In this document: in pieces, positions 1 through 64,000 of the stretch
Position numbering within the stretch: the first letter of the stretch is position 1
How the letters are laid out: every line of letters starts with the position of its first letter
Program-made: the position numbers and the translations under genes
Notes under the pieces: model-generated
What the model saw: the letters and a program-made list of their open reading frames with translations, nothing else
The model's database searches: none
Told to the model about the DNA's origin: nothing
DNA from: a virus
Virus record (IMG/VR): IMGVR_UViG_3300031999_000001
Coordinates: 126,001-190,000 of that record
Direction: 5' to 3' (one strand)
DNA: 64,000 nucleotides

Positions 1-106
1 TTGAAAAATCTTTACCAACTTCAAGAAATTCATGTAAATCTCTTGCATTTACAACTAAATTATTAATAATATTATTATGTTCAATTTTAATTAATTCTTC
101 TTTCAT
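1..106 (-). CDS. AntA/AntB-type antirepressor, N-terminal fragment
   Basis: Translation from the ATG at 106 gives about 35 residues before the window ends. It contains NNLVVNARDLHEFLEVGKDF, which matches the start of the AntA/AntB antirepressor domain (VxARDLHxFLxV). In temperate phages this family is associated with antirepression and DNA binding; its role in a T4-like phage is unclear. The rest of the gene lies outside the window. The gene is downstream of the tRNA cluster on the same strand but separated from it by the terminator at 150-196. The family call rests on a short but characteristic motif. Confidence 0.7.
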   Translation of the reverse strand, partial: MKEELIKIEHNNIINNLVVNARDLHEFLEVGKDFS

Positions 107-149
107 GGGTCAAATATATGAAAATATTTTAATAAACAACAATTAACAC

Positions 150-196
150 AAAAAAAATGGGTGGGTTTAATATATTTCTACATCAAATTCCCACCC
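150..196 (-). terminator. Intrinsic terminator ending the tRNA/RNA cluster
   Basis: On the minus strand GGGTGGG (190-196) pairs perfectly with CCCACCC (159-165) across a 24-nt loop, followed by a run of eight T. It lies after the last tRNA-like element and before the antirepressor gene, where a terminator for the RNA operon would be expected. Confidence 0.7.
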
Positions 197-287
197 ATTC
201 CGTTTTGGAATAACCTCTCTTCTCAATAAGAGAAGAAGTTTAGTTGTCTTTTTTTGCAAGTTTGTGCCACCACTCACGTGGGTGGCA
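197..287 (-). ncRNA. Hairpin-rich RNA segment of unknown function
   Basis: Between the tRNA-like elements and the terminator the minus strand holds three further local hairpins: GCCAC/GTGGC plus CAC/GTG capped by a GTGA (GNRA) tetraloop at 267-287, CTTCTC/GAGAAG near 219-235, and ATTCC/GGAAT at 197-211. No convincing ORF covers them. Consecutive stable hairpins ending in a terminator suggest a structured transcript or the processed 3' end of the tRNA operon. No known RNA family is recognised. Confidence 0.4.
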
Positions 288-362
288 AATTTCAATTTAC
301 TGAAAACACAACAAGTTCTTCCATTTATATAAGGGAATATTTTAAAAGTATTTTTTGTTTTT

Positions 363-443
363 CAAGTTTAACCAACTTGCGCTATAACCAACTTAGCTAT
401 TTTTCCATTTGGGCGGAAAAAGATGGATTTGAACCATCGATTT
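363..443 (-). tRNA. Apparently circularly permuted tRNA (3' half before 5' half)
   Basis: In transcription order the minus strand first shows a 3' tRNA half (443-415): variable bases AAATC, T arm GATGG-TTCAAAT-CCATC and acceptor TTTTTCC. Eight bases follow (414-407), then a 5' half (406-363): acceptor GGAAAAA, TA, D arm GCTA...TAGC, and anticodon arm CAAGT-TGGTTAA-ACTTG. Joining the 5' half to the 3' half gives a cloverleaf of about 73 nt with a perfect 7-bp acceptor. The A-rich block found in the two interrupted tRNAs follows the 5' half, and the repeat GTGTTTACAG precedes the 3' half, so the insertion ends are also permuted. Positions 34-36 read GTT (Asn), but base 33 is G instead of U. Rearranged remnants of a tandem duplication remain possible. 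Confidence 0.5.
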
Positions 444-473
444 ACTGTAAACACTTTTCGTTTTCCCTGTTTG

Positions 474-610
474 TGGGGAGAATAGGATTTGAACCTATAA
501 TCAATTGTTTCAACAACAATTTGCTTTACCTATTACTGAAAACACAATCAGTTCTCTTTCTGTAAAGAGTATTGAGATAGTATTTTTTGTTTTTGATTTG
601 CTATCTCCCC
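474..610 (-). tRNA. tRNA interrupted in the D-loop region (isotype uncertain)
   Basis: The minus strand begins GGGGAGA-TA (610-602) and ends with T arm ATAGG-TTCAAAT-CCTAT and acceptor TCTCCCC (475-481), a perfect 7-bp acceptor pair, but the span is about 136 nt. The excess is an internal block of about 64 nt (roughly 531-594) between GCAAATC and GGTAAAGC, that is, in the D loop. Removing it leaves about 73 nt. The block starts AAAAACAAAAA and carries the repeat unit near its end. The anticodon arm is ATTGT-TGTTGAA-ACAAT; 34-36 would read TTG but base 33 is G, so no isotype is assigned. Within the precursor GAGATAG of the 5' end can also pair with CTATCTC of the insertion. Confidence 0.55.
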
Positions 611-723
611 ATATTTTATTTTAAAGAACGTTTAAAAAAATTAGAAGAAATTTGTTAGTGTTTGTTTTGTAATTTCTGATTTACGGTCAAATTTACTGAA
701 AACACTATCAGTTCTTCTTTTCG

Positions 724-796
724 TAGCGGGAGAGGGATTCGAACCCCCGACCTTGACGTTATGAGCGTCACGAGATACCACTTCTACCATCCCGCA
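724..796 (-). tRNA. tRNA-Met (CAT), initiator-like
   Basis: The 73-nt cloverleaf is complete: acceptor TGCGGGA/TCCCGCT, TG at 8-9, D arm with AGA/TCT, anticodon arm TGACG-CTCATAA-CGTCA (anticodon CAT), variable AGGTC, T arm GGGGG-TTCGAAT-CCCTC, discriminator A. The 1-72 pair is mismatched (T-T) and the anticodon loop is identical to that of bacterial initiator tRNA, which favours tRNA-fMet. The anticodon stem lacks the three consecutive G-C pairs usual in initiators. CCA is not encoded. This is the only uninterrupted tRNA of the cluster. Confidence 0.9.
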
Positions 797-804
797 ATTT
801 TTTG

Positions 805-938
805 TGGGCGAGACAGGAATCGAACCTGTAATCAATTGTTTCATTAACAACTTGCTGTACCTTTTACTGAAAACACAATCAGTTCTCCAGTAGGAGTAAT
901 ACGATTATATTTTTGTTTTTATATTCGCATACTCGCCC
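805..938 (-). tRNA. tRNA interrupted in the D-loop region (isotype uncertain)
   Basis: The 5' end GGGCGAG-TA (938-930) pairs perfectly with CTCGCCC (806-812), and the T arm ACAGG-TTCGATT-CCTGT is intact, but the span is 134 nt. An insertion of about 59 nt (roughly 862-920) separates TGCGAATAT from GGTACAGCA, which together would make a normal D arm. The insertion has the same A-rich start and GTGTTTTCAGTAA end as in the tRNA at 474-610. The anticodon arm is GTTGT-TAATGAA-ACAAT; 34-36 reads ATG but base 33 is A, so the isotype is left open. The part after the insertion is nearly identical to the other interrupted tRNA except at the anticodon. Confidence 0.55.
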
Positions 939-1056
939 ATAAATTTTCAATACCACAAAGAACATTTGTCCGAAGACGATGCAAATATACAAAACATTTT
1001 TTGATTATGCAAATGTTTTTTAAAAAAAATAAAAAAATCTTAAACAATCGTCTGGG

Positions 1057-1068
1057 AATATAAATACA
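1057..1068 (-). promoter_or_regulatory. GTATTTATA motif upstream of the tRNA cluster
   Basis: The minus strand reads TGTATTTATATT, the dispersed motif found before many structural operons. It lies about 120 nt upstream of the first tRNA element and downstream of the helicase gene, so it is a plausible promoter for the RNA cluster. The rest of 939-1105 holds no gene. Confidence 0.45.
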
Positions 1069-1105
1069 TTATATTTAAGAAAAATTACAAATTATTATAA
1101 AAATA

Positions 1106-3274
1106 TTAATCTTTTTTGATAACATTCTGTTCATTACCTCTTTTTGTTAAAATTGCAAAAACTCCCTGATACTCATCTGACGGGGCATCGGGGTCAATTG
1201 TAAATTTCTTCTCAATATCATCAGTTTTTATAATATTTTTATTTTTTTCAGGTAATTTTTCTTTAATAATATCAACAATTGGAATATCTGAATTAATAAA
1301 ATTATTTACATTTTTTGAAACAGAATCAACAGTACCTTCAATAATTATTGGTTTTTTGAGTTGAATATCATCTATTTTTACATCTGGTACTTCATTAATA
1401 TCTTTTGTAAATGTTTCACCACTCCAATCAAGAATATCATCATTACTGCCTTTTGATGTTAATGAATAATCCATATAATATAATTTACTGTTTTTTACAC
1501 CCTCATTTACACCATCAATTGCACCCTCATTTACACCCCCAATTACTCCATCAATTTCAATTAATTTATCATCGATTGTTAATTTATTTACAATATCATT
1601 ATCAATTTCAGTTTTAATATCTTCAATATGTTTATTTGTTATTTCAGGATATTTATCAACTAATATTTCAGCATTTTTTTTCAATAATTCATCAATTTCA
1701 GCAGAACTATATTCATTTATTTTTTTTACTACTTCATTATTAATATTTTTTATTGGTTCATTTACTATTTCATCATTAATTTTATTAATAATATTCTTTT
1801 CAATATTTTTATTGATTGCCTTATGTATTTCTATATCGGAAGATTTATCTTTTAATTTATCAGCATTATCTTCTATTTTATCAACATCATATTTTATTAT
1901 ATCTTTAGTTCTTACGGGATATCTATCATCATGAATAATAATATCCATTGTATCATTATTAAATGTACAATCAATAAATGTTTGTCCGTCTTGTGCAAAT
2001 CTTGCTTTAATAATTCTAATATTTGCAAAATTTGCTTCCTGTTGTGCTGGTGTTTTAGCAATACTCATAAAAAAATGTGCCTTTTGTAATCTTTTAATAC
2101 TACCACCAGTTTGATATGCTTCAACAAATTCTGCACCAAATCCAGAACGATTACTTTGAATTGCAGTCCATGCGGGTATATTAAAATCAGATGCAAGTGC
2201 TTCAAATGACTTAATAATTACAAGTTCGGCTTCATTTCTATCTGGAGTTTTTTTATGCGATTCAAGACAATCAAGATAATCCAAAATAACAATATTAAAT
2301 TTAAACCCCCATTTTTTCTGATATCTTATAATCCAATTACGAATATCTAACATTGTGGTATTTTCCTGACTGAACCTTTTAATAATAAGTCTACCCTTAC
2401 CTTTTAAAATTTCGGCTTTTTCATGGATAATTTTATTAACTCTTTTATTTTCAGTTTCTTCATCCATTTTACTTAATGCAGATTTTGCCCAAATTGTATA
2501 GTGTTTACGTTTAATCTGATCTTCAGTATCTTCAAATATTATTTGTAATACATTTTTTTCATGTTCATATGCAGTATTGGCAATTTTTGTAAGTAAAGTT
2601 GTTTTTCCAGCACCGCTTGGACTTAGAATTAAACCTATCTCACCTCTTCCAAGACCACCACCAGTAACTGTATCAATAACTTCAACACCAGTTGAAATAG
2701 TTTGTCTGAATTCTTTTCTTAATGCTGAGTCAATGCCTTCAATCACTTCCGTTCCATAATCTTCTTCATCACCAATATGTGAAATTTTCACAAGTTTTTC
2801 ATCAATATCACCAAGTATATTCTTTTTCTTAATTTCACCATTTTTTACTTTTTCAATAATAAATTCAGCAAATTTTCGCCATTCCTGTTGTTTAATAAAT
2901 TCATTTGTTGATTTTTGAACAATATCACCATCATGTAATAATTGTTTATTTAACACTCTTTCATTCCACAATATGATGTTTTTGATTACTGAAAATAAAG
3001 ATTCTTCTTCAATAATATTATTTGGTGTTTTATATTTATTAATTGCTTGATTTATGCTTTGATTTTGAAGATTTGGAACTTTTTCGTTTTCTTTAAAATA
3101 TTCAAGGATTATAATAAAAAGTCTTTTAAGATTGGGGTCATCAAAATATTCAATAGCTAAATTCGGTATTGTCTTTTCTGCAAATTCTGGTTCAACTAAT
3201 AATTGCCACATCAGGCGTTGTTGAAATTCAGGACCGAGATATGCAGTAAAAGTATTTTCAGGTGTTTCTGTCAT
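1106..3274 (-). CDS. Replicative DNA helicase, DnaB/T4 gp41 type
   Basis: A 722-residue protein. An N-terminal helical region (about 1-170) precedes a RecA-like DnaB C-terminal domain (about 185-470) with Walker A SPSGAGKTT (218-226), the acidic FEDTED (247-252) and Walker B VILDYLD (about 329-335). This hexameric helicase family unwinds DNA at the phage fork. A C-terminal extension of about 250 residues, rich in Asp, Ile, Lys and Asn with the repeat-like segment GVIGGVNEGAIDGVNEGV, is not part of the standard family, whose members usually have about 450-500 residues. It lies after a terminator (3290-3325) and may be transcribed separately from 3352-7528. The family call is strong; the role of the extension is unknown. 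Confidence 0.9.
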   Translation of the reverse strand: MTETPENTFTAYLGPEFQQRLMWQLLVEPEFAEKTIPNLAIEYFDDPNLKRLFIIILEYFKENEKVPNLQNQSINQAINKYKTPNNIIEEESLFSVIKNIILWNERVLNKQLLHDGDIVQKSTNEFIKQQEWRKFAEFIIEKVKNGEIKKKNILGDIDEKLVKISHIGDEEDYGTEVIEGIDSALRKEFRQTISTGVEVIDTVTGGGLGRGEIGLILSPSGAGKTTLLTKIANTAYEHEKNVLQIIFEDTEDQIKRKHYTIWAKSALSKMDEETENKRVNKIIHEKAEILKGKGRLIIKRFSQENTTMLDIRNWIIRYQKKWGFKFNIVILDYLDCLESHKKTPDRNEAELVIIKSFEALASDFNIPAWTAIQSNRSGFGAEFVEAYQTGGSIKRLQKAHFFMSIAKTPAQQEANFANIRIIKARFAQDGQTFIDCTFNNDTMDIIIHDDRYPVRTKDIIKYDVDKIEDNADKLKDKSSDIEIHKAINKNIEKNIINKINDEIVNEPIKNINNEVVKKINEYSSAEIDELLKKNAEILVDKYPEITNKHIEDIKTEIDNDIVNKLTIDDKLIEIDGVIGGVNEGAIDGVNEGVKNSKLYYMDYSLTSKGSNDDILDWSGETFTKDINEVPDVKIDDIQLKKPIIIEGTVDSVSKNVNNFINSDIPIVDIIKEKLPEKNKNIIKTDDIEKKFTIDPDAPSDEYQGVFAILTKRGNEQNVIKKD

Positions 3275-3289
3275 TTTAAAATATATGTA

Positions 3290-3325
3290 TAAAAAAAGTT
3301 ATTATAAAATTGTTTATAATAACTT
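3290..3325 (-). terminator. Intrinsic terminator between unknown gene and helicase
   Basis: On the minus strand AGTTATTATAAA and TTTATAATAACT form a long AT-rich stem with a short CAAT-type loop, followed by seven T (3291-3297). It lies just downstream of the 200-residue gene and immediately before the helicase start. Confidence 0.6.
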
Positions 3326-3351
3326 TAGTATTATTTATAAATAATTTCTAT

Positions 3352-3954
3352 TTAATTTTTTCTTATTCTCTTTAACATTTCATTTCTTTTCGCAGTAGAG
3401 AATTCTCTGATTTGATTAATTGACAATCCTTTGATGTTAATCAAATCATAGTCATCCCACATATTTTTAATGTCATTTCTTTTTATTTGATAAAATATCG
3501 TATCGGCAATTTCAACAACAACATCTGTTAAATCAACCGACCATCTGGCAACAGGATTAAAACCATCTACATAAAATAATCTTTCAACAATTGGTTTATC
3601 ATTAATATAAAAACCAATTTTACATTCAACACCACGAATAACTTTTTCTTCAATTTGTTGTACTATTGGTTGTGGATTATAACGCATATCTGTTCTATAA
3701 TGCTGCGGATATGTGTTAATCATTTTTTGATGATACTGAAACAAATCCAAATCCGCATTAATTTCTGTTTCATAATTTCTTTTAGAAAGAATTTTTTGTA
3801 ATCTGATAATTGCTTTTGGAAGAATATCCCTGATATCAATTGAATATCTTGTAAATGGATTAAATTGATCTGCATCAAAAACTTTCTCAACTAATAAAAT
3901 GTTTTCCTGATACAATGAAAATTTAAACACGTTGCTATATTCCTTTTCACTCAT
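3352..3954 (-). CDS. Unknown protein with an internally duplicated domain
   Basis: A 200-residue protein with no recognised family. It contains two copies of a roughly 50-residue unit, one starting near residue 10 and one near 112. Each has a beta-like stretch, then VEKVFDADQFNPFTRYSIDI or VERLFYVDGFNPVARWSVDL, and then a helix. The shared core is V(D)xFNPxxRxSxDhxDhh. It lies between the exonuclease and helicase genes on the same strand, so a role in replication or recombination is possible by context only. Duplication of one fold suggests a symmetric binding surface or pseudo-dimer. Confidence 0.75.
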   Translation of the reverse strand: MSEKEYSNVFKFSLYQENILLVEKVFDADQFNPFTRYSIDIRDILPKAIIRLQKILSKRNYETEINADLDLFQYHQKMINTYPQHYRTDMRYNPQPIVQQIEEKVIRGVECKIGFYINDKPIVERLFYVDGFNPVARWSVDLTDVVVEIADTIFYQIKRNDIKNMWDDYDLINIKGLSINQIREFSTAKRNEMLKRIRKN

Positions 3955-4024
3955 TTTATTGTAATTTAAATTATTAATAACTATGACAAATATAAAGAGA
4001 ATCTCTCAAAAATGAAAGATTTTT

Positions 4025-5077
4025 TTATAAACTATTCTTATTATTTTTCTGAAATTCTGTGAGTAATTGCTTTTCGTTCATTATAACAGTATAAAACGGT
4101 TCTACATATTGAACAAATGTACTTCCATATACAGTTAAAAATTCATCTTTAATCATCATATCATATAAATTTTTACTTCCTCTCTTTTCTGGAGATAATG
4201 GCAATTCTAATTCCCTTAATTCTTCAACTGCCTGTTCATTAAGCAATGGTTCTCTTAAATTAATTAATTGATAATTGGTTTTTAATCTATTAATATTTTG
4301 TAATAAATTATTAAGAACCTTAAATGGTTTTTTCTTTTCGGCAATTCGTTGTTTATTTATTTCATTTGCTTTTTTACATATTTCCCTAACCGTTAAATGT
4401 TTATATTTTAATTCGGGAAAATGTTTTAATAATGTTTTATCTTTTATACCATCAATTCCTTTAATATTATCTGAAACATCACCAGCAATAATTTTCATAA
4501 CCAATGCATTTGAATAATGATGATTAAAATACATTAAATAATTTGTTTTATTTACTGGTTGGTCAATATTAGGAAATAATATTATCATATTTAAATCCAA
4601 TAATTGTGCAAAATCTCTATCGTTTGAATATATGAAAAGTTCCTCCTTATTATTATATTTCAAACAATAAGCTGCAATTAAATCATCTGCTTCAACATCA
4701 TCTACTTCAATCTGTCTTAAAAATAATTCTTCGGCATATTCTCGTATTCTCACTCTTTGTTTTAAAATAGATTCTTCCTTTTCCTTTTCCCTGCGAATTT
4801 CAGCAGCCGTTAATTCAATTCTTCCATACCATTTTTTATTTTTACGATTAGCTTTATATTCTTTATCAATATGATAACGTTGAACACCGCCTCCCTCACC
4901 GTCCCAGACTAATATTACCTTGTTTACCATATGTTCTTTAATTAATTTACGAACTGTTGTCATGAAAGCATACAAACCACCAATATATCCATACTTATTA
5001 GTATATGCGTCTTTTGCTCCATGAAATGAACGTTGCAAAAGATTAGAAGAATCTACTAATAAAGTTCTGATTTTCAT
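4025..5077 (-). CDS. 5'-3' exonuclease / flap endonuclease (T4 RNase H-like)
   Basis: A 350-residue PIN-like 5' nuclease. Metal-binding acidic motifs are visible in order: LLVDSSNLL near the N-terminus, VWDGEGG near residue 59, EVDDVEADDLIAAY near 128 and YSNDRDFAQLL near 150. A helix-hairpin-helix segment AGDVSDNIKGIDGIKDKTLL follows. The family removes RNA primers and 5' flaps during lagging-strand maturation. Its start overlaps the stop of the UvsX gene (TAATG), indicating translational coupling in a recombination/replication operon. Confidence 0.88.
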   Translation of the reverse strand: MKIRTLLVDSSNLLQRSFHGAKDAYTNKYGYIGGLYAFMTTVRKLIKEHMVNKVILVWDGEGGGVQRYHIDKEYKANRKNKKWYGRIELTAAEIRREKEKEESILKQRVRIREYAEELFLRQIEVDDVEADDLIAAYCLKYNNKEELFIYSNDRDFAQLLDLNMIILFPNIDQPVNKTNYLMYFNHHYSNALVMKIIAGDVSDNIKGIDGIKDKTLLKHFPELKYKHLTVREICKKANEINKQRIAEKKKPFKVLNNLLQNINRLKTNYQLINLREPLLNEQAVEELRELELPLSPEKRGSKNLYDMMIKDEFLTVYGSTFVQYVEPFYTVIMNEKQLLTEFQKNNKNSL

Positions 5078-6195
5078 TATTCCCGAATATCTTCATTTCT
5101 TTCAATCAAATCATCTGCATATGAAACATTACCATTTGCATCAACACTTCTGGTTTTTGTTTCAATATCTTCTGCATTCACATCTTCACCAAAAAGATTA
5201 CGAAAATACAGAATATTTTTCTTTTTATATGCATCAAGTTCATCTGGAGATACAAATCCATGTGGCGTTGATATAATTGTACCTTCCATTGAAATGCCAC
5301 CAAGTGGTCCGTCAATATGATTCTTAGCAATATTAACTTTTGCTTCAATACCATAAGCAACTTCACGTTTTTTACTTGTTGCCGTAACTCTTTTAGTTCC
5401 ATGAGTTAAAATACCACCAAAATTATAAATAAGTCTTGACCCAAAATAAAATGTTTCTCCACCTTTATGTTTTATAACTTTATTCATTGAATCATACCAT
5501 ATTTTTTGTACTGCAATTATTGTATTGGTATAAGGTTTTGTGATTTTTCTACTACTTGGAATTATATTGTTAAGCATTGACATAAATGATTTCTCATATG
5601 TACCAGCATTCCACATATTATTATCACTGTCATTTTTTTCCAATGCGTTAATTGTTTTAATACAATTTAATGTGCCAATTGAATCTATTGCAAATACTAA
5701 TTCATATGGTAAATTACCTGCATTTTGTTCAGCCAAAAAGAAATAAATACATTTTGCAAGGTCTTCAATTGCTGCTTCATTTCTATCTTTATCTTGTATT
5801 TTTCCAAACTTTTCGAGCAAATATTCATTATCAATTAAAATGTGATTAGCATTCCAATCAAACCCCATTAATTCCAATCTATCTTTACCTAAATTATTTT
5901 CAATATCAATTATGACTGGTAAAAGACCCATTTTTTGTGCATTTACAATACCTTCACACAAAGCAGTTGATTTACCAGTATTAGTATATCCACGACAGAG
6001 ATTAACATATCCCTTGGCAAATCCGGGCAAGCCAGTTGCTTTTTCCAATGCATCATCACACTTAATCCATTGTAATGGTTTATCTGGAACATCTTCACCA
6101 CCAATTTTTCTTTTATAATTATCTAATGAAAATTCTTTTTTTGGTATCGGTTTTCTTACTTTATCGTTTAAAGGAACTTCATTTTCTTTTGCCAT
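5077..6195 (-). CDS. uvsX: UvsX/RecA-type recombinase
   Basis: A 372-residue RecA-fold ATPase with Walker A GYTNTGKST (69-77) and Walker B LVFAIDS (about 166-172). Length and layout fit the T4 UvsX strand-exchange protein, which forms filaments on ssDNA and drives recombination-dependent replication. A nearby ssDNA-binding protein gene and an overlapping exonuclease gene support the role. The acidic tail (ENLIERNEDIRE-like) resembles those of recombinases that interact with partners. Separation from bacterial RecA rests on context and general layout. Confidence 0.85.
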   Translation of the reverse strand: MAKENEVPLNDKVRKPIPKKEFSLDNYKRKIGGEDVPDKPLQWIKCDDALEKATGLPGFAKGYVNLCRGYTNTGKSTALCEGIVNAQKMGLLPVIIDIENNLGKDRLELMGFDWNANHILIDNEYLLEKFGKIQDKDRNEAAIEDLAKCIYFFLAEQNAGNLPYELVFAIDSIGTLNCIKTINALEKNDSDNNMWNAGTYEKSFMSMLNNIIPSSRKITKPYTNTIIAVQKIWYDSMNKVIKHKGGETFYFGSRLIYNFGGILTHGTKRVTATSKKREVAYGIEAKVNIAKNHIDGPLGGISMEGTIISTPHGFVSPDELDAYKKKNILYFRNLFGEDVNAEDIETKTRSVDANGNVSYADDLIERNEDIRE

Positions 6196-6223
6196 AATAT
6201 ATTAAATTTATTAAAATACTATA

Positions 6224-6250
6224 AAGGGGGAATTTTCACTCCCCCTTTTT
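6224..6250. terminator. GC-rich hairpin between ssDNA-binding protein and UvsX genes
   Basis: AAAGGGGGA and TCCCCCTTT form a 9-bp stem around an 8-nt loop. A six-T run follows on the plus strand; only TTTATAG follows on the minus strand, where both neighbouring genes lie. It may act as a partial terminator that lowers UvsX expression relative to the ssDNA-binding protein. Confidence 0.5.
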
Positions 6251-6292
6251 TATTTTATGATTTTTAAAATAACTAATTGATTATTAATTACA

Positions 6293-7528
6293 TCAGAATG
6301 GTAAATCATCATACTCATTTGATGATGGTGCATCTTGAGTTTCATTAGCATCTACTGGTGCTGTTTCATTTGAATCTTCATTTAATGCTTCCTGACCAAG
6401 ATTCATTGCATCTTCCTTATATGTACCAACATTTTCTTTAGTAATATTAGTAATATTTACACTTGGATATTCTTCATCTGTTAAATCAGAAGCCTGTTCA
6501 AATTCTTCTTCACCATCAGCATCAAGATTACGGGTACGAGTATTTGCAAGTTCTTCCAAATCAGGACGACCCGGAAACACCCAATGTTTATTATTTGAAT
6601 CCGTATCATCCCAATAAGGATTAGTACCTTTTACCACCATATCCAAAAATTCATATGGTGTAATATTTGGTGCTTTCTTGGGTAAGAAAACATCTCTCCA
6701 TATAATATCATCATCAAGCCATTGTCTCATAACAATTGGGTCGGCGTGAAGCGGAGATTTACCACGAAATGAAATAGCAGAAATTGTTTTATAAACATGA
6801 CCATTGAATTCAGTATCTGCCATTGTGATATTTAAATCAGTACCATTTTTTGCATCTGCAAAATCTGCCTGATGAACAGTCATATATTCTTCCAAAATAG
6901 GAAGAATTTTATCAAGCGTACCTTGATTTCTGAAATTATGTTTAAATCTCCAGAATTTAACACCATCTTTTTCAGCACCTTTATCAATTCCACGAACAAT
7001 ATAGAATTTTTTTGCTTCCCACTTATTTGCTTCTATAAAAATTTCTTTATTTTTTTCATAGATTTTTTTCTGCATATCATTCATGTTTTCTTTTTTTACC
7101 CCTTTTAATGAGGGGTCTTGTTGTGCAAGCAATTTTTTTGCCTTAACACACAATGGACATGGAGATGGTATCATAATTGAAGCACCATTAGTATCCAATA
7201 TTGGTTTACCATTCACATCCAATTTTTTTACCTTTGGGTCATTGTGAGCGGGACAATAAATAACAGTTCCATGTTTTTTCTTACCACCACTTATATTTGT
7301 GATAACAACATGAAAAAATGCTTCTTCAATGTGTTTTTTCCCCGATTTTGGAGGAAGAATTCTAAAAGTTTCTTTGGTTTTGCGAGGAACAAAATACTTT
7401 GCTAAAATTTCCTCACTTGTTTTACGTCTTGTTTGAGTTTGTTTTTTCTGATAATCAGAAAACATCTTTTTTAGGTCTGACAAATCACCGCCTTGGGCGT
7501 TTGTCTGATTTACATTTTGATTTTCCAT
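6293..7528 (-). CDS. Single-stranded DNA-binding protein (T4 gp32-like)
   Basis: A 411-residue protein with a basic N-terminus (KKQTQTRRK, about 28-36), a core containing a zinc-type cluster C92-P-A-H95 and C124-P-L-C127, and a long acidic C-terminal tail ending DDLPF. Zinc in the OB domain and an acidic tail are gp32 hallmarks; the extreme tail also resembles the bacterial SSB tip DDDIPF, which docks partner proteins. It would coat ssDNA and recruit the helicase and recombinase. It has its own upstream GTATTTATG-type motif and is followed by a hairpin. Confidence 0.85.
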   Translation of the reverse strand: MENQNVNQTNAQGGDLSDLKKMFSDYQKKQTQTRRKTSEEILAKYFVPRKTKETFRILPPKSGKKHIEEAFFHVVITNISGGKKKHGTVIYCPAHNDPKVKKLDVNGKPILDTNGASIMIPSPCPLCVKAKKLLAQQDPSLKGVKKENMNDMQKKIYEKNKEIFIEANKWEAKKFYIVRGIDKGAEKDGVKFWRFKHNFRNQGTLDKILPILEEYMTVHQADFADAKNGTDLNITMADTEFNGHVYKTISAISFRGKSPLHADPIVMRQWLDDDIIWRDVFLPKKAPNITPYEFLDMVVKGTNPYWDDTDSNNKHWVFPGRPDLEELANTRTRNLDADGEEEFEQASDLTDEEYPSVNITNITKENVGTYKEDAMNLGQEALNEDSNETAPVDANETQDAPSSNEYDDLPF

Positions 7529-7595
7529 TTTAAAAAATTTACAATAAATTTATTTTTTCAATTATTAAAATTGTGCTACAAATATAGCCTTCATT

Positions 7596-7610
7596 CAACA
7601 TAAATACAAG
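7596..7610 (-). promoter_or_regulatory. GTATTTATG motif upstream of ssDNA-binding protein gene
   Basis: The minus strand reads CTTGTATTTATGTTG about 70 nt before the start codon. It is a close variant of the dispersed GTATTTATA motif and lies in the non-coding gap between the structural gene and the ssDNA-binding protein gene. Confidence 0.4.
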
Positions 7611-7646
7611 GATTTTTAAAAATAAATTTCGATTTCTTTTTCAACA

Positions 7647-9083
7647 CTAAACATTTATTTTATCGTCAGAAACAACTGTAAATGAAAGAGTTTGTTTATT
7701 TTCATAATAATTACCATTTTTTAATCCAATCTGCAAGAAATAATCTTGAGGTATTAACCATGATGTATCAAGATTAAATTCATAACCAGTATTTGTTCTG
7801 TTTATTGAAGTAAATGGTATTACATCTATTTCATATTTTTTTGCATTTGTTGTAAATAAACGGTATTCAATATCTAAAGGTAAGAAATTATTTTGATTAG
7901 CATATAATTCTTTTATTGTTAATTTTATTTTTTTTATACTACCTGCTCTAACATTTTCTTTTTCACCAATTCCCCAGAAGTAAAAAAAATAATTATCAAA
8001 ATTCATCTGATATGATTGATTAAATGTATAATATTTATCTTCTGATATTAAATAAAATTCTCCCTCATATTGAGTTACTCTGCCGTTAATTGTTATTGAC
8101 CATACATCTTTAAATAAAACAGCATCTGGATATGTTTGAGAATCAACATTTAATGTTATTTTATAAATTCCTTTATTTACATTAATTATTGAATTACCGC
8201 TTATTGTTCCAATAAGATTGTCTTCATGATCAAATATTTCAACTTTATTTACAATAATGTTTTGTTGAAAACCACCAATATTTACATATAGGTATAAATC
8301 ATTATCTTTATCAAGATAGAAATAATTTCTATCATCAAGAATTGTATCATCAATTATTGTTTCAATATATGGTTCATAATAAGTATTGGTATGTTTTGTA
8401 TGAAATGCAACTGCTTGTCTAAATTCAGGTTCAAGTTCTTCATAAATATCTCTAAATTTAACGCCCAAACCAAATGAAGCACCCGTATATGCTGATGTTC
8501 CAGTATATCCTGTATCAAATAACCTTTGATTTATATAATCAGTAACATTAATTTCAAGATTTTCATTGCCTTTTTCGAATCTTTCTGTGCCAATAATTTG
8601 AGTTACACCACTAACATATGCACCAGCTACTGTCCAGCCACTTGTTGTTGTTCTTGCTGACCAATTTGACGCTTGTGGATATATTATCGGTTGTAAAGTA
8701 TCTACATATGGAAATTGTGCATCATTATATATAAAATCATAACCCGAACCTTCATCCCAATCTTCATTTATATTAAATATATCCAAATCAAAACTGGATG
8801 CTCTATCAATATTTAAACTATATGATTTTTTTCCAAGATATTCTGAAGCATAACTAATTGTATTGGTCATATGTAACACATGACTTACAATTCTATTGGG
8901 ATTAATAAAACCATCGTCAATCCTACTGCGTAAATCATCTAAATCAATATCAAATATAAACCTACTGACTTGCTTATTCAAAGTACCATAAGATATTTCA
9001 GTTACGGGGTTCTGTGAGTTATTCGTTAGATTACTTTCGATTAACGTAGTATTTTTTTTAAAATATGACCTGAAAATTGACAT
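7647..9083 (-). CDS. Probable virion structural protein
   Basis: A 478-residue protein when started at the ATG at 9083 (MSIFRSYFKK). An upstream in-frame TTG at 9116 would add 11 residues, but those codons contain the GTATTTATATA motif, which favours 9083. The sequence is rich in beta-type aromatic and Asn residues, with motifs such as YTGTSAYTGASFGLGV in the middle and Ig-like segments in the second half. No family is recognised. An own promoter motif and a terminator on the upstream side point to a late structural gene, perhaps a neck, fiber or decoration component. Confidence 0.6.
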   Translation of the reverse strand: MSIFRSYFKKNTTLIESNLTNNSQNPVTEISYGTLNKQVSRFIFDIDLDDLRSRIDDGFINPNRIVSHVLHMTNTISYASEYLGKKSYSLNIDRASSFDLDIFNINEDWDEGSGYDFIYNDAQFPYVDTLQPIIYPQASNWSARTTTSGWTVAGAYVSGVTQIIGTERFEKGNENLEINVTDYINQRLFDTGYTGTSAYTGASFGLGVKFRDIYEELEPEFRQAVAFHTKHTNTYYEPYIETIIDDTILDDRNYFYLDKDNDLYLYVNIGGFQQNIIVNKVEIFDHEDNLIGTISGNSIINVNKGIYKITLNVDSQTYPDAVLFKDVWSITINGRVTQYEGEFYLISEDKYYTFNQSYQMNFDNYFFYFWGIGEKENVRAGSIKKIKLTIKELYANQNNFLPLDIEYRLFTTNAKKYEIDVIPFTSINRTNTGYEFNLDTSWLIPQDYFLQIGLKNGNYYENKQTLSFTVVSDDKINV

Positions 9084-9094
9084 GCTCTTATTTT

Positions 9095-9105
9095 TATATA
9101 AATAC
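9095..9105 (-). promoter_or_regulatory. GTATTTATATA motif before structural gene
   Basis: The minus strand reads GTATTTATATA ending 12 nt upstream of the preferred ATG at 9083. It is one of the best copies of the dispersed motif and helps decide the start codon of the gene. Confidence 0.55.
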
Positions 9106-9115
9106 CCAACAAACA

Positions 9116-9146
9116 AAAAAGACTACAATTTAGTAGTCTTTTTATT
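9116..9146. terminator. Symmetric intrinsic terminator
   Basis: AAAAAGACTAC and GTAGTCTTTTT form an 11-bp stem with a 6-nt loop, with T runs on both strands. On the minus strand it ends the internal-head-protein operon (13607-9177) just before the next promoter motif. Confidence 0.8.
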
Positions 9147-9176
9147 ATTAATATTATTTGATTTTATTTCTTTTCT

Positions 9177-11672
9177 TTAAACTGTTTCCACATTTTCATC
9201 AGTAAATTTTATACCACGTTGAGTTAATATTTTCTTTGCTTCTTCTTTAGACATTCCACCCATAACACCAGCCATAGCTCCGGGCATTCTTACAGTTTTC
9301 TTTGCAATTTGTATTTGATGCCATGTTGCTGGGTCACGTTGTTTTAATTCACTTTCTTTTGACTCACCAAGTTCATTTTCTTTTTTTTCTGGTTCATCTG
9401 TTGACATTTTCTTTGCAAATTCTGCTGGAGAACCCATATCTTTATCTGGATTACTTAAATCAGCTTCTTCATTGCCTTCAACTTCATCACCAACATTTTT
9501 TGGTTTATAACCAAGAAGCATATCTGTCATTTCTTTATCATCTTGTTTTTCAAAACTTTCTGGTGGAAAATCTTTTGCTAATTGTCTATCATTAAAACAA
9601 CCTGAAGGATTCATTGGGTCAGTACTACCTGCACCATATTTTTCAACATCAGCTTCCATTTTTTCAAGACGATCATAATAATTAGGGATTTCAGTCAGGT
9701 GATCCATTGTTATTTCTATTGCAATCATTGGGTTGTCAGTATGTTCCAATTCAACTTTCATGCCTTTTAATATTTGTTCTGGGTCGAATTCCAATGGTGA
9801 TTTTTCATCACCTAATCCACCTTGAAGCATTTCACCCGTTTCTTCTTTATCTTGTGCAAGTTGTGCAACTTCATCACCTTGTGGTTCTAATGACATACCA
9901 TCATCAGGTTTTTCTTCAGTATCTGCTGGTGGTTCATTATCTGTTTGATGTGCTATTTGATCATCTGGATTTGTGATCTCTGATTTATTATCTTCATCTG
10001 ACATTTTTTCTTCTTCATTAAAATCAAATTTTGTATCATAAGGTAACGGATGTTTATCTCCAGATTTTTCCAAATCTTGACCAATATCATGTTTAGCAAC
10101 TTTTTTTGCTCCCCATCCTTTCGGAGCAGCAGGTAAATTTGCAATATCTTCATCTCCATATACTTCTTCTTCATTCATTGTTAGTTCATCTATTTTTGAT
10201 AAATCATATTGCAAACCAATATAACCAATACTTGGATTCCATGACATTATATAACCATCTTTACGATATGTTTTATCAGCAGTTCCATGATTTTCTTCTT
10301 GTGAACCTTCATGTTCTCCGGGGTAATGCCATTGCTTCAAATATTCTAATGCAGCATCTTCACCTTCTCTATCAAGTCTTTCAAGTGCATCAAACGCTTC
10401 ATCACCTTGTAAAAATACAACATTTTCATATTTATCATGATCTGTTGATTCATTAGCACTTATTTTAACTTTTTTTATTCTTATTTTCTTTTTCTTTGGA
10501 TAATGTGTTTCTGGTTTAAATTCCTTACCAATAATATCTGGATAATCATTTGTTTTATTCGTATTTTCTAAAAACGGTTCAGCTTCTTTTGGAAATACTC
10601 TTCTTTTCTCAGGTGTTACGGGTTTTTCACCGATAAGTATATTAATTTCTCCCATCAACTCATTTATTGTTGGTGCATAATCAGGATTTCCTTTTCTTGT
10701 GATTATATTATCATATGCCTGCCAGATTATTTTTTTCTTTTTTTCATTTATTTTAGGAACGGGTTCATCATCAACTTCTTTAGTATCATCAGTTGTTATT
10801 TGTGGAACTGTTATGGGTTGTTGCTGTGTTGCTTGTTTAAAACGTGCCAATTCCTGATTTATGATATCATCTTCTTCTTTATCCCATTCATTCAAATCAG
10901 CAATAACACTTTTGCCCGTAATTCTTTCAACCTCTGCTTTTAATTCTTGACTTGTCGGTACATAATTAGAATTTGTATTTTTTGTAATTAAATTATCATA
11001 TGCTGTATTAATAATCTGATAAGCCTTTGGTTTTGTAACACGTTGATTATCAAATTCATCCATTTCATTAATATATTTTTCAAGTTCTTCTGCACTTACC
11101 CTTACATCTGGATTTGTTGGTTTTTCATCAGCATATGCTTTACCTGTTTGCATATTATCCCTACCACCACCAAATGGATATGAATCAATTTTTTGTATTG
11201 CTTCTTCATAAAGACTATCAACAGGTTCTTCTTCTTCAATATCAATATATTCGTCAATAATATCAAACAATTCATTATTATGCTGTGCATTAAATTGTTT
11301 TAATGCGTTTTCATCCATTTCAACACTATTTTCACTATTTGCATCATCAAATGTGAAACTCATCATTATAACATTATCTATTTTATAAACACCTTCTTGA
11401 TCTTGTTCGCTTGAAATTGTTTTAAACGTAAATGTTATATTATTTCCATTGTTGTCAACACATAATAATTCAATAAAATTTTCATTATCTTTTGTTTGTG
11501 TATTACTGTGTTTTACTTTAAGATTACCACTTTTAAGTTCAGTAAATGCAACTTCAAGTACACTTTGGGGATTATAATTTTGTCCAAATGCTTCATTTAA
11601 TTTAATTTTATTAACATTTTGAAACATTTCCAAAAATCTTTCCTTACTTCCTATTTGCTTATATATTTTCAT
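9177..11672 (-). CDS. Large probable internal head protein with capsid-targeting-like tag
   Basis: An 831-residue acidic protein. Residues 1-27 (MKIYKQIGSKERFLEMF... KLNE) resemble the N-termini of the next upstream genes and end in LNE before Ala28, matching the T4 prohead protease rule [LI]xE. Two copies of a roughly 38-residue unit occur at about 217-254 and 313-350, sharing AYDNhITxxxNxxYxPTxxEL. A region with QWHYPGEHEG and YIMSWNPSIGYIGLQYDL lies near 455-500. The C-terminal half is rich in Asp, Glu and Lys. The gene is last in a five-gene operon ending at a terminator. Function is unknown; a core or ejected head protein is inferred from the tag. Confidence 0.7.
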   Translation of the reverse strand: MKIYKQIGSKERFLEMFQNVNKIKLNEAFGQNYNPQSVLEVAFTELKSGNLKVKHSNTQTKDNENFIELLCVDNNGNNITFTFKTISSEQDQEGVYKIDNVIMMSFTFDDANSENSVEMDENALKQFNAQHNNELFDIIDEYIDIEEEEPVDSLYEEAIQKIDSYPFGGGRDNMQTGKAYADEKPTNPDVRVSAEELEKYINEMDEFDNQRVTKPKAYQIINTAYDNLITKNTNSNYVPTSQELKAEVERITGKSVIADLNEWDKEEDDIINQELARFKQATQQQPITVPQITTDDTKEVDDEPVPKINEKKKKIIWQAYDNIITRKGNPDYAPTINELMGEINILIGEKPVTPEKRRVFPKEAEPFLENTNKTNDYPDIIGKEFKPETHYPKKKKIRIKKVKISANESTDHDKYENVVFLQGDEAFDALERLDREGEDAALEYLKQWHYPGEHEGSQEENHGTADKTYRKDGYIMSWNPSIGYIGLQYDLSKIDELTMNEEEVYGDEDIANLPAAPKGWGAKKVAKHDIGQDLEKSGDKHPLPYDTKFDFNEEEKMSDEDNKSEITNPDDQIAHQTDNEPPADTEEKPDDGMSLEPQGDEVAQLAQDKEETGEMLQGGLGDEKSPLEFDPEQILKGMKVELEHTDNPMIAIEITMDHLTEIPNYYDRLEKMEADVEKYGAGSTDPMNPSGCFNDRQLAKDFPPESFEKQDDKEMTDMLLGYKPKNVGDEVEGNEEADLSNPDKDMGSPAEFAKKMSTDEPEKKENELGESKESELKQRDPATWHQIQIAKKTVRMPGAMAGVMGGMSKEEAKKILTQRGIKFTDENVETV

Positions 11673-11684
11673 ATCTATTTATTT

Positions 11685-12131
11685 TTATTCAAAAATTATT
11701 GGATTCGTCTTACCGAATTCTCTTAAAAAAACACCAGCAAGTGCATTTGCTTCATTTTCATGTTCACTGCCAGTATTGTTTGAATTCGATGTTAATTTAC
11801 CCTCTTTATATTGCTTGTGATGTATTAATTCATGTGCTAATGTTCTTAATATGTCTGCTAAATTTCTATTTACTGCAACCACTCTTAATTCATTTGTTTC
11901 TGGTGTATATTTACCAAATGATTTCATATTTTCAGCTTCTTTATCATCATATGAAATTTTTATATCTGGCATTTTATCACCTAAATTAAGCTGTTTATCG
12001 GCATATTCAACAAATTTGTTAATAACCTCATTTTTCTTTTCAACAGGAAGTACCTGTTCATTAAGATTATTAACTTTTTTCATCATTTCAAAAAGCCTTT
12101 CTTTTGAACCATATGAATAAAATATTTTCAT
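11685..12131 (-). CDS. Zinc metallopeptidase with capsid-targeting-like tag
   Basis: A 148-residue protein. The N-terminal tag MKIFYSYGSKERLFEMMKKV continues to LNE at 23-25. The remaining domain is a small zincin: HELIH at 100-104 and the probable third-ligand region EHENEANA (123-130), as in IrrE/ImmA- or SprT-like peptidases, where HExxH His residues and a downstream Glu bind zinc. The gene is 13 nt upstream of the 831-residue gene. If the tag works as in T4, the peptidase is packaged inside the capsid and could act during maturation or after injection. It is not the usual serine-type prohead protease. Confidence 0.78.
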   Translation of the reverse strand: MKIFYSYGSKERLFEMMKKVNNLNEQVLPVEKKNEVINKFVEYADKQLNLGDKMPDIKISYDDKEAENMKSFGKYTPETNELRVVAVNRNLADILRTLAHELIHHKQYKEGKLTSNSNNTGSEHENEANALAGVFLREFGKTNPIIFE

Positions 12132-12133
12132 AA

Positions 12134-12688
12134 TTAACTTTCTGGTTCTCTACCCCTTAAATAAGGTGCTTCACTATCGTTTCCTGATTGATTTTTTGGT
12201 GTTTCTTGATTCCAAATTTCTTTTGCTTTATTATAAAAAGATTTTTCATCGCCAAAATTTTCACCAATTACTGGAAATGCACCCATTTTTTCAACAAGAT
12301 CAAAATCTTCAAGATGTTGAAGTTCTTCTGAACTCAACATTCCATCATAATCAGTTAAATCGCCATAATTATAAGCAATAGCATCTTTATAACCGGGTTT
12401 ACCTGTCACTACATTATAATTAATCTGTAATCTTTCATATAATGCGTGCCAATCAATTGAATTAAAATTACCAATACCTTGTTTATATTGTGGTCCGTCA
12501 TCACGTTCTGGTTCATCTTGTGGGTCAAAAGCATCAGGTTGATACTCTGTTCCCATTGGTTCACCTGCATCGTTTTTTACGGTATTCCAACCTTCATTCA
12601 ATTTTGGTTTAAATGTCGGGTCTATTTTTTGCATAACCTCAAAAAGTCTTTGTTTATTGTCTTTTTTAACCATTTTATACAATTTCAT
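12134..12688 (-). CDS. Probable internal head protein with capsid-targeting-like tag
   Basis: A 184-residue protein from the ATG at 12688 (MKLYKMVKKDNKQRLFEVMQ), chosen over the ATG at 12706 because it aligns with the tags of the neighbouring genes and overlaps the upstream stop. The tag ends KLNE at residue 32 before Gly33. The rest is acidic and polar, with NYNVVTGKPGYKDAIAYNYG in the middle and no recognised family. It is translationally coupled to the 241-residue gene. An internal or core head role is inferred. Confidence 0.65.
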   Translation of the reverse strand: MKLYKMVKKDNKQRLFEVMQKIDPTFKPKLNEGWNTVKNDAGEPMGTEYQPDAFDPQDEPERDDGPQYKQGIGNFNSIDWHALYERLQINYNVVTGKPGYKDAIAYNYGDLTDYDGMLSSEELQHLEDFDLVEKMGAFPVIGENFGDEKSFYNKAKEIWNQETPKNQSGNDSEAPYLRGREPES

Positions 12689-13400
12689 TAAAACTATCTT
12701 GGACATCTATTTTTGATTTTTGCGGTAAATCATCAAAATCAGCAACAAACGTACCATCAGGTAATTTGTTTATGCCCTTTTCCATTTCTTTATTTCTTTT
12801 TTCATTAAACCAATTTCCTGACCAAAAATCATTTAAATTAAAATAATATGGATAAGAAACATTAGTTTTGCTCATAAGTTTTTCAGAATTGGTTGGTTCA
12901 CGAACTTCTTCAACATCAGCATTTAATGTATCTAATTTTGCATTTAATCCCTGAACAGTACTATCCAAACTTTCTAATTTATCATGAATACTTTTCATGG
13001 CTTCGATATTATGTTTAATAATATCATTTTGAATATCATCAACTTGTTGTTCTGGCTCTGCTGATGGCATTGGTGCACCCATACCCATAGGGTCGGTTGC
13101 TGTCATATCTACAGGTGCTCCATTTGTTTTTGTATCACCAGTTTTATCAAATGCTGGTATAGGAGCATCCATACCAATAGGTTGATCATTCGAAGGTGCT
13201 GGGGGCACTTCACCGCCACCCGGTTTTTCAGCATCTTCTTGATCACCAGCTTCATTAGTTAACGGAGGAACATCATCATATTCCTCGCCATCATTTACTA
13301 ATGGGCGATATTTGGGAGATTCGTTGATTATATAATCAACACGATGTTTAATCTTTCTTAAATGTTCTTTAGAAAGATTATTTTTCTTATCATTTTTCAT
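12675..13400 (-). CDS. Probable head core/scaffold protein with tag
   Basis: A 241-residue protein. The N-terminus MKNDKKNNLSKEHLRKIKHR continues to INE at 25-27 before Ser28, a diverged form of the operon's shared tag. A Pro/Gly/Asp-rich linker (about 45-120) follows, then a predicted coiled coil near 125-165 with leucine and isoleucine heptads, then an aromatic C-terminal segment (SYPYYFNLNDFW). Disorder plus coiled coil would suit a prohead core or scaffold protein, but no family is recognised. Confidence 0.6.
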   Translation of the reverse strand: MKNDKKNNLSKEHLRKIKHRVDYIINESPKYRPLVNDGEEYDDVPPLTNEAGDQEDAEKPGGGEVPPAPSNDQPIGMDAPIPAFDKTGDTKTNGAPVDMTATDPMGMGAPMPSAEPEQQVDDIQNDIIKHNIEAMKSIHDKLESLDSTVQGLNAKLDTLNADVEEVREPTNSEKLMSKTNVSYPYYFNLNDFWSGNWFNEKRNKEMEKGINKLPDGTFVADFDDLPQKSKIDVQDSFNEIV

Positions 13401-13415
13401 TGTTAATGAATGTTA

Positions 13416-13607
13416 TTAATACCACTCTCTAAGTAATAGTTTTCCGTCCTTTGTTATATAAACTTTATCAACACGCTCGATAAGTCCTTCTCTTTCATCG
13501 AGAACAACTTTTTTTGCGTTTTCTTTTTTTGCTTTTTCTGCTAATTCTTCTTCAGTTTCAGGAGTTTCAACAAAATTTTCAAGTGCTTTTTCTACATTGT
13601 CTTCCAT
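13416..13607 (-). CDS. Small acidic protein, first gene of internal-head operon
   Basis: A 63-residue highly charged protein (MEDNVEKALENFVETPETEE...) with a helical, Glu/Lys-rich N-terminal half and a short beta-like end (KVYITKDGKLLLREWY). It directly follows the promoter motifs at 13625-13649 and precedes the tagged head proteins. Small acidic prohead core proteins such as T4 gp67 and gp68 are one possible analogy, by position and composition only. Confidence 0.55.
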   Translation of the reverse strand: MEDNVEKALENFVETPETEEELAEKAKKENAKKVVLDEREGLIERVDKVYITKDGKLLLREWY

Positions 13608-13624
13608 AGCGTTATAATTTATTT

Positions 13625-13649
13625 AATATAAATACTCAATAAATACATA
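13625..13649 (-). promoter_or_regulatory. Tandem GTATTTAT motifs before internal-head operon
   Basis: Two copies of the dispersed motif lie head to tail on the minus strand: TATGTATTTATT (13638-13649) and AGTATTTATATT (13625-13636), the second about 18 nt from the start codon at 13607. This is the only tandem pair seen. Confidence 0.55.
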
Positions 13650-13714
13650 AATATTATTTAGAAGCTGATAATCTTTTTCTATTTCCAATACCACCAATTT
13701 TTGTTTTTATTAAA

Positions 13715-14350
13715 TTATTTTGTCAGAATGACAACCATATATCTTTTAAGATACGAAAAATTTGGAAAGATTTTATATTGATTAAGATACATCTGCCCAT
13801 CCATATCATTTATATAAACAGCAGAACGTATAGAAATTTCTTCTTTTATTTCATCAATATTGAATTTAAAAAGGGAATACATATTTAAATTTACACCAAT
13901 AATTTTATTTTCCGATAATACATAAATCATTTCATTTTTAAAATTATATGTAACATCAATTTGTTTGGGAATAACATCCATTAATCCTTGTATATCGGCA
14001 ATTTGAAAAAAAACTGGGTCTAAATTAACATATAAATATTTTGGTTGAAAATAAAATTGCGGTGCTAAATTTACAAAACTTTCAACACCTTTAACATGTG
14101 AAGATTTACTTTCTTCAAAATTAAATTCCCAATACAATTCATTAGTTACAATTTTCTTATGAAGAATATCTGCATGTTGTATTAATTCATTATTTGAATT
14201 ACATGCTTTCATGAATGACCATCCAACATATAATGTTGGCAATGTTTTGTCGAGTTTTCGATATTCTGTTAATTCATTAATATAATTAACATACTCAACT
14301 TTTGTGTGATTTACCAGTTCCTTTTCATAAATAATGTTAGCAATTTTCAT
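13715..14350 (-). CDS. Unknown protein
   Basis: A 211-residue protein without a recognised family. It mixes aromatic-rich beta segments (NELYWEFNFEE, PQFYFQPKYLYVNLDPVFF) with helical stretches and has no transmembrane segment or signal peptide. Its start overlaps the end of the 14337-14606 gene, so the two are coupled. It lies between the head operon and the glycan island. Confidence 0.6.
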   Translation of the reverse strand: MKIANIIYEKELVNHTKVEYVNYINELTEYRKLDKTLPTLYVGWSFMKACNSNNELIQHADILHKKIVTNELYWEFNFEESKSSHVKGVESFVNLAPQFYFQPKYLYVNLDPVFFQIADIQGLMDVIPKQIDVTYNFKNEMIYVLSENKIIGVNLNMYSLFKFNIDEIKEEISIRSAVYINDMDGQMYLNQYKIFPNFSYLKRYMVVILTK

Positions 14351-14606
14351 ATTGTGCTTTATAGTTATTCACATTTTCTCCAAATACTTTAATAATGGTT
14401 TTCAAGTCTTCAACTGAATCTGGACTAAAATAAAATGCTGCACCCATTAAAAAAATATTATGGTCACTAAAATAATTCACCAAGCATGGAAATTTAAACC
14501 CATAAATATCCTTTTCTGTTATTTCAAGTACGTAATGCTCAATATCCACATTATATTTGAATCCTAATTCAGTTAATTCCTCTTTTGTTGGTTTATATTT
14601 TTTCAT
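14337..14606 (-). CDS. Unknown small protein
   Basis: An 89-residue protein from ATG 14606 (MKKYKPTKEELTELGFKYNV). An upstream TTG would add nine residues but would run through the motif at 14613-14623. It has a helical N-terminus followed by beta segments (HYVLEITEKDIYGF) and no known domain. It overlaps the next gene by 14 nt. Confidence 0.55.
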   Translation of the reverse strand: MKKYKPTKEELTELGFKYNVDIEHYVLEITEKDIYGFKFPCLVNYFSDHNIFLMGAAFYFSPDSVEDLKTIIKVFGENVNNYKAQYENC

Positions 14607-14612
14607 TATTAA

Positions 14613-14623
14613 ACATAAATACT
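14613..14623 (-). promoter_or_regulatory. AGTATTTATGT motif before small gene
   Basis: The minus strand reads AGTATTTATGT seven bases upstream of the preferred ATG at 14606. It is a dispersed-motif copy with unusually tight spacing, so its activity is less certain. Confidence 0.35.
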
Positions 14624-14653
14624 TCATCCACAACTTTTAACACCATATTCATA

Positions 14654-14941
14654 TTAAAGTTCCTCAATCCTTTTACTTTTATCGTCAATCAATAAATCAT
14701 ATGCTGGTTTTTGTCTCATAATTACATCATGAAACTTACAACCCCAATCAATTAATTGTTGTGCGGTTAACTCTGTCCAATTTATGCCAGTATTTTGTCC
14801 TCTGGCTGACCAATAAATTATTATATTACCCTCATCGTAAAGTTTATTAATTTTTGCAATATTCTTTGGAATTGGCTTTGCATTATCGTAACCCCCAACA
14901 GTCGTACATATTGTACCGTCTATGTCACAGTATATCAACAT
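14654..14941 (-). CDS. Small HAD-family phosphatase-like protein
   Basis: A 95-residue protein with the HAD nucleophile motif YCDIDGTIC (4-12) and a later IIYWSARG (about 46-53, motif II Ser). Its C-terminal DLLIDDKS (81-88) is the acidic motif. The compact form lacks a cap domain, like small HAD proteins found near capsule and LPS loci. It lies 12 nt downstream of a PfkB sugar kinase at the end of the glycan island, so a phosphosugar substrate is likely; the exact substrate cannot be read. Confidence 0.75.
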   Translation of the reverse strand: MLIYCDIDGTICTTVGGYDNAKPIPKNIAKINKLYDEGNIIIYWSARGQNTGINWTELTAQQLIDWGCKFHDVIMRQKPAYDLLIDDKSKRIEEL

Positions 14942-14953
14942 ATTCTAATTGTT

Positions 14954-15733
14954 TTACTTAATTTTTTTTAAATCAACAATAACCACACCTCTTTGAGTTA
15001 CCACCCAAGAAGCACATTTATTTGCAAATCGTATTGCTTCACAAATATCATTATTTTCCATGAATTTTGCAACAAGTGCTGCAAGAAAAGTATCACCAGC
15101 ACCACTTAAATCCCTGACATTATGTTCATTTTCAATTGAAAATTTTTCAATTTTAATTTCACCATCATCATTATAATTTAACATTGCACCATCTTTACCT
15201 AATGTTATAATAATATCATTTGGAAATTCATATGTTAAATATTCTTTATTTTCATTATATTCTTTTTCATTAATTTTTATATATTTGATATTAAATGCCC
15301 ATTTTCCAATTATTTTTTTTGTATCCATAAATATTAAAGGATGATTTTCTGCAATATATATAATATCATCATGACTTAAAAATCCTTTATTATAATCGGA
15401 AATTATAATTGCAACATATTGATTAAAATCAATTCCTTTCAATTCTTTTGCCCTTAATGGTTTAATTTTATCATTTTCGTCAACCCTAAGTAACATTTGG
15501 TTTGAAACTTCATCAACATATCTCATTTTTACTGGTCTGATATCATTTGTAAAAATATCACAATGAACACCTAATGCTTTGAGATTTTCATAAACATTTA
15601 TTGCCATTCCACCATTACCAGTTGTTCTTAAGGGAAGAAAAATTGGTACGGGTGCTTCGGGACTTAATTTATCACATATTCCATATCTGAACACATCCTC
15701 ACAACTATCGCCAATTACTAATACTTTTTTCAT
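14954..15733 (-). CDS. PfkB-family sugar kinase, RfaE/HldE kinase-domain-like
   Basis: A 259-residue ribokinase-fold protein. The N-terminus VIGDSCEDVFRYG and the segment KLSPEAPVPIF resemble the kinase domain of HldE/RfaE, and the C-terminal LSGAGDTFLAAL (about 210-221) is the PfkB signature with the catalytic Asp. HldE phosphorylates D-glycero-D-manno-heptose 7-phosphate; the adenylyltransferase domain is missing here. With the adjacent HAD phosphatase it could build or modify an activated sugar. It overlaps the next gene upstream by 4 nt. Confidence 0.78.
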   Translation of the reverse strand: MKKVLVIGDSCEDVFRYGICDKLSPEAPVPIFLPLRTTGNGGMAINVYENLKALGVHCDIFTNDIRPVKMRYVDEVSNQMLLRVDENDKIKPLRAKELKGIDFNQYVAIIISDYNKGFLSHDDIIYIAENHPLIFMDTKKIIGKWAFNIKYIKINEKEYNENKEYLTYEFPNDIIITLGKDGAMLNYNDDGEIKIEKFSIENEHNVRDLSGAGDTFLAALVAKFMENNDICEAIRFANKCASWVVTQRGVVIVDLKKIK

Positions 15734-17208
15734 TTCTTATTATATTTCTTTAATGCTATTAATTGTTTTTTAATGTTTGATATTTCATAATCGGTTTCAA
15801 GCATTTTATTTAATGGTTTTTCCATACTAAATTCATTGATTTTTACTGATTTTTTATATACTTTTCTTATTGTTCTTAATAAATCACATTTATGTAAACC
15901 TTTAACACCAATTTGTGTAATAACATCAGAATTATCCCAATTTAACATTATTTTTTCGGCAATTTTACACCAAAACAATGTTGTAATACCATTCCAATAA
16001 TAATTAACATAACCATTCACTTCTTCTTTTTCATCAACACTTAAAAACCAATCCAATAAAGATTTATTTGAATTTAATTCATGCCCAATTATTGATGTTC
16101 TAATGATTTTGGTGTTCTTAAAATTATCAACAATTATTTTAGATATCTTAGCTTTACTTTTACCATAATCATCATTAGCATCACGTTCATCGGTTTTTTT
16201 ATATTTTTCTGGATATGGAATGTCTCCAGAAAATTCACAATCTGTTGAAGGATGAAGAACTTTTTTTCCGATAGATTCTAAAAATATTGGTAAATCAACA
16301 TTAATTTTATCATAATCTTCTGATTTGTATTTTTTTTGCGGTATTGCACCAATACAATTTATAATAAAATCAACATTACAATTAATTATAAAATCTTTAA
16401 ATTCATTTGAATCCCATCTAAAATCACAGACATATACGATATATCTATTATTAAAATATTTATATACCATATTACCAAGCATTCCATTATGTCCCAATAT
16501 CAGTAATTTTATACCTTCTTTTAATTTAAGTAATTCACGTTTTATTTTTGACATGTTTCTTATAATTCCATTCAGATTTTTACTTGTTACTGAATCATTA
16601 TGTCTTCTTTTATAAGATAGAAATTCTGGTACGCCATCAAATGGTATGTTATAAATTGTTGATTTTATCATCCAATAATAATCTTCTGAAAATTTTAAAT
16701 GTTCAGGAAATGGAAAATTTTTATAAACATATTTCGGAATGAAAATACCCGTAAATCCAATTCGTGATTTACACCAAATCGTTTCCTCAAATTTTTCAGA
16801 ACTCATTTTTTTTGTTTCTCTCTTTTTTGTAATATTATTATCTTTATCAATTATCCATGCATTATTATATAAAACAGATTTTGGAAATTTTTGCGCATAT
16901 TCTATTTTTATTTTTAATAAATCTTTATCAAAATAATCATCTGCAGGACACCAACACCAATAATCTCCATTACTTTCATCAAAACTTTTATTTATGATAA
17001 CACCAACATTATCTTGTTTATCTAATTTAAAAATTTTAACCCTTTTATCATTTTCATATTCTTTAATTATATTTAATGAATCATCGGTGCTGCCATCATC
17101 ATAAATGAGATATTCAAAATCCGTATAACTTTGATTTAAAACACTTTCTATTGCTTGCGCAATATATGAAGCATTGTTGTAATTAGATGTAAAAACCGAT
17201 ATTTTCAT
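15730..17208 (-). CDS. Fusion of GT2 glycosyltransferase and RmlD-like SDR reductase
   Basis: A 492-residue two-domain protein. Residues 1 to about 230 are a GT2 glycosyltransferase with VFTSNYNNASYI, the YDDGSTDDS motif (36-44) and PADDYFD (88-94) as the metal-binding site. Residues about 233-492 are an extended SDR with the nucleotide-binding GHNGMLG (239-245), NCIGAIPQ, HPSTDCEFSG and YGKSK (YxxxK, 348-352), like RmlD-type dehydrorhamnose reductases and the WbvR-type reductase of UDP-L-QuiNAc synthesis. Fusion would couple making a donor sugar to transferring one. No frameshift or internal start was seen that would argue for two genes. Confidence 0.8.
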   Translation of the reverse strand: MKISVFTSNYNNASYIAQAIESVLNQSYTDFEYLIYDDGSTDDSLNIIKEYENDKRVKIFKLDKQDNVGVIINKSFDESNGDYWCWCPADDYFDKDLLKIKIEYAQKFPKSVLYNNAWIIDKDNNITKKRETKKMSSEKFEETIWCKSRIGFTGIFIPKYVYKNFPFPEHLKFSEDYYWMIKSTIYNIPFDGVPEFLSYKRRHNDSVTSKNLNGIIRNMSKIKRELLKLKEGIKLLILGHNGMLGNMVYKYFNNRYIVYVCDFRWDSNEFKDFIINCNVDFIINCIGAIPQKKYKSEDYDKINVDLPIFLESIGKKVLHPSTDCEFSGDIPYPEKYKKTDERDANDDYGKSKAKISKIIVDNFKNTKIIRTSIIGHELNSNKSLLDWFLSVDEKEEVNGYVNYYWNGITTLFWCKIAEKIMLNWDNSDVITQIGVKGLHKCDLLRTIRKVYKKSVKINEFSMEKPLNKMLETDYEISNIKKQLIALKKYNKK

Positions 17209-17210
17209 AT

Positions 17211-17879
17211 TTATTTATTTATTAATTTTAAATTATATTTACTTACATTAAAATCAGACCTACTACCTAATAATTTGGTCATATGAATATTATCACCATG
17301 TATTGTCAAAAGCACATTTAAATTATCTATTTTTATTCCTTTAATGAAAATTCCAATACTACCATGTGATTTTGAATATGGTATACATTTATATTCATCT
17401 TTTTTTTCCATAACTGAAATAAAACCACTTGTACCTGTTGCATTCCATGTTTTTTTTCCTTTTGTTATTATATTAATCATATCCATTTTTTTTATATCAT
17501 AATAAAATGGAAATTCTGTTTCAATTATAGATTTATGAAGATTTTCAACAAAATCATTACCCAAACAATTATCACTATCAATTCTTGTTGTTAAAACATA
17601 TTCTTCATCAATAAGTTCCAGTAATTTCGGTAATATTTCTTTAAGAATTTTATTTGCTCCTGATGATTCAAGCAATAATTGATATTCATTACTAATTTTA
17701 CCCACAGGTTCATATCCCCATAAAGTAACGAACTTAAAATTTTTATTAGTTTGCACTTCAATTGATGACCTTAATGTATTATTTAAAATATTAATTCTAT
17801 TATTAAGCCAGACTTCATCTTTTGATTGTGGAAGCCATTTAATATTAACTCTACTAACAATTAAATGTGTAAATTTCAT
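17211..17879 (-). CDS. Putative rhamnosyltransferase-like glycosyltransferase
   Basis: A 222-residue protein beginning FTHLIVSRVNIKW, with WLNNRINILNNTLRSS and the DxD-like TTRIDSDNCLGNDFV near 106-120. This resembles the bacterial family annotated as putative rhamnosyl transferases. It would transfer a sugar from a nucleotide donor. It ends 2 nt before the fusion gene and starts 3 nt after the 4,6-dehydratase stop, inside a tightly packed operon. Confidence 0.7.
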   Translation of the reverse strand: MKFTHLIVSRVNIKWLPQSKDEVWLNNRINILNNTLRSSIEVQTNKNFKFVTLWGYEPVGKISNEYQLLLESSGANKILKEILPKLLELIDEEYVLTTRIDSDNCLGNDFVENLHKSIIETEFPFYYDIKKMDMINIITKGKKTWNATGTSGFISVMEKKDEYKCIPYSKSHGSIGIFIKGIKIDNLNVLLTIHGDNIHMTKLLGSRSDFNVSKYNLKLINK

Positions 17880-17882
17880 ATT

Positions 17883-18884
17883 TTACTTTATTAAAAAACC
17901 ACCCTCAAATAATAATTCACGTAAATAATTTTTATCCTTTATATTATCTGCCGATGAAAATGTTTTAAAATTTACTTTTTTATGATTATTTAAGTACGTA
18001 TATTCTTTATTTATTTTTATTGATGGTAATATAATATAATAATTTTCATAAAATTTATATGAATTCACTGATTCGTGTTCAGATATTAATATTTCATGTA
18101 CTTTCTCACCCTCTCTAATGCCAATCTCTTCAATTTTTGTATCTGAATTTCCATAATATTCAATCAACACCTTTGCTAAATCACTAATATAAAATGATGG
18201 CATATTCATTACAAAAGTTTCACCACCAATGCTATGTTCAGCAGCTTCAAATAATAAAAAAATTGCTTGAGATAATGTAAGAAAAAATCTGGTCATTGTC
18301 TTATCAGTAATTGTTACTTTATTTTGTGTTTTAATTTGATTAATAAAATGTGGAACAACACTACCATTTGAACCCAAAACATTACCACCCCTAATACAAA
18401 CAAAATCAGTATTATTTGTTAAATTATTTGCCTGAATTGTAAGTTTTTCACCAACCGATTTTGTCATTCCATATAAATTCGTTGGTGAAACCGCTTTATC
18501 TGTTGAAATATCAACAAACTTTTTAACTCCATACTTAATAGCAGAATTAATTAAATTTATTGTTCCAATAATATTAGTTTTTATTGCTTCTTGTGGTTGA
18601 TTTTCACAAACAGGAACATGTTTTAATGCTGCGAGATGAAAAACATAATTAATATTTTTATGATTAAATAATCTATCAACAGCATCCGCATCACGAACAT
18701 CACCAATAATATATTCAATTTTATTATTATTAAATTTTCTCAGCATGTTTACTTGTGCAAGTTCACCACGAGAATATATAATTATTTTTTTTGGGTCTTT
18801 CTCCAAAAGTTGTAATGTTAATTCATTTCCCCATGAACCCGAACCACCATCAATTAAAATTATTTTGTTTTCAAACATAATCAT
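17883..18884 (-). CDS. UDP-GlcNAc 4,6-dehydratase (PseB/FnlA/CapE-like)
   Basis: A 333-residue extended SDR. The nucleotide-binding loop near the N-terminus is GGSGSWGNELT; downstream are LAALKHVPVCENQPQEAI, DISTDKAVSPTNLYGMTKS and an MTRFFLT segment, all typical of the UDP-N-acetylglucosamine 4,6-dehydratase and 5-epimerase group. It would convert UDP-GlcNAc to a 4-keto-6-deoxy sugar, the first step to L-FucNAc, L-QuiNAc or pseudaminic-type sugars. The start overlaps the deacetylase stop (ATGA). A reductase domain and a 2-epimerase in the same island suggest the L-aminosugar branch. Confidence 0.87.
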   Translation of the reverse strand: MIMFENKIILIDGGSGSWGNELTLQLLEKDPKKIIIYSRGELAQVNMLRKFNNNKIEYIIGDVRDADAVDRLFNHKNINYVFHLAALKHVPVCENQPQEAIKTNIIGTINLINSAIKYGVKKFVDISTDKAVSPTNLYGMTKSVGEKLTIQANNLTNNTDFVCIRGGNVLGSNGSVVPHFINQIKTQNKVTITDKTMTRFFLTLSQAIFLLFEAAEHSIGGETFVMNMPSFYISDLAKVLIEYYGNSDTKIEEIGIREGEKVHEILISEHESVNSYKFYENYYIILPSIKINKEYTYLNNHKKVNFKTFSSADNIKDKNYLRELLFEGGFLIK

Positions 18885-19519
18885 TTATTAATTTTTATCA
18901 TTCTTATTATTTTAAATGACTCAGCATATTCCAAATTAGATGAAAAACCACGAATATTTGAATAACTCATTAATAGTTCTTTTGGTCTAAATTTTCTTAC
19001 TTGTGATTTATGTAATTTATATGCATTTATTTTATTTTCAATATCAATTTCTTCAAAATAATTTGGTTGAAATTCATTTTCACCCCAAAGTAAATATTGT
19101 TCAACCTCATAAACAAACACATTTGGTACAAAATAATTTAAATCATGTGGTCTTAATGCAACAATACAAGCATCATAAACTTCTTTATGATCTTGATTGT
19201 ATGAAAAATTTGGAATAAAAATTTCATTTGGTTTTAATTCATTAATAATATCAGTAATTTCATTAATTATCATTTCTTTTTTATAATTATTTACTTGATT
19301 AGTACCTATTCGATATTCAAAATTTAAAAATTTCGATACTGCATCAACTTCTTTAATTCTTTCATCTCTTCTCACAACATGAAATAAATCAATACCTAAA
19401 TAATAAACAAAAGAACAATTATTATTTTTTCTATTATTTAAAATTCCAGCACAACCCAATACTTCATCATCACAATGTGGTGATATTATTAATGTTTTAT
19501 ATGTCTTTTTCATATTCAA
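18881..19519 (-). CDS. PIG-L/LmbE-family N-deacetylase
   Basis: A 212-residue protein with LIISPHCDDEVLGCAGIL near the N-terminus; PHxDDE is the zinc-binding and catalytic signature of the GlcNAc-PI/LmbE deacetylase family. A second motif, FSYNQDHKEVYDA, provides the usual HxxxH-type residues. The enzyme would remove an acetyl group from an N-acetylated sugar. The next gene upstream is a formyltransferase, so deacetylation followed by N-formylation is a plausible pair. It overlaps both neighbours. Confidence 0.85.
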   Translation of the reverse strand: MNMKKTYKTLIISPHCDDEVLGCAGILNNRKNNNCSFVYYLGIDLFHVVRRDERIKEVDAVSKFLNFEYRIGTNQVNNYKKEMIINEITDIINELKPNEIFIPNFSYNQDHKEVYDACIVALRPHDLNYFVPNVFVYEVEQYLLWGENEFQPNYFEEIDIENKINAYKLHKSQVRKFRPKELLMSYSNIRGFSSNLEYAESFKIIRMIKINK

Positions 19520-20162
19520 TAATTTTTAATATAATTTTTCCAGTTTTACAATTAATATAACATTCTGGATATGGTTTTTGTAACGAACGTACTTTATTAT
19601 AAAAATATTCAGCATCGTTATTTAAAAAATCTTCTGGTTTTATTTCAGAATTATTTGGCTTTAAACGTTTGTATGTTGTAGCTTCTTCCTTATTTTGTTT
19701 TATCCATAATATTGAATCATTCTTATAATTTTCAATAAAATCTTTTGTTCCTATAATACCAAAATTTTCTATTTTTTTTAATATTATATCTAAATATCCG
19801 TTTAATTCAAAATCAACCTGATAATATATATCACCATCATCTAATCCCTTTTCCATTTTAAATATTGTAACTGCTGAAAATTTTTCCCCTGCAATTATTT
19901 GATTTTGTATTGGTGTTCCGCCTCTATATTTGGGTAATTTTGATGGATGTAAACATAAACAAATATAAGAATCAACAATTTTCTGAGACACCATCCAACT
20001 CCAACCATAAAAAAATATAACATCTGGATTTATTATATTAATAAAATCAATTGTACATAATTTTTTATTTGTAATAAGTATATATTCATCTTCCAATGAA
20101 GATATTTCCTTAAAAATATTAATTGCCCAATCTCTATATGCAAAAAATAAAAATCTTTTCAT
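19497..20162 (-). CDS. Formyltransferase-family protein, probable sugar N-formyltransferase
   Basis: A 221-residue protein with CLHPSKLPKYRGGTPIQNQI and KGLDDGDIY, the formyl-folate binding and catalytic region of the methionyl-tRNA formyltransferase fold (usually HxSxLPxYRG). It is shorter than Fmt (about 310 residues) and lacks its tRNA-binding domain, as do sugar N-formyltransferases. It would formylate an amino sugar using N10-formyl-THF, perhaps the product of the neighbouring deacetylase. It overlaps that gene by 23 nt. Confidence 0.8.
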   Translation of the reverse strand: MKRFLFFAYRDWAINIFKEISSLEDEYILITNKKLCTIDFINIINPDVIFFYGWSWMVSQKIVDSYICLCLHPSKLPKYRGGTPIQNQIIAGEKFSAVTIFKMEKGLDDGDIYYQVDFELNGYLDIILKKIENFGIIGTKDFIENYKNDSILWIKQNKEEATTYKRLKPNNSEIKPEDFLNNDAEYFYNKVRSLQKPYPECYINCKTGKIILKIIEYEKDI

Positions 20163-20920
20163 ATTTTTTTATGTTTTTCACCTTCCTGAAAATGATACAC
20201 AATAGAATCATTTGAATTTATATGTTTTACACCAATTGAATTTAGTCTAACAAAAAATTCAGTATCACCAGTTCTTGATATTATATTATATTTTCCATTA
20301 TGTAAATTTCCTTCTGGATAATATCCAACCTTTTCAATAATATCTTTATATAGCATTATTGGCATAAAAAGATTTCCAATTGAAATACTATCATTTTTTA
20401 TTTCATTTACTTTTTTTAGAAACGCTTCTTCGTTAAAATTTTTTATTGTTTGTCCAAAATCATAATGTTCACAAACAGATAAATTAATTGGATTGGTAAA
20501 TCTATGATGAGGCTGTATTATTTTTGAGGAAACCACAACTTCACGTGTTAATCTCTTTTTTAAATTAACTAACCAATCTGGTGAAAATGCATTATCGCTA
20601 TTAATCAACATTATTATTGGATTATTAGACATTCTAATACCATAATTATATCCAGCATATACTCTACTTATATATTCTGGATATGCAAATCCCATATTAA
20701 ATAATTCTTGTTCTGTACGCTTAATATTATTATTTATAAAATGTGGATAATTTTTTTCTTTTAGAAGTTTTAATACATCATCAGTTGCATCATTAGCAAC
20801 AAAATAAAATTCTGCTTCATCGCAATTAAGTTCAGGTGTGTGTTTTATGAGATTATTATATACAAACTCGGCATATTCAACAGATTGATATATTAATGAT
20901 ATGATTGATATTTTTTCCAT
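20159..20920 (-). CDS. GT2-like glycosyltransferase
   Basis: A 253-residue GT-A fold protein starting MEKISIISLIYQSVEYAEFV. The nucleotide-sugar site FVANDATDD and the metal-site equivalent MLINSDNAFSPDWL (about 133-146) fit GT2 enzymes. The C-terminal SRTGDTEFFVRL and YHFQEG give a probable acceptor/base region. It overlaps the formyltransferase gene by 4 nt. Substrate unknown. Confidence 0.75.
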   Translation of the reverse strand: MEKISIISLIYQSVEYAEFVYNNLIKHTPELNCDEAEFYFVANDATDDVLKLLKEKNYPHFINNNIKRTEQELFNMGFAYPEYISRVYAGYNYGIRMSNNPIIMLINSDNAFSPDWLVNLKKRLTREVVVSSKIIQPHHRFTNPINLSVCEHYDFGQTIKNFNEEAFLKKVNEIKNDSISIGNLFMPIMLYKDIIEKVGYYPEGNLHNGKYNIISRTGDTEFFVRLNSIGVKHINSNDSIVYHFQEGEKHKKI

Positions 20921-20924
20921 AATT

Positions 20925-21608
20925 TTATTTCTTTGGTATTAACATTATTGAACATCTTGGCACATAATGAACTTTAGTATTATATAAAATTTTATTATTA
21001 ATTTTATCATTTTTTTTCATTAATTGACATATATACATATCTGGTAGATCAGTCATATATTCAACATCATATTTATCAAGAATATTATTATAATAATATA
21101 ATTGTTCCGAATATGTTTTTTTATTAAAATCAAACCAGTCATGAATAAAAATACATTTACTATGATTAATTAAATTTAAAAAATTTTCATTTATGAATTT
21201 TGCCATTTTGGTAGAATGTTCACAATCAATCAAGAACATATCAAATTCGTTATTTTTAATAAACTTTTGAATTACATCATATTGTTCATAAAGATTAATT
21301 TTTTCATATTTTATATCATAAAATATTGGTTGTAATGCAAAACTTGTGCGTTTAATTCCTAAACTATCAATAAATTTACTTGAACTTCCAGCACCGAATT
21401 CAACAACATTTGTTATATTATTTTCAAATATAAACCTTTTTAATATAAATAAATCAAATGGATTTATGCCGAAATTTTGTCCGATTAATTTTACAATATC
21501 ATCTAATCTATATTCATCAATAAAATTAAAAATCTTATTGAAAATATTCTGATAATTATATTTATAATTATTTGAATTTGATATTATTATTCCCCATTCA
21601 TCTCCCAT
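20925..21608 (-). CDS. Class I SAM-dependent methyltransferase-like protein
   Basis: A 227-residue protein. Motif I is VVEFGAGSSSKFID (about 69-82) and an acidic strand FDMFLIDCEHS follows near 120, in the arrangement of class I methyltransferases such as the Methyltransf_24 type. An HDWFDFNKK segment follows. It probably methylates a glycan, or uses the fold otherwise. Four nucleotides separate it from the GT2 gene downstream. Confidence 0.6.
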   Translation of the reverse strand: MGDEWGIIISNSNNYKYNYQNIFNKIFNFIDEYRLDDIVKLIGQNFGINPFDLFILKRFIFENNITNVVEFGAGSSSKFIDSLGIKRTSFALQPIFYDIKYEKINLYEQYDVIQKFIKNNEFDMFLIDCEHSTKMAKFINENFLNLINHSKCIFIHDWFDFNKKTYSEQLYYYNNILDKYDVEYMTDLPDMYICQLMKKNDKINNKILYNTKVHYVPRCSIMLIPKK

Positions 21609-21609
21609 T

Positions 21610-22443
21610 TTACATATTATTTATATAATTTTCCCATAAAATTTTGCCCGTATATCTGTCCCATTGTTTTTCGAAAATAACATCTCTTGGATTATCACCC
21701 GCTTCAAAATCTTTTTCAATATTTAAAATTTTTCTTTGTTTAAGATTACATGCCATTCCTTCATATTCAATAATATAATAGGGTCTTAAAAGACTGACAG
21801 ATAATTGAAAATCAGCACAATTCATCAATTCTACCATTTTTTGTTGATTTATTAATACGTGTTGTTGACCATATCCATTAAAATCACCCTTATTTGGATA
21901 CCAAACAATAATCCAATAAATGCTCGGATTCTCATTTGCATATTTTTGAACATGTTGAAATCCTTTCATTGGATGTGTTGTTCCACACCAAAAACCAATT
22001 TCTTTATTTAATGGAACACCATATTTTAATTTTAAATTATATTTTTCTTCATCTGAATACGATTTAAATAAATCAGTATTAACACAAATAGGTAATATAT
22101 CAACTTTACCATACGGTTCATAAAATGGTACTGCAAATTTTGATGATACAACTCTTCTGTTGGCTGCTTTTGCAGTTTGATATGTTACATTAATAACACC
22201 ATCCCAATGATTAACATTAAAAACTTCTTTCATTTCAGGATATAATTCCCAACATAAAGCAATTACATTTGCTGGCATTGCATTTAACGGTCCTGCAGTT
22301 GAATATCTTAAAACAGTATCATTTTCATTATATTGTAAAGGAAGTTTAAATGATGTGTTTTCAAAAACTTTTTCAAACCACACCCAAAATGTTTCTTCTC
22401 CATATGCACATTTTAATCCATGTATTGGTGATAAATATATCAT
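21610..22443 (-). CDS. GT-B-type glycosyltransferase-like protein
   Basis: A 277-residue protein with VDILPICVNTDLF, followed by KEIGFWCGTTHPMKGFQHV and YWIIVWYPNKG, resembling the start of the C-terminal nucleotide-sugar domain of GT4-like enzymes. It is shorter than a full GT-B enzyme (350-400). The start overlaps the upstream methyltransferase stop by 4 nt. Confidence 0.62.
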   Translation of the reverse strand: MIYLSPIHGLKCAYGEETFWVWFEKVFENTSFKLPLQYNENDTVLRYSTAGPLNAMPANVIALCWELYPEMKEVFNVNHWDGVINVTYQTAKAANRRVVSSKFAVPFYEPYGKVDILPICVNTDLFKSYSDEEKYNLKLKYGVPLNKEIGFWCGTTHPMKGFQHVQKYANENPSIYWIIVWYPNKGDFNGYGQQHVLINQQKMVELMNCADFQLSVSLLRPYYIIEYEGMACNLKQRKILNIEKDFEAGDNPRDVIFEKQWDRYTGKILWENYINNM

Positions 22444-22979
22444 TTTTTTAAAAATTTTAATGTTCTTCTATCATTATCCCTACAAACAATTGTAATTCCA
22501 GCAACTCCAATTGGAAGTGTGATTAAATTTAATTCTGGATGATTTTCTTTAATCCAATCATGCATTTTATATGAATCACTACAATACATTTGTTCTAAAT
22601 ACTTTTCTTCAAATGGGTCTGTATCATGAAGAAGAATAATACCATGAATATTTAAACATTTTAACGAATTTTCAAAATCTCTTTTCACTTGTTCAAAACG
22701 ATGATCAGCATCAATAAAAATAATATCAGCATATCCAATAAAATCTTTAAAAAACTCATCAGTTGTTTTTAAATGAAACTCAAAATTTCTAAAAAGTAAT
22801 TTATCATCAATATCAACACCAATACACCTTTTAGAATATTTAGTAATTTCCTTAATGTTTAATCCTTGTAACACACCCAATTCCAAATAAGTTTCACATC
22901 CGGTTAATTCAACAATTTTAGATATTAACGTTGGATGTAATTCAAATTTACTATAATTATATGCAAATCTGTTTATCAT
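22440..22979 (-). CDS. Class I methyltransferase-like protein
   Basis: A 179-residue protein with motif I YLELGVLQGLNIKEI (about 31-45), CIGVDIDDKLL as the acidic end of strand 2, and DIIFIDADHRFEQVKRDF, the pattern of Methyltransf_24/CmcI-like enzymes. HDTDPFEEKY may supply metal or catalytic residues. It lies in the glycan island and probably modifies a sugar hydroxyl. Confidence 0.7.
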   Translation of the reverse strand: MINRFAYNYSKFELHPTLISKIVELTGCETYLELGVLQGLNIKEITKYSKRCIGVDIDDKLLFRNFEFHLKTTDEFFKDFIGYADIIFIDADHRFEQVKRDFENSLKCLNIHGIILLHDTDPFEEKYLEQMYCSDSYKMHDWIKENHPELNLITLPIGVAGITIVCRDNDRRTLKFLKK

Positions 22980-23018
22980 ATTTTTCCAATTAATATATTA
23001 ATTAAACAATAATTTTTA

Positions 23019-23879
23019 TTAAGGATTAATATTTTTATTTTTTAATAAATTTCCTAACACATTGTTTGGTAAATTCGTTAAACCACCATTAGTTTCTTGT
23101 AAAAATTTTCCAGATAATGCACAACCACCATACCAATGAATGCCAATTGTATTTGTGGTAATTTTTGGTTTTGCTCCATTGTATATCTCCGTTTTATTTG
23201 CTGCACCCATTGAATAAACAGCATCATCACCAATATCTGCCACAGAAGAAATTTTATTAATTAATTGTAATGTTCGATAATTTTTATTCCACAACAATGA
23301 ACCAATTGTCTGATACATTTTTTTATTATATACTCTTTTTGCTTCTTCAATTAATATTTTATAAAAATCATTATTTCCTGCACTCATAAGAAATCCAATA
23401 GAATGTCCATGCGGTGAAATACAAACAAATGTTTCAATATTTTTATTATTTTCTATGTTCACCGTTAAGCAATTAATTGGTCTAAAATAAAGAATATCCA
23501 TATCAGACCATACTCCACCAATCGTTGATAAAATTTCAAGTCTTATAAAATCCGATTTATGTACTTCAGATACATCATTACTAAATCCATAATTATTAAA
23601 GTCAGTTGGAATCATTTCTATTGGCAAGTTTTTTAGTTCTTCTATGTAATCATCACACGAAAATTCTTGTTCTTGTTCTTTGGTATTCCAAGTAACAATA
23701 GTTTTTGATGGATATTTAGGATACCAAAACATAACTTTCCATTCTGGATTTTTTAACATAAATGAACGTATGGTCATAAATCTGAGATACGAAAATATTC
23801 CAGTACCCCAATAAATATGAAAAATTTTTGGAACTTTTAAATGCCATACATTATTTAATGAGTTAATATATTGTTCCAT
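23019..23879 (-). CDS. GT32-type glycosyltransferase (DXD sugar-binding)
   Basis: A 286-residue protein with IPKIFHIYWGTG near the N-terminus and SDFIRLEILSTIGGVWSDMD around 111-130, the DXD motif of the Gly_transf_sug/GT32 family; the C-terminal GIHWYGG is also typical. It shares architecture with the gene at 26391-27266, so the two are probable paralogs acting at different steps. Confidence 0.8.
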   Translation of the reverse strand: MEQYINSLNNVWHLKVPKIFHIYWGTGIFSYLRFMTIRSFMLKNPEWKVMFWYPKYPSKTIVTWNTKEQEQEFSCDDYIEELKNLPIEMIPTDFNNYGFSNDVSEVHKSDFIRLEILSTIGGVWSDMDILYFRPINCLTVNIENNKNIETFVCISPHGHSIGFLMSAGNNDFYKILIEEAKRVYNKKMYQTIGSLLWNKNYRTLQLINKISSVADIGDDAVYSMGAANKTEIYNGAKPKITTNTIGIHWYGGCALSGKFLQETNGGLTNLPNNVLGNLLKNKNINP

Positions 23880-23880
23880 T

Positions 23881-24534
23881 TTAATATATATATGTTAATT
23901 CCATATAATTAATTAAATTTTTATTTTTATACTCTATAATATATGGTAGTATTGCCATATTTAATGCGGTATATCCTTTATCAATTTTTGTTCGTACCAT
24001 TAAACCCGTCCATGATGATGGAGATTTAAGAAAATATTTAATAAATCCATTAACATTAATTAAATTATAATCATAAAATGGAATCCCCGCATATTGACAA
24101 TCATGATATAAAATCAAATCAAATTTATCATAAAGAGCATTAATTGATAGTGTTCTACATGCTGTAAATTGATCAACAAACAATAGATTTGGTTTTAATT
24201 CTGGAATAACTAAATTATGATAATAATTAAAAATTTCAAATTTTTTATCATCGGATAATTCTTTAAGATGTGTAAATATTTTAACTTCATTTAAGTCATG
24301 ATAAATTACATCAATATTTTTATATTTATTTCTAATGTGGTCAATCCATTCCTTATCACTTTCAACACCTAATAATTTGGTTTTATAATTAAGAAAAACG
24401 GGTGTTGAATTATCTCCGATTCCTAATTCAAGTACAAATGCTGGTGTATACAATTCCATTACCGCTTTTATTATTGGTTGATGTGTTGACCATTCATAAC
24501 CATTATTGATATTCATATTACTTTTATTTTCCAA
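23881..24534 (-). CDS. Methyltransferase-like protein
   Basis: A 217-residue protein with FVLELGIGDNSTPVFL (about 33-48), a class I methyltransferase motif I, then LLGVESDKEW and DQFTACRTLS. A DLILYHDCQYAG segment lies near 140. Sequence similarity to classical enzymes is partial, so activity is unproven. It overlaps the 2-epimerase start region by 11 nt and sits between a GT32 gene and the epimerase. Confidence 0.58.
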   Translation of the reverse strand: MENKSNMNINNGYEWSTHQPIIKAVMELYTPAFVLELGIGDNSTPVFLNYKTKLLGVESDKEWIDHIRNKYKNIDVIYHDLNEVKIFTHLKELSDDKKFEIFNYYHNLVIPELKPNLLFVDQFTACRTLSINALYDKFDLILYHDCQYAGIPFYDYNLINVNGFIKYFLKSPSSWTGLMVRTKIDKGYTALNMAILPYIIEYKNKNLINYMELTYIY

Positions 24535-25591
24535 TTAATATATTAATTACTGTATCTGAAACATTTTCAACCAAATAATCATTAGGTACATACCATTTAT
24601 TTCCTCTATTAATTGCCGAATAAAATGCTTCAACAATATTTTCCGTCTTAATACCACACAATATATTTGAACCACACTCGATTGTTTCTTGTCTTTCAGT
24701 ACTTTCTCTTATTGTTAATGTTGGTACACCAAAAATACAACATTCTTCCTGTACAGTTCCACTATCAGAAATAACACACATTGCATTTTTTTCTAATTTA
24801 ATAAAATCAAAAAACCCTAATGGATGTGAAACAAGTATATTTTTATTTAAAATAATATTAAATTTTTCAAGTTTATTTTTTGTTCTTGGATGTAATGAAA
24901 AAACAACACAATAATTTTCCGAAATTTCATTAATTGCATTAATTATGCTTTTTAAGGATTCTTTATTATCAACATTTTCTGTTCTATGTGCTGTTACCAA
25001 CACAAATTTACCATCTTCTAAATTCCACTCATGCATTATAACGCTTTTATTAATATCATTCTCAAACTTATTTAATACTTCAAATATTGGATTACCAATT
25101 TTAAACACATAATTTTTATGATGTCCTTCATTTAAAAGATTTTGTTTGCTGTTTTCAGTATATGGTAAATTATATTTGGAAATACTATCAATAATTCTTC
25201 TATTTGCTTCTTCTGGTAATCTTTCATCATAACACCTATTTCCAGCTTCCATATGATATACTGGAATTTTATATTTTTCGGCAACAATTGATAATAATCC
25301 CGAATTTGTATCTCCCAATGTTAATATCTTATCTGGTTTTTCGACTTTCAATACTTTTTCAAATTCTAATATTGCATTTCCTAAAAAATCACCAAATGAC
25401 TGACTTTCTTTTTCAAAATAATAATTAGGTTTTCTTATTTTCATTTCATCAAAAAATCTACCACTTAAATTATAATCATAATTTTGATTTGTATATATTA
25501 AGACATGATTAACCAACATATTTAATTTTTCAATTATTATGCTTAACCTAATTAATTCAGGTCTTGTTCCAGTTATTGTTAATATTTTCAT
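24524..25591 (-). CDS. UDP-N-acetylglucosamine 2-epimerase (WecB/FnlC-like)
   Basis: A 355-residue GT-B fold epimerase with KILTITGTRPELIRLS at the N-terminus, HMEAGNRCYDERLPEE near 131-147, LVTAHRTENVD near 204 and a C-terminal SDSGTVQEECCIFGVP. These are hallmark motifs of the non-hydrolysing family. It would epimerise C2 of a UDP-HexNAc. With the 4,6-dehydratase (17883) and the RmlD-like reductase domain (15730) it completes a three-enzyme set like those making UDP-L-FucNAc or UDP-L-QuiNAc. Confidence 0.9.
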   Translation of the reverse strand: MKILTITGTRPELIRLSIIIEKLNMLVNHVLIYTNQNYDYNLSGRFFDEMKIRKPNYYFEKESQSFGDFLGNAILEFEKVLKVEKPDKILTLGDTNSGLLSIVAEKYKIPVYHMEAGNRCYDERLPEEANRRIIDSISKYNLPYTENSKQNLLNEGHHKNYVFKIGNPIFEVLNKFENDINKSVIMHEWNLEDGKFVLVTAHRTENVDNKESLKSIINAINEISENYCVVFSLHPRTKNKLEKFNIILNKNILVSHPLGFFDFIKLEKNAMCVISDSGTVQEECCIFGVPTLTIRESTERQETIECGSNILCGIKTENIVEAFYSAINRGNKWYVPNDYLVENVSDTVINILIGK

Positions 25592-26379
25592 TAAATAATA
25601 ATTTTATTTGGATTTGCTTTAATTATATTTTCTTTTGCTGTTGTTTCTGCATATAAATTATGATTAATATTTCTCAGTTTATTAGAATTTTTATTATTAT
25701 ATGAAAATTGTTCGTGTGTTTGATGAATTACCACAACACTATCAACAAACACAACATTCATTTTTTTTCTTCTTACTCTTTCTAAAAATTCAACATCATC
25801 CCTTTCAATACCATATGCATATCTTTCATCAAAACCATTTAATTCAATTAAATCTTCTTTTGTAATTGCGGTACAAAAATTTATTGCTGCAGGTCTAAAT
25901 ATTCTATGAGCATACCATTGACCATCATTATTATCATTAATATTAATTTTAATTAATTTATTGATTTCAAAAGAATAATTATTATTCCAATTAATTTTTT
26001 TTAGGACATTTACAACATTTTTATTTATTACTGAATACACCAAATATTTATTTTTTTCAATATTGTTAATAACGTGTTGAAAAACATCATCATAATGAAA
26101 ACATTCAGGATTTTGTAATATAAAAATATCACCAGAACAATAACCAAAAGCAATATTAAATGGAATACATGGATTTGTATGTTTTTTATTTTCTTTATCA
26201 ATTCGAATTGTTTTTAAAAACTTAAATTGTTTTTCCAAATCATCAATTCTATGTTCATCATCACTCCCATCATCAACAATAATTACCTCAAAATCTTTAT
26301 ATACACTCTTATTTATACTATGAAGCGTATTAATTAAATGTTGTTTTCGATTATAATATGCCATTGCTACTGATATCAT
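25591..26379 (-). CDS. GT2 glycosyltransferase with GT7-like C-terminus
   Basis: A 262-residue protein. MISVAMAYYNRKQHLINTL and VIIVDDGSDDEHR (about 33-45) mark the GT2 donor site. The C-terminal LNGFDERYAYGIERDDVEFL is the acceptor/metal region seen in enzymes with a galactosyltransferase-like (GT7) end. Its stop abuts the 2-epimerase start. Confidence 0.82.
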   Translation of the reverse strand: MISVAMAYYNRKQHLINTLHSINKSVYKDFEVIIVDDGSDDEHRIDDLEKQFKFLKTIRIDKENKKHTNPCIPFNIAFGYCSGDIFILQNPECFHYDDVFQHVINNIEKNKYLVYSVINKNVVNVLKKINWNNNYSFEINKLIKININDNNDGQWYAHRIFRPAAINFCTAITKEDLIELNGFDERYAYGIERDDVEFLERVRRKKMNVVFVDSVVVIHQTHEQFSYNNKNSNKLRNINHNLYAETTAKENIIKANPNKIII

Positions 26380-26390
26380 TAAATATTTTT

Positions 26391-27266
26391 TTAGTTAAAA
26401 TAATTTTTACATAATTTACAAAAAAGATAATTATAATTTAAATAATTATTATGATTTAATAAATTATTAAATTTTTGCGCCACACCGCCACCAGCATACC
26501 AATGATATCCAATTGCATTTTCAGGAAAATCAGTAATATTTATTGCACAATTCTGATGAAAACAATCACCAATATTTTTATTATTATAATGATATACTAC
26601 ATCCATTGGTAAATTAAAAAATTTTAAATGTGGATATTTTTCAATTGCAAACGGTAAAATTTTTTGCCCATAACAACCATATGATTTATATAAATCATAT
26701 ACATTTAAAACACCATATGCTTGATATGCATAATGTTTTTCAAATTTAAATGTATTATAAAAAATATCTTTAAAAAAATCGTTTTCGGATGTAGATGCCA
26801 TTAAGCCAATTGATATATATTTGGTTTGACAAATAACAACATTAATATTTTCTTTATTCCATTGATTATATAATTCATCTATTGGTTTAAAAAATAAAAT
26901 ATCCATATCTGAATATATTCCCCCATTTTTATACAACTGATACCATTTAAATAAATTACTTTTTCCAGATGGTGTAATGTTTTTAAATCTATTAAGTTCA
27001 ACTTCTTCAGTATTCCATTTTATTATATTAATATTTAATTCTTTTATTTTTGAAAAATAATCTAAACCTTCATAAAACCAAAAATCCTGTCTACGTCCTG
27101 CTTTAATAAAATCAGGAGTTAATTCAGGAGTTAAAACAGTTTTTTCATTACAATATAAATCCATTTGCCAATCTGGATTCATTTTTCTAAATGAAAATAA
27201 GGTCATATATCTCATCCAAGACAATTTATCATTTTCCCAATAAAAAAATATTCGTTTGGGTATCAT
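26391..27266 (-). CDS. GT32-type glycosyltransferase (DXD sugar-binding)
   Basis: A 291-residue paralog of the 23019-23879 protein: IPKRIFFYWENDKLSWMRYM at the N-terminus, YKNGGIYSDMDILFF near 112-126 with the DXD site, and GYHWYAGG near the end. Several Trp and Tyr positions are shared. It starts 4 nt inside the FkbM-like gene stop. Confidence 0.8.
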   Translation of the reverse strand: MIPKRIFFYWENDKLSWMRYMTLFSFRKMNPDWQMDLYCNEKTVLTPELTPDFIKAGRRQDFWFYEGLDYFSKIKELNINIIKWNTEEVELNRFKNITPSGKSNLFKWYQLYKNGGIYSDMDILFFKPIDELYNQWNKENINVVICQTKYISIGLMASTSENDFFKDIFYNTFKFEKHYAYQAYGVLNVYDLYKSYGCYGQKILPFAIEKYPHLKFFNLPMDVVYHYNNKNIGDCFHQNCAINITDFPENAIGYHWYAGGGVAQKFNNLLNHNNYLNYNYLFCKLCKNYFN

Positions 27267-27841
27267 AGTTTATTTATTTTTCTTGCTAAATACCAATTCC
27301 ATTTTTTATTTATTTTCATAATTTCAAAACCAACATTTTCTAAAAGCAATAATGATGTTTTTGTTAATTCAATCCAATCAGGATTTTTTCTATCATGAAA
27401 ACTAATTGTTATTTGATCAATATTTTTAAAATCTTTTATATCCAAACTATGTAATAACGGATATTCAGCACCCTCAATATTAATTTTTAATATTGAAATC
27501 TGATTAATATTATATAATTTACAAAAATTTTTCCAAGAAAGTACAGGAAATTCGATACCGTCTTTATTATTAAGAAAAACCGATGAAGAAAATCCAATAT
27601 CTTTTATAAGTGTTTTACCATCAAATGCACCAATCAATCCCTTAAATAATTCAACACCAATAATTTCATTTTCAAATGGGTCAACACCAATAATTCTTTT
27701 TTTTCCAATAAAAAAAGAAGACCAATCCCAATTTAAGCATCCAATATCAATAACACATCCATTGTGTTCAAAAACTCTTGAATCAATTGTTGAATAATCA
27801 CGTCCCTTTATGGTTTGAATTAAAGTGTTTTTATTTTCCAT
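27263..27841 (-). CDS. FkbM-like methyltransferase
   Basis: A 192-residue protein with CVIDIGCLNWDWSSFF as motif I, RIIGVDPFENE as the second strand, and ISILKINIEGAEYPLL near 134-149; the K-hxhEGxE motif is typical of FkbM methyltransferases. It probably O-methylates a sugar of the phage- or host-borne glycan. Confidence 0.78.
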   Translation of the reverse strand: MENKNTLIQTIKGRDYSTIDSRVFEHNGCVIDIGCLNWDWSSFFIGKKRIIGVDPFENEIIGVELFKGLIGAFDGKTLIKDIGFSSSVFLNNKDGIEFPVLSWKNFCKLYNINQISILKINIEGAEYPLLHSLDIKDFKNIDQITISFHDRKNPDWIELTKTSLLLLENVGFEIMKINKKWNWYLARKINKL

Positions 27842-27859
27842 TATTTATAAAATAATTTT

Positions 27860-28444
27860 TTATATAGTTTTTATTTTTTTTAGAATTAACAAAACGCCCT
27901 TCCATCCATTATCTATATTAAATTCTTTATTAATTAAGAAATATTTTAAAATAGCTTCTTTTATTGGAATAATATTTTCGGTATCAAACACTTCATATTT
28001 TCCTGCACGCTGTATTGCTAATTCCAGAAAAAAAACACCATTGGGTTTTAATATTCGATTAGTCTCTTTTAAAAAAACATCTAAGTACAATACATGATCA
28101 ATGGCATTGCAAAAAGCAAAATCAAATATATAATCAGGAAATTTTAATTGATGGAAATCACCATATAAAACATGTTCATTTTTTTCCCCCGGTTCAATAT
28201 CAATACCAATGGCAAGTGCATTTAATTTTTTAAATGCACGAACCTCCCCACCCAATCTGGCAGCAAGACAAATTATACTTTTTTCTTTAAAATCAAACAA
28301 ATTTTTATATCTATCTAACACAATTTGTTCATAACGTTTATCATTTCTTATAATTTCCTTCAAATGAGTATGTAATTTATCTGATTGATGTTCTATATAA
28401 CTCTCATAATTTAAATATTCTCTCTTTTTTATATTGTCTGTCAT
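27860..28444 (-). CDS. Methyltransferase type 11-like protein
   Basis: A 194-residue protein. ICLAARLGGEVRAFKK occupies the motif I position (Gly-rich), followed by AIGIDIEPG, then FDFAFCNAIDHVLYLDVFLK and RILKPNGVFFLEL, the layout of type 11 SAM methyltransferases. The SAM loop is slightly unusual (AARLGGE instead of GCGxG). It sits between other methyltransferase genes. Confidence 0.72.
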   Translation of the reverse strand: MTDNIKKREYLNYESYIEHQSDKLHTHLKEIIRNDKRYEQIVLDRYKNLFDFKEKSIICLAARLGGEVRAFKKLNALAIGIDIEPGEKNEHVLYGDFHQLKFPDYIFDFAFCNAIDHVLYLDVFLKETNRILKPNGVFFLELAIQRAGKYEVFDTENIIPIKEAILKYFLINKEFNIDNGWKGVLLILKKIKTI

Positions 28445-28483
28445 TAATATTATTTTAAAACACCTTTTATTTTATAATTTTAA

Positions 28484-29038
28484 CTAAAATTTAAAAACAT
28501 ATATTATTCGTCTGCGATTTGTATGATTAACTAAAAGAATTTTTTTTGGCATTATATTGTTAGTCCACTTTCTTATTATTTCATCATCAATATTATGATG
28601 ATTCAAATCATTTGGTGAATTCCATTTATATGGAAACGATAAAATTGCATTTTTACTTATTCTCATAATTTCATTAAAGACTTTACTTTGTTTTTTATTT
28701 TCAAAATGTTCAAATACCTGCAATGCCACAAAAACATCATAATATTTATCAGATATGTTCCAAGGTAAAGATGTAGCATCTTGAATATAATTTTTATTTT
28801 TTAAATTTTTGGTGTCAATATATTCTAATTGTAAATCCATATTATCACTAATATTTGTTAAATTAATTTTATATGCTCCAAGTTCAAGAATTGTTTGGGG
28901 ATTAAGTTTTCTAATTTCGTTAATTACAGGATACATATATTTCCATCGACCCGACCATGAATTATTCCAATAATCATCATTTAATAGATTCATTTTATTT
29001 ATTAACGATGTTCTACATAAATATTTAATATTCAACAT
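28484..29038 (-). CDS. Methyltransferase-like protein
   Basis: A 184-residue protein with TILELGAYKINLTNI (motif I), LEYIDTKNL, and KYYDVFVALQVFEHFENKKQ, as in SAM methyltransferases of the type 11 group. Its start overlaps the end of the next upstream GT2 gene by 14 nt. Substrate unknown; a glycan is inferred from context. Confidence 0.7.
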   Translation of the reverse strand: MLNIKYLCRTSLINKMNLLNDDYWNNSWSGRWKYMYPVINEIRKLNPQTILELGAYKINLTNISDNMDLQLEYIDTKNLKNKNYIQDATSLPWNISDKYYDVFVALQVFEHFENKKQSKVFNEIMRISKNAILSFPYKWNSPNDLNHHNIDDEIIRKWTNNIMPKKILLVNHTNRRRIIYVFKF

Positions 29039-29849
29039 ATGTATTTACTATTTTATTTATTTTAATGCTTTGATTATTACCAATTAATTTCTTATATTCT
29101 TTTCTTATTTCAGAATTTGCCCCAAATAAAATATTTTGAGTTAAACTATCTTGATGCATTCGTCTGTAAAATAATGGTTTGTTTATTAATTTTTCCTTTA
29201 TTATAGATAAACCCCTTTTTAATAATTCGGTGTCTGCAGCACACATCCAAGATTCATATCCACCCAATTTATTATATAATGATAATTTAAATAATCCAAC
29301 ACCATGTGGATATCTGATAAAATTTATGTTTTTTTGAATAACATTTTTAATTAGTATTAAATATTTAAATCTAATAATATTATAATTATCAACAAAATAC
29401 ATTATTTCATTAATCATTTCTGGTTTCATAATATCATCACCATCAAAACGAATAATATTCTCATTTTTTATAATATCCAATAACGTGTTTGATGTAATAT
29501 ATGTGCCCATGTTATTATCCATCATAAATATCCTAAGATTTCTATATTTATGTTTGATTTCAAGCAATTTATTTAATGTGTCCTGACAAGCATCGACACC
29601 CACCAATACCTCAAAATTATTATTATTAATAAAATATGTCTGATTTTCAATTGAATTTAAAGTTTCTTCAATATACTTTTGTGTTTGATATGCTGATATT
29701 ATTATTGATATTGGTTTTTTATTTTCTAAAATTGGAAGACATCCGTTGTCCATAATACCTAATCTTCGTTCATTACGACCAAACAAATTAAGATTAATTT
29801 GTTTTTTATTCTCATCACCATGAATTCTTAACTTATCTCTTTCATTCAT
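29025..29849 (-). CDS. GT2 glycosyltransferase, possibly frameshifted at its 5' end
   Basis: A 274-residue GT2 protein from ATG 29849 (MNERDKLRIHGDENKK). KPISIIISAYQTQKYIEETL, VLVGVDACQDT and IIRFDGDDIMKPEM (DxDD-type site) show the fold; DTELLKRGLS is near the acceptor site. Upstream of 29849 the frame stays open, and a second short frame (29863-29952) joins it across a run of eleven A. Removal of one A would extend the protein from ATG 29952, so either an indel or slippage may hide the true N-terminus. Confidence 0.78.
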   Translation of the reverse strand: MNERDKLRIHGDENKKQINLNLFGRNERRLGIMDNGCLPILENKKPISIIISAYQTQKYIEETLNSIENQTYFINNNNFEVLVGVDACQDTLNKLLEIKHKYRNLRIFMMDNNMGTYITSNTLLDIIKNENIIRFDGDDIMKPEMINEIMYFVDNYNIIRFKYLILIKNVIQKNINFIRYPHGVGLFKLSLYNKLGGYESWMCAADTELLKRGLSIIKEKLINKPLFYRRMHQDSLTQNILFGANSEIRKEYKKLIGNNQSIKINKIVNTYVEY

Positions 29850-29862
29850 TAATTTAATTATT

Positions 29863-29952
29863 TTATTTTTTTTTTTCAATAAAAACAAGTTGCCGATGTC
29901 TTAATTCGATTCTTTTTTTTACTTCATTAATGCTTATTTTTTGTTTTTTCAT
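29863..29952 (-). CDS. 29-residue ORF, probable out-of-frame 5' part of the GT2 gene
   Basis: MKKQKISINEVKKRIELRHR and nine more residues end at a TAA just after a homopolymer of eleven A (29866-29876). Losing one A would fuse it in frame to the GT2 coding region through KKNKIIKLMNERD. It could be a separate small peptide, a frameshift product or an assembly error; the sequence alone does not decide. Confidence 0.35.
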   Translation of the reverse strand: MKKQKISINEVKKRIELRHRQLVFIEKKK

Positions 29953-29960
29953 TCTAAAAA

Positions 29961-30668
29961 TCAATATTTCATAACATTATAATTAATGTTTTGTCGTGAA
30001 CTAAAATATTTGGGGTATTTTTTTAATTGTAAATTCAAATTTAATTCAGGAAATGCATCAATATGCACAACACGATAATTTTCAATTTTTTTTAATAAAT
30101 ATCCATTTTCTCTTATTCTTTTATTTAATTCAAAATCCCAAAAAATTTTTGTATTGGGTTCGGTAATCCAGAAATTAATTTTATCAACAATGCTTCTTCT
30201 ATGCATATTTACACAAGTTGCTTTATCAACATCACCAAAAACAATTCCATTATATTCTTGTTTATTACGAATTTCCAATACATTCCAAACACCATTCCTT
30301 TTTAACATTAATTGACCAATTTGTGGAAAATTATCCATTATTTCAACCATTTTTTTTAAAAAATGCGGTGTTATTGGTGGACAATCATTATCCCATTGCA
30401 TTGTATATTCACAATCTTCATCGAGATTTTCATAACCGAGCTTAGTACCACCAAAATCACCAAGATTTTCATTAGAATATATTGGTTTGATTTTATAATA
30501 GCTTTCTTTTACTAAAGATTTTATCCATTGTCCAGTACCATCTGTTGATGCTTGATCAATTACCATCATTTTATAATTATCATATCCAGCCAAACGATCA
30601 ATTTCACGAATTGTTAATGTTGTATATTCAAGACGATTAAATGCCCTAATTATTATATTAACTTTCAT
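29961..30668 (-). CDS. GT2 glycosyltransferase
   Basis: A 235-residue protein beginning MKVNIIIRAFNRLEYTTLTI, with MMVIDQASTDGTGQWI at the donor site and YTMQWDNDCPPITP (about 88-101) as the metal-binding DxD region. A FWDFELNKRIRENGY segment near 171 resembles the catalytic-base region. Nine nucleotides separate it from the short ORF downstream. Confidence 0.8.
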   Translation of the reverse strand: MKVNIIIRAFNRLEYTTLTIREIDRLAGYDNYKMMVIDQASTDGTGQWIKSLVKESYYKIKPIYSNENLGDFGGTKLGYENLDEDCEYTMQWDNDCPPITPHFLKKMVEIMDNFPQIGQLMLKRNGVWNVLEIRNKQEYNGIVFGDVDKATCVNMHRRSIVDKINFWITEPNTKIFWDFELNKRIRENGYLLKKIENYRVVHIDAFPELNLNLQLKKYPKYFSSRQNINYNVMKY

Positions 30669-30680
30669 TTTCTTTTTATA

Positions 30681-31367
30681 TTAAAAATTATTCACCAAAC
30701 CTTGATTATAATCAACATATCCACCACCAACATCACTATATCCTGCTTTTGGTTTCACTAATGTTGGTAAAAAAACATATGCTTTATATATATTATGACT
30801 TTGTAATAATGGCTGTAATATATCTGCTGGCTCTTTCCATATTTTTAATCTTTCTAAAAAATCAACAAAAATATTACTATTATAACCCAAAGCATATGCA
30901 CATTGTGTCCATTTGGTTTTAATTAATTCATAATCAAAAGTATTGTAATTTTGTTTTGTTATTTTAATTGTTTTGTCTCCCGTTATCATTTCAAAACTAC
31001 CCCAATCAAATTGGTTATTTCCACCCAAATACAATAAATTCCAATTATCGGGTAAATATTCAATTTTTTTCCAAAATCTTTCATTTATATTATCATTTAA
31101 ATGAACATCATCCTCAAAAATCAATATACTTTTATATTTTTTTAATATTGCATCTTCGAAAATTTTAATATTTGTTAATAAATTACCATATGCACCAGCA
31201 TGTCGATTTAAACCGGGTTGAAAAATATCTTTTCCGTTAATTGCTTCAAATCTTTCAACCGTTAAAAAATGTTTTAGAAATTCTTTGCTCATTTCTTCCC
31301 ATCTATCAGTTCTGTGTGTTAGATTCAAACAATAAATATGATCAAAAAAATTATTAAGTGTTTTCAT
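30681..31367 (-). CDS. GT25-family glycosyltransferase
   Basis: A 228-residue protein with FDHIYCLNLTHRTDRWEEM at the N-terminus, VERFEAINGKD, and SILIFEDDVHLND near 89-101. These are the signature segments of glycosyltransferase family 25 (LPS glycosyltransferases). The C-terminal half has WTQCAYALGYNS, as in the family. It follows the GT2 gene at 31380 on the same transcript. Confidence 0.85.
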   Translation of the reverse strand: MKTLNNFFDHIYCLNLTHRTDRWEEMSKEFLKHFLTVERFEAINGKDIFQPGLNRHAGAYGNLLTNIKIFEDAILKKYKSILIFEDDVHLNDNINERFWKKIEYLPDNWNLLYLGGNNQFDWGSFEMITGDKTIKITKQNYNTFDYELIKTKWTQCAYALGYNSNIFVDFLERLKIWKEPADILQPLLQSHNIYKAYVFLPTLVKPKAGYSDVGGGYVDYNQGLVNNF

Positions 31368-31379
31368 ATTTATATATAG

Positions 31380-32018
31380 CTACAAATTATGTTTTTTTCT
31401 AATTGCCATTATTGCATCTATTTCACTGTTTGTATTAGAAGTGATGCCTTCGTCTATATAATATGCAAAAAACTCATTATTTTGCACCGCAACTCCCTTA
31501 TCACCATTTTTTAGCATAGTTAGCCAAAGGTCATAATCTTGAAGCCGTTTTAAATTTTCATCAAATCTTGGAAATTTTTCTCTGCGAATTAATGACATTG
31601 TTGAAATATAATTTGTTACTTTTAGTCTTTCGACATTAAATGGTATTGTTGGTATTATAAAATTTTGTTTCAGTGGATGATTAACACTATCAACAACAAT
31701 TCCAATATACCCGCTATAAGCATATGCTGCATTTAAATTTTTATTTAATGCATCCAATAATTTTTCAAGATAATTTTTTGGTAAAAGTATATCATTATCA
31801 CAAAAAAATACAAATTGTTGTGTTGATCTATCAAAACCATTATTTCTTTTTTTTGGTGCACCACCTAAATCATCATTAATAATTATTTCAATTGGCTGAT
31901 TTGCCTCAATTAAAGGAAATACATAATTTTCAAAAAAATCTTTTCTCAACTTATCTCTTGTTGTTGGAATTATTACAGATATTGGTAATCCATCATTATA
32001 TTTTATAATATCAATCAT
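31380..32018 (-). CDS. GT2 glycosyltransferase
   Basis: A 212-residue protein with LPISVIIPTTRDKLRKDF, IEIIINDDLGGAPKKRNNG and FVFFCDNDILLPKNYL (about 69-84, DxD site) and a C-terminal LQDYDLWLTML, all GT2 features. It overlaps the end of the GIY-YIG gene by 8 nt. Confidence 0.82.
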   Translation of the reverse strand: MIDIIKYNDGLPISVIIPTTRDKLRKDFFENYVFPLIEANQPIEIIINDDLGGAPKKRNNGFDRSTQQFVFFCDNDILLPKNYLEKLLDALNKNLNAAYAYSGYIGIVVDSVNHPLKQNFIIPTIPFNVERLKVTNYISTMSLIRREKFPRFDENLKRLQDYDLWLTMLKNGDKGVAVQNNEFFAYYIDEGITSNTNSEIDAIMAIRKKHNL

Positions 32019-32559
32019 TTTTCCACATTTTATTTCTAATTATTCTTGAAATGCTTATTTCAGACACACCATATTTTCTCGCAAGAAATTGATAACCATC
32101 TTTTTTCAATATGTTGTTAAATTTAAACATACGAATTTCTTGTACTTGAATATTATTTAATTTAGCATTTATATTATTTTCACCACACATATTTAGACCA
32201 TTTAAATGCCCCTCGACTTTTCTGGCAAGATTATAAATTTTATTGCTGAAATATTTAAAATAATAATCCAAATATTGTTGTTCAACATCATGTAATTGAT
32301 TTTTATCAAAAATTTGAACAATTATTGAAAACATAAAATTCTGCGAACCATATTTATTCCAAGCATGCTGTAAATAAATATTATAATGCTTATTATTATT
32401 TAATAAATGTATATGATGACTCCAACGATTTTTATAATCATAAGCACTGCCAATATAAAACTTACCATCTACCAAATTTAATATTTGATATATTGAACGT
32501 GGACTTGCTTCAAAATAATCAGGAAAATCATTTTTTATTCTAATTGCATTAGATTTCAT
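32011..32559 (-). CDS. GIY-YIG homing endonuclease
   Basis: A 182-residue protein. The nuclease domain is near the N-terminus: SIYQILNLVDGKFYIGSAYD (GIY/YIG variant), RWSHHIHLL with the catalytic Arg, and HDVEQQYLDYYF with the Glu. A C-terminal helix-turn-helix region (FLARKYGVSEISISRIIRNK) would bind DNA. Free-standing enzymes of this type are mobile genes in T4-like phages. It overlaps both neighbouring glycosyltransferase-type genes by a few bases, so it has been fitted into the operon without a gap. Confidence 0.88.
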   Translation of the reverse strand: MKSNAIRIKNDFPDYFEASPRSIYQILNLVDGKFYIGSAYDYKNRWSHHIHLLNNNKHYNIYLQHAWNKYGSQNFMFSIIVQIFDKNQLHDVEQQYLDYYFKYFSNKIYNLARKVEGHLNGLNMCGENNINAKLNNIQVQEIRMFKFNNILKKDGYQFLARKYGVSEISISRIIRNKMWKND

Positions 32560-33254
32560 TCTTCATACGTAATTGGCAATTCATCTTTATATTTTTCAAC
32601 AAATTGTTGTCTGTTTTTTTCCCATTCTTCATTTGTTGCACCCACAGATTCATGTAGTATTCTTATATCTGTTATAACACCAATATTACAACCCTCAAGG
32701 TAATTATTAAAAACCATCGGAATTTCATAAAAATGAAACCCTTTAAATTCTTCATCAAACTTATGCTCAATATTATTACAATCAACAGCCATAAATAATC
32801 CATCAATTAATATTACTGGTTTAATATATCCTTTTCTTGGTGGTGCATATTCACTTACCCATGTTGAAATGCCATTGGTGTGCTCTACGACTCCATACAT
32901 TTTAGTTCTGTCAGTCCACCAGCAACCATTATCGGCAAGATATGTTGTACCAGCTACGCCAATTATTGAAAAATTCGAATAATTGAATTTATTAAGCAAT
33001 ATTTTACCCCAATTAGATGTTTTTATGGTTATGTCTGGATGAGAAAACACCATAATTACATTATCTCCGTTATGTTCAGCAATTGCTCTATTATAAACTT
33101 CAGAAAGTGAATATTGGTTATAATTAACATAACACACAACATCATAATTTACGCCAATTGTTTTATGAATATGATTAATAAATTCATTATTTTTTTCATC
33201 ACCTAAATGTGAAGAAAATACAACAACTATTTTATTTTTTAAATTTTTTTTCAT
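32556..33254 (-). CDS. Glycosyltransferase-like protein
   Basis: A 232-residue protein starting MKKNLKNKIVVVFSSHLGDE, with YNQYSLSEVYNRAIAEHNGD and VIMVFSHPDITIKTSNWGKI near the donor/metal region, and DGLFMAVDCNN and DEEFKGFHFYEIPM later. The order resembles GT2-like proteins in which HPD replaces the classical DxD. It is the most upstream island gene in the operon and overlaps the endonuclease gene by 4 nt. Confidence 0.65.
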   Translation of the reverse strand: MKKNLKNKIVVVFSSHLGDEKNNEFINHIHKTIGVNYDVVCYVNYNQYSLSEVYNRAIAEHNGDNVIMVFSHPDITIKTSNWGKILLNKFNYSNFSIIGVAGTTYLADNGCWWTDRTKMYGVVEHTNGISTWVSEYAPPRKGYIKPVILIDGLFMAVDCNNIEHKFDEEFKGFHFYEIPMVFNNYLEGCNIGVITDIRILHESVGATNEEWEKNRQQFVEKYKDELPITYEE

Positions 33255-33259
33255 AATTA

Positions 33260-33424
33260 TTATTTACATCTGCAAAAATTTTGAAAACCAGCATAATTTA
33301 AATCATAAGGACTTACGTTTTTTGGCATTATTTTTAATCCACAACAAGGACATTCATTTGTAAATCCACCAACTTCATTCAAATCATAAGGATTTATGTG
33401 TTTTGGTTTTTTTCTATATTTCAT
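33260..33424 (-). CDS. 54-residue Cys-rich small protein
   Basis: MKYRKKPKHINPYDLNEVGG begins a small basic protein containing CPCC (25-28) and a C-terminal CRC (51-53), so a zinc-ribbon-like knuckle is possible. The segment NPYDLNEVGGF recurs as SPYDLNYAGF, an internal repeat. It is the downstream end of a run of tiny genes between the baseplate genes and the glycan island. Function unknown. Confidence 0.55.
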   Translation of the reverse strand: MKYRKKPKHINPYDLNEVGGFTNECPCCGLKIMPKNVSPYDLNYAGFQNFCRCK

Positions 33425-33429
33425 TTTAA

Positions 33430-33588
33430 TTAAATGTCAAATGGAATATTCATTTTATTAGGGTCGATTTCCATATTTTGAAGGAAATGTTCTTTTTCTC
33501 TTTCAAGTTTTTCCATTTCTTCTTTAAACTTTTTACTTTTAAGAAAATTTTTAATTTTCCCTTTTGTTCGCAATGTTAATTTTTTCAT
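33430..33588 (-). CDS. 52-residue basic helical protein
   Basis: MKKLTLRTKGKIKNFLKSKK starts a highly charged, probably helical protein ending DPNKMNIPFDI. The start overlaps the stop of the upstream 31-residue gene (TAATG), supporting real translation. No family is recognised. Confidence 0.5.
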   Translation of the reverse strand: MKKLTLRTKGKIKNFLKSKKFKEEMEKLEREKEHFLQNMEIDPNKMNIPFDI

Positions 33589-33683
33589 TATTTTGTAATT
33601 ACTTCAACAACAATAATAAAAACAACAATAATAACAATTGTTAAACCAATAACAAACCAATCCCAAAAATCATCCTTTTTCAT
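33588..33683 (-). CDS. 31-residue single-pass membrane peptide
   Basis: MKKDDFWDWFVIGLTIVIIV continues VFIIVVEVITK: a short charged N-terminus and one hydrophobic segment of about 20 residues. It overlaps the neighbours on both sides in a compact run. A role at the membrane is likely; what it does is unknown. Confidence 0.5.
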   Translation of the reverse strand: MKKDDFWDWFVIGLTIVIIVVFIIVVEVITK

Positions 33684-33825
33684 TTTTTTCCTGAATTATA
33701 TATTTTTTACCTTTAAATACTTTTTCAAATTCTTCACGCTCATGATTTTTTCTACGTTCTTCATCTTGTTTTATTCTCATAGCTTCTTTTTCCCAATAAC
33801 TATAATATTCTTCAAAAGTTGGCAT
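33670..33825 (-). CDS. 51-residue charged protein
   Basis: MPTFEEYYSYWEKEAMRIKQ begins a Glu/Lys/Arg-rich, probably helical protein. The end overlaps the start of the membrane peptide by 14 nt. No family is recognised. It is the first gene of the small-gene run downstream of the LysM-like gene. Confidence 0.5.
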   Translation of the reverse strand: MPTFEEYYSYWEKEAMRIKQDEERRKNHEREEFEKVFKGKKYIIQEKNEKG

Positions 33826-33901
33826 ATTTATTTTTTTATTAATTTAATAAAATAATTTTTACAATCGCAAACCTAATAAAATTAAATTAAAATGTCAAGG
33901 A

Positions 33902-34216
33902 TTATTGTTTTTTGTATGCAATTAATAATGCTTCATAATCCGCTTTGACTTTTGTGAGTGGAAATGGTATTCTTATTAATGCACCATCAGGTATATCAAA
34001 TTCTGATACATAATTACCATTTGCATATAAAATAAGAAAATCATAAAATGGATTTCCATAATACTTTTGTGATAATTTATCCATTCTGCTAAATTCAGAA
34101 TTCCAATACTCATATTTATCACTTGAATTTACAGGTAATTTAACAAACGGCATTGAATCTGTTGTTCCATCACCATTTTTTAATATTGAATATCTATTAT
34201 AATCTATATATGGCAT
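33902..34216 (-). CDS. LysM-like baseplate/tail protein (gp53-like possibility)
   Basis: A 104-residue protein. The segment DKLSQKYYGNPFYDFLILYA is the LysM pattern (hydrophobics, YG, W/Y, NP-like), followed by IPDGALIRIPFPL. T4 baseplate wedge protein gp53 and related small baseplate proteins carry LysM-like modules. It lies 14 nt downstream of a very large baseplate-type gene, consistent with a baseplate role. Confidence 0.6.
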   Translation of the reverse strand: MPYIDYNRYSILKNGDGTTDSMPFVKLPVNSSDKYEYWNSEFSRMDKLSQKYYGNPFYDFLILYANGNYVSEFDIPDGALIRIPFPLTKVKADYEALLIAYKKQ

Positions 34217-34230
34217 AATTATTATTTTAT

Positions 34231-37200
34231 TTATTCGAATGATTCTACTTTACCCAAACCCACCTTGGTTTCATATGCTGCAAGCAAATTCTTTTGTTCT
34301 GTTGTTAATATACCATCAATATAACTTTTTTGATCATCAGCAACTTTTGAAGGTAATTTATACATACCACTATTACTAAATGTAGAATTTGCATAATAAT
34401 TAAATGATACTGCATTCTGCAGAGCATCGATAGGTCCTTTCAACGACTGACCACCAATTATTTTTATTTGTAACGTAACTTTAGCAATCATTGGCTGCAT
34501 ACCAAAACCCTCTGGGTTCATATCCCATGTGGTTTCATTATAATCAATTGTAACATTTTCAATAATTATTTTTGTATAGAAAAAATCCCCAATTCTTAAA
34601 ATACAAATAGGTTGACGACCAAAAACAGAATTTTTTGCCCTTAATATACCATTATTATCAACAGTTGTAGTATTTCTTATAGCTGAACCCTGTCTTGTAC
34701 ATTGCTGTAAAAAAGTTAATCTTTTATGAAAATCTTCTGGTGTTTGTGAATGAAATACAGGATAATAATAATTACCACCAACTGATTGAAATCCATGAAG
34801 AATTCCAGTATCACCAGCACCATTTTCATCAACACTTCCTCTTTCCTGATATATGCAAGAATTATTTTGTTTTTTTAATTCTCTAATTTTTGTTCTAATT
34901 GCATTAAGTTCTATTGTTATATTTTCAATTGTTGTTATGTCATCAGATGATAATTCTGGTTTTTTTGATTCTGATTTTCTTTCATTTTTTCTAATTTCAA
35001 TCAGAGAATATCTTTCATTTTTAGTATCTTCTTCAGGAATTGCTGCTGCAGTTGCATTACTATCGCTTGCTTTTTCATCACCAGTACTTGCCGTTACGTC
35101 ATAAGTAACTTCAATTCCCAATTCATTAATATTTTTACTAAACATTGCTTCCAGTCTTTTTTCAACTAAAATTTTTGTAGCATCTGCTCTTCTTTTACCC
35201 AACGCCAAATTATATTCACTACCTTCTATCTTATCTTTTGCATTTGCTTCAGTATATAATTTAGATGCACCACCAACAATATAAACACTATATAATGGTC
35301 TATTTTTTTCATCATTAAAAAATCTAAAAAGTTCGTTATTTAATTTAGAATTACCAAATTCATCATTTAATCCAACTTGATTATATTGTGAAAAATTTGC
35401 TGGTAATAATGAGGGATTAAGTATCCAAATAGTTTTACCTAAAATTGTTCCATTATCTGTAAGACCAGTTATAAAAAATATGTCTCTATTTAAATGATAA
35501 CACGTAAAATCACCACCAGATGCACATCCATCATATATTTCATAATGATATTTTATATATAAATCATCAATAATGGTATTAAGATTATCTCCTATTCTTG
35601 GAATATCATTTGGAAATGCTATTCTTATTGAAGATGGAGCAATATTTTCAGGTTCAACAATTTCCATACTTCCTTTAATATCTTCAATTTGTTTTAAAAG
35701 TGCAGTTTCTCTTGCTTCATAATTTTCAACCGAAACAAATTTATCAACATAATTATCACCACCAAATGCAAAAAATTCAGCAATTTCTCTTTGTTTATCA
35801 ATACCTTTATAATTTTTTAAATGTTGTGGATAATCAACAAGCAATGTAAAGGTAATTGTTGCACTTCTTTCTGAATTTATATAATTATACATTGGTTCAT
35901 TTCTACCAACCATAACAGTTGGTTCAAATTTAGCTGTTGCTGTTTCATTTAACTCTAAATTATATGGAGGAAACCACATAATTCGTCCATTGAACGGTCC
36001 GACTTCACACGCTGAAATTGGTGAACCATATTCATCATCAATAATACCATAAGCACCTTTACTTATAACTCTAACAGCAAGATTTTCAATTGAAAACATT
36101 AAATTTTTATTATCAATATTTCCAGTTTTTTTATTTATTGTGGGATGAATACGTGGCAATACTGTATTATAAATTACCGAATTTTCATTTCCACCATAAA
36201 CTTTATTACCATTAAATCTAATTGCTTTTGCAAATCTATCATATTGATCTAATACCGAATGTTGACGAATACCCCTTTTACCTGAAATTTGAGCATCCTG
36301 CGCATATTTACTATTATTTGCTTTCCATAAACCAGCACCATTAAAACCAACTAAATTATTATTGCGTGTAAATGCTTTTCTTGTAATATCAACAACAGCA
36401 CCTTCGGTTGCATTTAATAAATTTCTGGTATATTCCAATAAACCACTTCTTAAATTAAACGGATTAAAATATGATAAATCACCAGAAATATTATTATTAC
36501 CAACATTAATATCATCACCACGAAATTGTTTTATTTTTTCAGTTGCTTCTGGTGAAATACCATCACGACCCCAAATAAGTTTATTTTCAATATTATTATT
36601 AGTAAATTCAAGAGTACTACTAATCCAATCATTTTCCAATTCACTATTAAATGCTGAAATAAATGTTTTATTTGTTGTTCCCAAATAAAATTTAATAAAA
36701 TCATTATCTGGTGCATATTCTGAAGAATATGTTTCATCAATAATTAATGAATTAATCATATTTTTATTTGCATCAATAATTGAATTTGATTTTAATAAAC
36801 TAATATTAAATATTGTATAGGGATTAAAAATTTTATTATTAAAATCAAAAAACTTTTTATCATCCTTACCACTACCAATTTTTTTATCTTTACCACCTAA
36901 TATAACACTTCTACTAAAAATTTCTGTATCAGCCTTTTCAGCATAATCATAAAAAGTTTTATCGGTATTATTTTTTCCTTGTTTAAATATATTTTTATTA
37001 ATTGCTGAATATAAAAAACCTAATTGTCCCGTACCAGTATTTTTAATAAAATCACTATTACTTGGGTCTTTACTAAATGGATAATCTTTTATTGGATATG
37101 TATAAAATATTTTATCAAGAAAATTTTCAAATATTATATCATCAGCTTTCTTCGTAATTCTCATATCGTTATATAAAGTAAAAAGTTTAGTATTTTTATT

Positions 37201-37554
37201 TTTATCAAATAAATTACTAACTTTAATAACTGGAAATGTTTGCTGTGCAAGATGCGACATTGAATTTAATGCAAACTGTTTACCTAACATAATAAGACCA
37301 ACTTCTGTTAATGGTGTTGGTGTTGTTATAAGTCTACCATAAACAGTATTTTTAAGATTATATGATTTAAATGGTGTAATTCCAGCAATAATACTATTAA
37401 TAGCACCAACAACTTTATCTACACTTCTTGCATTCTGAAGAGGATATTCAACATCGGGAGTATATAAATTACGTGAATATAAAACATTTCTAATATTATT
37501 TGAATTTGTTAATAACCTTGAAGTAGTAATACCATTAATATTATCCGATGCCAT
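34231..37554 (-). CDS. Large tail/baseplate structural protein with OmpA-like segment
   Basis: A 1107-residue protein. Near 755-805 the run VYIVGGASKLYTEAN...EYNLALGKRRADATKIL fits the OmpA C-terminal (peptidoglycan-binding) pattern of GxAS...YNxxLxxxRA. Near the C-terminus a structural motif region IGDFFYTKIIIENVTIDYNE and GFGMQPMIAKVTLQIK is typical of phage baseplate or tail proteins, with an N-terminal region rich in Asn. It lies between the LysM-like gene and the tape measure. It may act as a baseplate wedge or hub scaffold that also contacts the cell wall. Confidence 0.6.
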   Translation of the reverse strand: MASDNINGITTSRLLTNSNNIRNVLYSRNLYTPDVEYPLQNARSVDKVVGAINSIIAGITPFKSYNLKNTVYGRLITTPTPLTEVGLIMLGKQFALNSMSHLAQQTFPVIKVSNLFDKNKNTKLFTLYNDMRITKKADDIIFENFLDKIFYTYPIKDYPFSKDPSNSDFIKNTGTGQLGFLYSAINKNIFKQGKNNTDKTFYDYAEKADTEIFSRSVILGGKDKKIGSGKDDKKFFDFNNKIFNPYTIFNISLLKSNSIIDANKNMINSLIIDETYSSEYAPDNDFIKFYLGTTNKTFISAFNSELENDWISSTLEFTNNNIENKLIWGRDGISPEATEKIKQFRGDDINVGNNNISGDLSYFNPFNLRSGLLEYTRNLLNATEGAVVDITRKAFTRNNNLVGFNGAGLWKANNSKYAQDAQISGKRGIRQHSVLDQYDRFAKAIRFNGNKVYGGNENSVIYNTVLPRIHPTINKKTGNIDNKNLMFSIENLAVRVISKGAYGIIDDEYGSPISACEVGPFNGRIMWFPPYNLELNETATAKFEPTVMVGRNEPMYNYINSERSATITFTLLVDYPQHLKNYKGIDKQREIAEFFAFGGDNYVDKFVSVENYEARETALLKQIEDIKGSMEIVEPENIAPSSIRIAFPNDIPRIGDNLNTIIDDLYIKYHYEIYDGCASGGDFTCYHLNRDIFFITGLTDNGTILGKTIWILNPSLLPANFSQYNQVGLNDEFGNSKLNNELFRFFNDEKNRPLYSVYIVGGASKLYTEANAKDKIEGSEYNLALGKRRADATKILVEKRLEAMFSKNINELGIEVTYDVTASTGDEKASDSNATAAAIPEEDTKNERYSLIEIRKNERKSESKKPELSSDDITTIENITIELNAIRTKIRELKKQNNSCIYQERGSVDENGAGDTGILHGFQSVGGNYYYPVFHSQTPEDFHKRLTFLQQCTRQGSAIRNTTTVDNNGILRAKNSVFGRQPICILRIGDFFYTKIIIENVTIDYNETTWDMNPEGFGMQPMIAKVTLQIKIIGGQSLKGPIDALQNAVSFNYYANSTFSNSGMYKLPSKVADDQKSYIDGILTTEQKNLLAAYETKVGLGKVESFE

Positions 37555-37568
37555 TAATATTTATTTTT

Positions 37569-37578
37569 TATAAATACT
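37569..37578 (-). promoter_or_regulatory. AGTATTTATA motif before large baseplate gene
   Basis: The minus strand reads AGTATTTATA 15 nt upstream of the start codon at 37554. It is an exact match to the core of the dispersed motif. Confidence 0.55.
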
Positions 37579-37976
37579 TGCAAATTAAATTTATTAATTC
37601 TAATTTTACCTTGGGAAAATATACCCTTTTCAATATAAAATTTTATATTATTATATAAAATAATTATTGGGTGATAAGTTAAATGAAAAAAAATAAATAA
37701 AAAAATAAATAAAAAATTTAATAATTTCTTTTAAATTAAGTAATTAAAATATATCTTTGAATAAATAATGAAATTTCGGAGAAATTTAAATATAGTTATC
37801 CTATAAAACAAGTTTTGATTAAATTCGAAGAAATTAATCACAAATCATTGTAAATTTGTTTTTTGTTTCGAAGAAACGAAGAAAGAGTTTTTGGAAAAAA
37901 ACTTGTCAAAGTTACAATATTTTAAATTAGAAAACAAGTGTTTTTAATTTATGTTGAAAAATAAATATTAATTTTA
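37579..37976 (-). other. 398-nt non-coding stretch with a Bacteroidota-type promoter
   Basis: No ORF of note is seen on either strand. On the minus strand CTTG (37935-37938), 20 nt, then TAACTTTG (37907-37914) fits the Bacteroidota -33/-7 promoter pattern TTTG-N19-21-TAnnTTTG. A transcript from it would have a leader of about 340 nt before the baseplate gene, containing small stems such as GTTTCTTCGAAAC near 37866. It could be an early leader, a small RNA or spacer. Confidence 0.4.
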
Positions 37977-40469
37977 TTATACTGCTTGACCTGTTCTTGC
38001 ACGTTCTGTTTTTTGAATTGCAGCATTAACATTATAAGTTTTTTGCATAAATTTTTGACCATCAATATTTAATGTAATATCATTTACAACAGCTAAACGT
38101 TTATCAGCAAATTCTACTTTTAATGGAGTTTTCATAAGATTAGCTAAATCACTTAACATACTACCGCCTTTAATATTCATATTTGATATAGATGCAATTG
38201 CATTTTCTACAGCAATAAAATCATTTTTACTTCCAGATAGAACAGTTTTAATATTATTAAATGCTAAACCTATTTTTTCAATACCTTCTGAATGTTTTGT
38301 CATTCTTGCCAGTGAATTATTAAAAGCAAACATAGATACAATACCACCAGCACCCATTGCTAATGTAATTGCACCAACACCAGCAGCAACACCAAGTAAT
38401 TGTTTTCCAGCACCAGTACCAGATTCATTCATTTTTCCAATGCCTTCAGCCATTTTACCAATACCAACTGTTGCTAATCTAATACCAAAACCAATACCAA
38501 CTATGGCAGCACCTACTGCTAATATTGGTATTGCTGCTCCAGCAGATGCTGTTCCAACTGCAGCTAATCCAATTGCTGCAAGTGGAAAAGTAATTGCAAG
38601 TGTTTTTGCAATACTTGCTAATGATTTTGCTTGTTCAGGTGTTAATTTAGCCATTGAATCAGCAAGTTTACTAATTCCTTGTGCTGCAAACATAATACCA
38701 GCACCAGTACCAGCCATTGCTGCACCAATACCAGCACCAGTACCAAGTGCTTTCATTCCTTTACCTTTTGCAAGTGCACCAGCACCAATACCTTTACGTT
38801 GTTCAAATAAACCACTTCCGCTTTCAGCAGTTTTTTTAAGAGTAGTAATACCTTTACCACGACCTAAAATACTTGGTAATGAACCAATTAAACCACCTAC
38901 TACTTTTTGAAGTCCCAAAGTAATAGTTTTCCACATTACACCAGCACCAATAAATAATGCAATTACTTTTATCCAACCAGCAGGTCCTTTGGTAATTGCT
39001 TCAGTGAATTTAATTATATATGGTCGTGCCCAAACTAATACACTATTTACTGATTTAAGTATAGGTAATAATGCGGTTTTTAATTCCGCAATTGTTGCTT
39101 TAAATGCTTCATCAAATGTTTGTGCAGATTTTGCACGTTCTTCTAACAATATATGTTCTTTAGTAAAAGCATTTGCTTGTGTTTTTGTTAAACTGGTAAT
39201 ATCTTTCATTTGACCAGCAAGTTGAACTTCAAATCTACCAGTTTCTTTATTAAATATAGCTGCACCTTCAATTAATTCTTTTTCTTTATCACTTAAACCC
39301 ATACCACCCATTTGTTGACGCATTCTTTGTATTTCTGCTTGTCTTTCAGCCATTTCAGTTAATGCACCTGTTTCCATTCCAAGAGATTTAGCTACTGCAG
39401 CAATTCTATCTCGATCAGCAGGACTTATGAATTTTTCAAATACTGTTTTTCCAGCACTATCAGTTACTTTTCTAAATGAAACAACACCTTTAGTCATATC
39501 AGCAATTTTTTCAGTAAATTTAGCTGGATCATTACGAGATAAGAATAACATTTGAAATGGGTCAGTTTTTGCAAATTCACCACCCATAATTTGTAGATTT
39601 GCAGCTAAATCAATAGCACCTTCAAGAGTTTTTGCAATATCAGCAGCATTAAGTGCCTGACTTATATCAATTCTAAACTTTTCAGCATACATTGCCATTT
39701 GTGCAAAACCTTTAACACCTTGTTGAAAAGTATAAGTATTTAATCTTTTAAAATTATCATTAACGTTTTTAAGAACTTTTGTTGTATTAACACCCATTCT
39801 TTCTGATGTATCAACAACACCTTGAACATAATTCATTGTAGCTTTTGCATCAAAACCCATTAATTCAAATTGTGCACCAAGTTTTGTTGCCTGTTCAATG
39901 CCAAGTCCAGTACCTTTACCAATTGCAGTAATATCTTTAACCATATCCGCAGATAAAACACGTGCCCTGCCAGTTTCATCAGCATAGCCACCCATAATTG
40001 TTCCAATATCTTCAAGGCTACCACCCAATCTTGCCACAAATCCAGCAGATTGTTCGAATGATGTTCGCATTAATTCAGCTTTAGTACCTGACATTCCAAG
40101 ACTAAGAATTGTACTTTTTATTATTTTATCGGATTGCATTAAATATTGCCATCCAATTTTTAATTGATTATTAAAATAACCTAAAACACCAAGTAATGCA
40201 CGTCTTGTTTTTTGTTCTTTAGTTAACTCAACATTAATGTTTTGTTGTGTTTTTTCAAGTTCTTTTAATATTTTTTCTTCTTCATCAGATAAATCATTAC
40301 CTTTAGTTTTTAATTCATTAATTAATTTCTGATTATTAGTATTAATTTCTGATTGTCTTGCTCTGGCAGTATCATAATCTGTAACAGCAATAGAAAGTTG
40401 TTTTTCTTGCTCAAGCAATCTATTTAATTCTCTAAGTTGTTCTATTATTTTTTTATTATCATCAGCCAT
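37977..40469 (-). CDS. Tail tape measure-like protein
   Basis: An 830-residue protein. The N-terminus is coiled coil (KIIEQLRELNRLLEQEKQLS and further heptads to about 100). A helical region with repeated Ala and Met, as in tape measure proteins, follows (IMGGYADETGRARVLSADMV, then AATKLGAQFELMG). Gly/Ala-rich hydrophobic segments lie at about 520-720. This composition, plus a small chaperone-like gene just upstream, points to the ruler of the tail. T4 gp29 has about 590 residues, so the tail may be longer or the protein carries extra domains. Confidence 0.75.
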   Translation of the reverse strand: MADDNKKIIEQLRELNRLLEQEKQLSIAVTDYDTARARQSEINTNNQKLINELKTKGNDLSDEEEKILKELEKTQQNINVELTKEQKTRRALLGVLGYFNNQLKIGWQYLMQSDKIIKSTILSLGMSGTKAELMRTSFEQSAGFVARLGGSLEDIGTIMGGYADETGRARVLSADMVKDITAIGKGTGLGIEQATKLGAQFELMGFDAKATMNYVQGVVDTSERMGVNTTKVLKNVNDNFKRLNTYTFQQGVKGFAQMAMYAEKFRIDISQALNAADIAKTLEGAIDLAANLQIMGGEFAKTDPFQMLFLSRNDPAKFTEKIADMTKGVVSFRKVTDSAGKTVFEKFISPADRDRIAAVAKSLGMETGALTEMAERQAEIQRMRQQMGGMGLSDKEKELIEGAAIFNKETGRFEVQLAGQMKDITSLTKTQANAFTKEHILLEERAKSAQTFDEAFKATIAELKTALLPILKSVNSVLVWARPYIIKFTEAITKGPAGWIKVIALFIGAGVMWKTITLGLQKVVGGLIGSLPSILGRGKGITTLKKTAESGSGLFEQRKGIGAGALAKGKGMKALGTGAGIGAAMAGTGAGIMFAAQGISKLADSMAKLTPEQAKSLASIAKTLAITFPLAAIGLAAVGTASAGAAIPILAVGAAIVGIGFGIRLATVGIGKMAEGIGKMNESGTGAGKQLLGVAAGVGAITLAMGAGGIVSMFAFNNSLARMTKHSEGIEKIGLAFNNIKTVLSGSKNDFIAVENAIASISNMNIKGGSMLSDLANLMKTPLKVEFADKRLAVVNDITLNIDGQKFMQKTYNVNAAIQKTERARTGQAV

Positions 40470-40486
40470 AATAAAATATTATATTT

Positions 40487-40498
40487 AATATAAATACA
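40487..40498 (-). promoter_or_regulatory. GTATTTATATT motif before tape measure gene
   Basis: The minus strand reads TGTATTTATATT about 18 nt upstream of the start at 40469. It is in the same position relative to the gene as the other copies. Confidence 0.55.
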
Positions 40499-40512
40499 AA
40501 AGACAGTGTTTT

Positions 40513-40692
40513 TTATTTTCTTGATTTAAAATTAAATTTACTTTGTGCTTGTTCTTGTAACTTTTTAATTTCATCATTTTCTCTTTCAAGTAAAAATAAA
40601 AAATGTCGTCTGCGATATATTGGTAGATTTTCTATATAATCTGCTTGAAACTTAGCATGTTTGGTCAATATATATATTTCTTCATTGACCAT
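40513..40692 (-). CDS. 59-residue tail-chaperone-like small protein
   Basis: MVNEEIYILTKHAKFQADYI begins a protein with IENLPIYRRRHFLFLLEREN; the LP-x-x-RR-x-h pattern recurs in small proteins encoded next to tape measure genes in contractile phages (tail assembly chaperones). It lies between the gp26-like and tape measure genes. Its start is 18 nt downstream of the gp26-like stop. The role is inferred from position and motif. Confidence 0.6.
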   Translation of the reverse strand: MVNEEIYILTKHAKFQADYIENLPIYRRRHFLFLLERENDEIKKLQEQAQSKFNFKSRK

Positions 40693-40709
40693 TTTTTTAT
40701 ACTCACCTG

Positions 40710-41627
40710 CTAAGTGCTTGGGAAAAAAAAATCTAAGCCGAGTGTTAAATAAGCATCAAATTTATAACCATCTTTAGTAGTAAATTCATATTTCATATCA
40801 ACATCAGGACTAACATCCATTATTTTTCTGCGAATAGTAAGTGCATCCAGAGCTGGCATTGCATCAACAAATTTATCAATATATAATCTGTCGGTTTTTT
40901 CATTAATTGCAATAATATGTGCTTTTAATTTCATTGTACTATATTGACTAAAATCCTCACCATATGCTTCTTTAATTGATTCGGCTTTTTTAAATAAAAG
41001 ATTATCATCACCAGAACTAATTAATTTAAAAGTAATTATTTTTTTACGCATTGGTAATTCAACTTTAAAAAAACCTAATTCATCGGGTAATTCTTTAACT
41101 TCTTTATATTTAAGTTTTAATAAATCAACTTTAGTTGGAAAAGCAACACCAGTCCTTGGATCACTTACTTGTACACTATATTCCGGACCATAACTTGAAG
41201 TACGAAGAAATAAAATAATAGCATTTCTATCACCAGCTAATAAATCTTCAACAACAACGCCTTGTGTTTTAATTTTTCTTTTTAATAAAATATCTAAAAT
41301 AATACCACTATCAAGTAATGATGGTGTAGTAAGCATGTCTTCATCTCTCGATGTCATATATTCAACATTAACTTCAGATAATCCATTTAGATAAAATAAA
41401 CCTTTTGATGGTAATTTAATAATTTCATATGATGTCATTAAATCAGGGTCTGTTTCTCTTAACATTGTTTTTTCAAATTCCTGCGGATTAAAATGAGTTG
41501 GTTTTGGTATTGCATTAGCACTTATAATTGGATTATTTTTTCCAGTAATATTACCAGTTCCTTCTTTATATTTTTTTAATATATCAGAAATTTTTTCTTT
41601 TGGTGGTAATTGTTCTTCTTGTCCCAT
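40710..41627 (-). CDS. T4 gp26-like baseplate/tail protein
   Basis: A 305-residue protein with the family's spaced motifs: IIKLPSKGLFYLNG (about 64-77), VEYMTSRDEDMLTTPSLLDSG, VEDLLAGDRNAIILFLRTSSYG. These match the T4 baseplate protein family (LPSxGxxY; DE-x-hLT; LLxGDRNAI). It probably works in baseplate hub assembly next to the tape measure. The promoter motif at 41664-41673 precedes it. Confidence 0.78.
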   Translation of the reverse strand: MGQEEQLPPKEKISDILKKYKEGTGNITGKNNPIISANAIPKPTHFNPQEFEKTMLRETDPDLMTSYEIIKLPSKGLFYLNGLSEVNVEYMTSRDEDMLTTPSLLDSGIILDILLKRKIKTQGVVVEDLLAGDRNAIILFLRTSSYGPEYSVQVSDPRTGVAFPTKVDLLKLKYKEVKELPDELGFFKVELPMRKKIITFKLISSGDDNLLFKKAESIKEAYGEDFSQYSTMKLKAHIIAINEKTDRLYIDKFVDAMPALDALTIRRKIMDVSPDVDMKYEFTTKDGYKFDAYLTLGLDFFFPST

Positions 41628-41663
41628 TTTTTATAAATTTTTATATTTTATTATTGTTTTTTT

Positions 41664-41673
41664 AATAAATACT
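41664..41673 (-). promoter_or_regulatory. AGTATTTATT motif before gp26-like gene
   Basis: The minus strand reads AGTATTTATT 37 nt upstream of the gene start at 41627, in the divergent intergenic region (41628-41786) where transcription of the genome switches direction. Confidence 0.45.
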
Positions 41674-41786
41674 ATAAAAAAAATTTTATTTAATTCAAGA
41701 TTTTTATTTTAAACTCGTATTAATATATATGGTTGATAATATTTTATATACTTACTCTTTTTTAATGTAAAAATTTAAATAAAATG

Positions 41787-42071
41787 ATGGAAAAAAATTT
41801 AATAATTGTAATTTATGTTGGTGTTGCTGGTGTTAGAAGTGAAGATATTCCTCATTTTGTAGAAAAAATAACAAAAAAAATTGCACCATCAACATTTGAA
41901 GGTGAATTAATTATTATTCCAACACAATCACTTGATACTAAAATTGAATGTATTAATCCTAAATATATTACAAACGAAGAATTAATTAAGGAACACACAG
42001 AAATGGTGAAAAATTTAAAAGAACAACTTCAATTTAGATTAGATATTTTAAAAGATAAAAATAATGAATAA
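41787..42071 (+). CDS. Unknown small protein
   Basis: A 94-residue protein (MEKNLIIVIYVGVAGVRSED) with a beta-strand start, RSEDIPHFVEKITKKI and a charged C-terminal helix (KEQLQFRLDILKDKNNE). An alternative ATG is 3 nt upstream. First gene of the plus-strand block; it overlaps the next gene by 8 nt. No family recognised. Confidence 0.6.
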   Translation: MEKNLIIVIYVGVAGVRSEDIPHFVEKITKKIAPSTFEGELIIIPTQSLDTKIECINPKYITNEELIKEHTEMVKNLKEQLQFRLDILKDKNNE

Positions 42072-42813
42072 ATTAAAAATAGGAATTGATATTAATGAAG
42101 TATTAAGAGCCAAGTGGCTTCAGTTTGATAAATTTTATGTACAGGAATTCGGAGAAGAAGGTGTTCCTAAAGAACAACCATATGTTTATGATTTTTTTAA
42201 TACTTATAAGTGGAATGACAGGGTGGAAATCATTAAAGAATTAAAAGAACCAGAAGATATGCCAGATGATATTAATCCAATTCATTATAAAATTGATGAA
42301 AATACTGGCGAAGCAAATGCAGATATTTTTTTATTTAAAAAAAATGAAGAAATTAAATTAAGTGCAAAGGAAGTATATAATCGTTTTATGTATGAAGACT
42401 TTACATTCGAAATTTTCGGTAGTGCATCAATGATGTATAAAAACATGGACCTTCATGTTAATAAGTTCATTGAAAAATATAAAAATACTGTAGATTTTAT
42501 TATTTTTTCAAAGGAAAATCAATTCAGTGTGCCATCAACACTATTTTTCTTAAGTAAAATAAGAAGTAGATTCAATAACTATCGTTTTGTTGAAAACAAT
42601 GGGGAAATCTGGGATAATGTTGATGTATTCATAACAACAGACCCGGAATTTCTACAATTAATTCCTGAAGGAAAATGGGTAATTAAATTAAAAAGACCAT
42701 ATAATGAAAATTTAGGTAATGATTCAATCATTTCTGTACTTCAATTACATGATTTATTTGAAAATGAAGAATTTGAAAAATTAATAAATTATATAAAACC
42801 AATAATAAAATGA
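42064..42813 (+). CDS. HAD-like protein with degenerate nucleophile motif
   Basis: A 249-residue protein starting MNKLKIGIDINEVLRAKWLQ. The N-terminal hhhDhN resembles the HAD motif DxD but has Asn at the second acid, and VDFIIFSKENQF and NVDVFITTDPEF fall where HAD motifs II and III/IV would be. It may be an inactive or binding-only HAD fold. It lies directly before two glycosyltransferase-like genes, with overlaps of 8 and 4 nt. Confidence 0.55.
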   Translation: MNKLKIGIDINEVLRAKWLQFDKFYVQEFGEEGVPKEQPYVYDFFNTYKWNDRVEIIKELKEPEDMPDDINPIHYKIDENTGEANADIFLFKKNEEIKLSAKEVYNRFMYEDFTFEIFGSASMMYKNMDLHVNKFIEKYKNTVDFIIFSKENQFSVPSTLFFLSKIRSRFNNYRFVENNGEIWDNVDVFITTDPEFLQLIPEGKWVIKLKRPYNENLGNDSIISVLQLHDLFENEEFEKLINYIKPIIK

Positions 42814-44018
42814 GTGAAGAACTATTAAATAATGAAGCACAAAAAGCTGAATTAGAAAAAATTGAAAAGATTAAAATATCTTTAGATAAACTTGTAAATA
42901 AGAAATCAAAATTCTTATTCTGTATGCCAGAATCTCAAAGTCCTGTTGCAAGTATATATGAAATTTATTTTCATGCAACAATTGTAAAAAATATGGGTTA
43001 TGATGTTTTTATTTTAGTTGAAAAGGGCGACTATGTTGTACCAACTTGGATTGAAAAAGAACTTACAAATCATAAATTTATTTCAATGAGTGATCCAAAA
43101 TTAACGGTAGGTCCTGAAGACATTATGATTATTCCTGAAATATATTCAAATGTAATGGAACAAACAAAAAATTTACCTTGTGTTAGAATTGGCTTACTTC
43201 AATCTGTTGATTACATGATAAATGCTTTAATTCCGGGAACTGATTGGAAATCTTTTGGTATTAATGATATAATTACAACATCATTAACACTTAAAGAATG
43301 GATTGAAACATTTTATGGTAAAAATAAATTTAATATTAAAACATATAATGTGGGCATTCCCGAATATTTTGAAAAATCAAAAATACCACAAAAACCAATA
43401 GTGTCTATTATTGGTAGAAATGCTAACGAAATTTCAAAACTCGTAAAATTATTTTTTAACAGATTTCCACAATATAGTTGGATAACATTTGACCCTATGC
43501 TTACTAAAAGTAAACCACCACAAGCAATGAGAAGGGTTGATTTTGCAAAAAGATTACAAGGTAATTTTGCTGCAGTTTGGATTGACAGAATAGCATCATT
43601 TGGCACTTTTCCTCTTGAGTGTATGAAATCAGGTGTTGTTCCAATTTCTTTAAAACCCGATATTATACCAGAATATATACTTGAAAGAGATGAAAACGGC
43701 ACTGTTATTAAAATTATTGAAAATGCTGGTGTTTGGGCAAATAATTTTTATGATCTACCAATACTCATTGGTGAAATAATAATTAAATTTTTAGACGATA
43801 ATATTATTCCTGAATTATATGAATCAATGGAAAAAATTGCATCTAAATATACACAGGAAATATCTGAAAATAAATTAACTGAAATTTATCAGGAATTTAT
43901 TACTGAAAGAATTAATTTATTTCAAAGTGTGCTTCAATCTACACAATTATCTCTAAGCACACCAATACCAACTGAACCCCAACAACAAATTAATTTTACA
44001 GAACCACCAGTTGCATAA
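42810..44018 (+). CDS. GT-B-type glycosyltransferase-like protein
   Basis: A 402-residue protein of GT-B length. KFLFCMPESQSPVASIYEIY and an Asp/Gly-poor N-terminal domain are followed by a middle IVSIIGRNANEISKLVKLFF and a later SFGTFPLECMKSGVVPISLK, the latter resembling the donor-binding E-x7-E region of GT4 enzymes. It probably transfers a sugar; two glycan genes on the opposite strand from the main island suggest a second glycosylation locus. Confidence 0.68.
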   Translation: MSEELLNNEAQKAELEKIEKIKISLDKLVNKKSKFLFCMPESQSPVASIYEIYFHATIVKNMGYDVFILVEKGDYVVPTWIEKELTNHKFISMSDPKLTVGPEDIMIIPEIYSNVMEQTKNLPCVRIGLLQSVDYMINALIPGTDWKSFGINDIITTSLTLKEWIETFYGKNKFNIKTYNVGIPEYFEKSKIPQKPIVSIIGRNANEISKLVKLFFNRFPQYSWITFDPMLTKSKPPQAMRRVDFAKRLQGNFAAVWIDRIASFGTFPLECMKSGVVPISLKPDIIPEYILERDENGTVIKIIENAGVWANNFYDLPILIGEIIIKFLDDNIIPELYESMEKIASKYTQEISENKLTEIYQEFITERINLFQSVLQSTQLSLSTPIPTEPQQQINFTEPPVA

Positions 44019-44050
44019 TAAAAATAAGTTTAAAATAAAAAAATATAAAA

Positions 44051-44863
44051 ATGAATATTTCAATAATAATTCCAATAATTGAGTGTGACGATAAAGTTAC
44101 GCCTTTATTAACAAAAGCAGTAGAATCAATAGTAAAACAAGAAAATGTCGATTCGTTACCAACAATTTATATTGTATTTCCAAATGTAATTGAAGCCAGT
44201 GTTGTTGGATTTAGAGATTCAATGATACGTCTATATCAAGATAAATTAAGTTTTGTTTTAATTAAAAATGATAACAAAACAGATTATCAATCACAAGTTA
44301 ATTTGGGTGTTGATACAATAACTACCGATTATTTCTCAGTACTTGAATTTGATGATGAATATAGTACAACATATTTTAGAAATGCTCTTAAATATGTTGA
44401 AACATATCCAGAAATTGATGTATTTCTGATAATGATGATTGAGGTTAATGATAAAAATGAAGGAATTAAACTAACAAACGAAATCATTTGGTCACAACAA
44501 TTTGTTGGCGAAAATGGTGAAATGGGTTATTTAAATACATCAGCATTAAAACAATACACAGATTTTAAATTGTCAGGTGCAATTATTAAAAAATCAGAAT
44601 TCATAAATCTTGGTAGATATAAATCAAATATTAAATTGACTTTTATGTATGAGTTTTTGCTTAGAGCATTAAATAATGCATGTAAGGTATTTTCAATTCC
44701 AAAAATTGGTTATAAACATCTTGTAACCAGAGAAGGAAGTTTATTTGATATATATCAAAAAACAATGCCAATTGATGAAAGGAAATTTTGGTTTGAAATT
44801 GCAACAAAAGAAGCAAATTTTCCAACCGACAGAGTAATTGATATATCAATATTACAAAAATAA
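44051..44863 (+). CDS. GT2-like glycosyltransferase
   Basis: A 270-residue GT-A fold protein beginning MNISIIIPIIECDDKVTPLL, with DYQSQVNLGVDTITTDYFSV and LEFDDEYSTTYFRNAL (about 97-112) as the metal-binding site. The C-terminal part has KLSGAIIKKSEFINLG. It follows the GT-B gene after 32 nt and probably acts in the same pathway. Confidence 0.7.
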   Translation: MNISIIIPIIECDDKVTPLLTKAVESIVKQENVDSLPTIYIVFPNVIEASVVGFRDSMIRLYQDKLSFVLIKNDNKTDYQSQVNLGVDTITTDYFSVLEFDDEYSTTYFRNALKYVETYPEIDVFLIMMIEVNDKNEGIKLTNEIIWSQQFVGENGEMGYLNTSALKQYTDFKLSGAIIKKSEFINLGRYKSNIKLTFMYEFLLRALNNACKVFSIPKIGYKHLVTREGSLFDIYQKTMPIDERKFWFEIATKEANFPTDRVIDISILQK

Positions 44864-44886
44864 TTAATATTTTTTGATTATGAAAA

Positions 44887-45756
44887 ATGAAAGAAAATGA
44901 AGAAAACGAACCCTATTTTGCGGAAAGGGAAGAACAAGCAGTTATAAATTACATTAATTCAAATTCTTTAGAAGAAAAAAATAGAATTTATAATGAAATT
45001 TTAATTGAACCTTTTCGAAAAATGATACAATCAATATTAAGACGATATCCAATACATATTGGAAATTATAATATTCAAGAAGTAGAATCTAATGCTCTTA
45101 CTCATTTAATTGAACATATGGTTAAATATAGACCATTTATTATTGAATATAATAAAAATGATACTCCAAAATGGATTAAATCAAATATTTATAAGTATTT
45201 TCATATTGAAGAAGCTAATGAAAAATTAAAATCTTTAATTGAAGAAGGTAATAATAATTATAATTATAGAATATTTAATTCCAAATCATTCAGTTATTGT
45301 CAAACAATAATTCGAAATCATTATAAAGATCATAGTAAAAAAAGTTATACTGAAAAAAAAATTAATTTATCTTTTGATGATTATGTTGATGAAATTAATG
45401 AAAATATTGAATATTCATATGAAATTGAAATGGAAACCCAACATCAATTTGAACAATTAATTAATACTGTTGTTGAAAAAATTGAAGATAAAATTGATAA
45501 TGACCTCATAATGAAGAAAAATGAGATTATTGTTGGTGATGCAATTGTAAATGTTTTAAAAAATTGGCATGTATTATTTATGGAAGAGAGTCCTAAAGGC
45601 AAATATAATAAAAGAGTGACTAATAAATTTGCAAAAAATAAAATTTTACTTTTTTTGAAAGAACAAACAGGATTATCAACAAAAGAAATACGAATTGCAA
45701 TAAAACCATTTAAAGAAATATATTTTATTGAAAAAATTGATTATCTTGATGAATAA
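44887..45756 (+). CDS. Probable phage sigma factor (gp55/sigma70 region 2-like)
   Basis: A 289-residue helical protein. The N-terminal half carries EPFRKMIQSILRRYPIHIGN, then YNIQEVESNALTHLIEHMVK and RPFIIEYN, in the order of sigma region 2.1-2.2 (core-binding helices). SFSYCQTIIRNHYKDHSKKS then resembles region 2.3-2.4 helices, and TKEIRIAIKPFKEI may be a small DNA-binding end. T4 gp55 (185 residues) directs late transcription from TATAAATA promoters. The dispersed AT-rich motif before late genes in this window supports the call, which still rests on pattern similarity. Confidence 0.6.
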   Translation: MKENEENEPYFAEREEQAVINYINSNSLEEKNRIYNEILIEPFRKMIQSILRRYPIHIGNYNIQEVESNALTHLIEHMVKYRPFIIEYNKNDTPKWIKSNIYKYFHIEEANEKLKSLIEEGNNNYNYRIFNSKSFSYCQTIIRNHYKDHSKKSYTEKKINLSFDDYVDEINENIEYSYEIEMETQHQFEQLINTVVEKIEDKIDNDLIMKKNEIIVGDAIVNVLKNWHVLFMEESPKGKYNKRVTNKFAKNKILLFLKEQTGLSTKEIRIAIKPFKEIYFIEKIDYLDE

Positions 45757-46243
45757 AGTATATCAAACTATTGTAGATAGAAGACATGGCAATTGCACAC
45801 AAGCTGCAATTGCAAGTTTATTTGAATTACCACTTGAAGCCGTACCTAATTTTAATTCATTTGGACAGAAATGGTTTGAAGTATTCTATAAATTTATTCG
45901 TGAGCAAGGATATGAATATGATGGTTGCCTTTATAATTATAATCAATGGCGTATAATTAACAAAAGAGAGGGCAAACCAATGGCTAAACTAAGAAATAGA
46001 TTACATAAAATAAAGAATATGTATGGTGTTAAAGATTATTTTTATGCCAGTGTTTATTCTCCAAAATATTATGACTCAAATGATAAACCACCAGTAACAC
46101 ATGCAGTTATTATTGATAAAAATTTTAATATTGTACATGATGTTAATCCCGAAAATATTAATATTATTAATTATCCAGAAGCAAAAGGGTTAAAATATAA
46201 TGGAATTCTGGATATTTATATGATAAATCCTATTTCCAAATAA
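45749..46243 (+). CDS. Cysteine-peptidase-like protein (C39-like fold)
   Basis: A 164-residue protein from ATG 45749 (MNKVYQTIVDRRHGNCTQAA); the longer TTG start at 45728 is disfavoured. Cys16 in GNCTQAAIASLF is followed by THAVIID (His about 118) and VHDVNP (Asp about 131), the Cys-His-Asp order of papain-like/C39 peptidases. Phages often carry such uncharacterised proteins. It overlaps the sigma-like gene by 8 nt. Activity is not proven. Confidence 0.6.
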   Translation: MNKVYQTIVDRRHGNCTQAAIASLFELPLEAVPNFNSFGQKWFEVFYKFIREQGYEYDGCLYNYNQWRIINKREGKPMAKLRNRLHKIKNMYGVKDYFYASVYSPKYYDSNDKPPVTHAVIIDKNFNIVHDVNPENINIINYPEAKGLKYNGILDIYMINPISK

Positions 46244-46245
46244 CA

Positions 46246-46257
46246 CGTATTTATATG
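46246..46257 (+). promoter_or_regulatory. CGTATTTATATG motif before tail operon
   Basis: The plus strand reads CGTATTTATATG just after the stop of the previous gene and about 80 nt upstream of the start at 46336. It is oriented toward the baseplate genes, like the other copies. Confidence 0.5.
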
Positions 46258-46335
46258 TACTAAAACTATAAAATGAAATTAAGTCGTGTATTAGTAAAAT
46301 TATAAATAATAGAAAAAGAATTAAAATTTATTAAG

Positions 46336-46716
46336 ATGTGCCCCCGTCCAACCAGAAAAAAACTAAAATTTGATGAAGATAGTGTAAATAAATTACTTCA
46401 GGAAATTTATGATGAATCATGTAATGTTAAAGCAAAAATCATTCGCCTATTTACAAAATGGGAATTAAAAGTAAAAGAAGGCGGTGAAATTGCTGCAATT
46501 GGTGATCAGATTGTTAAACTTATTGCTGCAGAAGCAAAAAATCAAGATCAAAAAATTATGCTTCTTAAATATTTAAAGGAAGTTGTATTTGAAAAGAAAA
46601 CAAATCCTGATGATACCCCAGAAGAAAGCGGTAATGTAACAACCGAAAGAAGAAATCAATTATTACATATGGTTCAAGAAGAAATTGATAAAAAAGAAAG
46701 GAATAAAAAAGAATAA
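46336..46716 (+). CDS. Unknown helical protein
   Basis: A 126-residue, mostly helical protein (MCPRPTRKKLKFDEDSVNKL...) with a charged tail ending QEEIDKKERNKKE. Its last base overlaps the first of the next gene (TAATG). No family is recognised; a chaperone or small structural role in the following tail genes is possible. Confidence 0.6.
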   Translation: MCPRPTRKKLKFDEDSVNKLLQEIYDESCNVKAKIIRLFTKWELKVKEGGEIAAIGDQIVKLIAAEAKNQDQKIMLLKYLKEVVFEKKTNPDDTPEESGNVTTERRNQLLHMVQEEIDKKERNKKE

Positions 46717-48017
46717 TGAGTTTAAGTGATGATAAAAAAAATATATTTACTACTATTGGTGCATATACTTCTTTAAAACAAGAAAGGAATTTGCCCGATA
46801 CGACCAATTTATTTTCATCAATTAATAATAAAAAAGATGTTGTACCCTTTTTACTTGATATTCTTAAAACTGTTGTTGGTACTGATGCCTTAAAACAACT
46901 TACTGGTCAATTATTTACTGATTTTATTGATAATGTTGAACCAAAAATAAAAGCAGCATTAAACAAACAAATGATTCAATATAACGCAGGTGATGAACTT
47001 CCAACATGCTTTATAACAGGAATTTTAGTACCAGTAAAAGATATTGATATATTTGGTAAATTAAAAACAAATCCAAATTCGGCAGAAGGTAGTTTATTAT
47101 ATGGTTCAACAATTAATTTTGATAAGATTGCTTATCAGGCAATTTTAAATGCTGGAACAGATACTTCATATTATAATTTATATATTAATTATAATGAAGC
47201 AACAGATAGTTTCATTTTTAAACCAAAACTTGATATTGTACCAAATCCAACAATTGGAGAATGGCTTGGAAATTTCATTAACGATACTGTTATTATTAAT
47301 AAAAAAGAATTTTTAAGCAACGTAATGAATGCTATTTATGGTAGTATTACAACAAATCAAAATAAAACTGTTGAACAAATATATAATGAATTACAAATAA
47401 GCAAATTAATTGAACAATTAATTGATGATAATGATAGTTTTGAAATAACACAAAATGAATTTGATGCATTACTACAACAAGCACAAGCATTGATTAATGG
47501 TGTTATTTACTATGATATGGGGTGTGGTGTTATTGGAGCTACGTTACCATTAAGTGGTATGACTAAATTAATTTCAGAAATATCTGGTTCAACAGATTCT
47601 TTTGTTGTTGGAAATGCTATTGAAGCAACAATTAATGAAAGTACTGCTGATGTGCAAGAAACTGCAGCAGAAAATAAACAAACAATAAAAGACGGATTTT
47701 TTCAGAGACTAATAAAAATAATTCAACAAATGTTGGCACAACTAATGACAACATCACCACAAATTCGAGCACTTCTTGCAATAATAAGTGCTTTTGAAAA
47801 TAATGGCATTGTTCAAATTGGAAATCCAAAAGATGATCTGAAAAAATTTAAAATATTTTTAAAATGTATAATAAAAGAAGCAACAAAAATGATAAATGAA
47901 TTTATTTTTAATCTTGTGATTACATTTTTGGTTGCATTGCTTGCACCAATAATAAAAAAAATAATCAGAGAAAAAATTAATCAATACACAGATATTATTA
48001 AGAGTTTAATTATTTAA
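46716..48017 (+). CDS. Probable baseplate/tail structural protein with hydrophobic C-terminus
   Basis: A 433-residue protein. The N-terminal two thirds mix helices and strands (GSLLYGSTINFDKIAYQAIL). At about 395-415 a strongly hydrophobic stretch (NEFIFNLVITFLVALLAPII) could cross or insert in a membrane; it is followed by a basic helix. It is translationally coupled to the gene before and precedes small baseplate genes and the gp5-like hub gene, so a baseplate wedge or cell-puncturing role is likely. Confidence 0.6.
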   Translation: MSLSDDKKNIFTTIGAYTSLKQERNLPDTTNLFSSINNKKDVVPFLLDILKTVVGTDALKQLTGQLFTDFIDNVEPKIKAALNKQMIQYNAGDELPTCFITGILVPVKDIDIFGKLKTNPNSAEGSLLYGSTINFDKIAYQAILNAGTDTSYYNLYINYNEATDSFIFKPKLDIVPNPTIGEWLGNFINDTVIINKKEFLSNVMNAIYGSITTNQNKTVEQIYNELQISKLIEQLIDDNDSFEITQNEFDALLQQAQALINGVIYYDMGCGVIGATLPLSGMTKLISEISGSTDSFVVGNAIEATINESTADVQETAAENKQTIKDGFFQRLIKIIQQMLAQLMTTSPQIRALLAIISAFENNGIVQIGNPKDDLKKFKIFLKCIIKEATKMINEFIFNLVITFLVALLAPIIKKIIREKINQYTDIIKSLII

Positions 48018-48021
48018 AATC

Positions 48022-48219
48022 ATGATAGTAGATCAAAAATTAAATAAACAATTTGTGGGTATTTATCTTATTGATGGGGATATTGATGGTACACAACTTG
48101 CAACAACAATTAAACCAAATTGGTTCAGAATATTGATAACCAAATGGTTTTTGGGTTGGAAATGGATAAGTATAAAAAAATTAAAAATTGAACAAGAAAC
48201 ACAAAAATTAAAAAAATAA
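48022..48219 (+). CDS. Unknown small protein
   Basis: A 65-residue protein (MIVDQKLNKQFVGIYLIDGD) with Trp-rich NWFRILITKWFLGWKWISIK and a basic helical end. It lies 4 nt after the previous stop and 1 nt before the next start in a tightly packed tail operon. No family recognised. Confidence 0.55.
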   Translation: MIVDQKLNKQFVGIYLIDGDIDGTQLATTIKPNWFRILITKWFLGWKWISIKKLKIEQETQKLKK

Positions 48220-48220
48220 A

Positions 48221-48628
48221 ATGGCTATTGATTTTAATAATATTGATGCTATTGTTGCTGGATTTAATAAAATATTAAAACTCTCTACAATTGGTGGTCC
48301 ACCACCAGTTCCAGTACCACTCATATTAGTTGGTGTAATGAAACGACCCGGATTATCACCAATAAAGATTGCTTCACGTATTATTGCCAGAAAAAGTGAA
48401 GCAGGATTACCCGTTGGTACATTACCATCAGGTGGTGTTTCCCCTGATGAAATTATGGAAAGAATTAGAATTGAAGAAATTGTAAAAGCACTTCAACAAG
48501 ATGCTGTAATTACAGTTGCAATTCCACCCGGAATTACAATAACTGCAGCAGGTATTTCACCAACAGGACCTGTTTCGGTGTTTGGTTCAACAATATATTA
48601 TGCTAAAGGATATGGAGTTATACAATAA
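48221..48628 (+). CDS. Probable small tail/baseplate protein
   Basis: A 135-residue protein with a proline-rich hydrophobic stretch (GGPPPVPVPLILVG) near 26-39, a helical middle (SPDEIMERIRIEEIVKALQQ) and a Gly/Pro beta-like C-terminus (VAIPPGITITAAGISPTGPV). It overlaps the next gene by 1 nt and is two genes before the hub gene. No family recognised; membership of the baseplate is inferred from context. Confidence 0.58.
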   Translation: MAIDFNNIDAIVAGFNKILKLSTIGGPPPVPVPLILVGVMKRPGLSPIKIASRIIARKSEAGLPVGTLPSGGVSPDEIMERIRIEEIVKALQQDAVITVAIPPGITITAAGISPTGPVSVFGSTIYYAKGYGVIQ

Positions 48629-48834
48629 TGGAAGATTTATCAAAATATACACCAACAGAATTGTTAAAATTAATTAATGATGTTAAAATAAAACATGAGA
48701 TATTAAGACAAGAAATTATTAATCATACTCTTGAAGTCGATGAACTTGAAAGAATAATTAATGAAAAATTAGAAATTTTAACCGAATTCGAAAAAAATTA
48801 TGTTGTATTAATTGAAGAAATGAATAAGAAATAA
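48628..48834 (+). CDS. Coiled-coil small protein
   Basis: A 68-residue protein rich in Leu, Ile, Glu and Lys with heptad spacing through most of its length (IKHEILRQEIINHTLEVDEL...). It overlaps the neighbouring genes by 1 nt on both sides. It may be a baseplate assembly or chaperone subunit. Confidence 0.58.
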   Translation: MEDLSKYTPTELLKLINDVKIKHEILRQEIINHTLEVDELERIINEKLEILTEFEKNYVVLIEEMNKK

Positions 48835-49724
48835 TGTCATTTGATAAACCCATATTACATAAAAGTAATCCATATAAACCTGTTGGACAAACAGATATTG
48901 TAACCAGAACAATATATTATGGTGAAGTAACTTCTATTGAAGACCCAACTGATGGTGGAAGAATAAAAACAAGAATTGCTGGATTAGATAATAGAACAGC
49001 AAATATTGACTTACCTTGGTGTTATCCATTAATGCCAAAATTTTTTCATGTTTATCCACAAGTTGGTGAAATGGTTAGAATTTTTATTGAAGATATTAAA
49101 TATCCAGAAAGAAGCAGATTTTGGCTTGGTAGTATTATATCACAACCACATAAAATCGGATTTGATTCAACATATACCGCATTATCAACAACAAATATGA
49201 CACTCATAGTACCAGAACCTGCACCAACAACATTTCCCGATGCAGATGGTATATATCCCTTAAAAACAGATGTGGCAATTATTGGTAAGGTAAATACTGA
49301 TATTATTTTACGTATAAATGAAGTGCATATTAGAGCTGGTAAACATGAAAATGATAATGTTTTAAAATTAAATGTTAAAAATCCTGCAGAAATAAGTCTT
49401 ATTTATGAACAAAAAAAAGAAAGTGATACATATTATACTAATACTATTATAACAAGTGATAAAATTGCTTTAATTTCACATTCGGGAATCCCACAATTTA
49501 AAGCAGTAAGATTAGAATCAAAAGACAGGGAAAGAATATTTAAAGAAGGTCATCCAGTTGCAAGGGGAGATGTTTTGGTTGAAGCATTAAATATTATTCG
49601 TAATGCATTAATTAATCATATTCATGGATATTTAAATCTTCCTGCAGATAAAAATGCAATTATTAATAATTTAGAAAAAATTAATTTTGAGTCAATTTTA
49701 CAAAAAAACATTGTAACAAATTAA
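48834..49724 (+). CDS. Baseplate hub OB-fold protein (T4 gp5 / VgrG-like)
   Basis: A 296-residue protein. Residues about 25-105 contain YYGEVTSIEDPTDGGRIKTR, IAGLDNRTANIDLPWCYPLM and QVGEMVRIFIED, the OB-fold pattern of gp5 and VgrG N-terminal domains (GxVxxxxDPxxxGRhxVR, LPWhxPh, xxGxxVxVhhx). A later section is beta-like. No lysozyme domain is visible, unlike T4 gp5 (575 residues). This would be the central spike base above the puncturing tip. Confidence 0.8.
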   Translation: MSFDKPILHKSNPYKPVGQTDIVTRTIYYGEVTSIEDPTDGGRIKTRIAGLDNRTANIDLPWCYPLMPKFFHVYPQVGEMVRIFIEDIKYPERSRFWLGSIISQPHKIGFDSTYTALSTTNMTLIVPEPAPTTFPDADGIYPLKTDVAIIGKVNTDIILRINEVHIRAGKHENDNVLKLNVKNPAEISLIYEQKKESDTYYTNTIITSDKIALISHSGIPQFKAVRLESKDRERIFKEGHPVARGDVLVEALNIIRNALINHIHGYLNLPADKNAIINNLEKINFESILQKNIVTN

Positions 49725-49746
49725 TATTTATATATCTTTGTTATTA

Positions 49747-50538
49747 ATGGATTCAAAATTATCAATACCCAGCGAATTATTTACAACATTTAATGATATT
49801 ACGTTTTATGATGAACCACATAAATATTTTCTTAATAATAAAGAACTGATTTCAGTAACAACTTTAATACATAAATATCAAGAAGAATTTCAAGAAGATT
49901 ATTGGTCAAACTATAAAAGTGAGCAATTTCATATTAGTCAGAAAGAGATTTTAAGGGCATGGAATTTCATTAACAAGAAAGGGATTATAAAAGGGTCAGC
50001 TATTCACGATTATGCCCAGAATCTCTTTGAAAATAAGAAATTTGAGTATCCGAGTGACATAATAGTTAAAGAATTTGGTTTTGACCCTGTAATTAATGAA
50101 TATAATATTACAAAAAAACATGTTGATAAGTTTTATAATGATGTTCACGGTAAATTAATACCAATTCGAACAGAAATGATTGTTTATGATAAAGAATCAT
50201 TAATTGGTGGAATGCTTGATATATTATTTTATAACATAAAAGCAAAGGAATTTCAGATTTGGGATAATAAAACCAACAAAGATTTTACATTTGAAATGAA
50301 AAGCAGACATTTACTTAATGAATTATATGTGTTAGAAGATTGTGATTTGGAATTATATTCATTACAACTTGGTTTATATAAATATATTATTGAAAAAAAT
50401 ATTTCAATAAAACTTGGTAAATCATATATTATTTGGTTTTCACATAATAATTCAACATATCAAATTATCGAAGCAAAAAATAGATCATATTATGTTGATA
50501 TTATTGTAAAAAACAGAATTAATGAATTACAAACATAA
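49747..50538 (+). CDS. PD-(D/E)XK-type nuclease
   Basis: A 263-residue protein from ATG 49747; the TTG at 49738 would add three residues. IPIRTEMIVYDKESLIGGML is followed by DILFYNIKAKEFQIWDNKTN, the E...GxhD...hxDhKT arrangement of RecB/Cas4-like PD-(D/E)XK nucleases (IGGMLD supplies the first Asp, IWDNKT the D-x-K). It would cut or degrade DNA. It lies at the end of the baseplate block with no obvious link to tail function, so it may serve replication or host DNA breakdown. Confidence 0.75.
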   Translation: MDSKLSIPSELFTTFNDITFYDEPHKYFLNNKELISVTTLIHKYQEEFQEDYWSNYKSEQFHISQKEILRAWNFINKKGIIKGSAIHDYAQNLFENKKFEYPSDIIVKEFGFDPVINEYNITKKHVDKFYNDVHGKLIPIRTEMIVYDKESLIGGMLDILFYNIKAKEFQIWDNKTNKDFTFEMKSRHLLNELYVLEDCDLELYSLQLGLYKYIIEKNISIKLGKSYIIWFSHNNSTYQIIEAKNRSYYVDIIVKNRINELQT

Positions 50539-50584
50539 TATATTTGTCCAAAACAATTTATTTTGACTCCTTTTTTTAATTTGA

Positions 50585-51076
50585 TTACAGGTTCAAAATA
50601 CATCTCCACGGTTGAATTTCTAAAACTATGTTTGTTAATTCATCATTCGTATAATCATTGTCTTGAAAATCAATTGATGTAATCATACATTGTTCCAAAA
50701 ACCATTTTTCAACTTCAATGCCAACCGGGTCTAATGCTTTTAATAAAATGTTTTTAGCATATCCTGCTTTATAACCCATACGACCAGTAAGTGATTCAGC
50801 ATGTAAACGAACCCATTCCATAAGTTGTTGTGATGTTGATGGACCTATCGGGTCAAGAAATGTAATTTGCATTGTATCCCAAACATATCTTCCAGCAACA
50901 TAATTTTGTTCGTTCATAAACATAATCGGAACTGAATTTATTTTTAATGATGGTCTTTTAAATTTTTGAACTTTCCAAACTTCAATGCCTAATTCATCAG
51001 CAAATTCAGCAAAGAATCTATTAACTCTTTTTGGTTCATATTCGAACGGAATCCCACGAATCATTTCCCCTGCCAT
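50585..51076 (-). CDS. Tail tube protein (T4 gp19-like)
   Basis: A 163-residue protein: RVNRFFAEFADELGIEVWKV, a beta-rich core with MFMNEQNYVAGRYVWDTMQI, ITFLDPIGPSTSQQLMEWVR, GRMGYKAGYAKNI and MITSIDFQDNDY. Length and motif order fit gp19-type tube proteins, whose hexamers stack inside the sheath. It follows the sheath gene but has its own promoter motif. Confidence 0.88.
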   Translation of the reverse strand: MAGEMIRGIPFEYEPKRVNRFFAEFADELGIEVWKVQKFKRPSLKINSVPIMFMNEQNYVAGRYVWDTMQITFLDPIGPSTSQQLMEWVRLHAESLTGRMGYKAGYAKNILLKALDPVGIEVEKWFLEQCMITSIDFQDNDYTNDELTNIVLEIQPWRCILNL

Positions 51077-51134
51077 AATATTTATTATTAAATAATGTTA
51101 TTCTTTGTAATATATTATCTTTGTAATATATTTT

Positions 51135-51146
51135 TATATAAATACT
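51135..51146 (-). promoter_or_regulatory. AGTATTTATATA motif before tail tube gene
   Basis: The minus strand reads AGTATTTATATA about 58 nt upstream of the tube gene start. Between motif and start, ATATTACAAAGA is repeated twice (51107-51132). Confidence 0.55.
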
Positions 51147-51220
51147 GTGTATTATAAAAAATATTAATAAAAAGAAACTAATTGATTATTTTACCATAAA
51201 TAATAAATCTGGATATAAAA

Positions 51221-51260
51221 CAAAAAAAAGCCACTAAAAATAAATTTAATGGCTTTTTTA
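51221..51260 (-). terminator. Intrinsic terminator after tail sheath gene
   Basis: On the minus strand GCCATTAAA and TTTTAGTGGC form a stem around a TTTAT-type loop, followed by eight T. It lies directly after the sheath stop at 51271 and before the tube promoter motif, so the two tail genes are separately transcribed. Confidence 0.75.
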
Positions 51261-51270
51261 AAAATTTTAA

Positions 51271-53997
51271 TTATGCACCAACATCGGCAAATGATGCACC
51301 AGTGGGTGTAATTGTAAATGTAATACCAATAAATTCAAGAGCACGTGTTGGTTTTAAGAATAATTCACCATACAATTCGTTTCTATCCATTGATTCTGTA
51401 CTATTATTACTATCGTCCATTTTTATTCTGAACTCATATAAACCTCTTTCTCTTTTAATACTATCAAGTATTGGAGTTGCTTTTTGTAAGAATTGGTCAA
51501 TAGTTGTTTGATCGTTCTGGTCAAATACAAGTCTGATTGCAATATTTGCAATAAGTACTTTAATCTGAAGTAATAATCTTCGAACATTGATTCTGTCAAG
51601 AGCACTTTCTTTAACCTGAAGTGTTTTTTGTCCGAATATTGCTGTTCCCGCATCTGCAAAATCAGCCATTGGGTTAATTCTTCCAGCATATAACACATCA
51701 CGAGCATCTTGTGATAATTTATATTTTGATTTTCTTGCATCAGTTACACCACGTTGTAAACCAGCAGGTGCAAACCAAGGAAATTTTGTATTATCAGTAA
51801 ATGCCATTGCTTTTACAACTTCACCAGTTGGTGGAAGATAAACATTTACATTATTCTGTGTATCTCTTATTTGAATCCAAGGAAAATATGTGCAAGAATA
51901 GCTGCTATCAATATCTGCTGTGTCAAGTAAATCAACAACATCCTCTGCATTAATAACATCAGTTTTTGCTTCACCAACAACCTGTGGCATTCCGATATCT
52001 GGAGAATCAATAATATATAATGTATCGGTTCTTTCTGTTTCAATCATTTCAATAGTATCTTGAATTAAAATATTTTGGTCGCTCCAATTAATACCCGGAG
52101 TTGCAAAAAGATTAATTGTTATTTCTTCAGGATTTGCAAATGTATTAATTGCAGTTTCCCATGCTTGGAAATCATTTAATGGTGTAACATTAGGGGCAAC
52201 ACCGTCATAAATTCCGCCTTGACGATATGAATCACCATATGAACGTACAATTCTATGAACATCCCATCCATCAAAACCACCTGCAGGAACTAATGTGAAC
52301 TTTCTTGAATTTAATTCATAATATGAATTTGTTGGGTCAGCAATATCACTAACTGTTTGGAATCGACTCTCACCAACTTCAAATTGAAATCCATTATATG
52401 TTCCAGTTGCACCAGAATCCATATGAAATCCTTTTGTATTAACAAAACCACCATACCCAATAAAATTAAAGAAGTTTTGATTAACGCCACTTCCAAGTAA
52501 GGTACTGTCAGCACTATTATATCCCTTTTCAGAAATACCCAAATATACTTTTCTAATTTTTTCTGTTGATGTATAACTTGTTTTATAGAAAATTTTTGGT
52601 GCAACACCAGTAAATCCACTATACTGATTAAATAAATATCCTTCAAAACCTGCAGGAAATACATCTGGTGCAAGTTCGGGCGCAAGTTCAATCATTATAT
52701 ATTTGCTTTGAAGATCATATTCACCATTAGTTGTGCCAATACGTTGTGCAATATAACCAGTTGTGCCTTTTATCATATTACATCTTGAGAAAGTTTCTAA
52801 TACTTTTACATTGTTATCAGTATCATTAAAATCACGAACCACAACATCAAATTCTAATGATTCTGGATTAATATTAGCAATACTGATTTTAATTTCTTGA
52901 TTTGCAGCATCACCATCAGAAATACTGATAAATTTAAACAATTTATCTACAGTACTACCTTTTATTTGTGATACAACCCAAGGTGTTTCGGGTGTTCTAA
53001 ATGCAACACCACCTGCTGCTGGTCTATAATCGGTGAATACATTGGTATTACAATTAAGCAATGTTGAATTAATACCATAACCAATACCATCAGCATCTAA
53101 TTTTTTAATTAAATCTGGATAAACTGCCTGAACCCATATTTTATTGCTCTTATCTTTTGGTTCAAAACCAATTACATTTGGTAAGAAATTACTTGAATTT
53201 GGATTTAATGATGCGGTATATGTTTCTACTGATGTACCAGATAATGCAACCAATTTAAATTGTCCAAATAAATCACCACTACCAATAACCGTTGTATTTG
53301 CTGAAACAGGTAATGTGAGATTAGTTGTCCAGAATTCTGTATCAGGTGCTGCATTTACAATATCAGATACAGTTGCTCTGCTTCTAACAACAGCAAGCAC
53401 CATATTTTCATATTCAGTAAGTGAAGTACCCGTTAATACAGTTACAAGATCAGTAACAGTACCGCCAGTAAGAGTTATTGTTGTTGCAGTAAATTCATGT
53501 AAATAACCTTCAAAATCAGTAGTATTTATTTTAGTATATCCACTAAATGCACTACCAGTATCACCAGTAATATATAGTGCAACACCTAAATACATACCAT
53601 TAGTAAATGACACACCAGTATATATACTTGATGTTGATCTACCAGTTGTTGCTGGGTCAACACCAGCACTTAATGTAAGTGCCCATGCTGTTCCTGCTTC
53701 ATATCCCGATAAACCCAATACTCTGGTCACCCATAATTGATTTGTTTCGTCTAAATATGCATTTCCAACATAAGGTAATTGATATTGAAGTAAACCACTT
53801 GAAAATCTTTTTGCACTTTGTGCACCAAATCTTTGTGCAAATTGTGTTTTATCCTGAACAAAAACAGGTTCAAATGCAGGACCTTTTAATGTTTCACCAA
53901 CCAATCCTAAAGTTGTTATACCCACATTACGTGTTACAAAAGTTAAATCACGTTCTTTAAATTTCGCCCCCGGAGAGGTAAATACAAATTCTGCCAT
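51271..53997 (-). CDS. Tail sheath protein (T4 gp18-like)
   Basis: A 908-residue protein. The N-terminus FTSPGAKFKERDLTFVTRNV and LGLVGETLKGPAFEPVFVQD is the typical sheath start. The C-terminal region has NIAIRLVFDQNDQTTIDQFL and the gp18-like end DRNELYGELFLKPTRALEFI. T4 gp18 has 659 residues, so about 250 residues are extra, probably surface domains in the middle (residues about 100-500, Ser/Thr/Gly-rich). It is flanked by its own motif and a terminator. Confidence 0.9.
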   Translation of the reverse strand: MAEFVFTSPGAKFKERDLTFVTRNVGITTLGLVGETLKGPAFEPVFVQDKTQFAQRFGAQSAKRFSSGLLQYQLPYVGNAYLDETNQLWVTRVLGLSGYEAGTAWALTLSAGVDPATTGRSTSSIYTGVSFTNGMYLGVALYITGDTGSAFSGYTKINTTDFEGYLHEFTATTITLTGGTVTDLVTVLTGTSLTEYENMVLAVVRSRATVSDIVNAAPDTEFWTTNLTLPVSANTTVIGSGDLFGQFKLVALSGTSVETYTASLNPNSSNFLPNVIGFEPKDKSNKIWVQAVYPDLIKKLDADGIGYGINSTLLNCNTNVFTDYRPAAGGVAFRTPETPWVVSQIKGSTVDKLFKFISISDGDAANQEIKISIANINPESLEFDVVVRDFNDTDNNVKVLETFSRCNMIKGTTGYIAQRIGTTNGEYDLQSKYIMIELAPELAPDVFPAGFEGYLFNQYSGFTGVAPKIFYKTSYTSTEKIRKVYLGISEKGYNSADSTLLGSGVNQNFFNFIGYGGFVNTKGFHMDSGATGTYNGFQFEVGESRFQTVSDIADPTNSYYELNSRKFTLVPAGGFDGWDVHRIVRSYGDSYRQGGIYDGVAPNVTPLNDFQAWETAINTFANPEEITINLFATPGINWSDQNILIQDTIEMIETERTDTLYIIDSPDIGMPQVVGEAKTDVINAEDVVDLLDTADIDSSYSCTYFPWIQIRDTQNNVNVYLPPTGEVVKAMAFTDNTKFPWFAPAGLQRGVTDARKSKYKLSQDARDVLYAGRINPMADFADAGTAIFGQKTLQVKESALDRINVRRLLLQIKVLIANIAIRLVFDQNDQTTIDQFLQKATPILDSIKRERGLYEFRIKMDDSNNSTESMDRNELYGELFLKPTRALEFIGITFTITPTGASFADVGA

Positions 53998-54060
53998 TTT
54001 AATTAATTATTAATGTTTTTATTTATTATTTTCTGCTATTAGCTTTCGCCACATTTTTTT

Positions 54061-54070
54061 AATAAATACT
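54061..54070 (-). promoter_or_regulatory. AGTATTTATT motif before tail sheath gene
   Basis: The minus strand reads AGTATTTATT 64 nt upstream of the sheath start at 53997. The divergent gap 53998-54301 otherwise holds only T-rich tracts and the plus-strand motif at 54277-54286. Confidence 0.5.
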
Positions 54071-54276
54071 AAAAAATAATGCAAAAGGTATTTCTTTTTA
54101 ATTATTATCATACTGTATTTCTTGTTCATAAATTCAAATTTTTATCTTTTTTATTTTTTTTATCTCAGATTTTTAAGATTTTTTAATTTTTTACTTTAAA
54201 TTCTCTCAAATTTTTATAAAAAAATATTTTACTTTTTTTGAAAATATTTTTTTATTGATAAGGAATTCTTAATATT

Positions 54277-54286
54277 AGTATTTATG
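54277..54286 (+). promoter_or_regulatory. AGTATTTATG motif before 709-residue gene
   Basis: The plus strand reads AGTATTTATG and includes an upstream in-frame ATG at 54284. The overlap suggests that translation really begins at the next ATG (54302). Confidence 0.5.
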
Positions 54287-54301
54287 AAAAAGATATTTTT
54301 T

Positions 54302-56428
54302 ATGAACAAATCACAACGAATTCGATTAGATGTTAATGCATTAAATGAAGATAAACATATAAAAGTTCAACTTGAACAAAATGTTAATACTCTTGAATTT
54401 TTATCAATGAGTATTGATATAAAAGATGTGTATCAGGATTTTAATGCAGATTATGGTGTTTTGGTTGGAAGAGTTATTGCTAATGGTGGTATTGGTATTC
54501 CAAATGCCAAAATAAGCATATTTATACCACTTACAGACGAAGATACTGAAAACAGTGAAATATATAGCATTTATCCATATAAAACGCTAAGAGACAAGAA
54601 TAATGAGGGAAAAAGATATAATTTATTACCACGAGTCGGAAAAAAAGACTTAATGACAGGAATTATTTCACCAAAACAACCATTTGGTTCATTTCCAATT
54701 AAAGAAGAAATTGTAACAAATGAACCATTTTTAAATGTCTATAAAAAATATTATAAATATACGGCATTAACCAATAATGCAGGTGATTATATGATTTTTG
54801 GTGTGCCAATTGGAACACAAACAGTTCATTTAAGTGTTGATATTACCGATATTGGTAAATATAGTATGACACCAGCAGCAATGGTTACAAATCTTGGATA
54901 TTCTCCAAATTTATTTACCGATAATAACACAAAAATAAAGCCAAGTAATGATTTGAATGATTTACCACATATTGAAACACAAGAAATTAGTGTTGATATT
55001 ATGCCATTCTGGGGAGATACCGAAAATTTCACAATTGGTATAACACGTCAGGATTTTAGAATTAGGTCTGTTCTCACCAACACATTTGTGCTTTTTGGAA
55101 GCGTGTTTACTGATGGTAACAATACCATGTGGAGTGCTGAGTATACAACTGAAGAGAGAATCAGCGAGTATTTCAGAGCCAGCCATCCATCACAGACATT
55201 GCATGGGGTCTACAATAAACGGATTGGAATAGTTACAGAAAAAATTTATTATTATCCAGCAAATATTAGTGATACTGAAATCGATACGGGTCAGGCTAAA
55301 AATGATGGTAGTGATATGAAACTTCTGGATAAAAGCGAGTATTCTGTATATAAACGTGATGGTGATTTCGTGGTTATTGTTAGTTGTAATAGAAATAAAA
55401 TCATTACCAATGAATTGGGAAACCCCGTACCTGTGGATAATAATAGTGTTGAGGGAATATTTACAAAATTCAGGGGATTTATAACATTAGAACTCAGTAA
55501 AGAAATTGTTTCATTAGATTTTAGCACAAATGTAGGTCAGAATGTTGATATTGTACCACTAAGATATAAACTAAAATTTCCACAATACGCCAATCAAAAT
55601 CAGGGATTTGAGCCACCTGATGAATCAAGTGGTGTTGACTCCACCAGAACCAATAATTGGAGAAAACAACATAAGGTTTTTGAAGGTGGAAAATATTATA
55701 GTGTTGCTAAGTTTCACGGAATTACTTTCAATAATTGGGGAGGTAATGATAACCAGCAAACTGATAGTAATGGATTTTTTATAAAGGACACACATAATAA
55801 TCTCACTTGTGATGATCGTAATAATAATGTTGGTATTTTAGTAACAGAAACTGATGGGATTTATCCCAATGGCAATTATCAGTTTCCAAGTAATGGTGTA
55901 ACAACAGGTTCGTTAAATGCGTTTGGTGCTGCATGGTTAAATCTAACAGTTCATCTTCCACAAGTGGGAAAGTCAATAGATGGTTGGGAAAAAATGGATT
56001 ATGTAAGAACGAATGACAACTTCAGTCATCAAAAAAGAGAAAATGATAACAGATATAATTATTTAAACGGTTATTATGTGGGGGATAATCAACAAATAAT
56101 TGCTGCACAGCAATTTAATACAAAATGGTTTGCTCGTTCTGATGTACATTGGACTGATATTATTGAAGTTCCAGTCACAGATATAATTGCAATGAAAGCT
56201 CTTGATACAAAAGGATTCACAAACTCAAATATACCAACAGTAACAGGTATTGAATATCGTAATGGTGACTATAAACCTTCAAATTGGACAGTAACTGTAG
56301 CAGCACCATTAAATGGTCAGAAGAAGAATGGTATTCCTACTGCTAATAGTGATGCAACTAAATATTTTTACAAGGGATGGGGTCCGTCCGATTGTATTAA
56401 ATATTTGGAAGAACTCGGAATAATATAA
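54302..56428 (+). CDS. Large appendage protein with carboxypeptidase-regulatory-like domain
   Basis: A 708-residue protein from ATG 54302. Residues about 50-170 show GVLVGRVIANGGIGIPNAKI and later TNNAGDYMIFGVPIGTQTVH, the beta-sandwich pattern of carboxypeptidase-regulatory-like domains (GxVxxxxGxPhxxAxV, then G-x-Y-xF-x-V-P-x-G). The rest is rich in Asn, Asp, Gly and aromatics (NNWGGNDNQQTDSNGFF), as in fibers or adhesins. It ends at a strong terminator. It may be a fiber, collar or baseplate appendage; no receptor-binding family is recognised. Confidence 0.65.
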   Translation: MNKSQRIRLDVNALNEDKHIKVQLEQNVNTLEFLSMSIDIKDVYQDFNADYGVLVGRVIANGGIGIPNAKISIFIPLTDEDTENSEIYSIYPYKTLRDKNNEGKRYNLLPRVGKKDLMTGIISPKQPFGSFPIKEEIVTNEPFLNVYKKYYKYTALTNNAGDYMIFGVPIGTQTVHLSVDITDIGKYSMTPAAMVTNLGYSPNLFTDNNTKIKPSNDLNDLPHIETQEISVDIMPFWGDTENFTIGITRQDFRIRSVLTNTFVLFGSVFTDGNNTMWSAEYTTEERISEYFRASHPSQTLHGVYNKRIGIVTEKIYYYPANISDTEIDTGQAKNDGSDMKLLDKSEYSVYKRDGDFVVIVSCNRNKIITNELGNPVPVDNNSVEGIFTKFRGFITLELSKEIVSLDFSTNVGQNVDIVPLRYKLKFPQYANQNQGFEPPDESSGVDSTRTNNWRKQHKVFEGGKYYSVAKFHGITFNNWGGNDNQQTDSNGFFIKDTHNNLTCDDRNNNVGILVTETDGIYPNGNYQFPSNGVTTGSLNAFGAAWLNLTVHLPQVGKSIDGWEKMDYVRTNDNFSHQKRENDNRYNYLNGYYVGDNQQIIAAQQFNTKWFARSDVHWTDIIEVPVTDIIAMKALDTKGFTNSNIPTVTGIEYRNGDYKPSNWTVTVAAPLNGQKKNGIPTANSDATKYFYKGWGPSDCIKYLEELGII

Positions 56429-56456
56429 AAAAAAACCCTCTCGATTTGAGAGGGTT
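56424..56456. terminator. Strong bidirectional terminator
   Basis: AACCCTCTC (56433-56441) pairs with GAGAGGGTT (56447-56455), loop GATTT. On the minus strand a run of nine T follows; on the plus strand TAGTTTTATTTTT follows. It ends both the 54302-56428 gene and the convergent lipoprotein gene. Confidence 0.85.
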
Positions 56457-56460
56457 AGTT

Positions 56461-56934
56461 TTATTTTTGTAGAGTATAAACCCCATTATCAGGCAGGTAA
56501 ACACCCCCCATGTTTGCATCAGTTAATTTCAATACGAGTATTTTATTTGCCCTGTCAAAACTCTCCACATCAAACTTACACACAAAAATTCCACCATTCT
56601 TCAATACAAGTTTCCCAGCATTCCTATCATAATCCACCGTATTACCATATGTTTCTAATGATGTACACTCACTATCCAATGTCCATTCAGAACCAATATT
56701 GAGTGATATGAGCATTAAATCACCAGCCAAGACATCACCATTGGTGGAAACTGAAAGTTCGGAACACTCATAATACGTTTTATCGTAATCATATTGTGTG
56801 GAAATCCATATACCCTGTAGTTCATCAAGAGTAATTGCTCCATCAGTAACAATAGGGTCATCATCTTTTTCACAATTGGTGCTTATAAGAACCATTGCAA
56901 ACATTAGTGCGAATAAATAAATTACTTTTTTCAT
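56461..56934 (-). CDS. Surface lipoprotein with Bacteroidota export signal
   Basis: A 157-residue protein: MKKVIYLFALMFAMVLISTN is a lipoprotein signal peptide with the lipid-bearing Cys at 21, and CEKDDD follows, the Lys-acidic pattern known to send Bacteroidota lipoproteins to the cell surface. The rest is a lipocalin-like beta domain (LDELQGIWISTQYDYDKTYY, later NKILVLKLTDANMGGVYLPD). It is alone on the minus strand among plus-strand genes, has its own terminator, and its codons are less AT-rich than its neighbours. It looks like a host-derived cargo gene, perhaps for superinfection exclusion. Confidence 0.82.
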   Translation of the reverse strand: MKKVIYLFALMFAMVLISTNCEKDDDPIVTDGAITLDELQGIWISTQYDYDKTYYECSELSVSTNGDVLAGDLMLISLNIGSEWTLDSECTSLETYGNTVDYDRNAGKLVLKNGGIFVCKFDVESFDRANKILVLKLTDANMGGVYLPDNGVYTLQK

Positions 56935-57014
56935 TTTTTCTATTTTTTAGTTAAACATATCTTATTATACGAATTAAATTTAAAAATGTTACAAAAAACA
57001 TAAAATATTTTTAA

Positions 57015-57024
57015 GGTATTTATA
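57015..57024 (+). promoter_or_regulatory. GGTATTTATA motif before structural genes
   Basis: The plus strand reads GGTATTTATA 15 nt upstream of the GTG start at 57039. Position and sequence match the other copies. Confidence 0.55.
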
Positions 57025-57038
57025 GTAAACAACAAAAA

Positions 57039-58202
57039 GTGGAAATATTACTCAATAGTCTTAAAAATATTAATTCTGTTAATACTGATATGTTTGAAAA
57101 AGTTGAATTACTTAATGAACCAGCATTAATTAATGAGTATGATATTCGTAATGTGCTTAGTGTCACCGAAATATTTGATGCAGAAAGAGAAGCAAATGAA
57201 ATTTATAGAATTTATGGTAAAATTGAATATATATCATTATTAAATGGATTAAAATCACAATATATTCAATTTGAAGACTTTTTTTCACCACAAACAACAG
57301 GAAATTATAAAAACATATTAAATTCTTTTGATTTTTATTTAGTTAAGGCAGGAACAGGATATACACAAATTATTAGTGGTGGTAGTACCATATTATGGAC
57401 AAGATATTTTGAAGTAATTGCAACTCCAAGTGAATTTGATATCTATCCTATTGGATTTTCAAACAATGTTTATGGAGAACAAGCATATGGATTTAATTTT
57501 AATATTGATATTAATGTTGCAAATTTTCTTGATAATTTTAGATTTCCAGCAACTGAATTATTTTTATATGCACAATATAAACCAACAACAATTCCAAATC
57601 CGATTGAAATACTTTCTGGCACAATATGGTCACCAACAGGAAATGATACCCAATTTCCATTTGAACCAATATATTTAAATATAGGTGATTATGTTAAATC
57701 ATTTTTTGATGTAAAAATTGGTGATTTAATTGAATATTCTAAATCAAATTTTTTACAAATACAACACACACCACAAACATTTCGCATACAAACACCATAT
57801 AATGAAGGTCGTTTGATATGGAAATATAATCCATTTATTCCATTTAGACTTAGATATTTCGCAAATGAATTAAATAAAGAAAATATTAGTGGTACATCAT
57901 ACGAACAAACATCTTCAATACCATATTATGCAACAGAATATCCCCTTGGTACTGGAAACTATGTTTGGAGAAACATTTTATCACAGGGATATATTGACCC
58001 ATTAACTGGTATTGGTGTTGATTATCCGTTTATTAATAAAAGAAGATATTTATTTTCAAATATAGTTTTTGATGTAATTCCAGATTTAAATGATAATCAA
58101 ACACTTGAAGCATTTAAAGAAATATGGTTTAGTCGATATTCAACAAAAATAAATGTTACGCCAATGGGTGATATTAATAACATAGGAAAACCATGTCAAT
58201 AA
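57039..58202 (+). CDS. Probable virion structural protein
   Basis: A 387-residue protein with a GTG start at 57039, supported by the motif just upstream. MEILLNSLKNINSVNTDMFE leads into a beta- and aromatic-rich sequence (FDIYPIGFSNNVYGEQAYGF). No family is recognised. Its end overlaps the next gene by 10 nt. The Asn/Tyr/Phe-rich composition and own promoter suggest a fiber- or baseplate-associated protein. Confidence 0.6.
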   Translation: MEILLNSLKNINSVNTDMFEKVELLNEPALINEYDIRNVLSVTEIFDAEREANEIYRIYGKIEYISLLNGLKSQYIQFEDFFSPQTTGNYKNILNSFDFYLVKAGTGYTQIISGGSTILWTRYFEVIATPSEFDIYPIGFSNNVYGEQAYGFNFNIDINVANFLDNFRFPATELFLYAQYKPTTIPNPIEILSGTIWSPTGNDTQFPFEPIYLNIGDYVKSFFDVKIGDLIEYSKSNFLQIQHTPQTFRIQTPYNEGRLIWKYNPFIPFRLRYFANELNKENISGTSYEQTSSIPYYATEYPLGTGNYVWRNILSQGYIDPLTGIGVDYPFINKRRYLFSNIVFDVIPDLNDNQTLEAFKEIWFSRYSTKINVTPMGDINNIGKPCQ

Positions 58203-59029
58203 TTAAAGAAAGGGTAAGATTTAATAGCAATTTAATTGGAATTAGTGGTAATACAAATATTATTACTGGTAATACAATAAATTTCAAATTTTCTTTGGGA
58301 TTAAAAGATAATTTTATTGGATATCAGCAAGAAATTGATAGTTTAACATCATTTACTACAATTGATTTGGTAAATCCTGTTGTTGATGAAGAAAAAAGAA
58401 AATTTAAATTAAATCCATTACCTGATTCAACAATAACACTTCAATTTAAATTTTATAGCGGAACATCATCTCCCCCATATCAAACTTCATTTAAAAATGC
58501 GGGTTTTACTGATAATGAAATTAATCAAAATAATTTTAATTTACTTAATAGTTTTTTTATTTTGGATTTTTATAATACATATGATATTAATACACAAATA
58601 AAAATATTTACAACATATTTAACGAAAAAAGGAGCAACACCCATATATTCAATTAATGCAAATATTAATAATCAATTATATTATTGGTATGTTCCAATAT
58701 CATATATGACAGGTACAACTGCTATTGGTTATGTTAAATTTAGTTTTTTTAATGCAAAAACTGGAAAATTAACATTATTTTATAATGAAAACAATATTAC
58801 ACCAGAAACCGCAGAAAAATTATTTTTCAAAGTTGAATTAAATCAGGTTAATAAAACTTGGAAGTTTTTAACTTCACAATATCCAATAATAAATGCAAAA
58901 GAATTTATTAATAGTACTCAATACATTAATAGAATTAATAATACTTATGATAAATTTGATAATTTAAGTCAAACATATCCAACGGGAAATACATTTAATT
59001 ATTTAGAAGGTAATTATTTTACAACATAA
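58193..59029 (+). CDS. Probable virion structural protein
   Basis: A 278-residue protein (MSIIKERVRFNSNLIGISGN) rich in Asn, Phe and Thr with many probable beta strands (GNTNIITGNTINFKFSLGLK, later YVKFSFFNAKTGKLTLFYNE). No family recognised. It is coupled to the previous gene and converges with the 59014-59778 gene, sharing 16 nt at the 3' ends. Confidence 0.58.
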   Translation: MSIIKERVRFNSNLIGISGNTNIITGNTINFKFSLGLKDNFIGYQQEIDSLTSFTTIDLVNPVVDEEKRKFKLNPLPDSTITLQFKFYSGTSSPPYQTSFKNAGFTDNEINQNNFNLLNSFFILDFYNTYDINTQIKIFTTYLTKKGATPIYSINANINNQLYYWYVPISYMTGTTAIGYVKFSFFNAKTGKLTLFYNENNITPETAEKLFFKVELNQVNKTWKFLTSQYPIINAKEFINSTQYINRINNTYDKFDNLSQTYPTGNTFNYLEGNYFTT

Positions 59030-59778
59030 CCAATTCTTGGTCTTCTTGTGGTTTTAACAATTTCAAATTCTTTTTCATCTTGAATAAAACCAAGAATTTT
59101 TAAAGCATATTTTGATACAAAAAATCTATCACCATCAATATTTTCAATTGGATTTGCTTCAGCAAATCCTTCAAAAAGTAATGGAAGTGGATTTCCTTTA
59201 ATAACAATATATTCCTGACGTGATGCAAAATTTTTAAGCACTTGCTCATCATAAAGATTAACATCAACTCTATATTTGGTAAATAAAGCAACTTCATATA
59301 TCAAATCAACATTTGTTGGTTCTGGCATTCTAAATTGAAGATATATTACTTCACCATTATCCAATATCGGAACATTCATATATCTGAACTTACGTGGTTG
59401 TGGAATACGATATTTAGTACCAAGTCTTGTACCAATCCGTTTATCAATACGTCTGACTGTAATATATGGTGTTGGAACGTTTTTATCATTATCCATAAAT
59501 TTCCAAGTCTTACTGAATTCACCCCATCTGTCATTGTCCAAATAGAATGTTGGAACAATTTTATTATCAATTATAGCTTTCATGCCATCACGATTTACAT
59601 AATTAAAAACTGCTTGGTCTAAATCCTCAAGTAAGATTGTTCTTGGAAGATATTTGGTTTTTGAATCAGTTAAACGCATTAATTCTTCAATCCTATCCAA
59701 ACCATATTTAAGATATTCAGTACCAATTTTAGGTGGATTAGTATCAAGTGTTAGTTTTGTTTTCTTTGGAAATGACAT
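59014..59778 (-). CDS. Probable virion structural protein
   Basis: A 254-residue protein. The N-terminus KTKLTLDTNPPKIGTEYLKY and the core PTPYITVRRIDKRIGTRLGT and YRIPQPRKFRYMNVPILDNG suggest an assembly-type phage protein, basic in the middle. No confident family; neck or tail-completion proteins are of similar size. Own motif at 59790-59801. Its 3' end overlaps the opposite-strand gene by 16 nt. Confidence 0.6.
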   Translation of the reverse strand: MSFPKKTKLTLDTNPPKIGTEYLKYGLDRIEELMRLTDSKTKYLPRTILLEDLDQAVFNYVNRDGMKAIIDNKIVPTFYLDNDRWGEFSKTWKFMDNDKNVPTPYITVRRIDKRIGTRLGTKYRIPQPRKFRYMNVPILDNGEVIYLQFRMPEPTNVDLIYEVALFTKYRVDVNLYDEQVLKNFASRQEYIVIKGNPLPLLFEGFAEANPIENIDGDRFFVSKYALKILGFIQDEKEFEIVKTTRRPRIGYVVK

Positions 59779-59789
59779 TTGAACTTTTT

Positions 59790-59801
59790 TATATAAATAC
59801 T
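59790..59801 (-). promoter_or_regulatory. AGTATTTATATA motif before structural gene
   Basis: The minus strand reads AGTATTTATATA 12 nt upstream of the start at 59778, the closest spacing class. A weaker plus-strand copy, GTGTATTTATTT (59832-59843), faces the other way toward the gene at 59889. Confidence 0.55.
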
Positions 59802-59888
59802 TATGTGTTATTTATATTTACTATAAATGATGTGTATTTATTTGGTAAAGATTGTTTAATACCTCTAAGAATATTGTTATATTATTAA

Positions 59889-60227
59889 ATGATAATAGTA
59901 AGACCCAAAATATTAAAATTTTTATCTGATGATAATGTAATTAGAGCAATAGCTATATTTCCCTTTATAATATTAGCTACGGAAAGTGATCGTAATTGCT
60001 TATGGTTGATTAACCATGAATCAATACATCTCAGACAACAAATTGAATTATTAATAATACCGTTTTATATTTGGTATTTTTTGGAAAATATTATCCGACA
60101 AATTATTTATAAAGATAAGGTAAAAGCATATAGAAATATAAGTTTTGAAAAAGAAGCTAACTATAATGAGCATAATTTATCTTATTTAAAAAAAAGAAAA
60201 CTATTTTCATTCATAAAATATTATTAA
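59889..60227 (+). CDS. HExxH-containing protein of Bacteroidota type
   Basis: A 112-residue protein. NHESIHLRQQIELLIIPFYI holds HESIH (43-47), followed by a hydrophobic segment (residues about 54-72) and a later FEKEANYNEHN with a Glu that could be the third zinc ligand. The pattern resembles small uncharacterised proteins of Bacteroidota chromosomes, so host origin is likely. It may be a membrane-associated metallopeptidase. No direct evidence for its substrate. Confidence 0.65.
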   Translation: MIIVRPKILKFLSDDNVIRAIAIFPFIILATESDRNCLWLINHESIHLRQQIELLIIPFYIWYFLENIIRQIIYKDKVKAYRNISFEKEANYNEHNLSYLKKRKLFSFIKYY

Positions 60228-60291
60228 TAAAATTTAAAATTTCTTTGAATTTAATATTAAATTTATTAGATTTGTCAATCAAATCATTAAA

Positions 60292-60657
60292 ATGTTAATT
60301 GAACGCAAAGAAATTTTAAATGAAGATAGTAGTATTGGGTATATAGAATCAGTATTTGAATCAGATAATGTTCTTAAATCCACATATTTTCCCAACAATC
60401 AAAGACTTTACATAGCATTTAGTCGTGGTGATACATATTCATATGGTAATGTTGATTTAGAAACATATGAAGAATTTGAAAATGCCGAATCACAAGGTAA
60501 ATTTTTTTATAAACATTTCAATAAAAATAAAAAATACCCGTATCGTAAAGAATTCACTTTATATCCTAATGAAGTAATAGAATTAAAAGAAATTGTAGAA
60601 ACAAAAAAATTATCTCAATTTGAGAAAGATCAAATAACAAAAGAGGAATATGAATAA
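60292..60657 (+). CDS. KTSC-domain protein
   Basis: A 121-residue protein. VLKSTYFPNNQRLYIAFSRG, DTYSYGNVDLETYEEFENAE and SQGKFFYKHFNKN follow the KTSC pattern: a strand, the F-x-x-G-x-x-Y-x-Y turn, then a helix and A-x-S-x-G-x-(Y/F)-h. KTSC domains are small DNA- or RNA-linked modules in phages and bacteria with unproven roles. It overlaps the next gene by 8 nt. Confidence 0.78.
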   Translation: MLIERKEILNEDSSIGYIESVFESDNVLKSTYFPNNQRLYIAFSRGDTYSYGNVDLETYEEFENAESQGKFFYKHFNKNKKYPYRKEFTLYPNEVIELKEIVETKKLSQFEKDQITKEEYE

Positions 60658-61189
60658 CGAAGAAAATAAAAATTTGGAATTGGAATCATCTGTATATGAC
60701 CCAAACACAATTACATTTTCATTTAACAATCCACCAGAAGAAATATTAAGAATTAACAAAGAAGGTTTTTTTTGGAAGGGTAAATTAATTGAAGAAGATA
60801 AAGAAATTTATTTAAGATTTAAAGAATGGCTTGATAAAGCACATGCTTTAGAAGTAAAATCTGAACCAGAAAATTTAAATAATATTAAGGAAGATAAAAA
60901 TGTAATTGAATTACTTAAAGAAGCATTAAAATTTTATGCAGATGAAAATAATTATGTTGATAATCATAGTGTACATTATGAATTATTTTCACTTATTGAA
61001 ATGGATAAAGGTTCACAAGCCAGATTTGCACTTAAAATAACAAAGGAATTATCTGAAAGAAATCAAAAAATAGAAGAAGATTTTGTAAAAAATCTAAAAA
61101 CCTCAATTGTAAATTATGAAACTCCTGAATATATGTTAAAAATAATTGAAGAATTTAGAAAAATAAACATTAATGATAAAAACATTTAA
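60650..61189 (+). CDS. Unknown acidic protein
   Basis: A 179-residue protein. FNNPPEEILRINKEGFFWKG resembles the beta-tail segments seen at the ends of several phage hypothetical proteins; the remainder is helical and acidic (KEDKNVIELLKEALKFYADE). It overlaps the next gene by 17 nt. No family recognised. Confidence 0.58.
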   Translation: MNNEENKNLELESSVYDPNTITFSFNNPPEEILRINKEGFFWKGKLIEEDKEIYLRFKEWLDKAHALEVKSEPENLNNIKEDKNVIELLKEALKFYADENNYVDNHSVHYELFSLIEMDKGSQARFALKITKELSERNQKIEEDFVKNLKTSIVNYETPEYMLKIIEEFRKININDKNI

Positions 61190-61547
61190 TGAATATCAAA
61201 AAGAAGCAAATTTTTTGAAAATATCTATGGATAAATTCATGGAATTACATCCCCATACACCTGATGATGTGAAATTATTACTTGCACTTACTTATGATGG
61301 TTTGGGTATGGGTGAAGCTGGTGAAGTACAGGGTAAAATAAAAAAAGTAATTAGGGATAATGGTGGTATTATTACCAAAGAACATATTGAAGCGATAAAA
61401 GGTGAATTATCAGATATTTTGTGGTATATTGCATCAATGTGTGATACACTCGGTATTAAAATGGAAGATATTGCAACATATAATATTAATAAATTAAAAT
61501 CTCGTAAAAACAGAGGTGTGTTAAGTGGAAATGGAGACAATAGATAA
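61173..61547 (+). CDS. MazG-like nucleotide pyrophosphohydrolase
   Basis: A 124-residue protein. GLGMGEAGEVQGKIKKVIRD (E-x-x-E-x-x-K type) and later GELSDILWYIASMCDTLGIK (E-x-x-D) give the metal-binding residues of the all-alpha NTP pyrophosphohydrolase fold. Enzymes of this type hydrolyse NTPs or dNTPs, or act on (p)ppGpp in phage infection. ThyX is four genes downstream, suggesting a nucleotide metabolism group. Confidence 0.85.
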   Translation: MIKTFNEYQKEANFLKISMDKFMELHPHTPDDVKLLLALTYDGLGMGEAGEVQGKIKKVIRDNGGIITKEHIEAIKGELSDILWYIASMCDTLGIKMEDIATYNINKLKSRKNRGVLSGNGDNR

Positions 61548-61632
61548 TTGGAGATTTTTTGGGGCACTTTCAAATCTTCAACCATTAGAAGCAAAAGAAA
61601 ATTTATATAAAAATAATAGATATAAAAATTAA
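61531..61632 (+). CDS. 33-residue small ORF
   Basis: METIDNWRFFGALSNLQPLE continues to the stop at 61630 (TAA). It overlaps the MazG-like gene by 17 nt in another frame and fills the gap to 61643. No family is recognised. Coupling by overlap fits the style of this operon, but the short length leaves doubt. Confidence 0.4.
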   Translation: METIDNWRFFGALSNLQPLEAKENLYKNNRYKN

Positions 61633-61642
61633 AATCAAAATT

Positions 61643-61846
61643 ATGAAAGGTGGAACTGGAATCAAGAGCAGAAGAGATCGTGCTAAAAAAATGCTTGAAG
61701 CACAACTTCAAAGAGGCACTAAACCTGAAAAAATTAATGGTAAAACAACAGCTAATATAATACCATTGACAGAATTTGACAGGAAACGTATCAATAAAGA
61801 AATTGACATATTAAATAATCCCAAAAAGAAAACATCAACAACATAA
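61643..61846 (+). CDS. Unknown small basic protein
   Basis: A 67-residue Lys/Arg-rich protein (MKGGTGIKSRRDRAKKMLEA) with a basic N-terminus. Its stop TAA shares its last base with the next start (TAATG). No family is recognised. Confidence 0.55.
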   Translation: MKGGTGIKSRRDRAKKMLEAQLQRGTKPEKINGKTTANIIPLTEFDRKRINKEIDILNNPKKKTSTT

Positions 61847-62022
61847 TGGAAAAAATAATTACAATAAGAAATTTATTTGTGTGTTATAAAAACATTGATA
61901 ATTATTTACCACAAGAAATTCTGGATTTAGTATGTGGTAACAGATTTTATGATAAAAAATACATGAAAATCAAGGAATTTTTCAAAAATTATATAATTCA
62001 GAAAATGATTATAACAACATGA
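61846..62022 (+). CDS. 58-residue small protein
   Basis: MEKIITIRNLFVCYKNIDNY begins an uncharacterised protein with a possible helical end (KEFFKNYIIQKMIITT). It overlaps the previous and next (ThyX) genes (ATGA), so translation is probably coupled. No family recognised. Confidence 0.5.
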   Translation: MEKIITIRNLFVCYKNIDNYLPQEILDLVCGNRFYDKKYMKIKEFFKNYIIQKMIITT

Positions 62023-62681
62023 AACTAATTAAACCATATTATAAAATTTTAACATCAATTAACGGTGAAGAAATATTAAAAACAATTGAAATGGTAGCAA
62101 GAACTTGTTATAAATCTGAAGACAAAATAACTGAAGATTCTGCAAAAAAAATAGTTCAATCTCTTATATCAAAAGGTCATGAAGCAATGATTGAATTTTT
62201 TGATATAACAGTTAAATTTGTTTGTGATAGGGGGGTTTCACACGAGATTGTAAGACATAGAATTGCAAGTTATGCACAGGAAAGTACACGCTACAATAAT
62301 TACTCGAAAGATAAATTTGACAATCAACTTACCTTTATTATACCTTGTTGGATTAAGGATATTGAAGAAGGAGAATATAAATCTATGGAAAGTTATTTAA
62401 TAATGAAAGGAGCAGATCAATGGTTTCAATCAATGTTTTCTGCTGAAGCAACATATAACTATTTAATAGAAAATGGATGGCAGCCACAACAAGCACGTTC
62501 AGTACTTCCAAATTCTCTAAAAACCGAAATTAATGTAAAAATGAATTTAAGAGAATGGAAACATTTTTTTAAATTAAGAACGTCATCAGCAGCACATCCT
62601 CAAATGAGAGAAATTGCAATACCATTATTAGATGAATTCAAAAATAAAATACCAATTATTTTTGATGATATTAATTGTTAA
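62019..62681 (+). CDS. thyX: FAD-dependent thymidylate synthase ThyX
   Basis: A 220-residue protein. RHRIASYAQESTRY (79-92) is the ThyX motif (RHR-x5-ES-x-R), and DRGVSHEIVRHR precedes it; SLKTEINVKMNLREWKHFF and HPQMREIA are the family's later segments. It makes dTMP from dUMP with methylene-THF, FAD and NADPH, supporting phage DNA synthesis. It follows several small genes, all overlapping. Confidence 0.93.
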   Translation: MKLIKPYYKILTSINGEEILKTIEMVARTCYKSEDKITEDSAKKIVQSLISKGHEAMIEFFDITVKFVCDRGVSHEIVRHRIASYAQESTRYNNYSKDKFDNQLTFIIPCWIKDIEEGEYKSMESYLIMKGADQWFQSMFSAEATYNYLIENGWQPQQARSVLPNSLKTEINVKMNLREWKHFFKLRTSSAAHPQMREIAIPLLDEFKNKIPIIFDDINC

Positions 62682-62689
62682 TTAATTGA

Positions 62690-62926
62690 ATGGTAATATT
62701 ATATATATTGATAATATTATTAATTGTAATAATTCTGTTTCTTGCTCTGACATTATATTATTTTACAAAAAAAAGTATATATATTTCAGATAAAGAAAAA
62801 GAATTTATTGTATTTGTTATTGATATATTTGTACAATATGGTGATGAATTAGGAATTCAATCAAAAGACCAACATGAAAAAATTGTTAAAGAGCTTGAAA
62901 AAATAAAAAAGAAACATTTTAGTTAA
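62690..62926 (+). CDS. Small membrane-anchored protein
   Basis: A 78-residue protein. MVILYILIILLIVIILFLAL is a strong N-terminal transmembrane segment; the rest is soluble and charged. It starts 8 nt after the ThyX stop. It may be an anchored partner or a spanin-like/membrane-active protein, but no family was recognised. Confidence 0.6.
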   Translation: MVILYILIILLIVIILFLALTLYYFTKKSIYISDKEKEFIVFVIDIFVQYGDELGIQSKDQHEKIVKELEKIKKKHFS

Positions 62927-62961
62927 TAAAATGTTTTATAATTAAACATACGAATTCCAAC

Positions 62962-62990
62962 AATAAAAGGGGGTTTAACCCCCTTTTATA
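62962..62990. terminator. Bidirectional intrinsic terminator
   Basis: AAAAGGGGG and CCCCCTTTT pair across a TTTAA-type loop, with A and T runs at the base on both sides. It lies between the convergent gene ends at 62926 (plus) and 63028 (minus). Confidence 0.85.
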
Positions 62991-63027
62991 TTGTGGATAA
63001 ACATAAATTTATTTATTGCCCAAAATC

Positions 63028-63168
63028 TTAGAATACTAAGTTTTGTACCGCTAAATTACGTACTAATATTGCTGCAAGAGCTGCTGTGATTGCTGCACCA
63101 TTTGCATATCCAGTTTCGTTAATACCTGTTCTAAGCCAGAGTTTATAAGTTTTCTTTGTTAACAACAT
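63028..63168 (-). CDS. 46-residue small hydrophobic protein
   Basis: MLLTKKTYKLWLRTGINETG then AITAALAAILVRNLAVQNLV is a short protein with an Ala/Leu-rich hydrophobic helix. It has the promoter motif at 63202-63213 upstream and a terminator right after it, so it is an independent transcription unit. Such isolation for a very small gene is notable. Function unknown. Confidence 0.6.
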   Translation of the reverse strand: MLLTKKTYKLWLRTGINETGYANGAAITAALAAILVRNLAVQNLVF

Positions 63169-63201
63169 GGTTTCTTTTTTTTATGTAATTAATGTTATTT
63201 T

Positions 63202-63213
63202 AATATAAATACT
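63202..63213 (-). promoter_or_regulatory. AGTATTTATATT motif before small hydrophobic gene
   Basis: The minus strand reads AGTATTTATATT about 34 nt upstream of the start at 63168, as in other copies. Confidence 0.5.
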
Positions 63214-63252
63214 AAGAATAATAAGAATGTTCTTAATTAAAATAATTTTTAT

Positions 63253-63804
63253 TTAATTTCCTTTTGTTTCGTTTAAAAATGGAACAACATCCTCTTTTAC
63301 TGGCACACCAGTTACTCGTTTCCAATATGATTTAAATCCACCAATCGTTTTATTTGTAGTATCTGTTACATTATTAGCACTTTCAACTTCATAATATCTG
63401 TTTTTTTGACCACTAATATTATATTCAATAACATCACCACGGTCAATTTCTATTTGTTTTTCTTCCAGTTCTTTAAGATAAACACCAAATATAATATTTC
63501 CACTATCATCACGTGCAATACCACCCTGATATCCACCATAATTTTCCTGTTTACCATCTTCAACTGTAATCATTACACTAATTCTAATTGGTAACATGTA
63601 TTTTTTGTCTTTTGTTTTTGCCTGACCATATAAATTATGTGATTTTGTTTCAATTAAATTGATTTTATGCAAAATAATTTCTTGAGCATTATCTGTTTGT
63701 AAAAAATTTCTACCGTACATCACATCTAATTCAAAAGAATTTTCTGTCATAAATAAACCCATTCTGTTATTTTCAAGGTCAATTATTTGTTTTTTCTTTT
63801 TCAT
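63253..63804 (-). CDS. Probable structural protein, neck-like possibility
   Basis: A 183-residue protein. The middle contains INLIETKSHNLYGQAKTKDK followed by MLPIRISVMITVEDG, and a later GDVIEYNISGQKNRYYEVES. The LYG-type turn followed by pro-strand segments recalls phage neck/head-completion proteins, but the similarity is loose. It overlaps the upstream gene's stop by 1 nt (TAATG). Confidence 0.55.
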   Translation of the reverse strand: MKKKKQIIDLENNRMGLFMTENSFELDVMYGRNFLQTDNAQEIILHKINLIETKSHNLYGQAKTKDKKYMLPIRISVMITVEDGKQENYGGYQGGIARDDSGNIIFGVYLKELEEKQIEIDRGDVIEYNISGQKNRYYEVESANNVTDTTNKTIGGFKSYWKRVTGVPVKEDVVPFLNETKGN

Positions 63805-64000
63805 TAATCAATTATTTTAAAGCCATCTGGTTCAAGTAAATTTACATCATTGGTAAATATTTGATATTGTTTGTCAATTACCCAATCTGGAACATTTGAT
63901 CTATCAATACCATTTTCAATATCTTTTTTTATTCTTTCTTTTGCAATTTCAGGACTAACACTAAATATTTTAGCAAAACCTTCAAATGGCATATCAACAT
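63804..64000 (-). CDS. Unknown protein, possibly truncated by the window end
   Basis: The frame is open from the window end to the stop at 63804. MPFEGFAKIFSVSPEIAKER begins at 63992, but the frame continues upstream (a Val-Asp pair precedes), so the start may lie outside. The visible 62 residues are helical then basic (KKDIENGIDRSNVPDWVIDK). It is coupled to the next gene. No family recognised. Confidence 0.5.
   Translation of the reverse strand, partial: VDMPFEGFAKIFSVSPEIAKERIKKDIENGIDRSNVPDWVIDKQYQIFTNDVNLLEPDGFKIID

What the first reader, a model, noticed from the sequence alone, without database searches (positions are those of the whole stretch)
9177..13400. Shared N-terminal tag ending in [LI]NE on four consecutive head-operon proteins
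The four proteins begin with related MK(I/L)(Y/F)...K(E/Q)RLFEMM-type segments and reach LNE-Ala, LNE-Gln, LNE-Gly and INE-Ser at residues 25-32. In T4, capsid-targeting sequences begin MKTYQEF and are cleaved by gp21 after [LI]xE. The otherwise unrelated bodies of these proteins and their common operon argue for a packaging tag. This would be a capsid-targeting code in a Bacteroidota phage and a way to predict its internal proteins.
Basis: partly seen in the sequence, partly recalled or inferred. Interest (0 to 1): 0.85.

Follow-up and report, generated by a model that had tools for sequence, protein, structure and literature searches.

The report
Cleavable capsid-packaging tag on phage proteins
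Several unrelated proteins of this large T4-like phage start with the same short helical tag ending at a cut site for the phage's head-maturation protease, which is best read as an address label that gets proteins packed inside the virus head, and it allows cargo proteins to be predicted in many uncultured giant phages.

Summary
The tag is real and conserved. Three of the four proteins (831, 148 and 190 aa) share a homologous N-terminal helix ([KP][EQ]RLFEMM-like) that ends in LNE about 10 residues later. The fourth (241 aa) has a different helix but an invariant Glu in an [LIV]xE site at residue 27. An unbiased scan of IMG/VR for the helix alone found 40 contigs: 39 hits lie in the first ~31 residues and 37 are followed by [LIVM]xE. 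A tag profile finds 115 non-redundant proteins in 27 unrelated body families (metalloproteases, a kinase, an ADP-ribosyltransferase, DUF5661, GP88, cupin). All six tag-bearing contigs of at least 178 kb found by that scan encode a T4 gp21-type protease and a gp23-type capsid protein. Those capsid proteins carry the same site (QLFENQLS[HY]M[IL]NE|S) where gp23 is matured. Distant relatives of the tagged metalloprotease instead carry short T4-style tags ending in [LIF]xE. The best reading is a T4-type capsid-targeting sequence (works like a CTS; a new variant). Packaging and cleavage remain unproven.

The parts
9177..11672 (-). Tagged protein 1, 831 aa, acidic, DUF5661 domain at residues 632-673
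   Evidence: ORF; PF18905 E=2.2e-10; tag HMM 2.2e-9
11592..11672 (-). Tag of protein 1: MKIYKQIGSKERFLEMFQNVNKIKLNE, predicted cut after E27
11685..12131 (-). Tagged protein 2, 148 aa, HExxH zincin-type metalloprotease
   Evidence: ORF; phrog_87 E=1.2e-7; PF06114 over cut-off; tag HMM 5.6e-11; AlphaFold2 pLDDT about 56 for residues 1-30 against about 82-93 over most of the body (lower, 67, in one block)
12057..12131 (-). Tag of protein 2: MKIFYSYGSKERLFEMMKKVNNLNE, predicted cut after E25
   Evidence: E25 invariant in 19 orthologues
12134..12673 (-). Tagged protein 3, about 179 aa from the start supported by orthologues (ORF caller gives 190 aa from 12706); unknown body
   Evidence: tag HMM 5.8e-11
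12593..12673 (-). Tag of protein 3: MVKKDNKQRLFEVMQKIDPTFKPKLNE, predicted cut after LNE
12675..13400 (-). Protein 4, 241 aa, coiled coil plus conserved YPYYFNLNDFW C-terminal region; tag-like N-terminus with non-homologous helix
   Evidence: not hit by tag HMMs
13320..13400 (-). N-terminal propeptide-like segment of protein 4: MKNDKKNNLSKEHLRKIKHRVDYIINE, predicted cut after E27
   Evidence: E27 invariant in 18 orthologues, site variants INE/VSE/IGE/ISE/VNE/LKE
63804..64000 (-). C-terminal end of a kinase-like protein (G000 189804-190652) whose N-terminus, outside the window, carries the tag helix MKKDNKQRLFEMMERLNPEF without [LI]xE
   Evidence: phrog_505 1.7e-16; tag HMM 3.4e-8

Best explanation
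The segment is a capsid-targeting propeptide that works like the T4 CTS. An N-terminal amphipathic helix docks late-made proteins onto the prohead core/scaffold (inferred). They are enclosed as the gp23-type shell assembles (inferred). The phage's gp21-type serine protease then cuts after [LI]xE at residues 25-27 and frees the mature bodies inside the head (site shown by conservation; cutting inferred). The bodies, among them a zinc metalloprotease and a DUF5661 protein here, and a kinase, ADP-ribosyltransferase, cupin and GP88 protein in this or related phages, would be delivered with the DNA (inferred).
For: The helix is strictly N-terminal and shared by 27 unrelated body families. [LIVM]xE follows in 106 of 115 non-redundant tag proteins, with varied middle residue and mostly LNE. 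In the helix-only scan it follows in 37 of 40 against about 45% in controls (binomial 5.5e-10). Glu is invariant in the families of proteins 2 and 4. The gp21 protease is present in all six tag-bearing contigs of 178-371 kb from that scan and in the 299-kb relative, and matches T4 gp21 5JBL. [IL]NE|S sits at the gp23 maturation position in all nine capsid proteins of the clade aligned (a tenth, from G002). An [LIV]xE near residue 30 occurs in every protease of the clade (G002). Published T4 gp21 specificity is L/I-x-E, and the CTS is modular and portable (PMC9026906, PMC3012670). Homologues of protein 2 in other T4-like phages have short CTS-like tags. AlphaFold2 shows a helix then a low-confidence linker at the cut site, ahead of the folded domain.
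Against: No virion proteomics or cleavage data exist, and no cultured phage record matched the tag. Nine of 115 tag proteins lack [LI]xE, including all three kinase-family members and an ADP-ribosyltransferase. The cluster is not in the head gene block. The source contig itself lacks the protease, apparently because it ends just upstream of the scaffold gene.
Confidence: 0.82

Rival explanations
1. The helix is a docking tag for another assembly (tail, baseplate, a phage-made compartment or the replication machinery), and the following LNE is only part of the docking motif and is not cut.
For: The cluster neighbours replication genes. Nine of 115 tag proteins lack [LI]xE. The helix core is better conserved than the cut site in the kinase and ADP-ribosyltransferase subclass.
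Against: Conservation falls on L/I and E with a free middle residue, which is the gp21 rule rather than a generic helix cap. The same motif lies at the capsid-protein maturation site and in the protease itself. Protein 2 homologues swap the helix for a short T4-style CTS that ends the same way.
Confidence: 0.1
2. Two-part code: helix alone targets to the head, and [LI]xE only adds release. Proteins with helix but no site stay uncleaved and tethered to the core, or are packaged whole.
For: The kinase family lacks the site in 3 of 3 members. In T4 an Asp at position 10 of the IPIII CTS blocks processing but still allows targeting (PMC9026906).
Against: Only a handful of site-less proteins; they could have lost packaging instead. 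It is a refinement of the best explanation rather than an alternative to it.
Confidence: 0.35
3. Chance or simple paralogy: the four N-termini look alike because the genes are duplicates or because of composition bias.
For: Low-GC genome (26.8%) with K/E/N-rich proteins.
Against: Bodies are unrelated and form 27 separate families. The tag profile has no significant match in reversed ORFs (best E=0.65). The helix pattern does not occur in 517 control ORFs. GTDB genome matches to the same DNA pattern are almost all incidental (1 of 24 looks like a tag).
Confidence: 0.02

Closest known systems
T4 capsid targeting sequence (CTS) of IPI/IPII/IPIII and Alt, cleaved by gp21
   Same: N-terminal propeptide on unrelated internal proteins; cut after L/I-x-E; protease and gp23-type shell homologous; cargo includes host-modifying enzymes
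   Different: 25-27 residues with a helical RLFEMM-like core instead of about 10 residues (MKTYQEF-type); no recognisable sequence similarity; wider cargo range; some helix-bearing proteins lack the cut site
phiKZ/SPN3US head-protein propeptides cut by gp175/gp245 (PMC5694885)
   Same: Giant phages; ejection proteins processed after a short motif ending in Glu by a gp21 relative
   Different: Propeptides there are mostly over 100 residues and are not described as a shared helix tag; different phage lineage
Phage P1 DarB capsid targeting signal (PMC9024508)
   Same: N-terminal 30 residues suffice to send a reporter to the capsid
   Different: No shared consensus among Dar proteins was found, and cleavage after [LI]xE is not established
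Short T4-style tags on homologues of protein 2 in cyanophage-like contigs and Synechococcus phage B23
   Same: Same enzyme body; N-terminus ends in [LIF]xE
   Different: Tag only 8-10 residues (MRFQELTE, MKFTELKE, MISFKDFIKE, MNYKQFLRE)
Tag-like N-termini in Flavobacterium phage immuto (NC_055915)
   Same: Phage with related gp23 and gp21; cluster of accessory proteins with repeated N-terminal motifs; includes a DUF5661 protein and a protein with a metalloprotease domain
   Different: Different motifs (MKKSQLRQIIKEAL; FDLKKFLVENKLT.NS+LLxE; MKKQILSEQFRRMQKLAGIITE)

Membership tests
T4-type capsid-targeting sequence | Located at the extreme N-terminus | tested here: met
   131 of 136 significant tag hits start at residue 20 or earlier; the other 5 are upstream-start artefacts or a gene fusion
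T4-type capsid-targeting sequence | Shared by proteins with unrelated mature bodies | tested here: met
   27 body families, BLAST clustering with tag removed
T4-type capsid-targeting sequence | Ends in a gp21 site [LI]xE | tested here: met
   All four window proteins; 106 of 115 tag proteins; invariant Glu in orthologues; exceptions listed
T4-type capsid-targeting sequence | Sequence like T4 MKTYQEF, about 10 residues | tested here: not met
   Compared by eye only: window tags are 25-27 residues with an RLFEMM-type core; therefore filed as 'works like', not as a sequence-family member
T4-type capsid-targeting sequence | Phage encodes a gp21-family prohead protease | tested here: met
   Absent from the source contig, which ends upstream of the scaffold gene; present in the 299-kb relative and in all six tag-bearing contigs of 178 kb or more from the pattern scan; 5JBL E=5.6e-21
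T4-type capsid-targeting sequence | Same protease site in the major capsid protein propeptide | tested here: met
   QLFENQLS[HY]M[IL]NE|S in all nine clade capsid proteins aligned; immuto has VSE, RM378 has none at that column
T4-type capsid-targeting sequence | Protein is packaged and the tag is removed | not testable with these tools
   Needs virion mass spectrometry
T4 gp21 / MEROPS S77 protease (relatives' protease) | Catalytic His and Ser motifs conserved | tested here: met
   DHP and G-I-SSRG invariant in alignment A2, aligned to the T4 active-site motifs of 5JBL

The most novel reading that the evidence does not exclude
A lineage of uncultured giant T4-like phages uses a portable two-part address: a docking helix that alone puts proteins into the head, plus an optional [LI]xE release site. 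At least 27 cargo families use it, so tethered and released cargo would be encoded separately.
Probability: 0.3. Interest if true: 0.85.

Novelty: new variant of a known kind. Interest (0 to 1): 0.7.

Why it matters
It gives a sequence rule for picking out the internal, probably injected, proteins of a whole group of uncultured giant phages in which almost all such genes are unannotated. The list already holds candidate take-over or counter-defence enzymes (metalloproteases, ADP-ribosyltransferase, kinase). It also shows that T4-style capsid targeting extends well beyond T4 with a different helix, so docking and cutting can be tested as separable functions.

Tried and rejected
Searched the source contig for gp21 (PF03420): none; explained by contig truncation. 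Tested whether protein 4 carries the same helix: not supported by any HMM. PDB sequence search and Foldseek of protein 2: no significant fold match (best Foldseek E=0.02; zincin-type entries such as selecase, PprI and Wss1 among the weak hits). AlphaFold of protein 4: low confidence (mean pLDDT 58). Short-tag tblastn against cultured phages: no match, though such short queries are insensitive. NCBIfam gave no informative names. [LI]xE counts in the scaffold (12 in 346 aa) were not used as evidence because the protein is Glu-rich. Paper searches for capsid targeting in Bacteroidota phages found nothing relevant.

Full report
What was checked. The window is part of a 200,057-base virus record. 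Their N-termini reach LNE-Ala, LNE-Gln, LNE-Gly and INE-Ser. With the start of protein 3 that its orthologues support, the glutamate is residue 27, 25, 27 and 27.

Is the tag more than chance? A degenerate DNA pattern for the helix only (K[EQ]RLFEMM, with no condition on what follows) was scanned over IMG/VR and over GTDB genomes. Of 40 viral matches, 39 lie within the first ~31 residues of an ORF, nearly all at residues 4-14, and 37 are followed by [LIVM]xE within 24 residues. Of 24 genome matches only one, in a Bacteroidota MAG, looks like a tag. In loci with tags, 72 non-redundant tag proteins had [LIV]xE in 94% of cases, against about 45% for N-terminal windows of 517 control ORFs, none of which contains the helix. 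By binomial test, 37 of 40 has p=5.5e-10, and counted by body family 24 of 27 has p=4e-6. A profile HMM of the tag found 21 significant hits among 5,205 ORFs of five genomes plus part of immuto, all N-terminal. The best E-value in reversed sequences was 0.65. In the wider locus set 136 ORFs were significant, 131 starting by residue 20; the rest were misplaced starts or a fusion.

Do the four share it? Models trained without the tested family still find it. Tags from other families find protein 2 (3.4e-7) and protein 3 (1.9e-14), and 25 members of the protein 1 family (the window's own member only at E=0.2). Tags of protein 1 find all 39 protein 2 members. Protein 4 is never found, so its helix is different. 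Its site is nonetheless under constraint: E27 is invariant in 18 orthologues while the preceding residue is N, S, G or K, and L/I/V precedes that. In protein 2, E25 is invariant in 19 orthologues.

Cargo. Clustering bodies with the tag removed gives 27 unrelated families among 115 non-redundant proteins. Identified bodies include zincin-type metalloproteases, DUF5661, GP88, a polynucleotide-kinase-like P-loop protein and an ADP-ribosyltransferase of the polyvalent-protein type, and a cupin. One relative (G014, 328 kb) has about 11 tag proteins scattered round its genome, three of them next to the head-neck genes. Enzymes of these kinds are expected among injected proteins: T4 Alt is a packaged ADP-ribosyltransferase, and metallopeptidases and ARTs recur in polyvalent proteins (PMC5512222).

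Protease and capsid. The source contig has no gp21 match, but it ends just upstream of the scaffold gene, where a cultured relative keeps terminase, portal and protease. The 299-kb relative and all six tag-bearing contigs of 178-371 kb from the pattern scan have a PF03420 protease; those six also have a PF07068 capsid protein, and the 299-kb relative has a capsid protein 83% identical to that of the source contig. The protease profile matches T4 gp21 5JBL at 5.6e-21 with the active-site motifs aligned. The capsid proteins of the clade all read QLFENQLS[HY]M[IL]NE|S at the position where gp23 is matured (the G002 protein), and the clade's proteases all have an [LIV]xE near residue 30 (G002). 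The published gp21 rule is cleavage after L/I-x-E; in T4 IPIII targeting residues and processing residues are separable (PMC9026906), and only the CTS is conserved among T-even internal proteins (PMC3012670).

An independent line. Distant homologues of protein 2 lack the long helix and instead start MRFQELTE, MKFTELKE, MNFKELKE, MISFKDFIKE or MKVKEIITE, and Synechococcus phage B23 has MNYKQFLRE. The enzyme is thus preceded by a gp21-style site in different phage lineages, with interchangeable targeting segments. AlphaFold2 of protein 2 shows a helix at 10-19, a linker below pLDDT 50 at 19-25 and a confident domain from about residue 30, as expected for a removable tag.

What does not fit. The cluster is not in the head operon; it borders sugar-nucleotide/glycosyltransferase-type genes and replication genes, in the same arrangement in several relatives. 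Nine of 115 tag proteins have no [LI]xE in range, including all three kinase-family members and one ADP-ribosyltransferase. They may be packaged without cleavage, as the T4 Asp-10 mutant suggests is possible, or may have lost packaging. The host is not known; Bacteroidota is plausible from the nearest cultured capsid relatives. Nothing here shows packaging or cleavage directly.

Verdict. It works like the T4 capsid-targeting sequence and belongs to the gp21/gp23 head-maturation kind, but it is not a sequence member of the T4 CTS. It is best called a new variant with a longer helical address and a broad cargo list.

Noticed in passing
G002:C1:295639-297588 (L075) and G017:C1:93738-95402 (L153, L154): In two relatives the gp21-like protease ORF (about 650 aa) is split by an intein-like insertion placed just after the catalytic-His motif (EADHPD|C...).
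   Followed up: partly
L028:3826-5568: Metalloprotease (protein 2) and DUF5661 protein (protein 1) are fused in one reading frame, leaving the second tag (KDDKKRLIEMFQKVNKITLDE) internal.
   Followed up: partly
L080 / NC_055915.1 95000-126000: Flavobacterium phage immuto has a cluster of accessory proteins with at least three other repeated N-terminal motifs (MKKSQLRQIIKEAL, FDLKKFLVENKLT.NS+LLxE, MKKQILSEQFRRMQKLAGIITE), candidates for parallel capsid tags.
   Followed up: partly
L009:1979-2683 (G000 191778-192482): A 234-aa protein near the neck genes starts MKTEINKQRLQEVMSIIDNEYRLIENYISE|A, a possible diverged tag outside the window.
   Followed up: partly
L009:5517-7307: A 596-aa ORF just downstream of the major capsid gene joins a Mom-like DNA modification domain to a homing-endonuclease domain.
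   Followed up: no
window 13715-33254: A roughly 20-kb run of genes in the same direction, several with starts resembling glycosyltransferase, methyltransferase or sugar-nucleotide enzymes, upstream of the tag cluster.
   Followed up: no
G013:C1:288909-314289: Three short ORFs match pieces of the gp23 family away from the main capsid gene; possibly remnants of a second shell protein.
   Followed up: no

What the first reader, a model, noticed from the sequence alone, without database searches (positions are those of the whole stretch)
11685..12131. A zinc metallopeptidase predicted to be packaged inside the capsid
An HELIH zincin of only ~120 residues follows the targeting tag. Prohead proteases of T4-like phages are serine-type; a metallopeptidase with a tag would be either an unusual maturation enzyme or a protein injected with the DNA to cut a host target, for example a repressor-like protein as ImmA/IrrE peptidases do.
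Basis: partly seen in the sequence, partly recalled or inferred. Interest (0 to 1): 0.72.

Follow-up and report, generated by a model that had tools for sequence, protein, structure and literature searches.

The report
Tagged metallopeptidase likely packed in phage
A large T4-like bacterial virus carries a small zinc protease with a removable "put me in the capsid" tag, and every complete related virus locus checked keeps it, so the virus probably ships a ready-made protease inside its head; what it cuts is unknown.

Summary
Window 11685-12131(-) encodes a 148-residue protein: a 25-residue N-terminal tag ending in LNE, then a compact zincin (AlphaFold2 pLDDT 94.5) with HELIH and, 20 residues on, ENEAN, whose first Glu (E125) is the expected third zinc ligand. 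H100, E101, H104 and E125 are invariant in 46 sequences. The tag is a real module: a profile built from peptidase tags alone finds the N-termini of two unrelated neighbours (831 aa, E=7.7e-10; 190 aa, 2e-4) and of a polynucleotide-kinase-like protein (1e-4), against a best control of 0.14. The predicted cleavage site matches the T4 gp21 rule (L/I-X-E) and the site in this phage's own capsid protein. In other phage lineages the same peptidase carries other, T4-like capsid-targeting tags. Searching with a non-peptidase neighbour, 38 of 38 intact loci hold the tagged, catalytically intact peptidase beside the 831-aa protein: it is a core gene. A gp21-type prohead protease exists in the clade, so this enzyme is unlikely to be the maturation protease. 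Best reading: packaged cargo, ejected with the DNA, acting on a host target or on co-packaged proteins. Packaging, activity and target are untested. IrrE/ImmA membership is borderline.

The parts
11685..12131 (-). 148-aa tagged zincin metallopeptidase gene
12057..12131 (-). N-terminal tag, residues 1-25 (MKIFYSYGSKERLFEMMKKVNNLNE), predicted capsid-targeting propeptide
   Evidence: tag-only profile finds neighbours' N-termini; low-confidence helix separate from the domain
12057..12065 (-). predicted prohead-protease site LNE (residues 23-25), cut after E25
   Evidence: L/I-X-E rule of T4 gp21; N and E at 93% and 100% in 30 non-redundant orthologues
11820..11834 (-). HELIH, residues 100-104: two zinc ligands and catalytic Glu
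   Evidence: H100, E101, H104 invariant
11745..11759 (-). ENEAN, residues 125-129; E125 is the predicted third zinc ligand
   Evidence: E125 invariant, E127 becomes Q in L075, L143 and L155; Glu with Ala +3 and Asn +4 as in other HExxH..E families (own knowledge)
9177..11672 (-). 831-aa protein with the same tag (MKIYKQIGSKERFLEMFQNVNKIKLNE) and a DUF5661 domain; always directly downstream of the peptidase
12134..12706 (-). 190-aa protein with related tag (KKDNKQRLFEVMQKIDPTFKPKLNE), present in part of the clade
12675..13400 (-). 241-aa coiled-coil protein; N-terminus LSKEHLRKIKHRVDYIINE resembles the tags only loosely (not found by the tag-only profile)
7647..9116 (-). 489-aa conserved neighbour of unknown function, used as independent query for synteny

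Best explanation
The gene makes a zinc metallopeptidase that is packed into the capsid as cargo. Step 1 (inferred): the N-terminal tag binds the scaffold core of the assembling head, as T4 capsid-targeting sequences do. Step 2 (inferred from site conservation): the phage's S77 prohead protease cuts after LNE, freeing a 123-residue enzyme. Step 3 (inferred by analogy with T4 IPI-III and Alt): the enzyme leaves the head with the DNA and acts at the start of infection. Shown by sequence: tag, site, complete zinc site, co-tagged neighbours, conservation. Most likely substrate: a host protein whose early removal helps takeover or defeats defence; the next likeliest is the co-packaged 831-aa partner, which it would process in trans.
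For: Tag shared by unrelated proteins of the same phage (7.7e-10, 1e-4, 2.3e-4; best of 4300 shuffled N-termini 0.14; mature parts unrelated). Conservation falls sharply after the LNE in the 831-aa partner, as in a cut propeptide. The capsid protein of this phage and of relative G004 carries ENQLSHMINE|S where other T4-like capsid proteins have ENQ...[L/I/V]xE. T4 biology: propeptides of 10-19 residues target internal proteins, gp21 cuts after L/I-X-E, internal proteins are ejected (PMC9026906, PMC3012670). In other lineages the same peptidase has different short T4-like tags (MISFKDFIKE, MKKFKQFLNE, MRFNELTE; 31 of 32 in the short-tag class have the hydrophobic-X-E site). Active site invariant. 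Core gene in the clade, 38/38. Phage-restricted family: at least 208 viral loci against 4 loci in the 84,980-species set. Fusions to other enzymes resemble injected 'polyvalent' proteins.
Against: No particle proteomics. The tag sequence is not T4's. About a dozen relatives start directly at the domain, without any tag (S-SRM01), so packaging is not inherent to the enzyme. L/I-X-E alone is weak: 39 of 79 background ORFs have one in residues 15-45. Universal conservation is unlike T4's variable internal proteins and could mean a structural or processing role.
Confidence: 0.5

Rival explanations
1. The peptidase is packaged in order to process co-packaged proteins, above all the adjacent tagged 831-aa protein, inside the head or just after ejection, as proposed for metallopeptidase domains of polyvalent proteins.
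For: Immediate adjacency to the tagged 831-aa homologue in 38/38 loci and a single-ORF fusion of both in L019; partner length varies from 479 to 1029 aa; fusions to other domains in other lineages; Iyer 2017 model.
Against: Other lineages keep the peptidase without that partner, alone or in other fusions; no cleavage site in the partner could be identified.
Confidence: 0.25
2. It is a second head-maturation protease that helps clear scaffold or capsid propeptides during assembly.
For: Core gene in the clade; Iyer 2021 suggests this for a different conserved zincin of group 1 jumbo phages.
Against: An S77 protease sits beside scaffold and capsid genes in relatives G003/G004; the peptidase looks like a substrate of it; untagged and fused relatives exist; the gene lies near the UvsX-like gene, about 60 kb from the capsid gene.
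Confidence: 0.1
3. The N-terminal tag is not a capsid signal but a docking helix for another phage assembly, and the enzyme acts in the cytoplasm late in infection.
For: Tag differs from T4's; untagged relatives must act in the cytoplasm after synthesis.
Against: Tag ends in the gp21-type site matching the capsid protein's own site; its place is taken by T4-like tags in other lineages.
Confidence: 0.15

Closest known systems
T4 internal proteins IPI, IPII, IPIII and Alt (capsid-targeting sequence cargo)
   Same: Short N-terminal propeptide ending in L/I-X-E, shared by otherwise unrelated proteins
   Different: None of the T4 ones is known as a protease; the tag is longer (25 residues) and of other sequence; here the gene is constant in the clade instead of variable
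Zincin-like metallopeptidase domains of polyvalent proteins (Iyer et al. 2017) and ArdC
   Same: Same superfamily (HExxH plus Glu), phage-borne, fused to other enzyme domains in relatives; ArdC appears in the fold list (Z 6.2, 3.1 A over 95 residues)
   Different: Free-standing and tagged here; Pfam MPTase-PolyVal matches only 1 of 46 members, at E 0.099
ImmA/IrrE (Peptidase_M78), PprI, CapP
   Same: HExxH..ExEAN motif; Pfam M78 just over cut-off; VIA Z 7.2-7.3 to IrrE, 3.1-3.2 A over 85 residues
   Different: No extra regulatory domain, no cognate repressor gene seen beside it; Wss1 scores slightly higher
T4 gp21 / Peptidase_S77 prohead protease
   Same: Acts, or is predicted to act, in or from the phage head
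   Different: Serine fold; here a separate gene in the clade and the likely remover of this enzyme's tag

Membership tests
Zincin metallopeptidases (HExxH + Glu) | HExxH helix with third Glu ligand on the following helix | tested here: met
Zincin metallopeptidases (HExxH + Glu) | Zincin fold in a structural model | tested here: met
   best VIA matches are zincins, Wss1 Z 9.0 (3.1 A over 104), selecase 8.0, lethal factor 7.6, IrrE 7.3; Foldseek E only 0.014 at best
Zincin metallopeptidases (HExxH + Glu) | Zinc-dependent proteolysis | not testable with these tools
   needs purified protein
ImmA/IrrE (M78) | Match to the family profile | tested here: inconclusive
   22.3 bits against cut-off 22; 25 of 46 relatives reach E 0.1; one relative scores 17.6, under the cut-off
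ImmA/IrrE (M78) | Cleaves a cognate helix-turn-helix repressor | not testable with these tools
   no repressor gene recognised in the conserved neighbourhood, which does not exclude a host target
T4-type capsid-targeted internal proteins | Shared N-terminal propeptide on unrelated proteins of one phage | tested here: met
T4-type capsid-targeted internal proteins | L/I-X-E cleavage site at the end of the propeptide | tested here: met
   same motif in the capsid protein
T4-type capsid-targeted internal proteins | gp21-type protease in the same phage | tested here: inconclusive
   absent from this contig, which ends inside the scaffold gene; present in relatives G003, G004
T4-type capsid-targeted internal proteins | Presence in particles and ejection into the host | not testable with these tools
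   needs proteomics
Polyvalent-protein MPTases | Match to Pfam MPTase-PolyVal | tested here: not met
   1 of 46 members, E 0.099

The most novel reading that the evidence does not exclude
A phage-only metallopeptidase family that has been coupled to whichever capsid-targeting tag its phage lineage uses, so that virions deliver an active protease that cuts a host regulator or defence protein before any phage gene is expressed.
Probability: 0.35. Interest if true: 0.78.

Novelty: new variant of a known kind. Interest (0 to 1): 0.56.

Why it matters
T4 internal proteins are known mostly as inhibitors or modifiers. A core, catalytically intact protease among capsid-tagged cargo would show that T4-like phages can deliver proteolysis at time zero. 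The shared tag also gives a sequence rule for listing the injected proteins of an uncultured phage clade, including a probable polynucleotide kinase, and so makes a hidden effector set testable.

Tried and rejected
Prohead protease in this contig: PF03420 and PF04586 gave nothing; explained by the contig ending inside the scaffold gene, so absence is not evidence. Tag sharing within contigs of the short-tag lineages: weak, 14 of 395 against 226 of 10270 at score 15 and no clear excess at 20; not used as support. Late promoter TATAAATA: not directly upstream of the tagged operon, but uninformative at 28% G+C. NCBIfam and PADLOC: no match near a cut-off. Solved-structure sequence search: only chance matches. 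Mere presence of L/I-X-E near the N-terminus: background is 49%, so only its fixed place and conservation count. One search is discarded: part of its query was typed before the real sequence had been read. Cultured relatives: only Synechococcus phages B23 and S-SRM01 and the Flavobacterium immuto phages; no paper found that reports this protein in virions.

Full report
What is there. The window is bases 126001-190000 of a 200,057-base IMG/VR phage contig, 28% G+C, with a Gp23-type major capsid protein at contig 197136-198809 (E 1.6e-65), so a T4-like phage. The ORF at window 11685-12131(-) gives MKIFYSYGSKERLFEMMKKVNNLNEQVLP...AHELIHHKQYKEGKLTSNSNNTGSEHENEANALAGVFLREFGKTNPIIFE.

Enzyme. With 25 sequences the full-length model shows a poorly fixed N-terminal helix (pLDDT 62-65) and a well-predicted domain from residue 30; the mature domain alone with 46 sequences reaches pLDDT 94.5. 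R89, D93, R96, H100, E101, H104, Q107, G121, E125, N126, A128, N129, A132 and R137 are invariant (renumbered to the full protein). HELIH to E125 is a 20-residue gap. E125, not E127, is the likely third ligand: E127 is Gln in L075, L143 and L155. Fold comparison returns mostly zincins: Wss1 Z 9.0, selecase 8.0, lethal factor 7.6, IrrE/PprI 7.2-7.3, ArdC 6.2. These values are middling and mostly tied; they support the fold, not a subfamily. Pfam M78 is borderline. PHROG 87 'metallo-protease' is the best named family (1.2e-7), and the members scatter over several PHROGs.

Tag. A profile made only from tags of this peptidase and its orthologues was searched against the first 70 residues of all 860 ORFs of the phage. 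Besides the peptidase it found the 831-aa neighbour (7.7e-10), a 282-aa protein at contig 189804-190652 (1e-4) and the 190-aa neighbour (2.3e-4). Internal segments gave 0.17 at best, 4300 shuffled N-termini 0.14. The mature parts share no significant similarity. The 241-aa neighbour has a looser N-terminus ending in INE and is not found by this profile. In T4, gp21 cuts after L/I-X-E, propeptides of 10-19 residues target internal proteins to the core, and internal proteins are ejected (PMC9026906). The capsid protein of this phage reads ENQLSHMINE|S at the place where other T4-like capsid proteins have ENQ..xE (the cut site is inference). In the 831-aa orthologues conservation is high up to the LNE and collapses directly after it. 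Mere presence of L/I-X-E would mean little, as 49% of background ORFs have one.

Other lineages. By N-terminus the free-standing members form three classes: no extension, short T4-like tag (31 of 32 with a hydrophobic-X-E site), and the long tag of this clade. Others are fused: cytidylyltransferase-like (Pfam PF01467), M23 endopeptidase, HD (weak), HAD-like by eye, and very large proteins; Flavobacterium immuto has it in a 907-aa protein. On a weakly resolved tree of 102 rows the three free-standing classes need at least 6 changes, and the long-tag class one.

Core gene. To avoid choosing loci by the peptidase, the 489-aa neighbour was used as query: 79 loci. In all 38 inspected loci with intact upstream sequence the peptidase is present with its active-site pattern, an L/I-X-E tag, and the 831-aa homologue directly downstream (30 of the 38 are non-redundant). 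In L019 both are one ORF. pN/pS is about 0.25 in tag and domain.

Maturation protease. No S77 match in this contig, but the contig ends inside the scaffold gene. In relatives G003 and G004 an S77 frame lies beside scaffold and capsid genes. So the metallopeptidase does not replace gp21 in the clade.

Weighing. Packaging is well supported by inference and unproven. For function, the fusions and the T4 analogy favour action in the infected cell; universal conservation and the constant 831-aa partner favour processing of co-packaged protein. Iyer et al. note that conserved peptidases tend to follow virion type and patchy ones the conflict with the host (PMC7824862), and discuss both self-processing and host cleavage for packaged metallopeptidases (PMC5512222). 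I put host-directed action first, partner processing second, maturation last.

Noticed in passing
L064:11640-13589(-) (relative G004, also L065): The S77 prohead protease frame is split by an insert of about 390-400 residues that starts at Cys after EADHPD and ends HWTGN before Ser, with a LAGLIDADG-like stretch (IGIYLAEGHCG): looks like an intein in the prohead protease.
   Followed up: partly
L050:1805-2653(-), contig 189804-190652, running past the window's end: Polynucleotide-kinase-like protein (AAA_33, phrog_505) with the same N-terminal tag but no L/I-X-E after it (SIDN): a possible capsid-packaged RNA-repair enzyme.
   Followed up: partly
L129:4260 onward: In another lineage the peptidase is fused to a peptidoglycan-binding-like region and an M23 endopeptidase behind a T4-like tag.
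   Followed up: partly
L053:8581-9903: Cytidyltransferase of Synechococcus phage S-SRM01 next to an untagged copy of the peptidase starts MKNFHQFITEA, very like the T4 capsid-targeting sequence.
   Followed up: no
window 14954-26000: Long run of glycosyltransferase, epimerase, sugar-kinase and methyltransferase-like ORFs (by eye) between the tagged operon and the tail genes.
   Followed up: no
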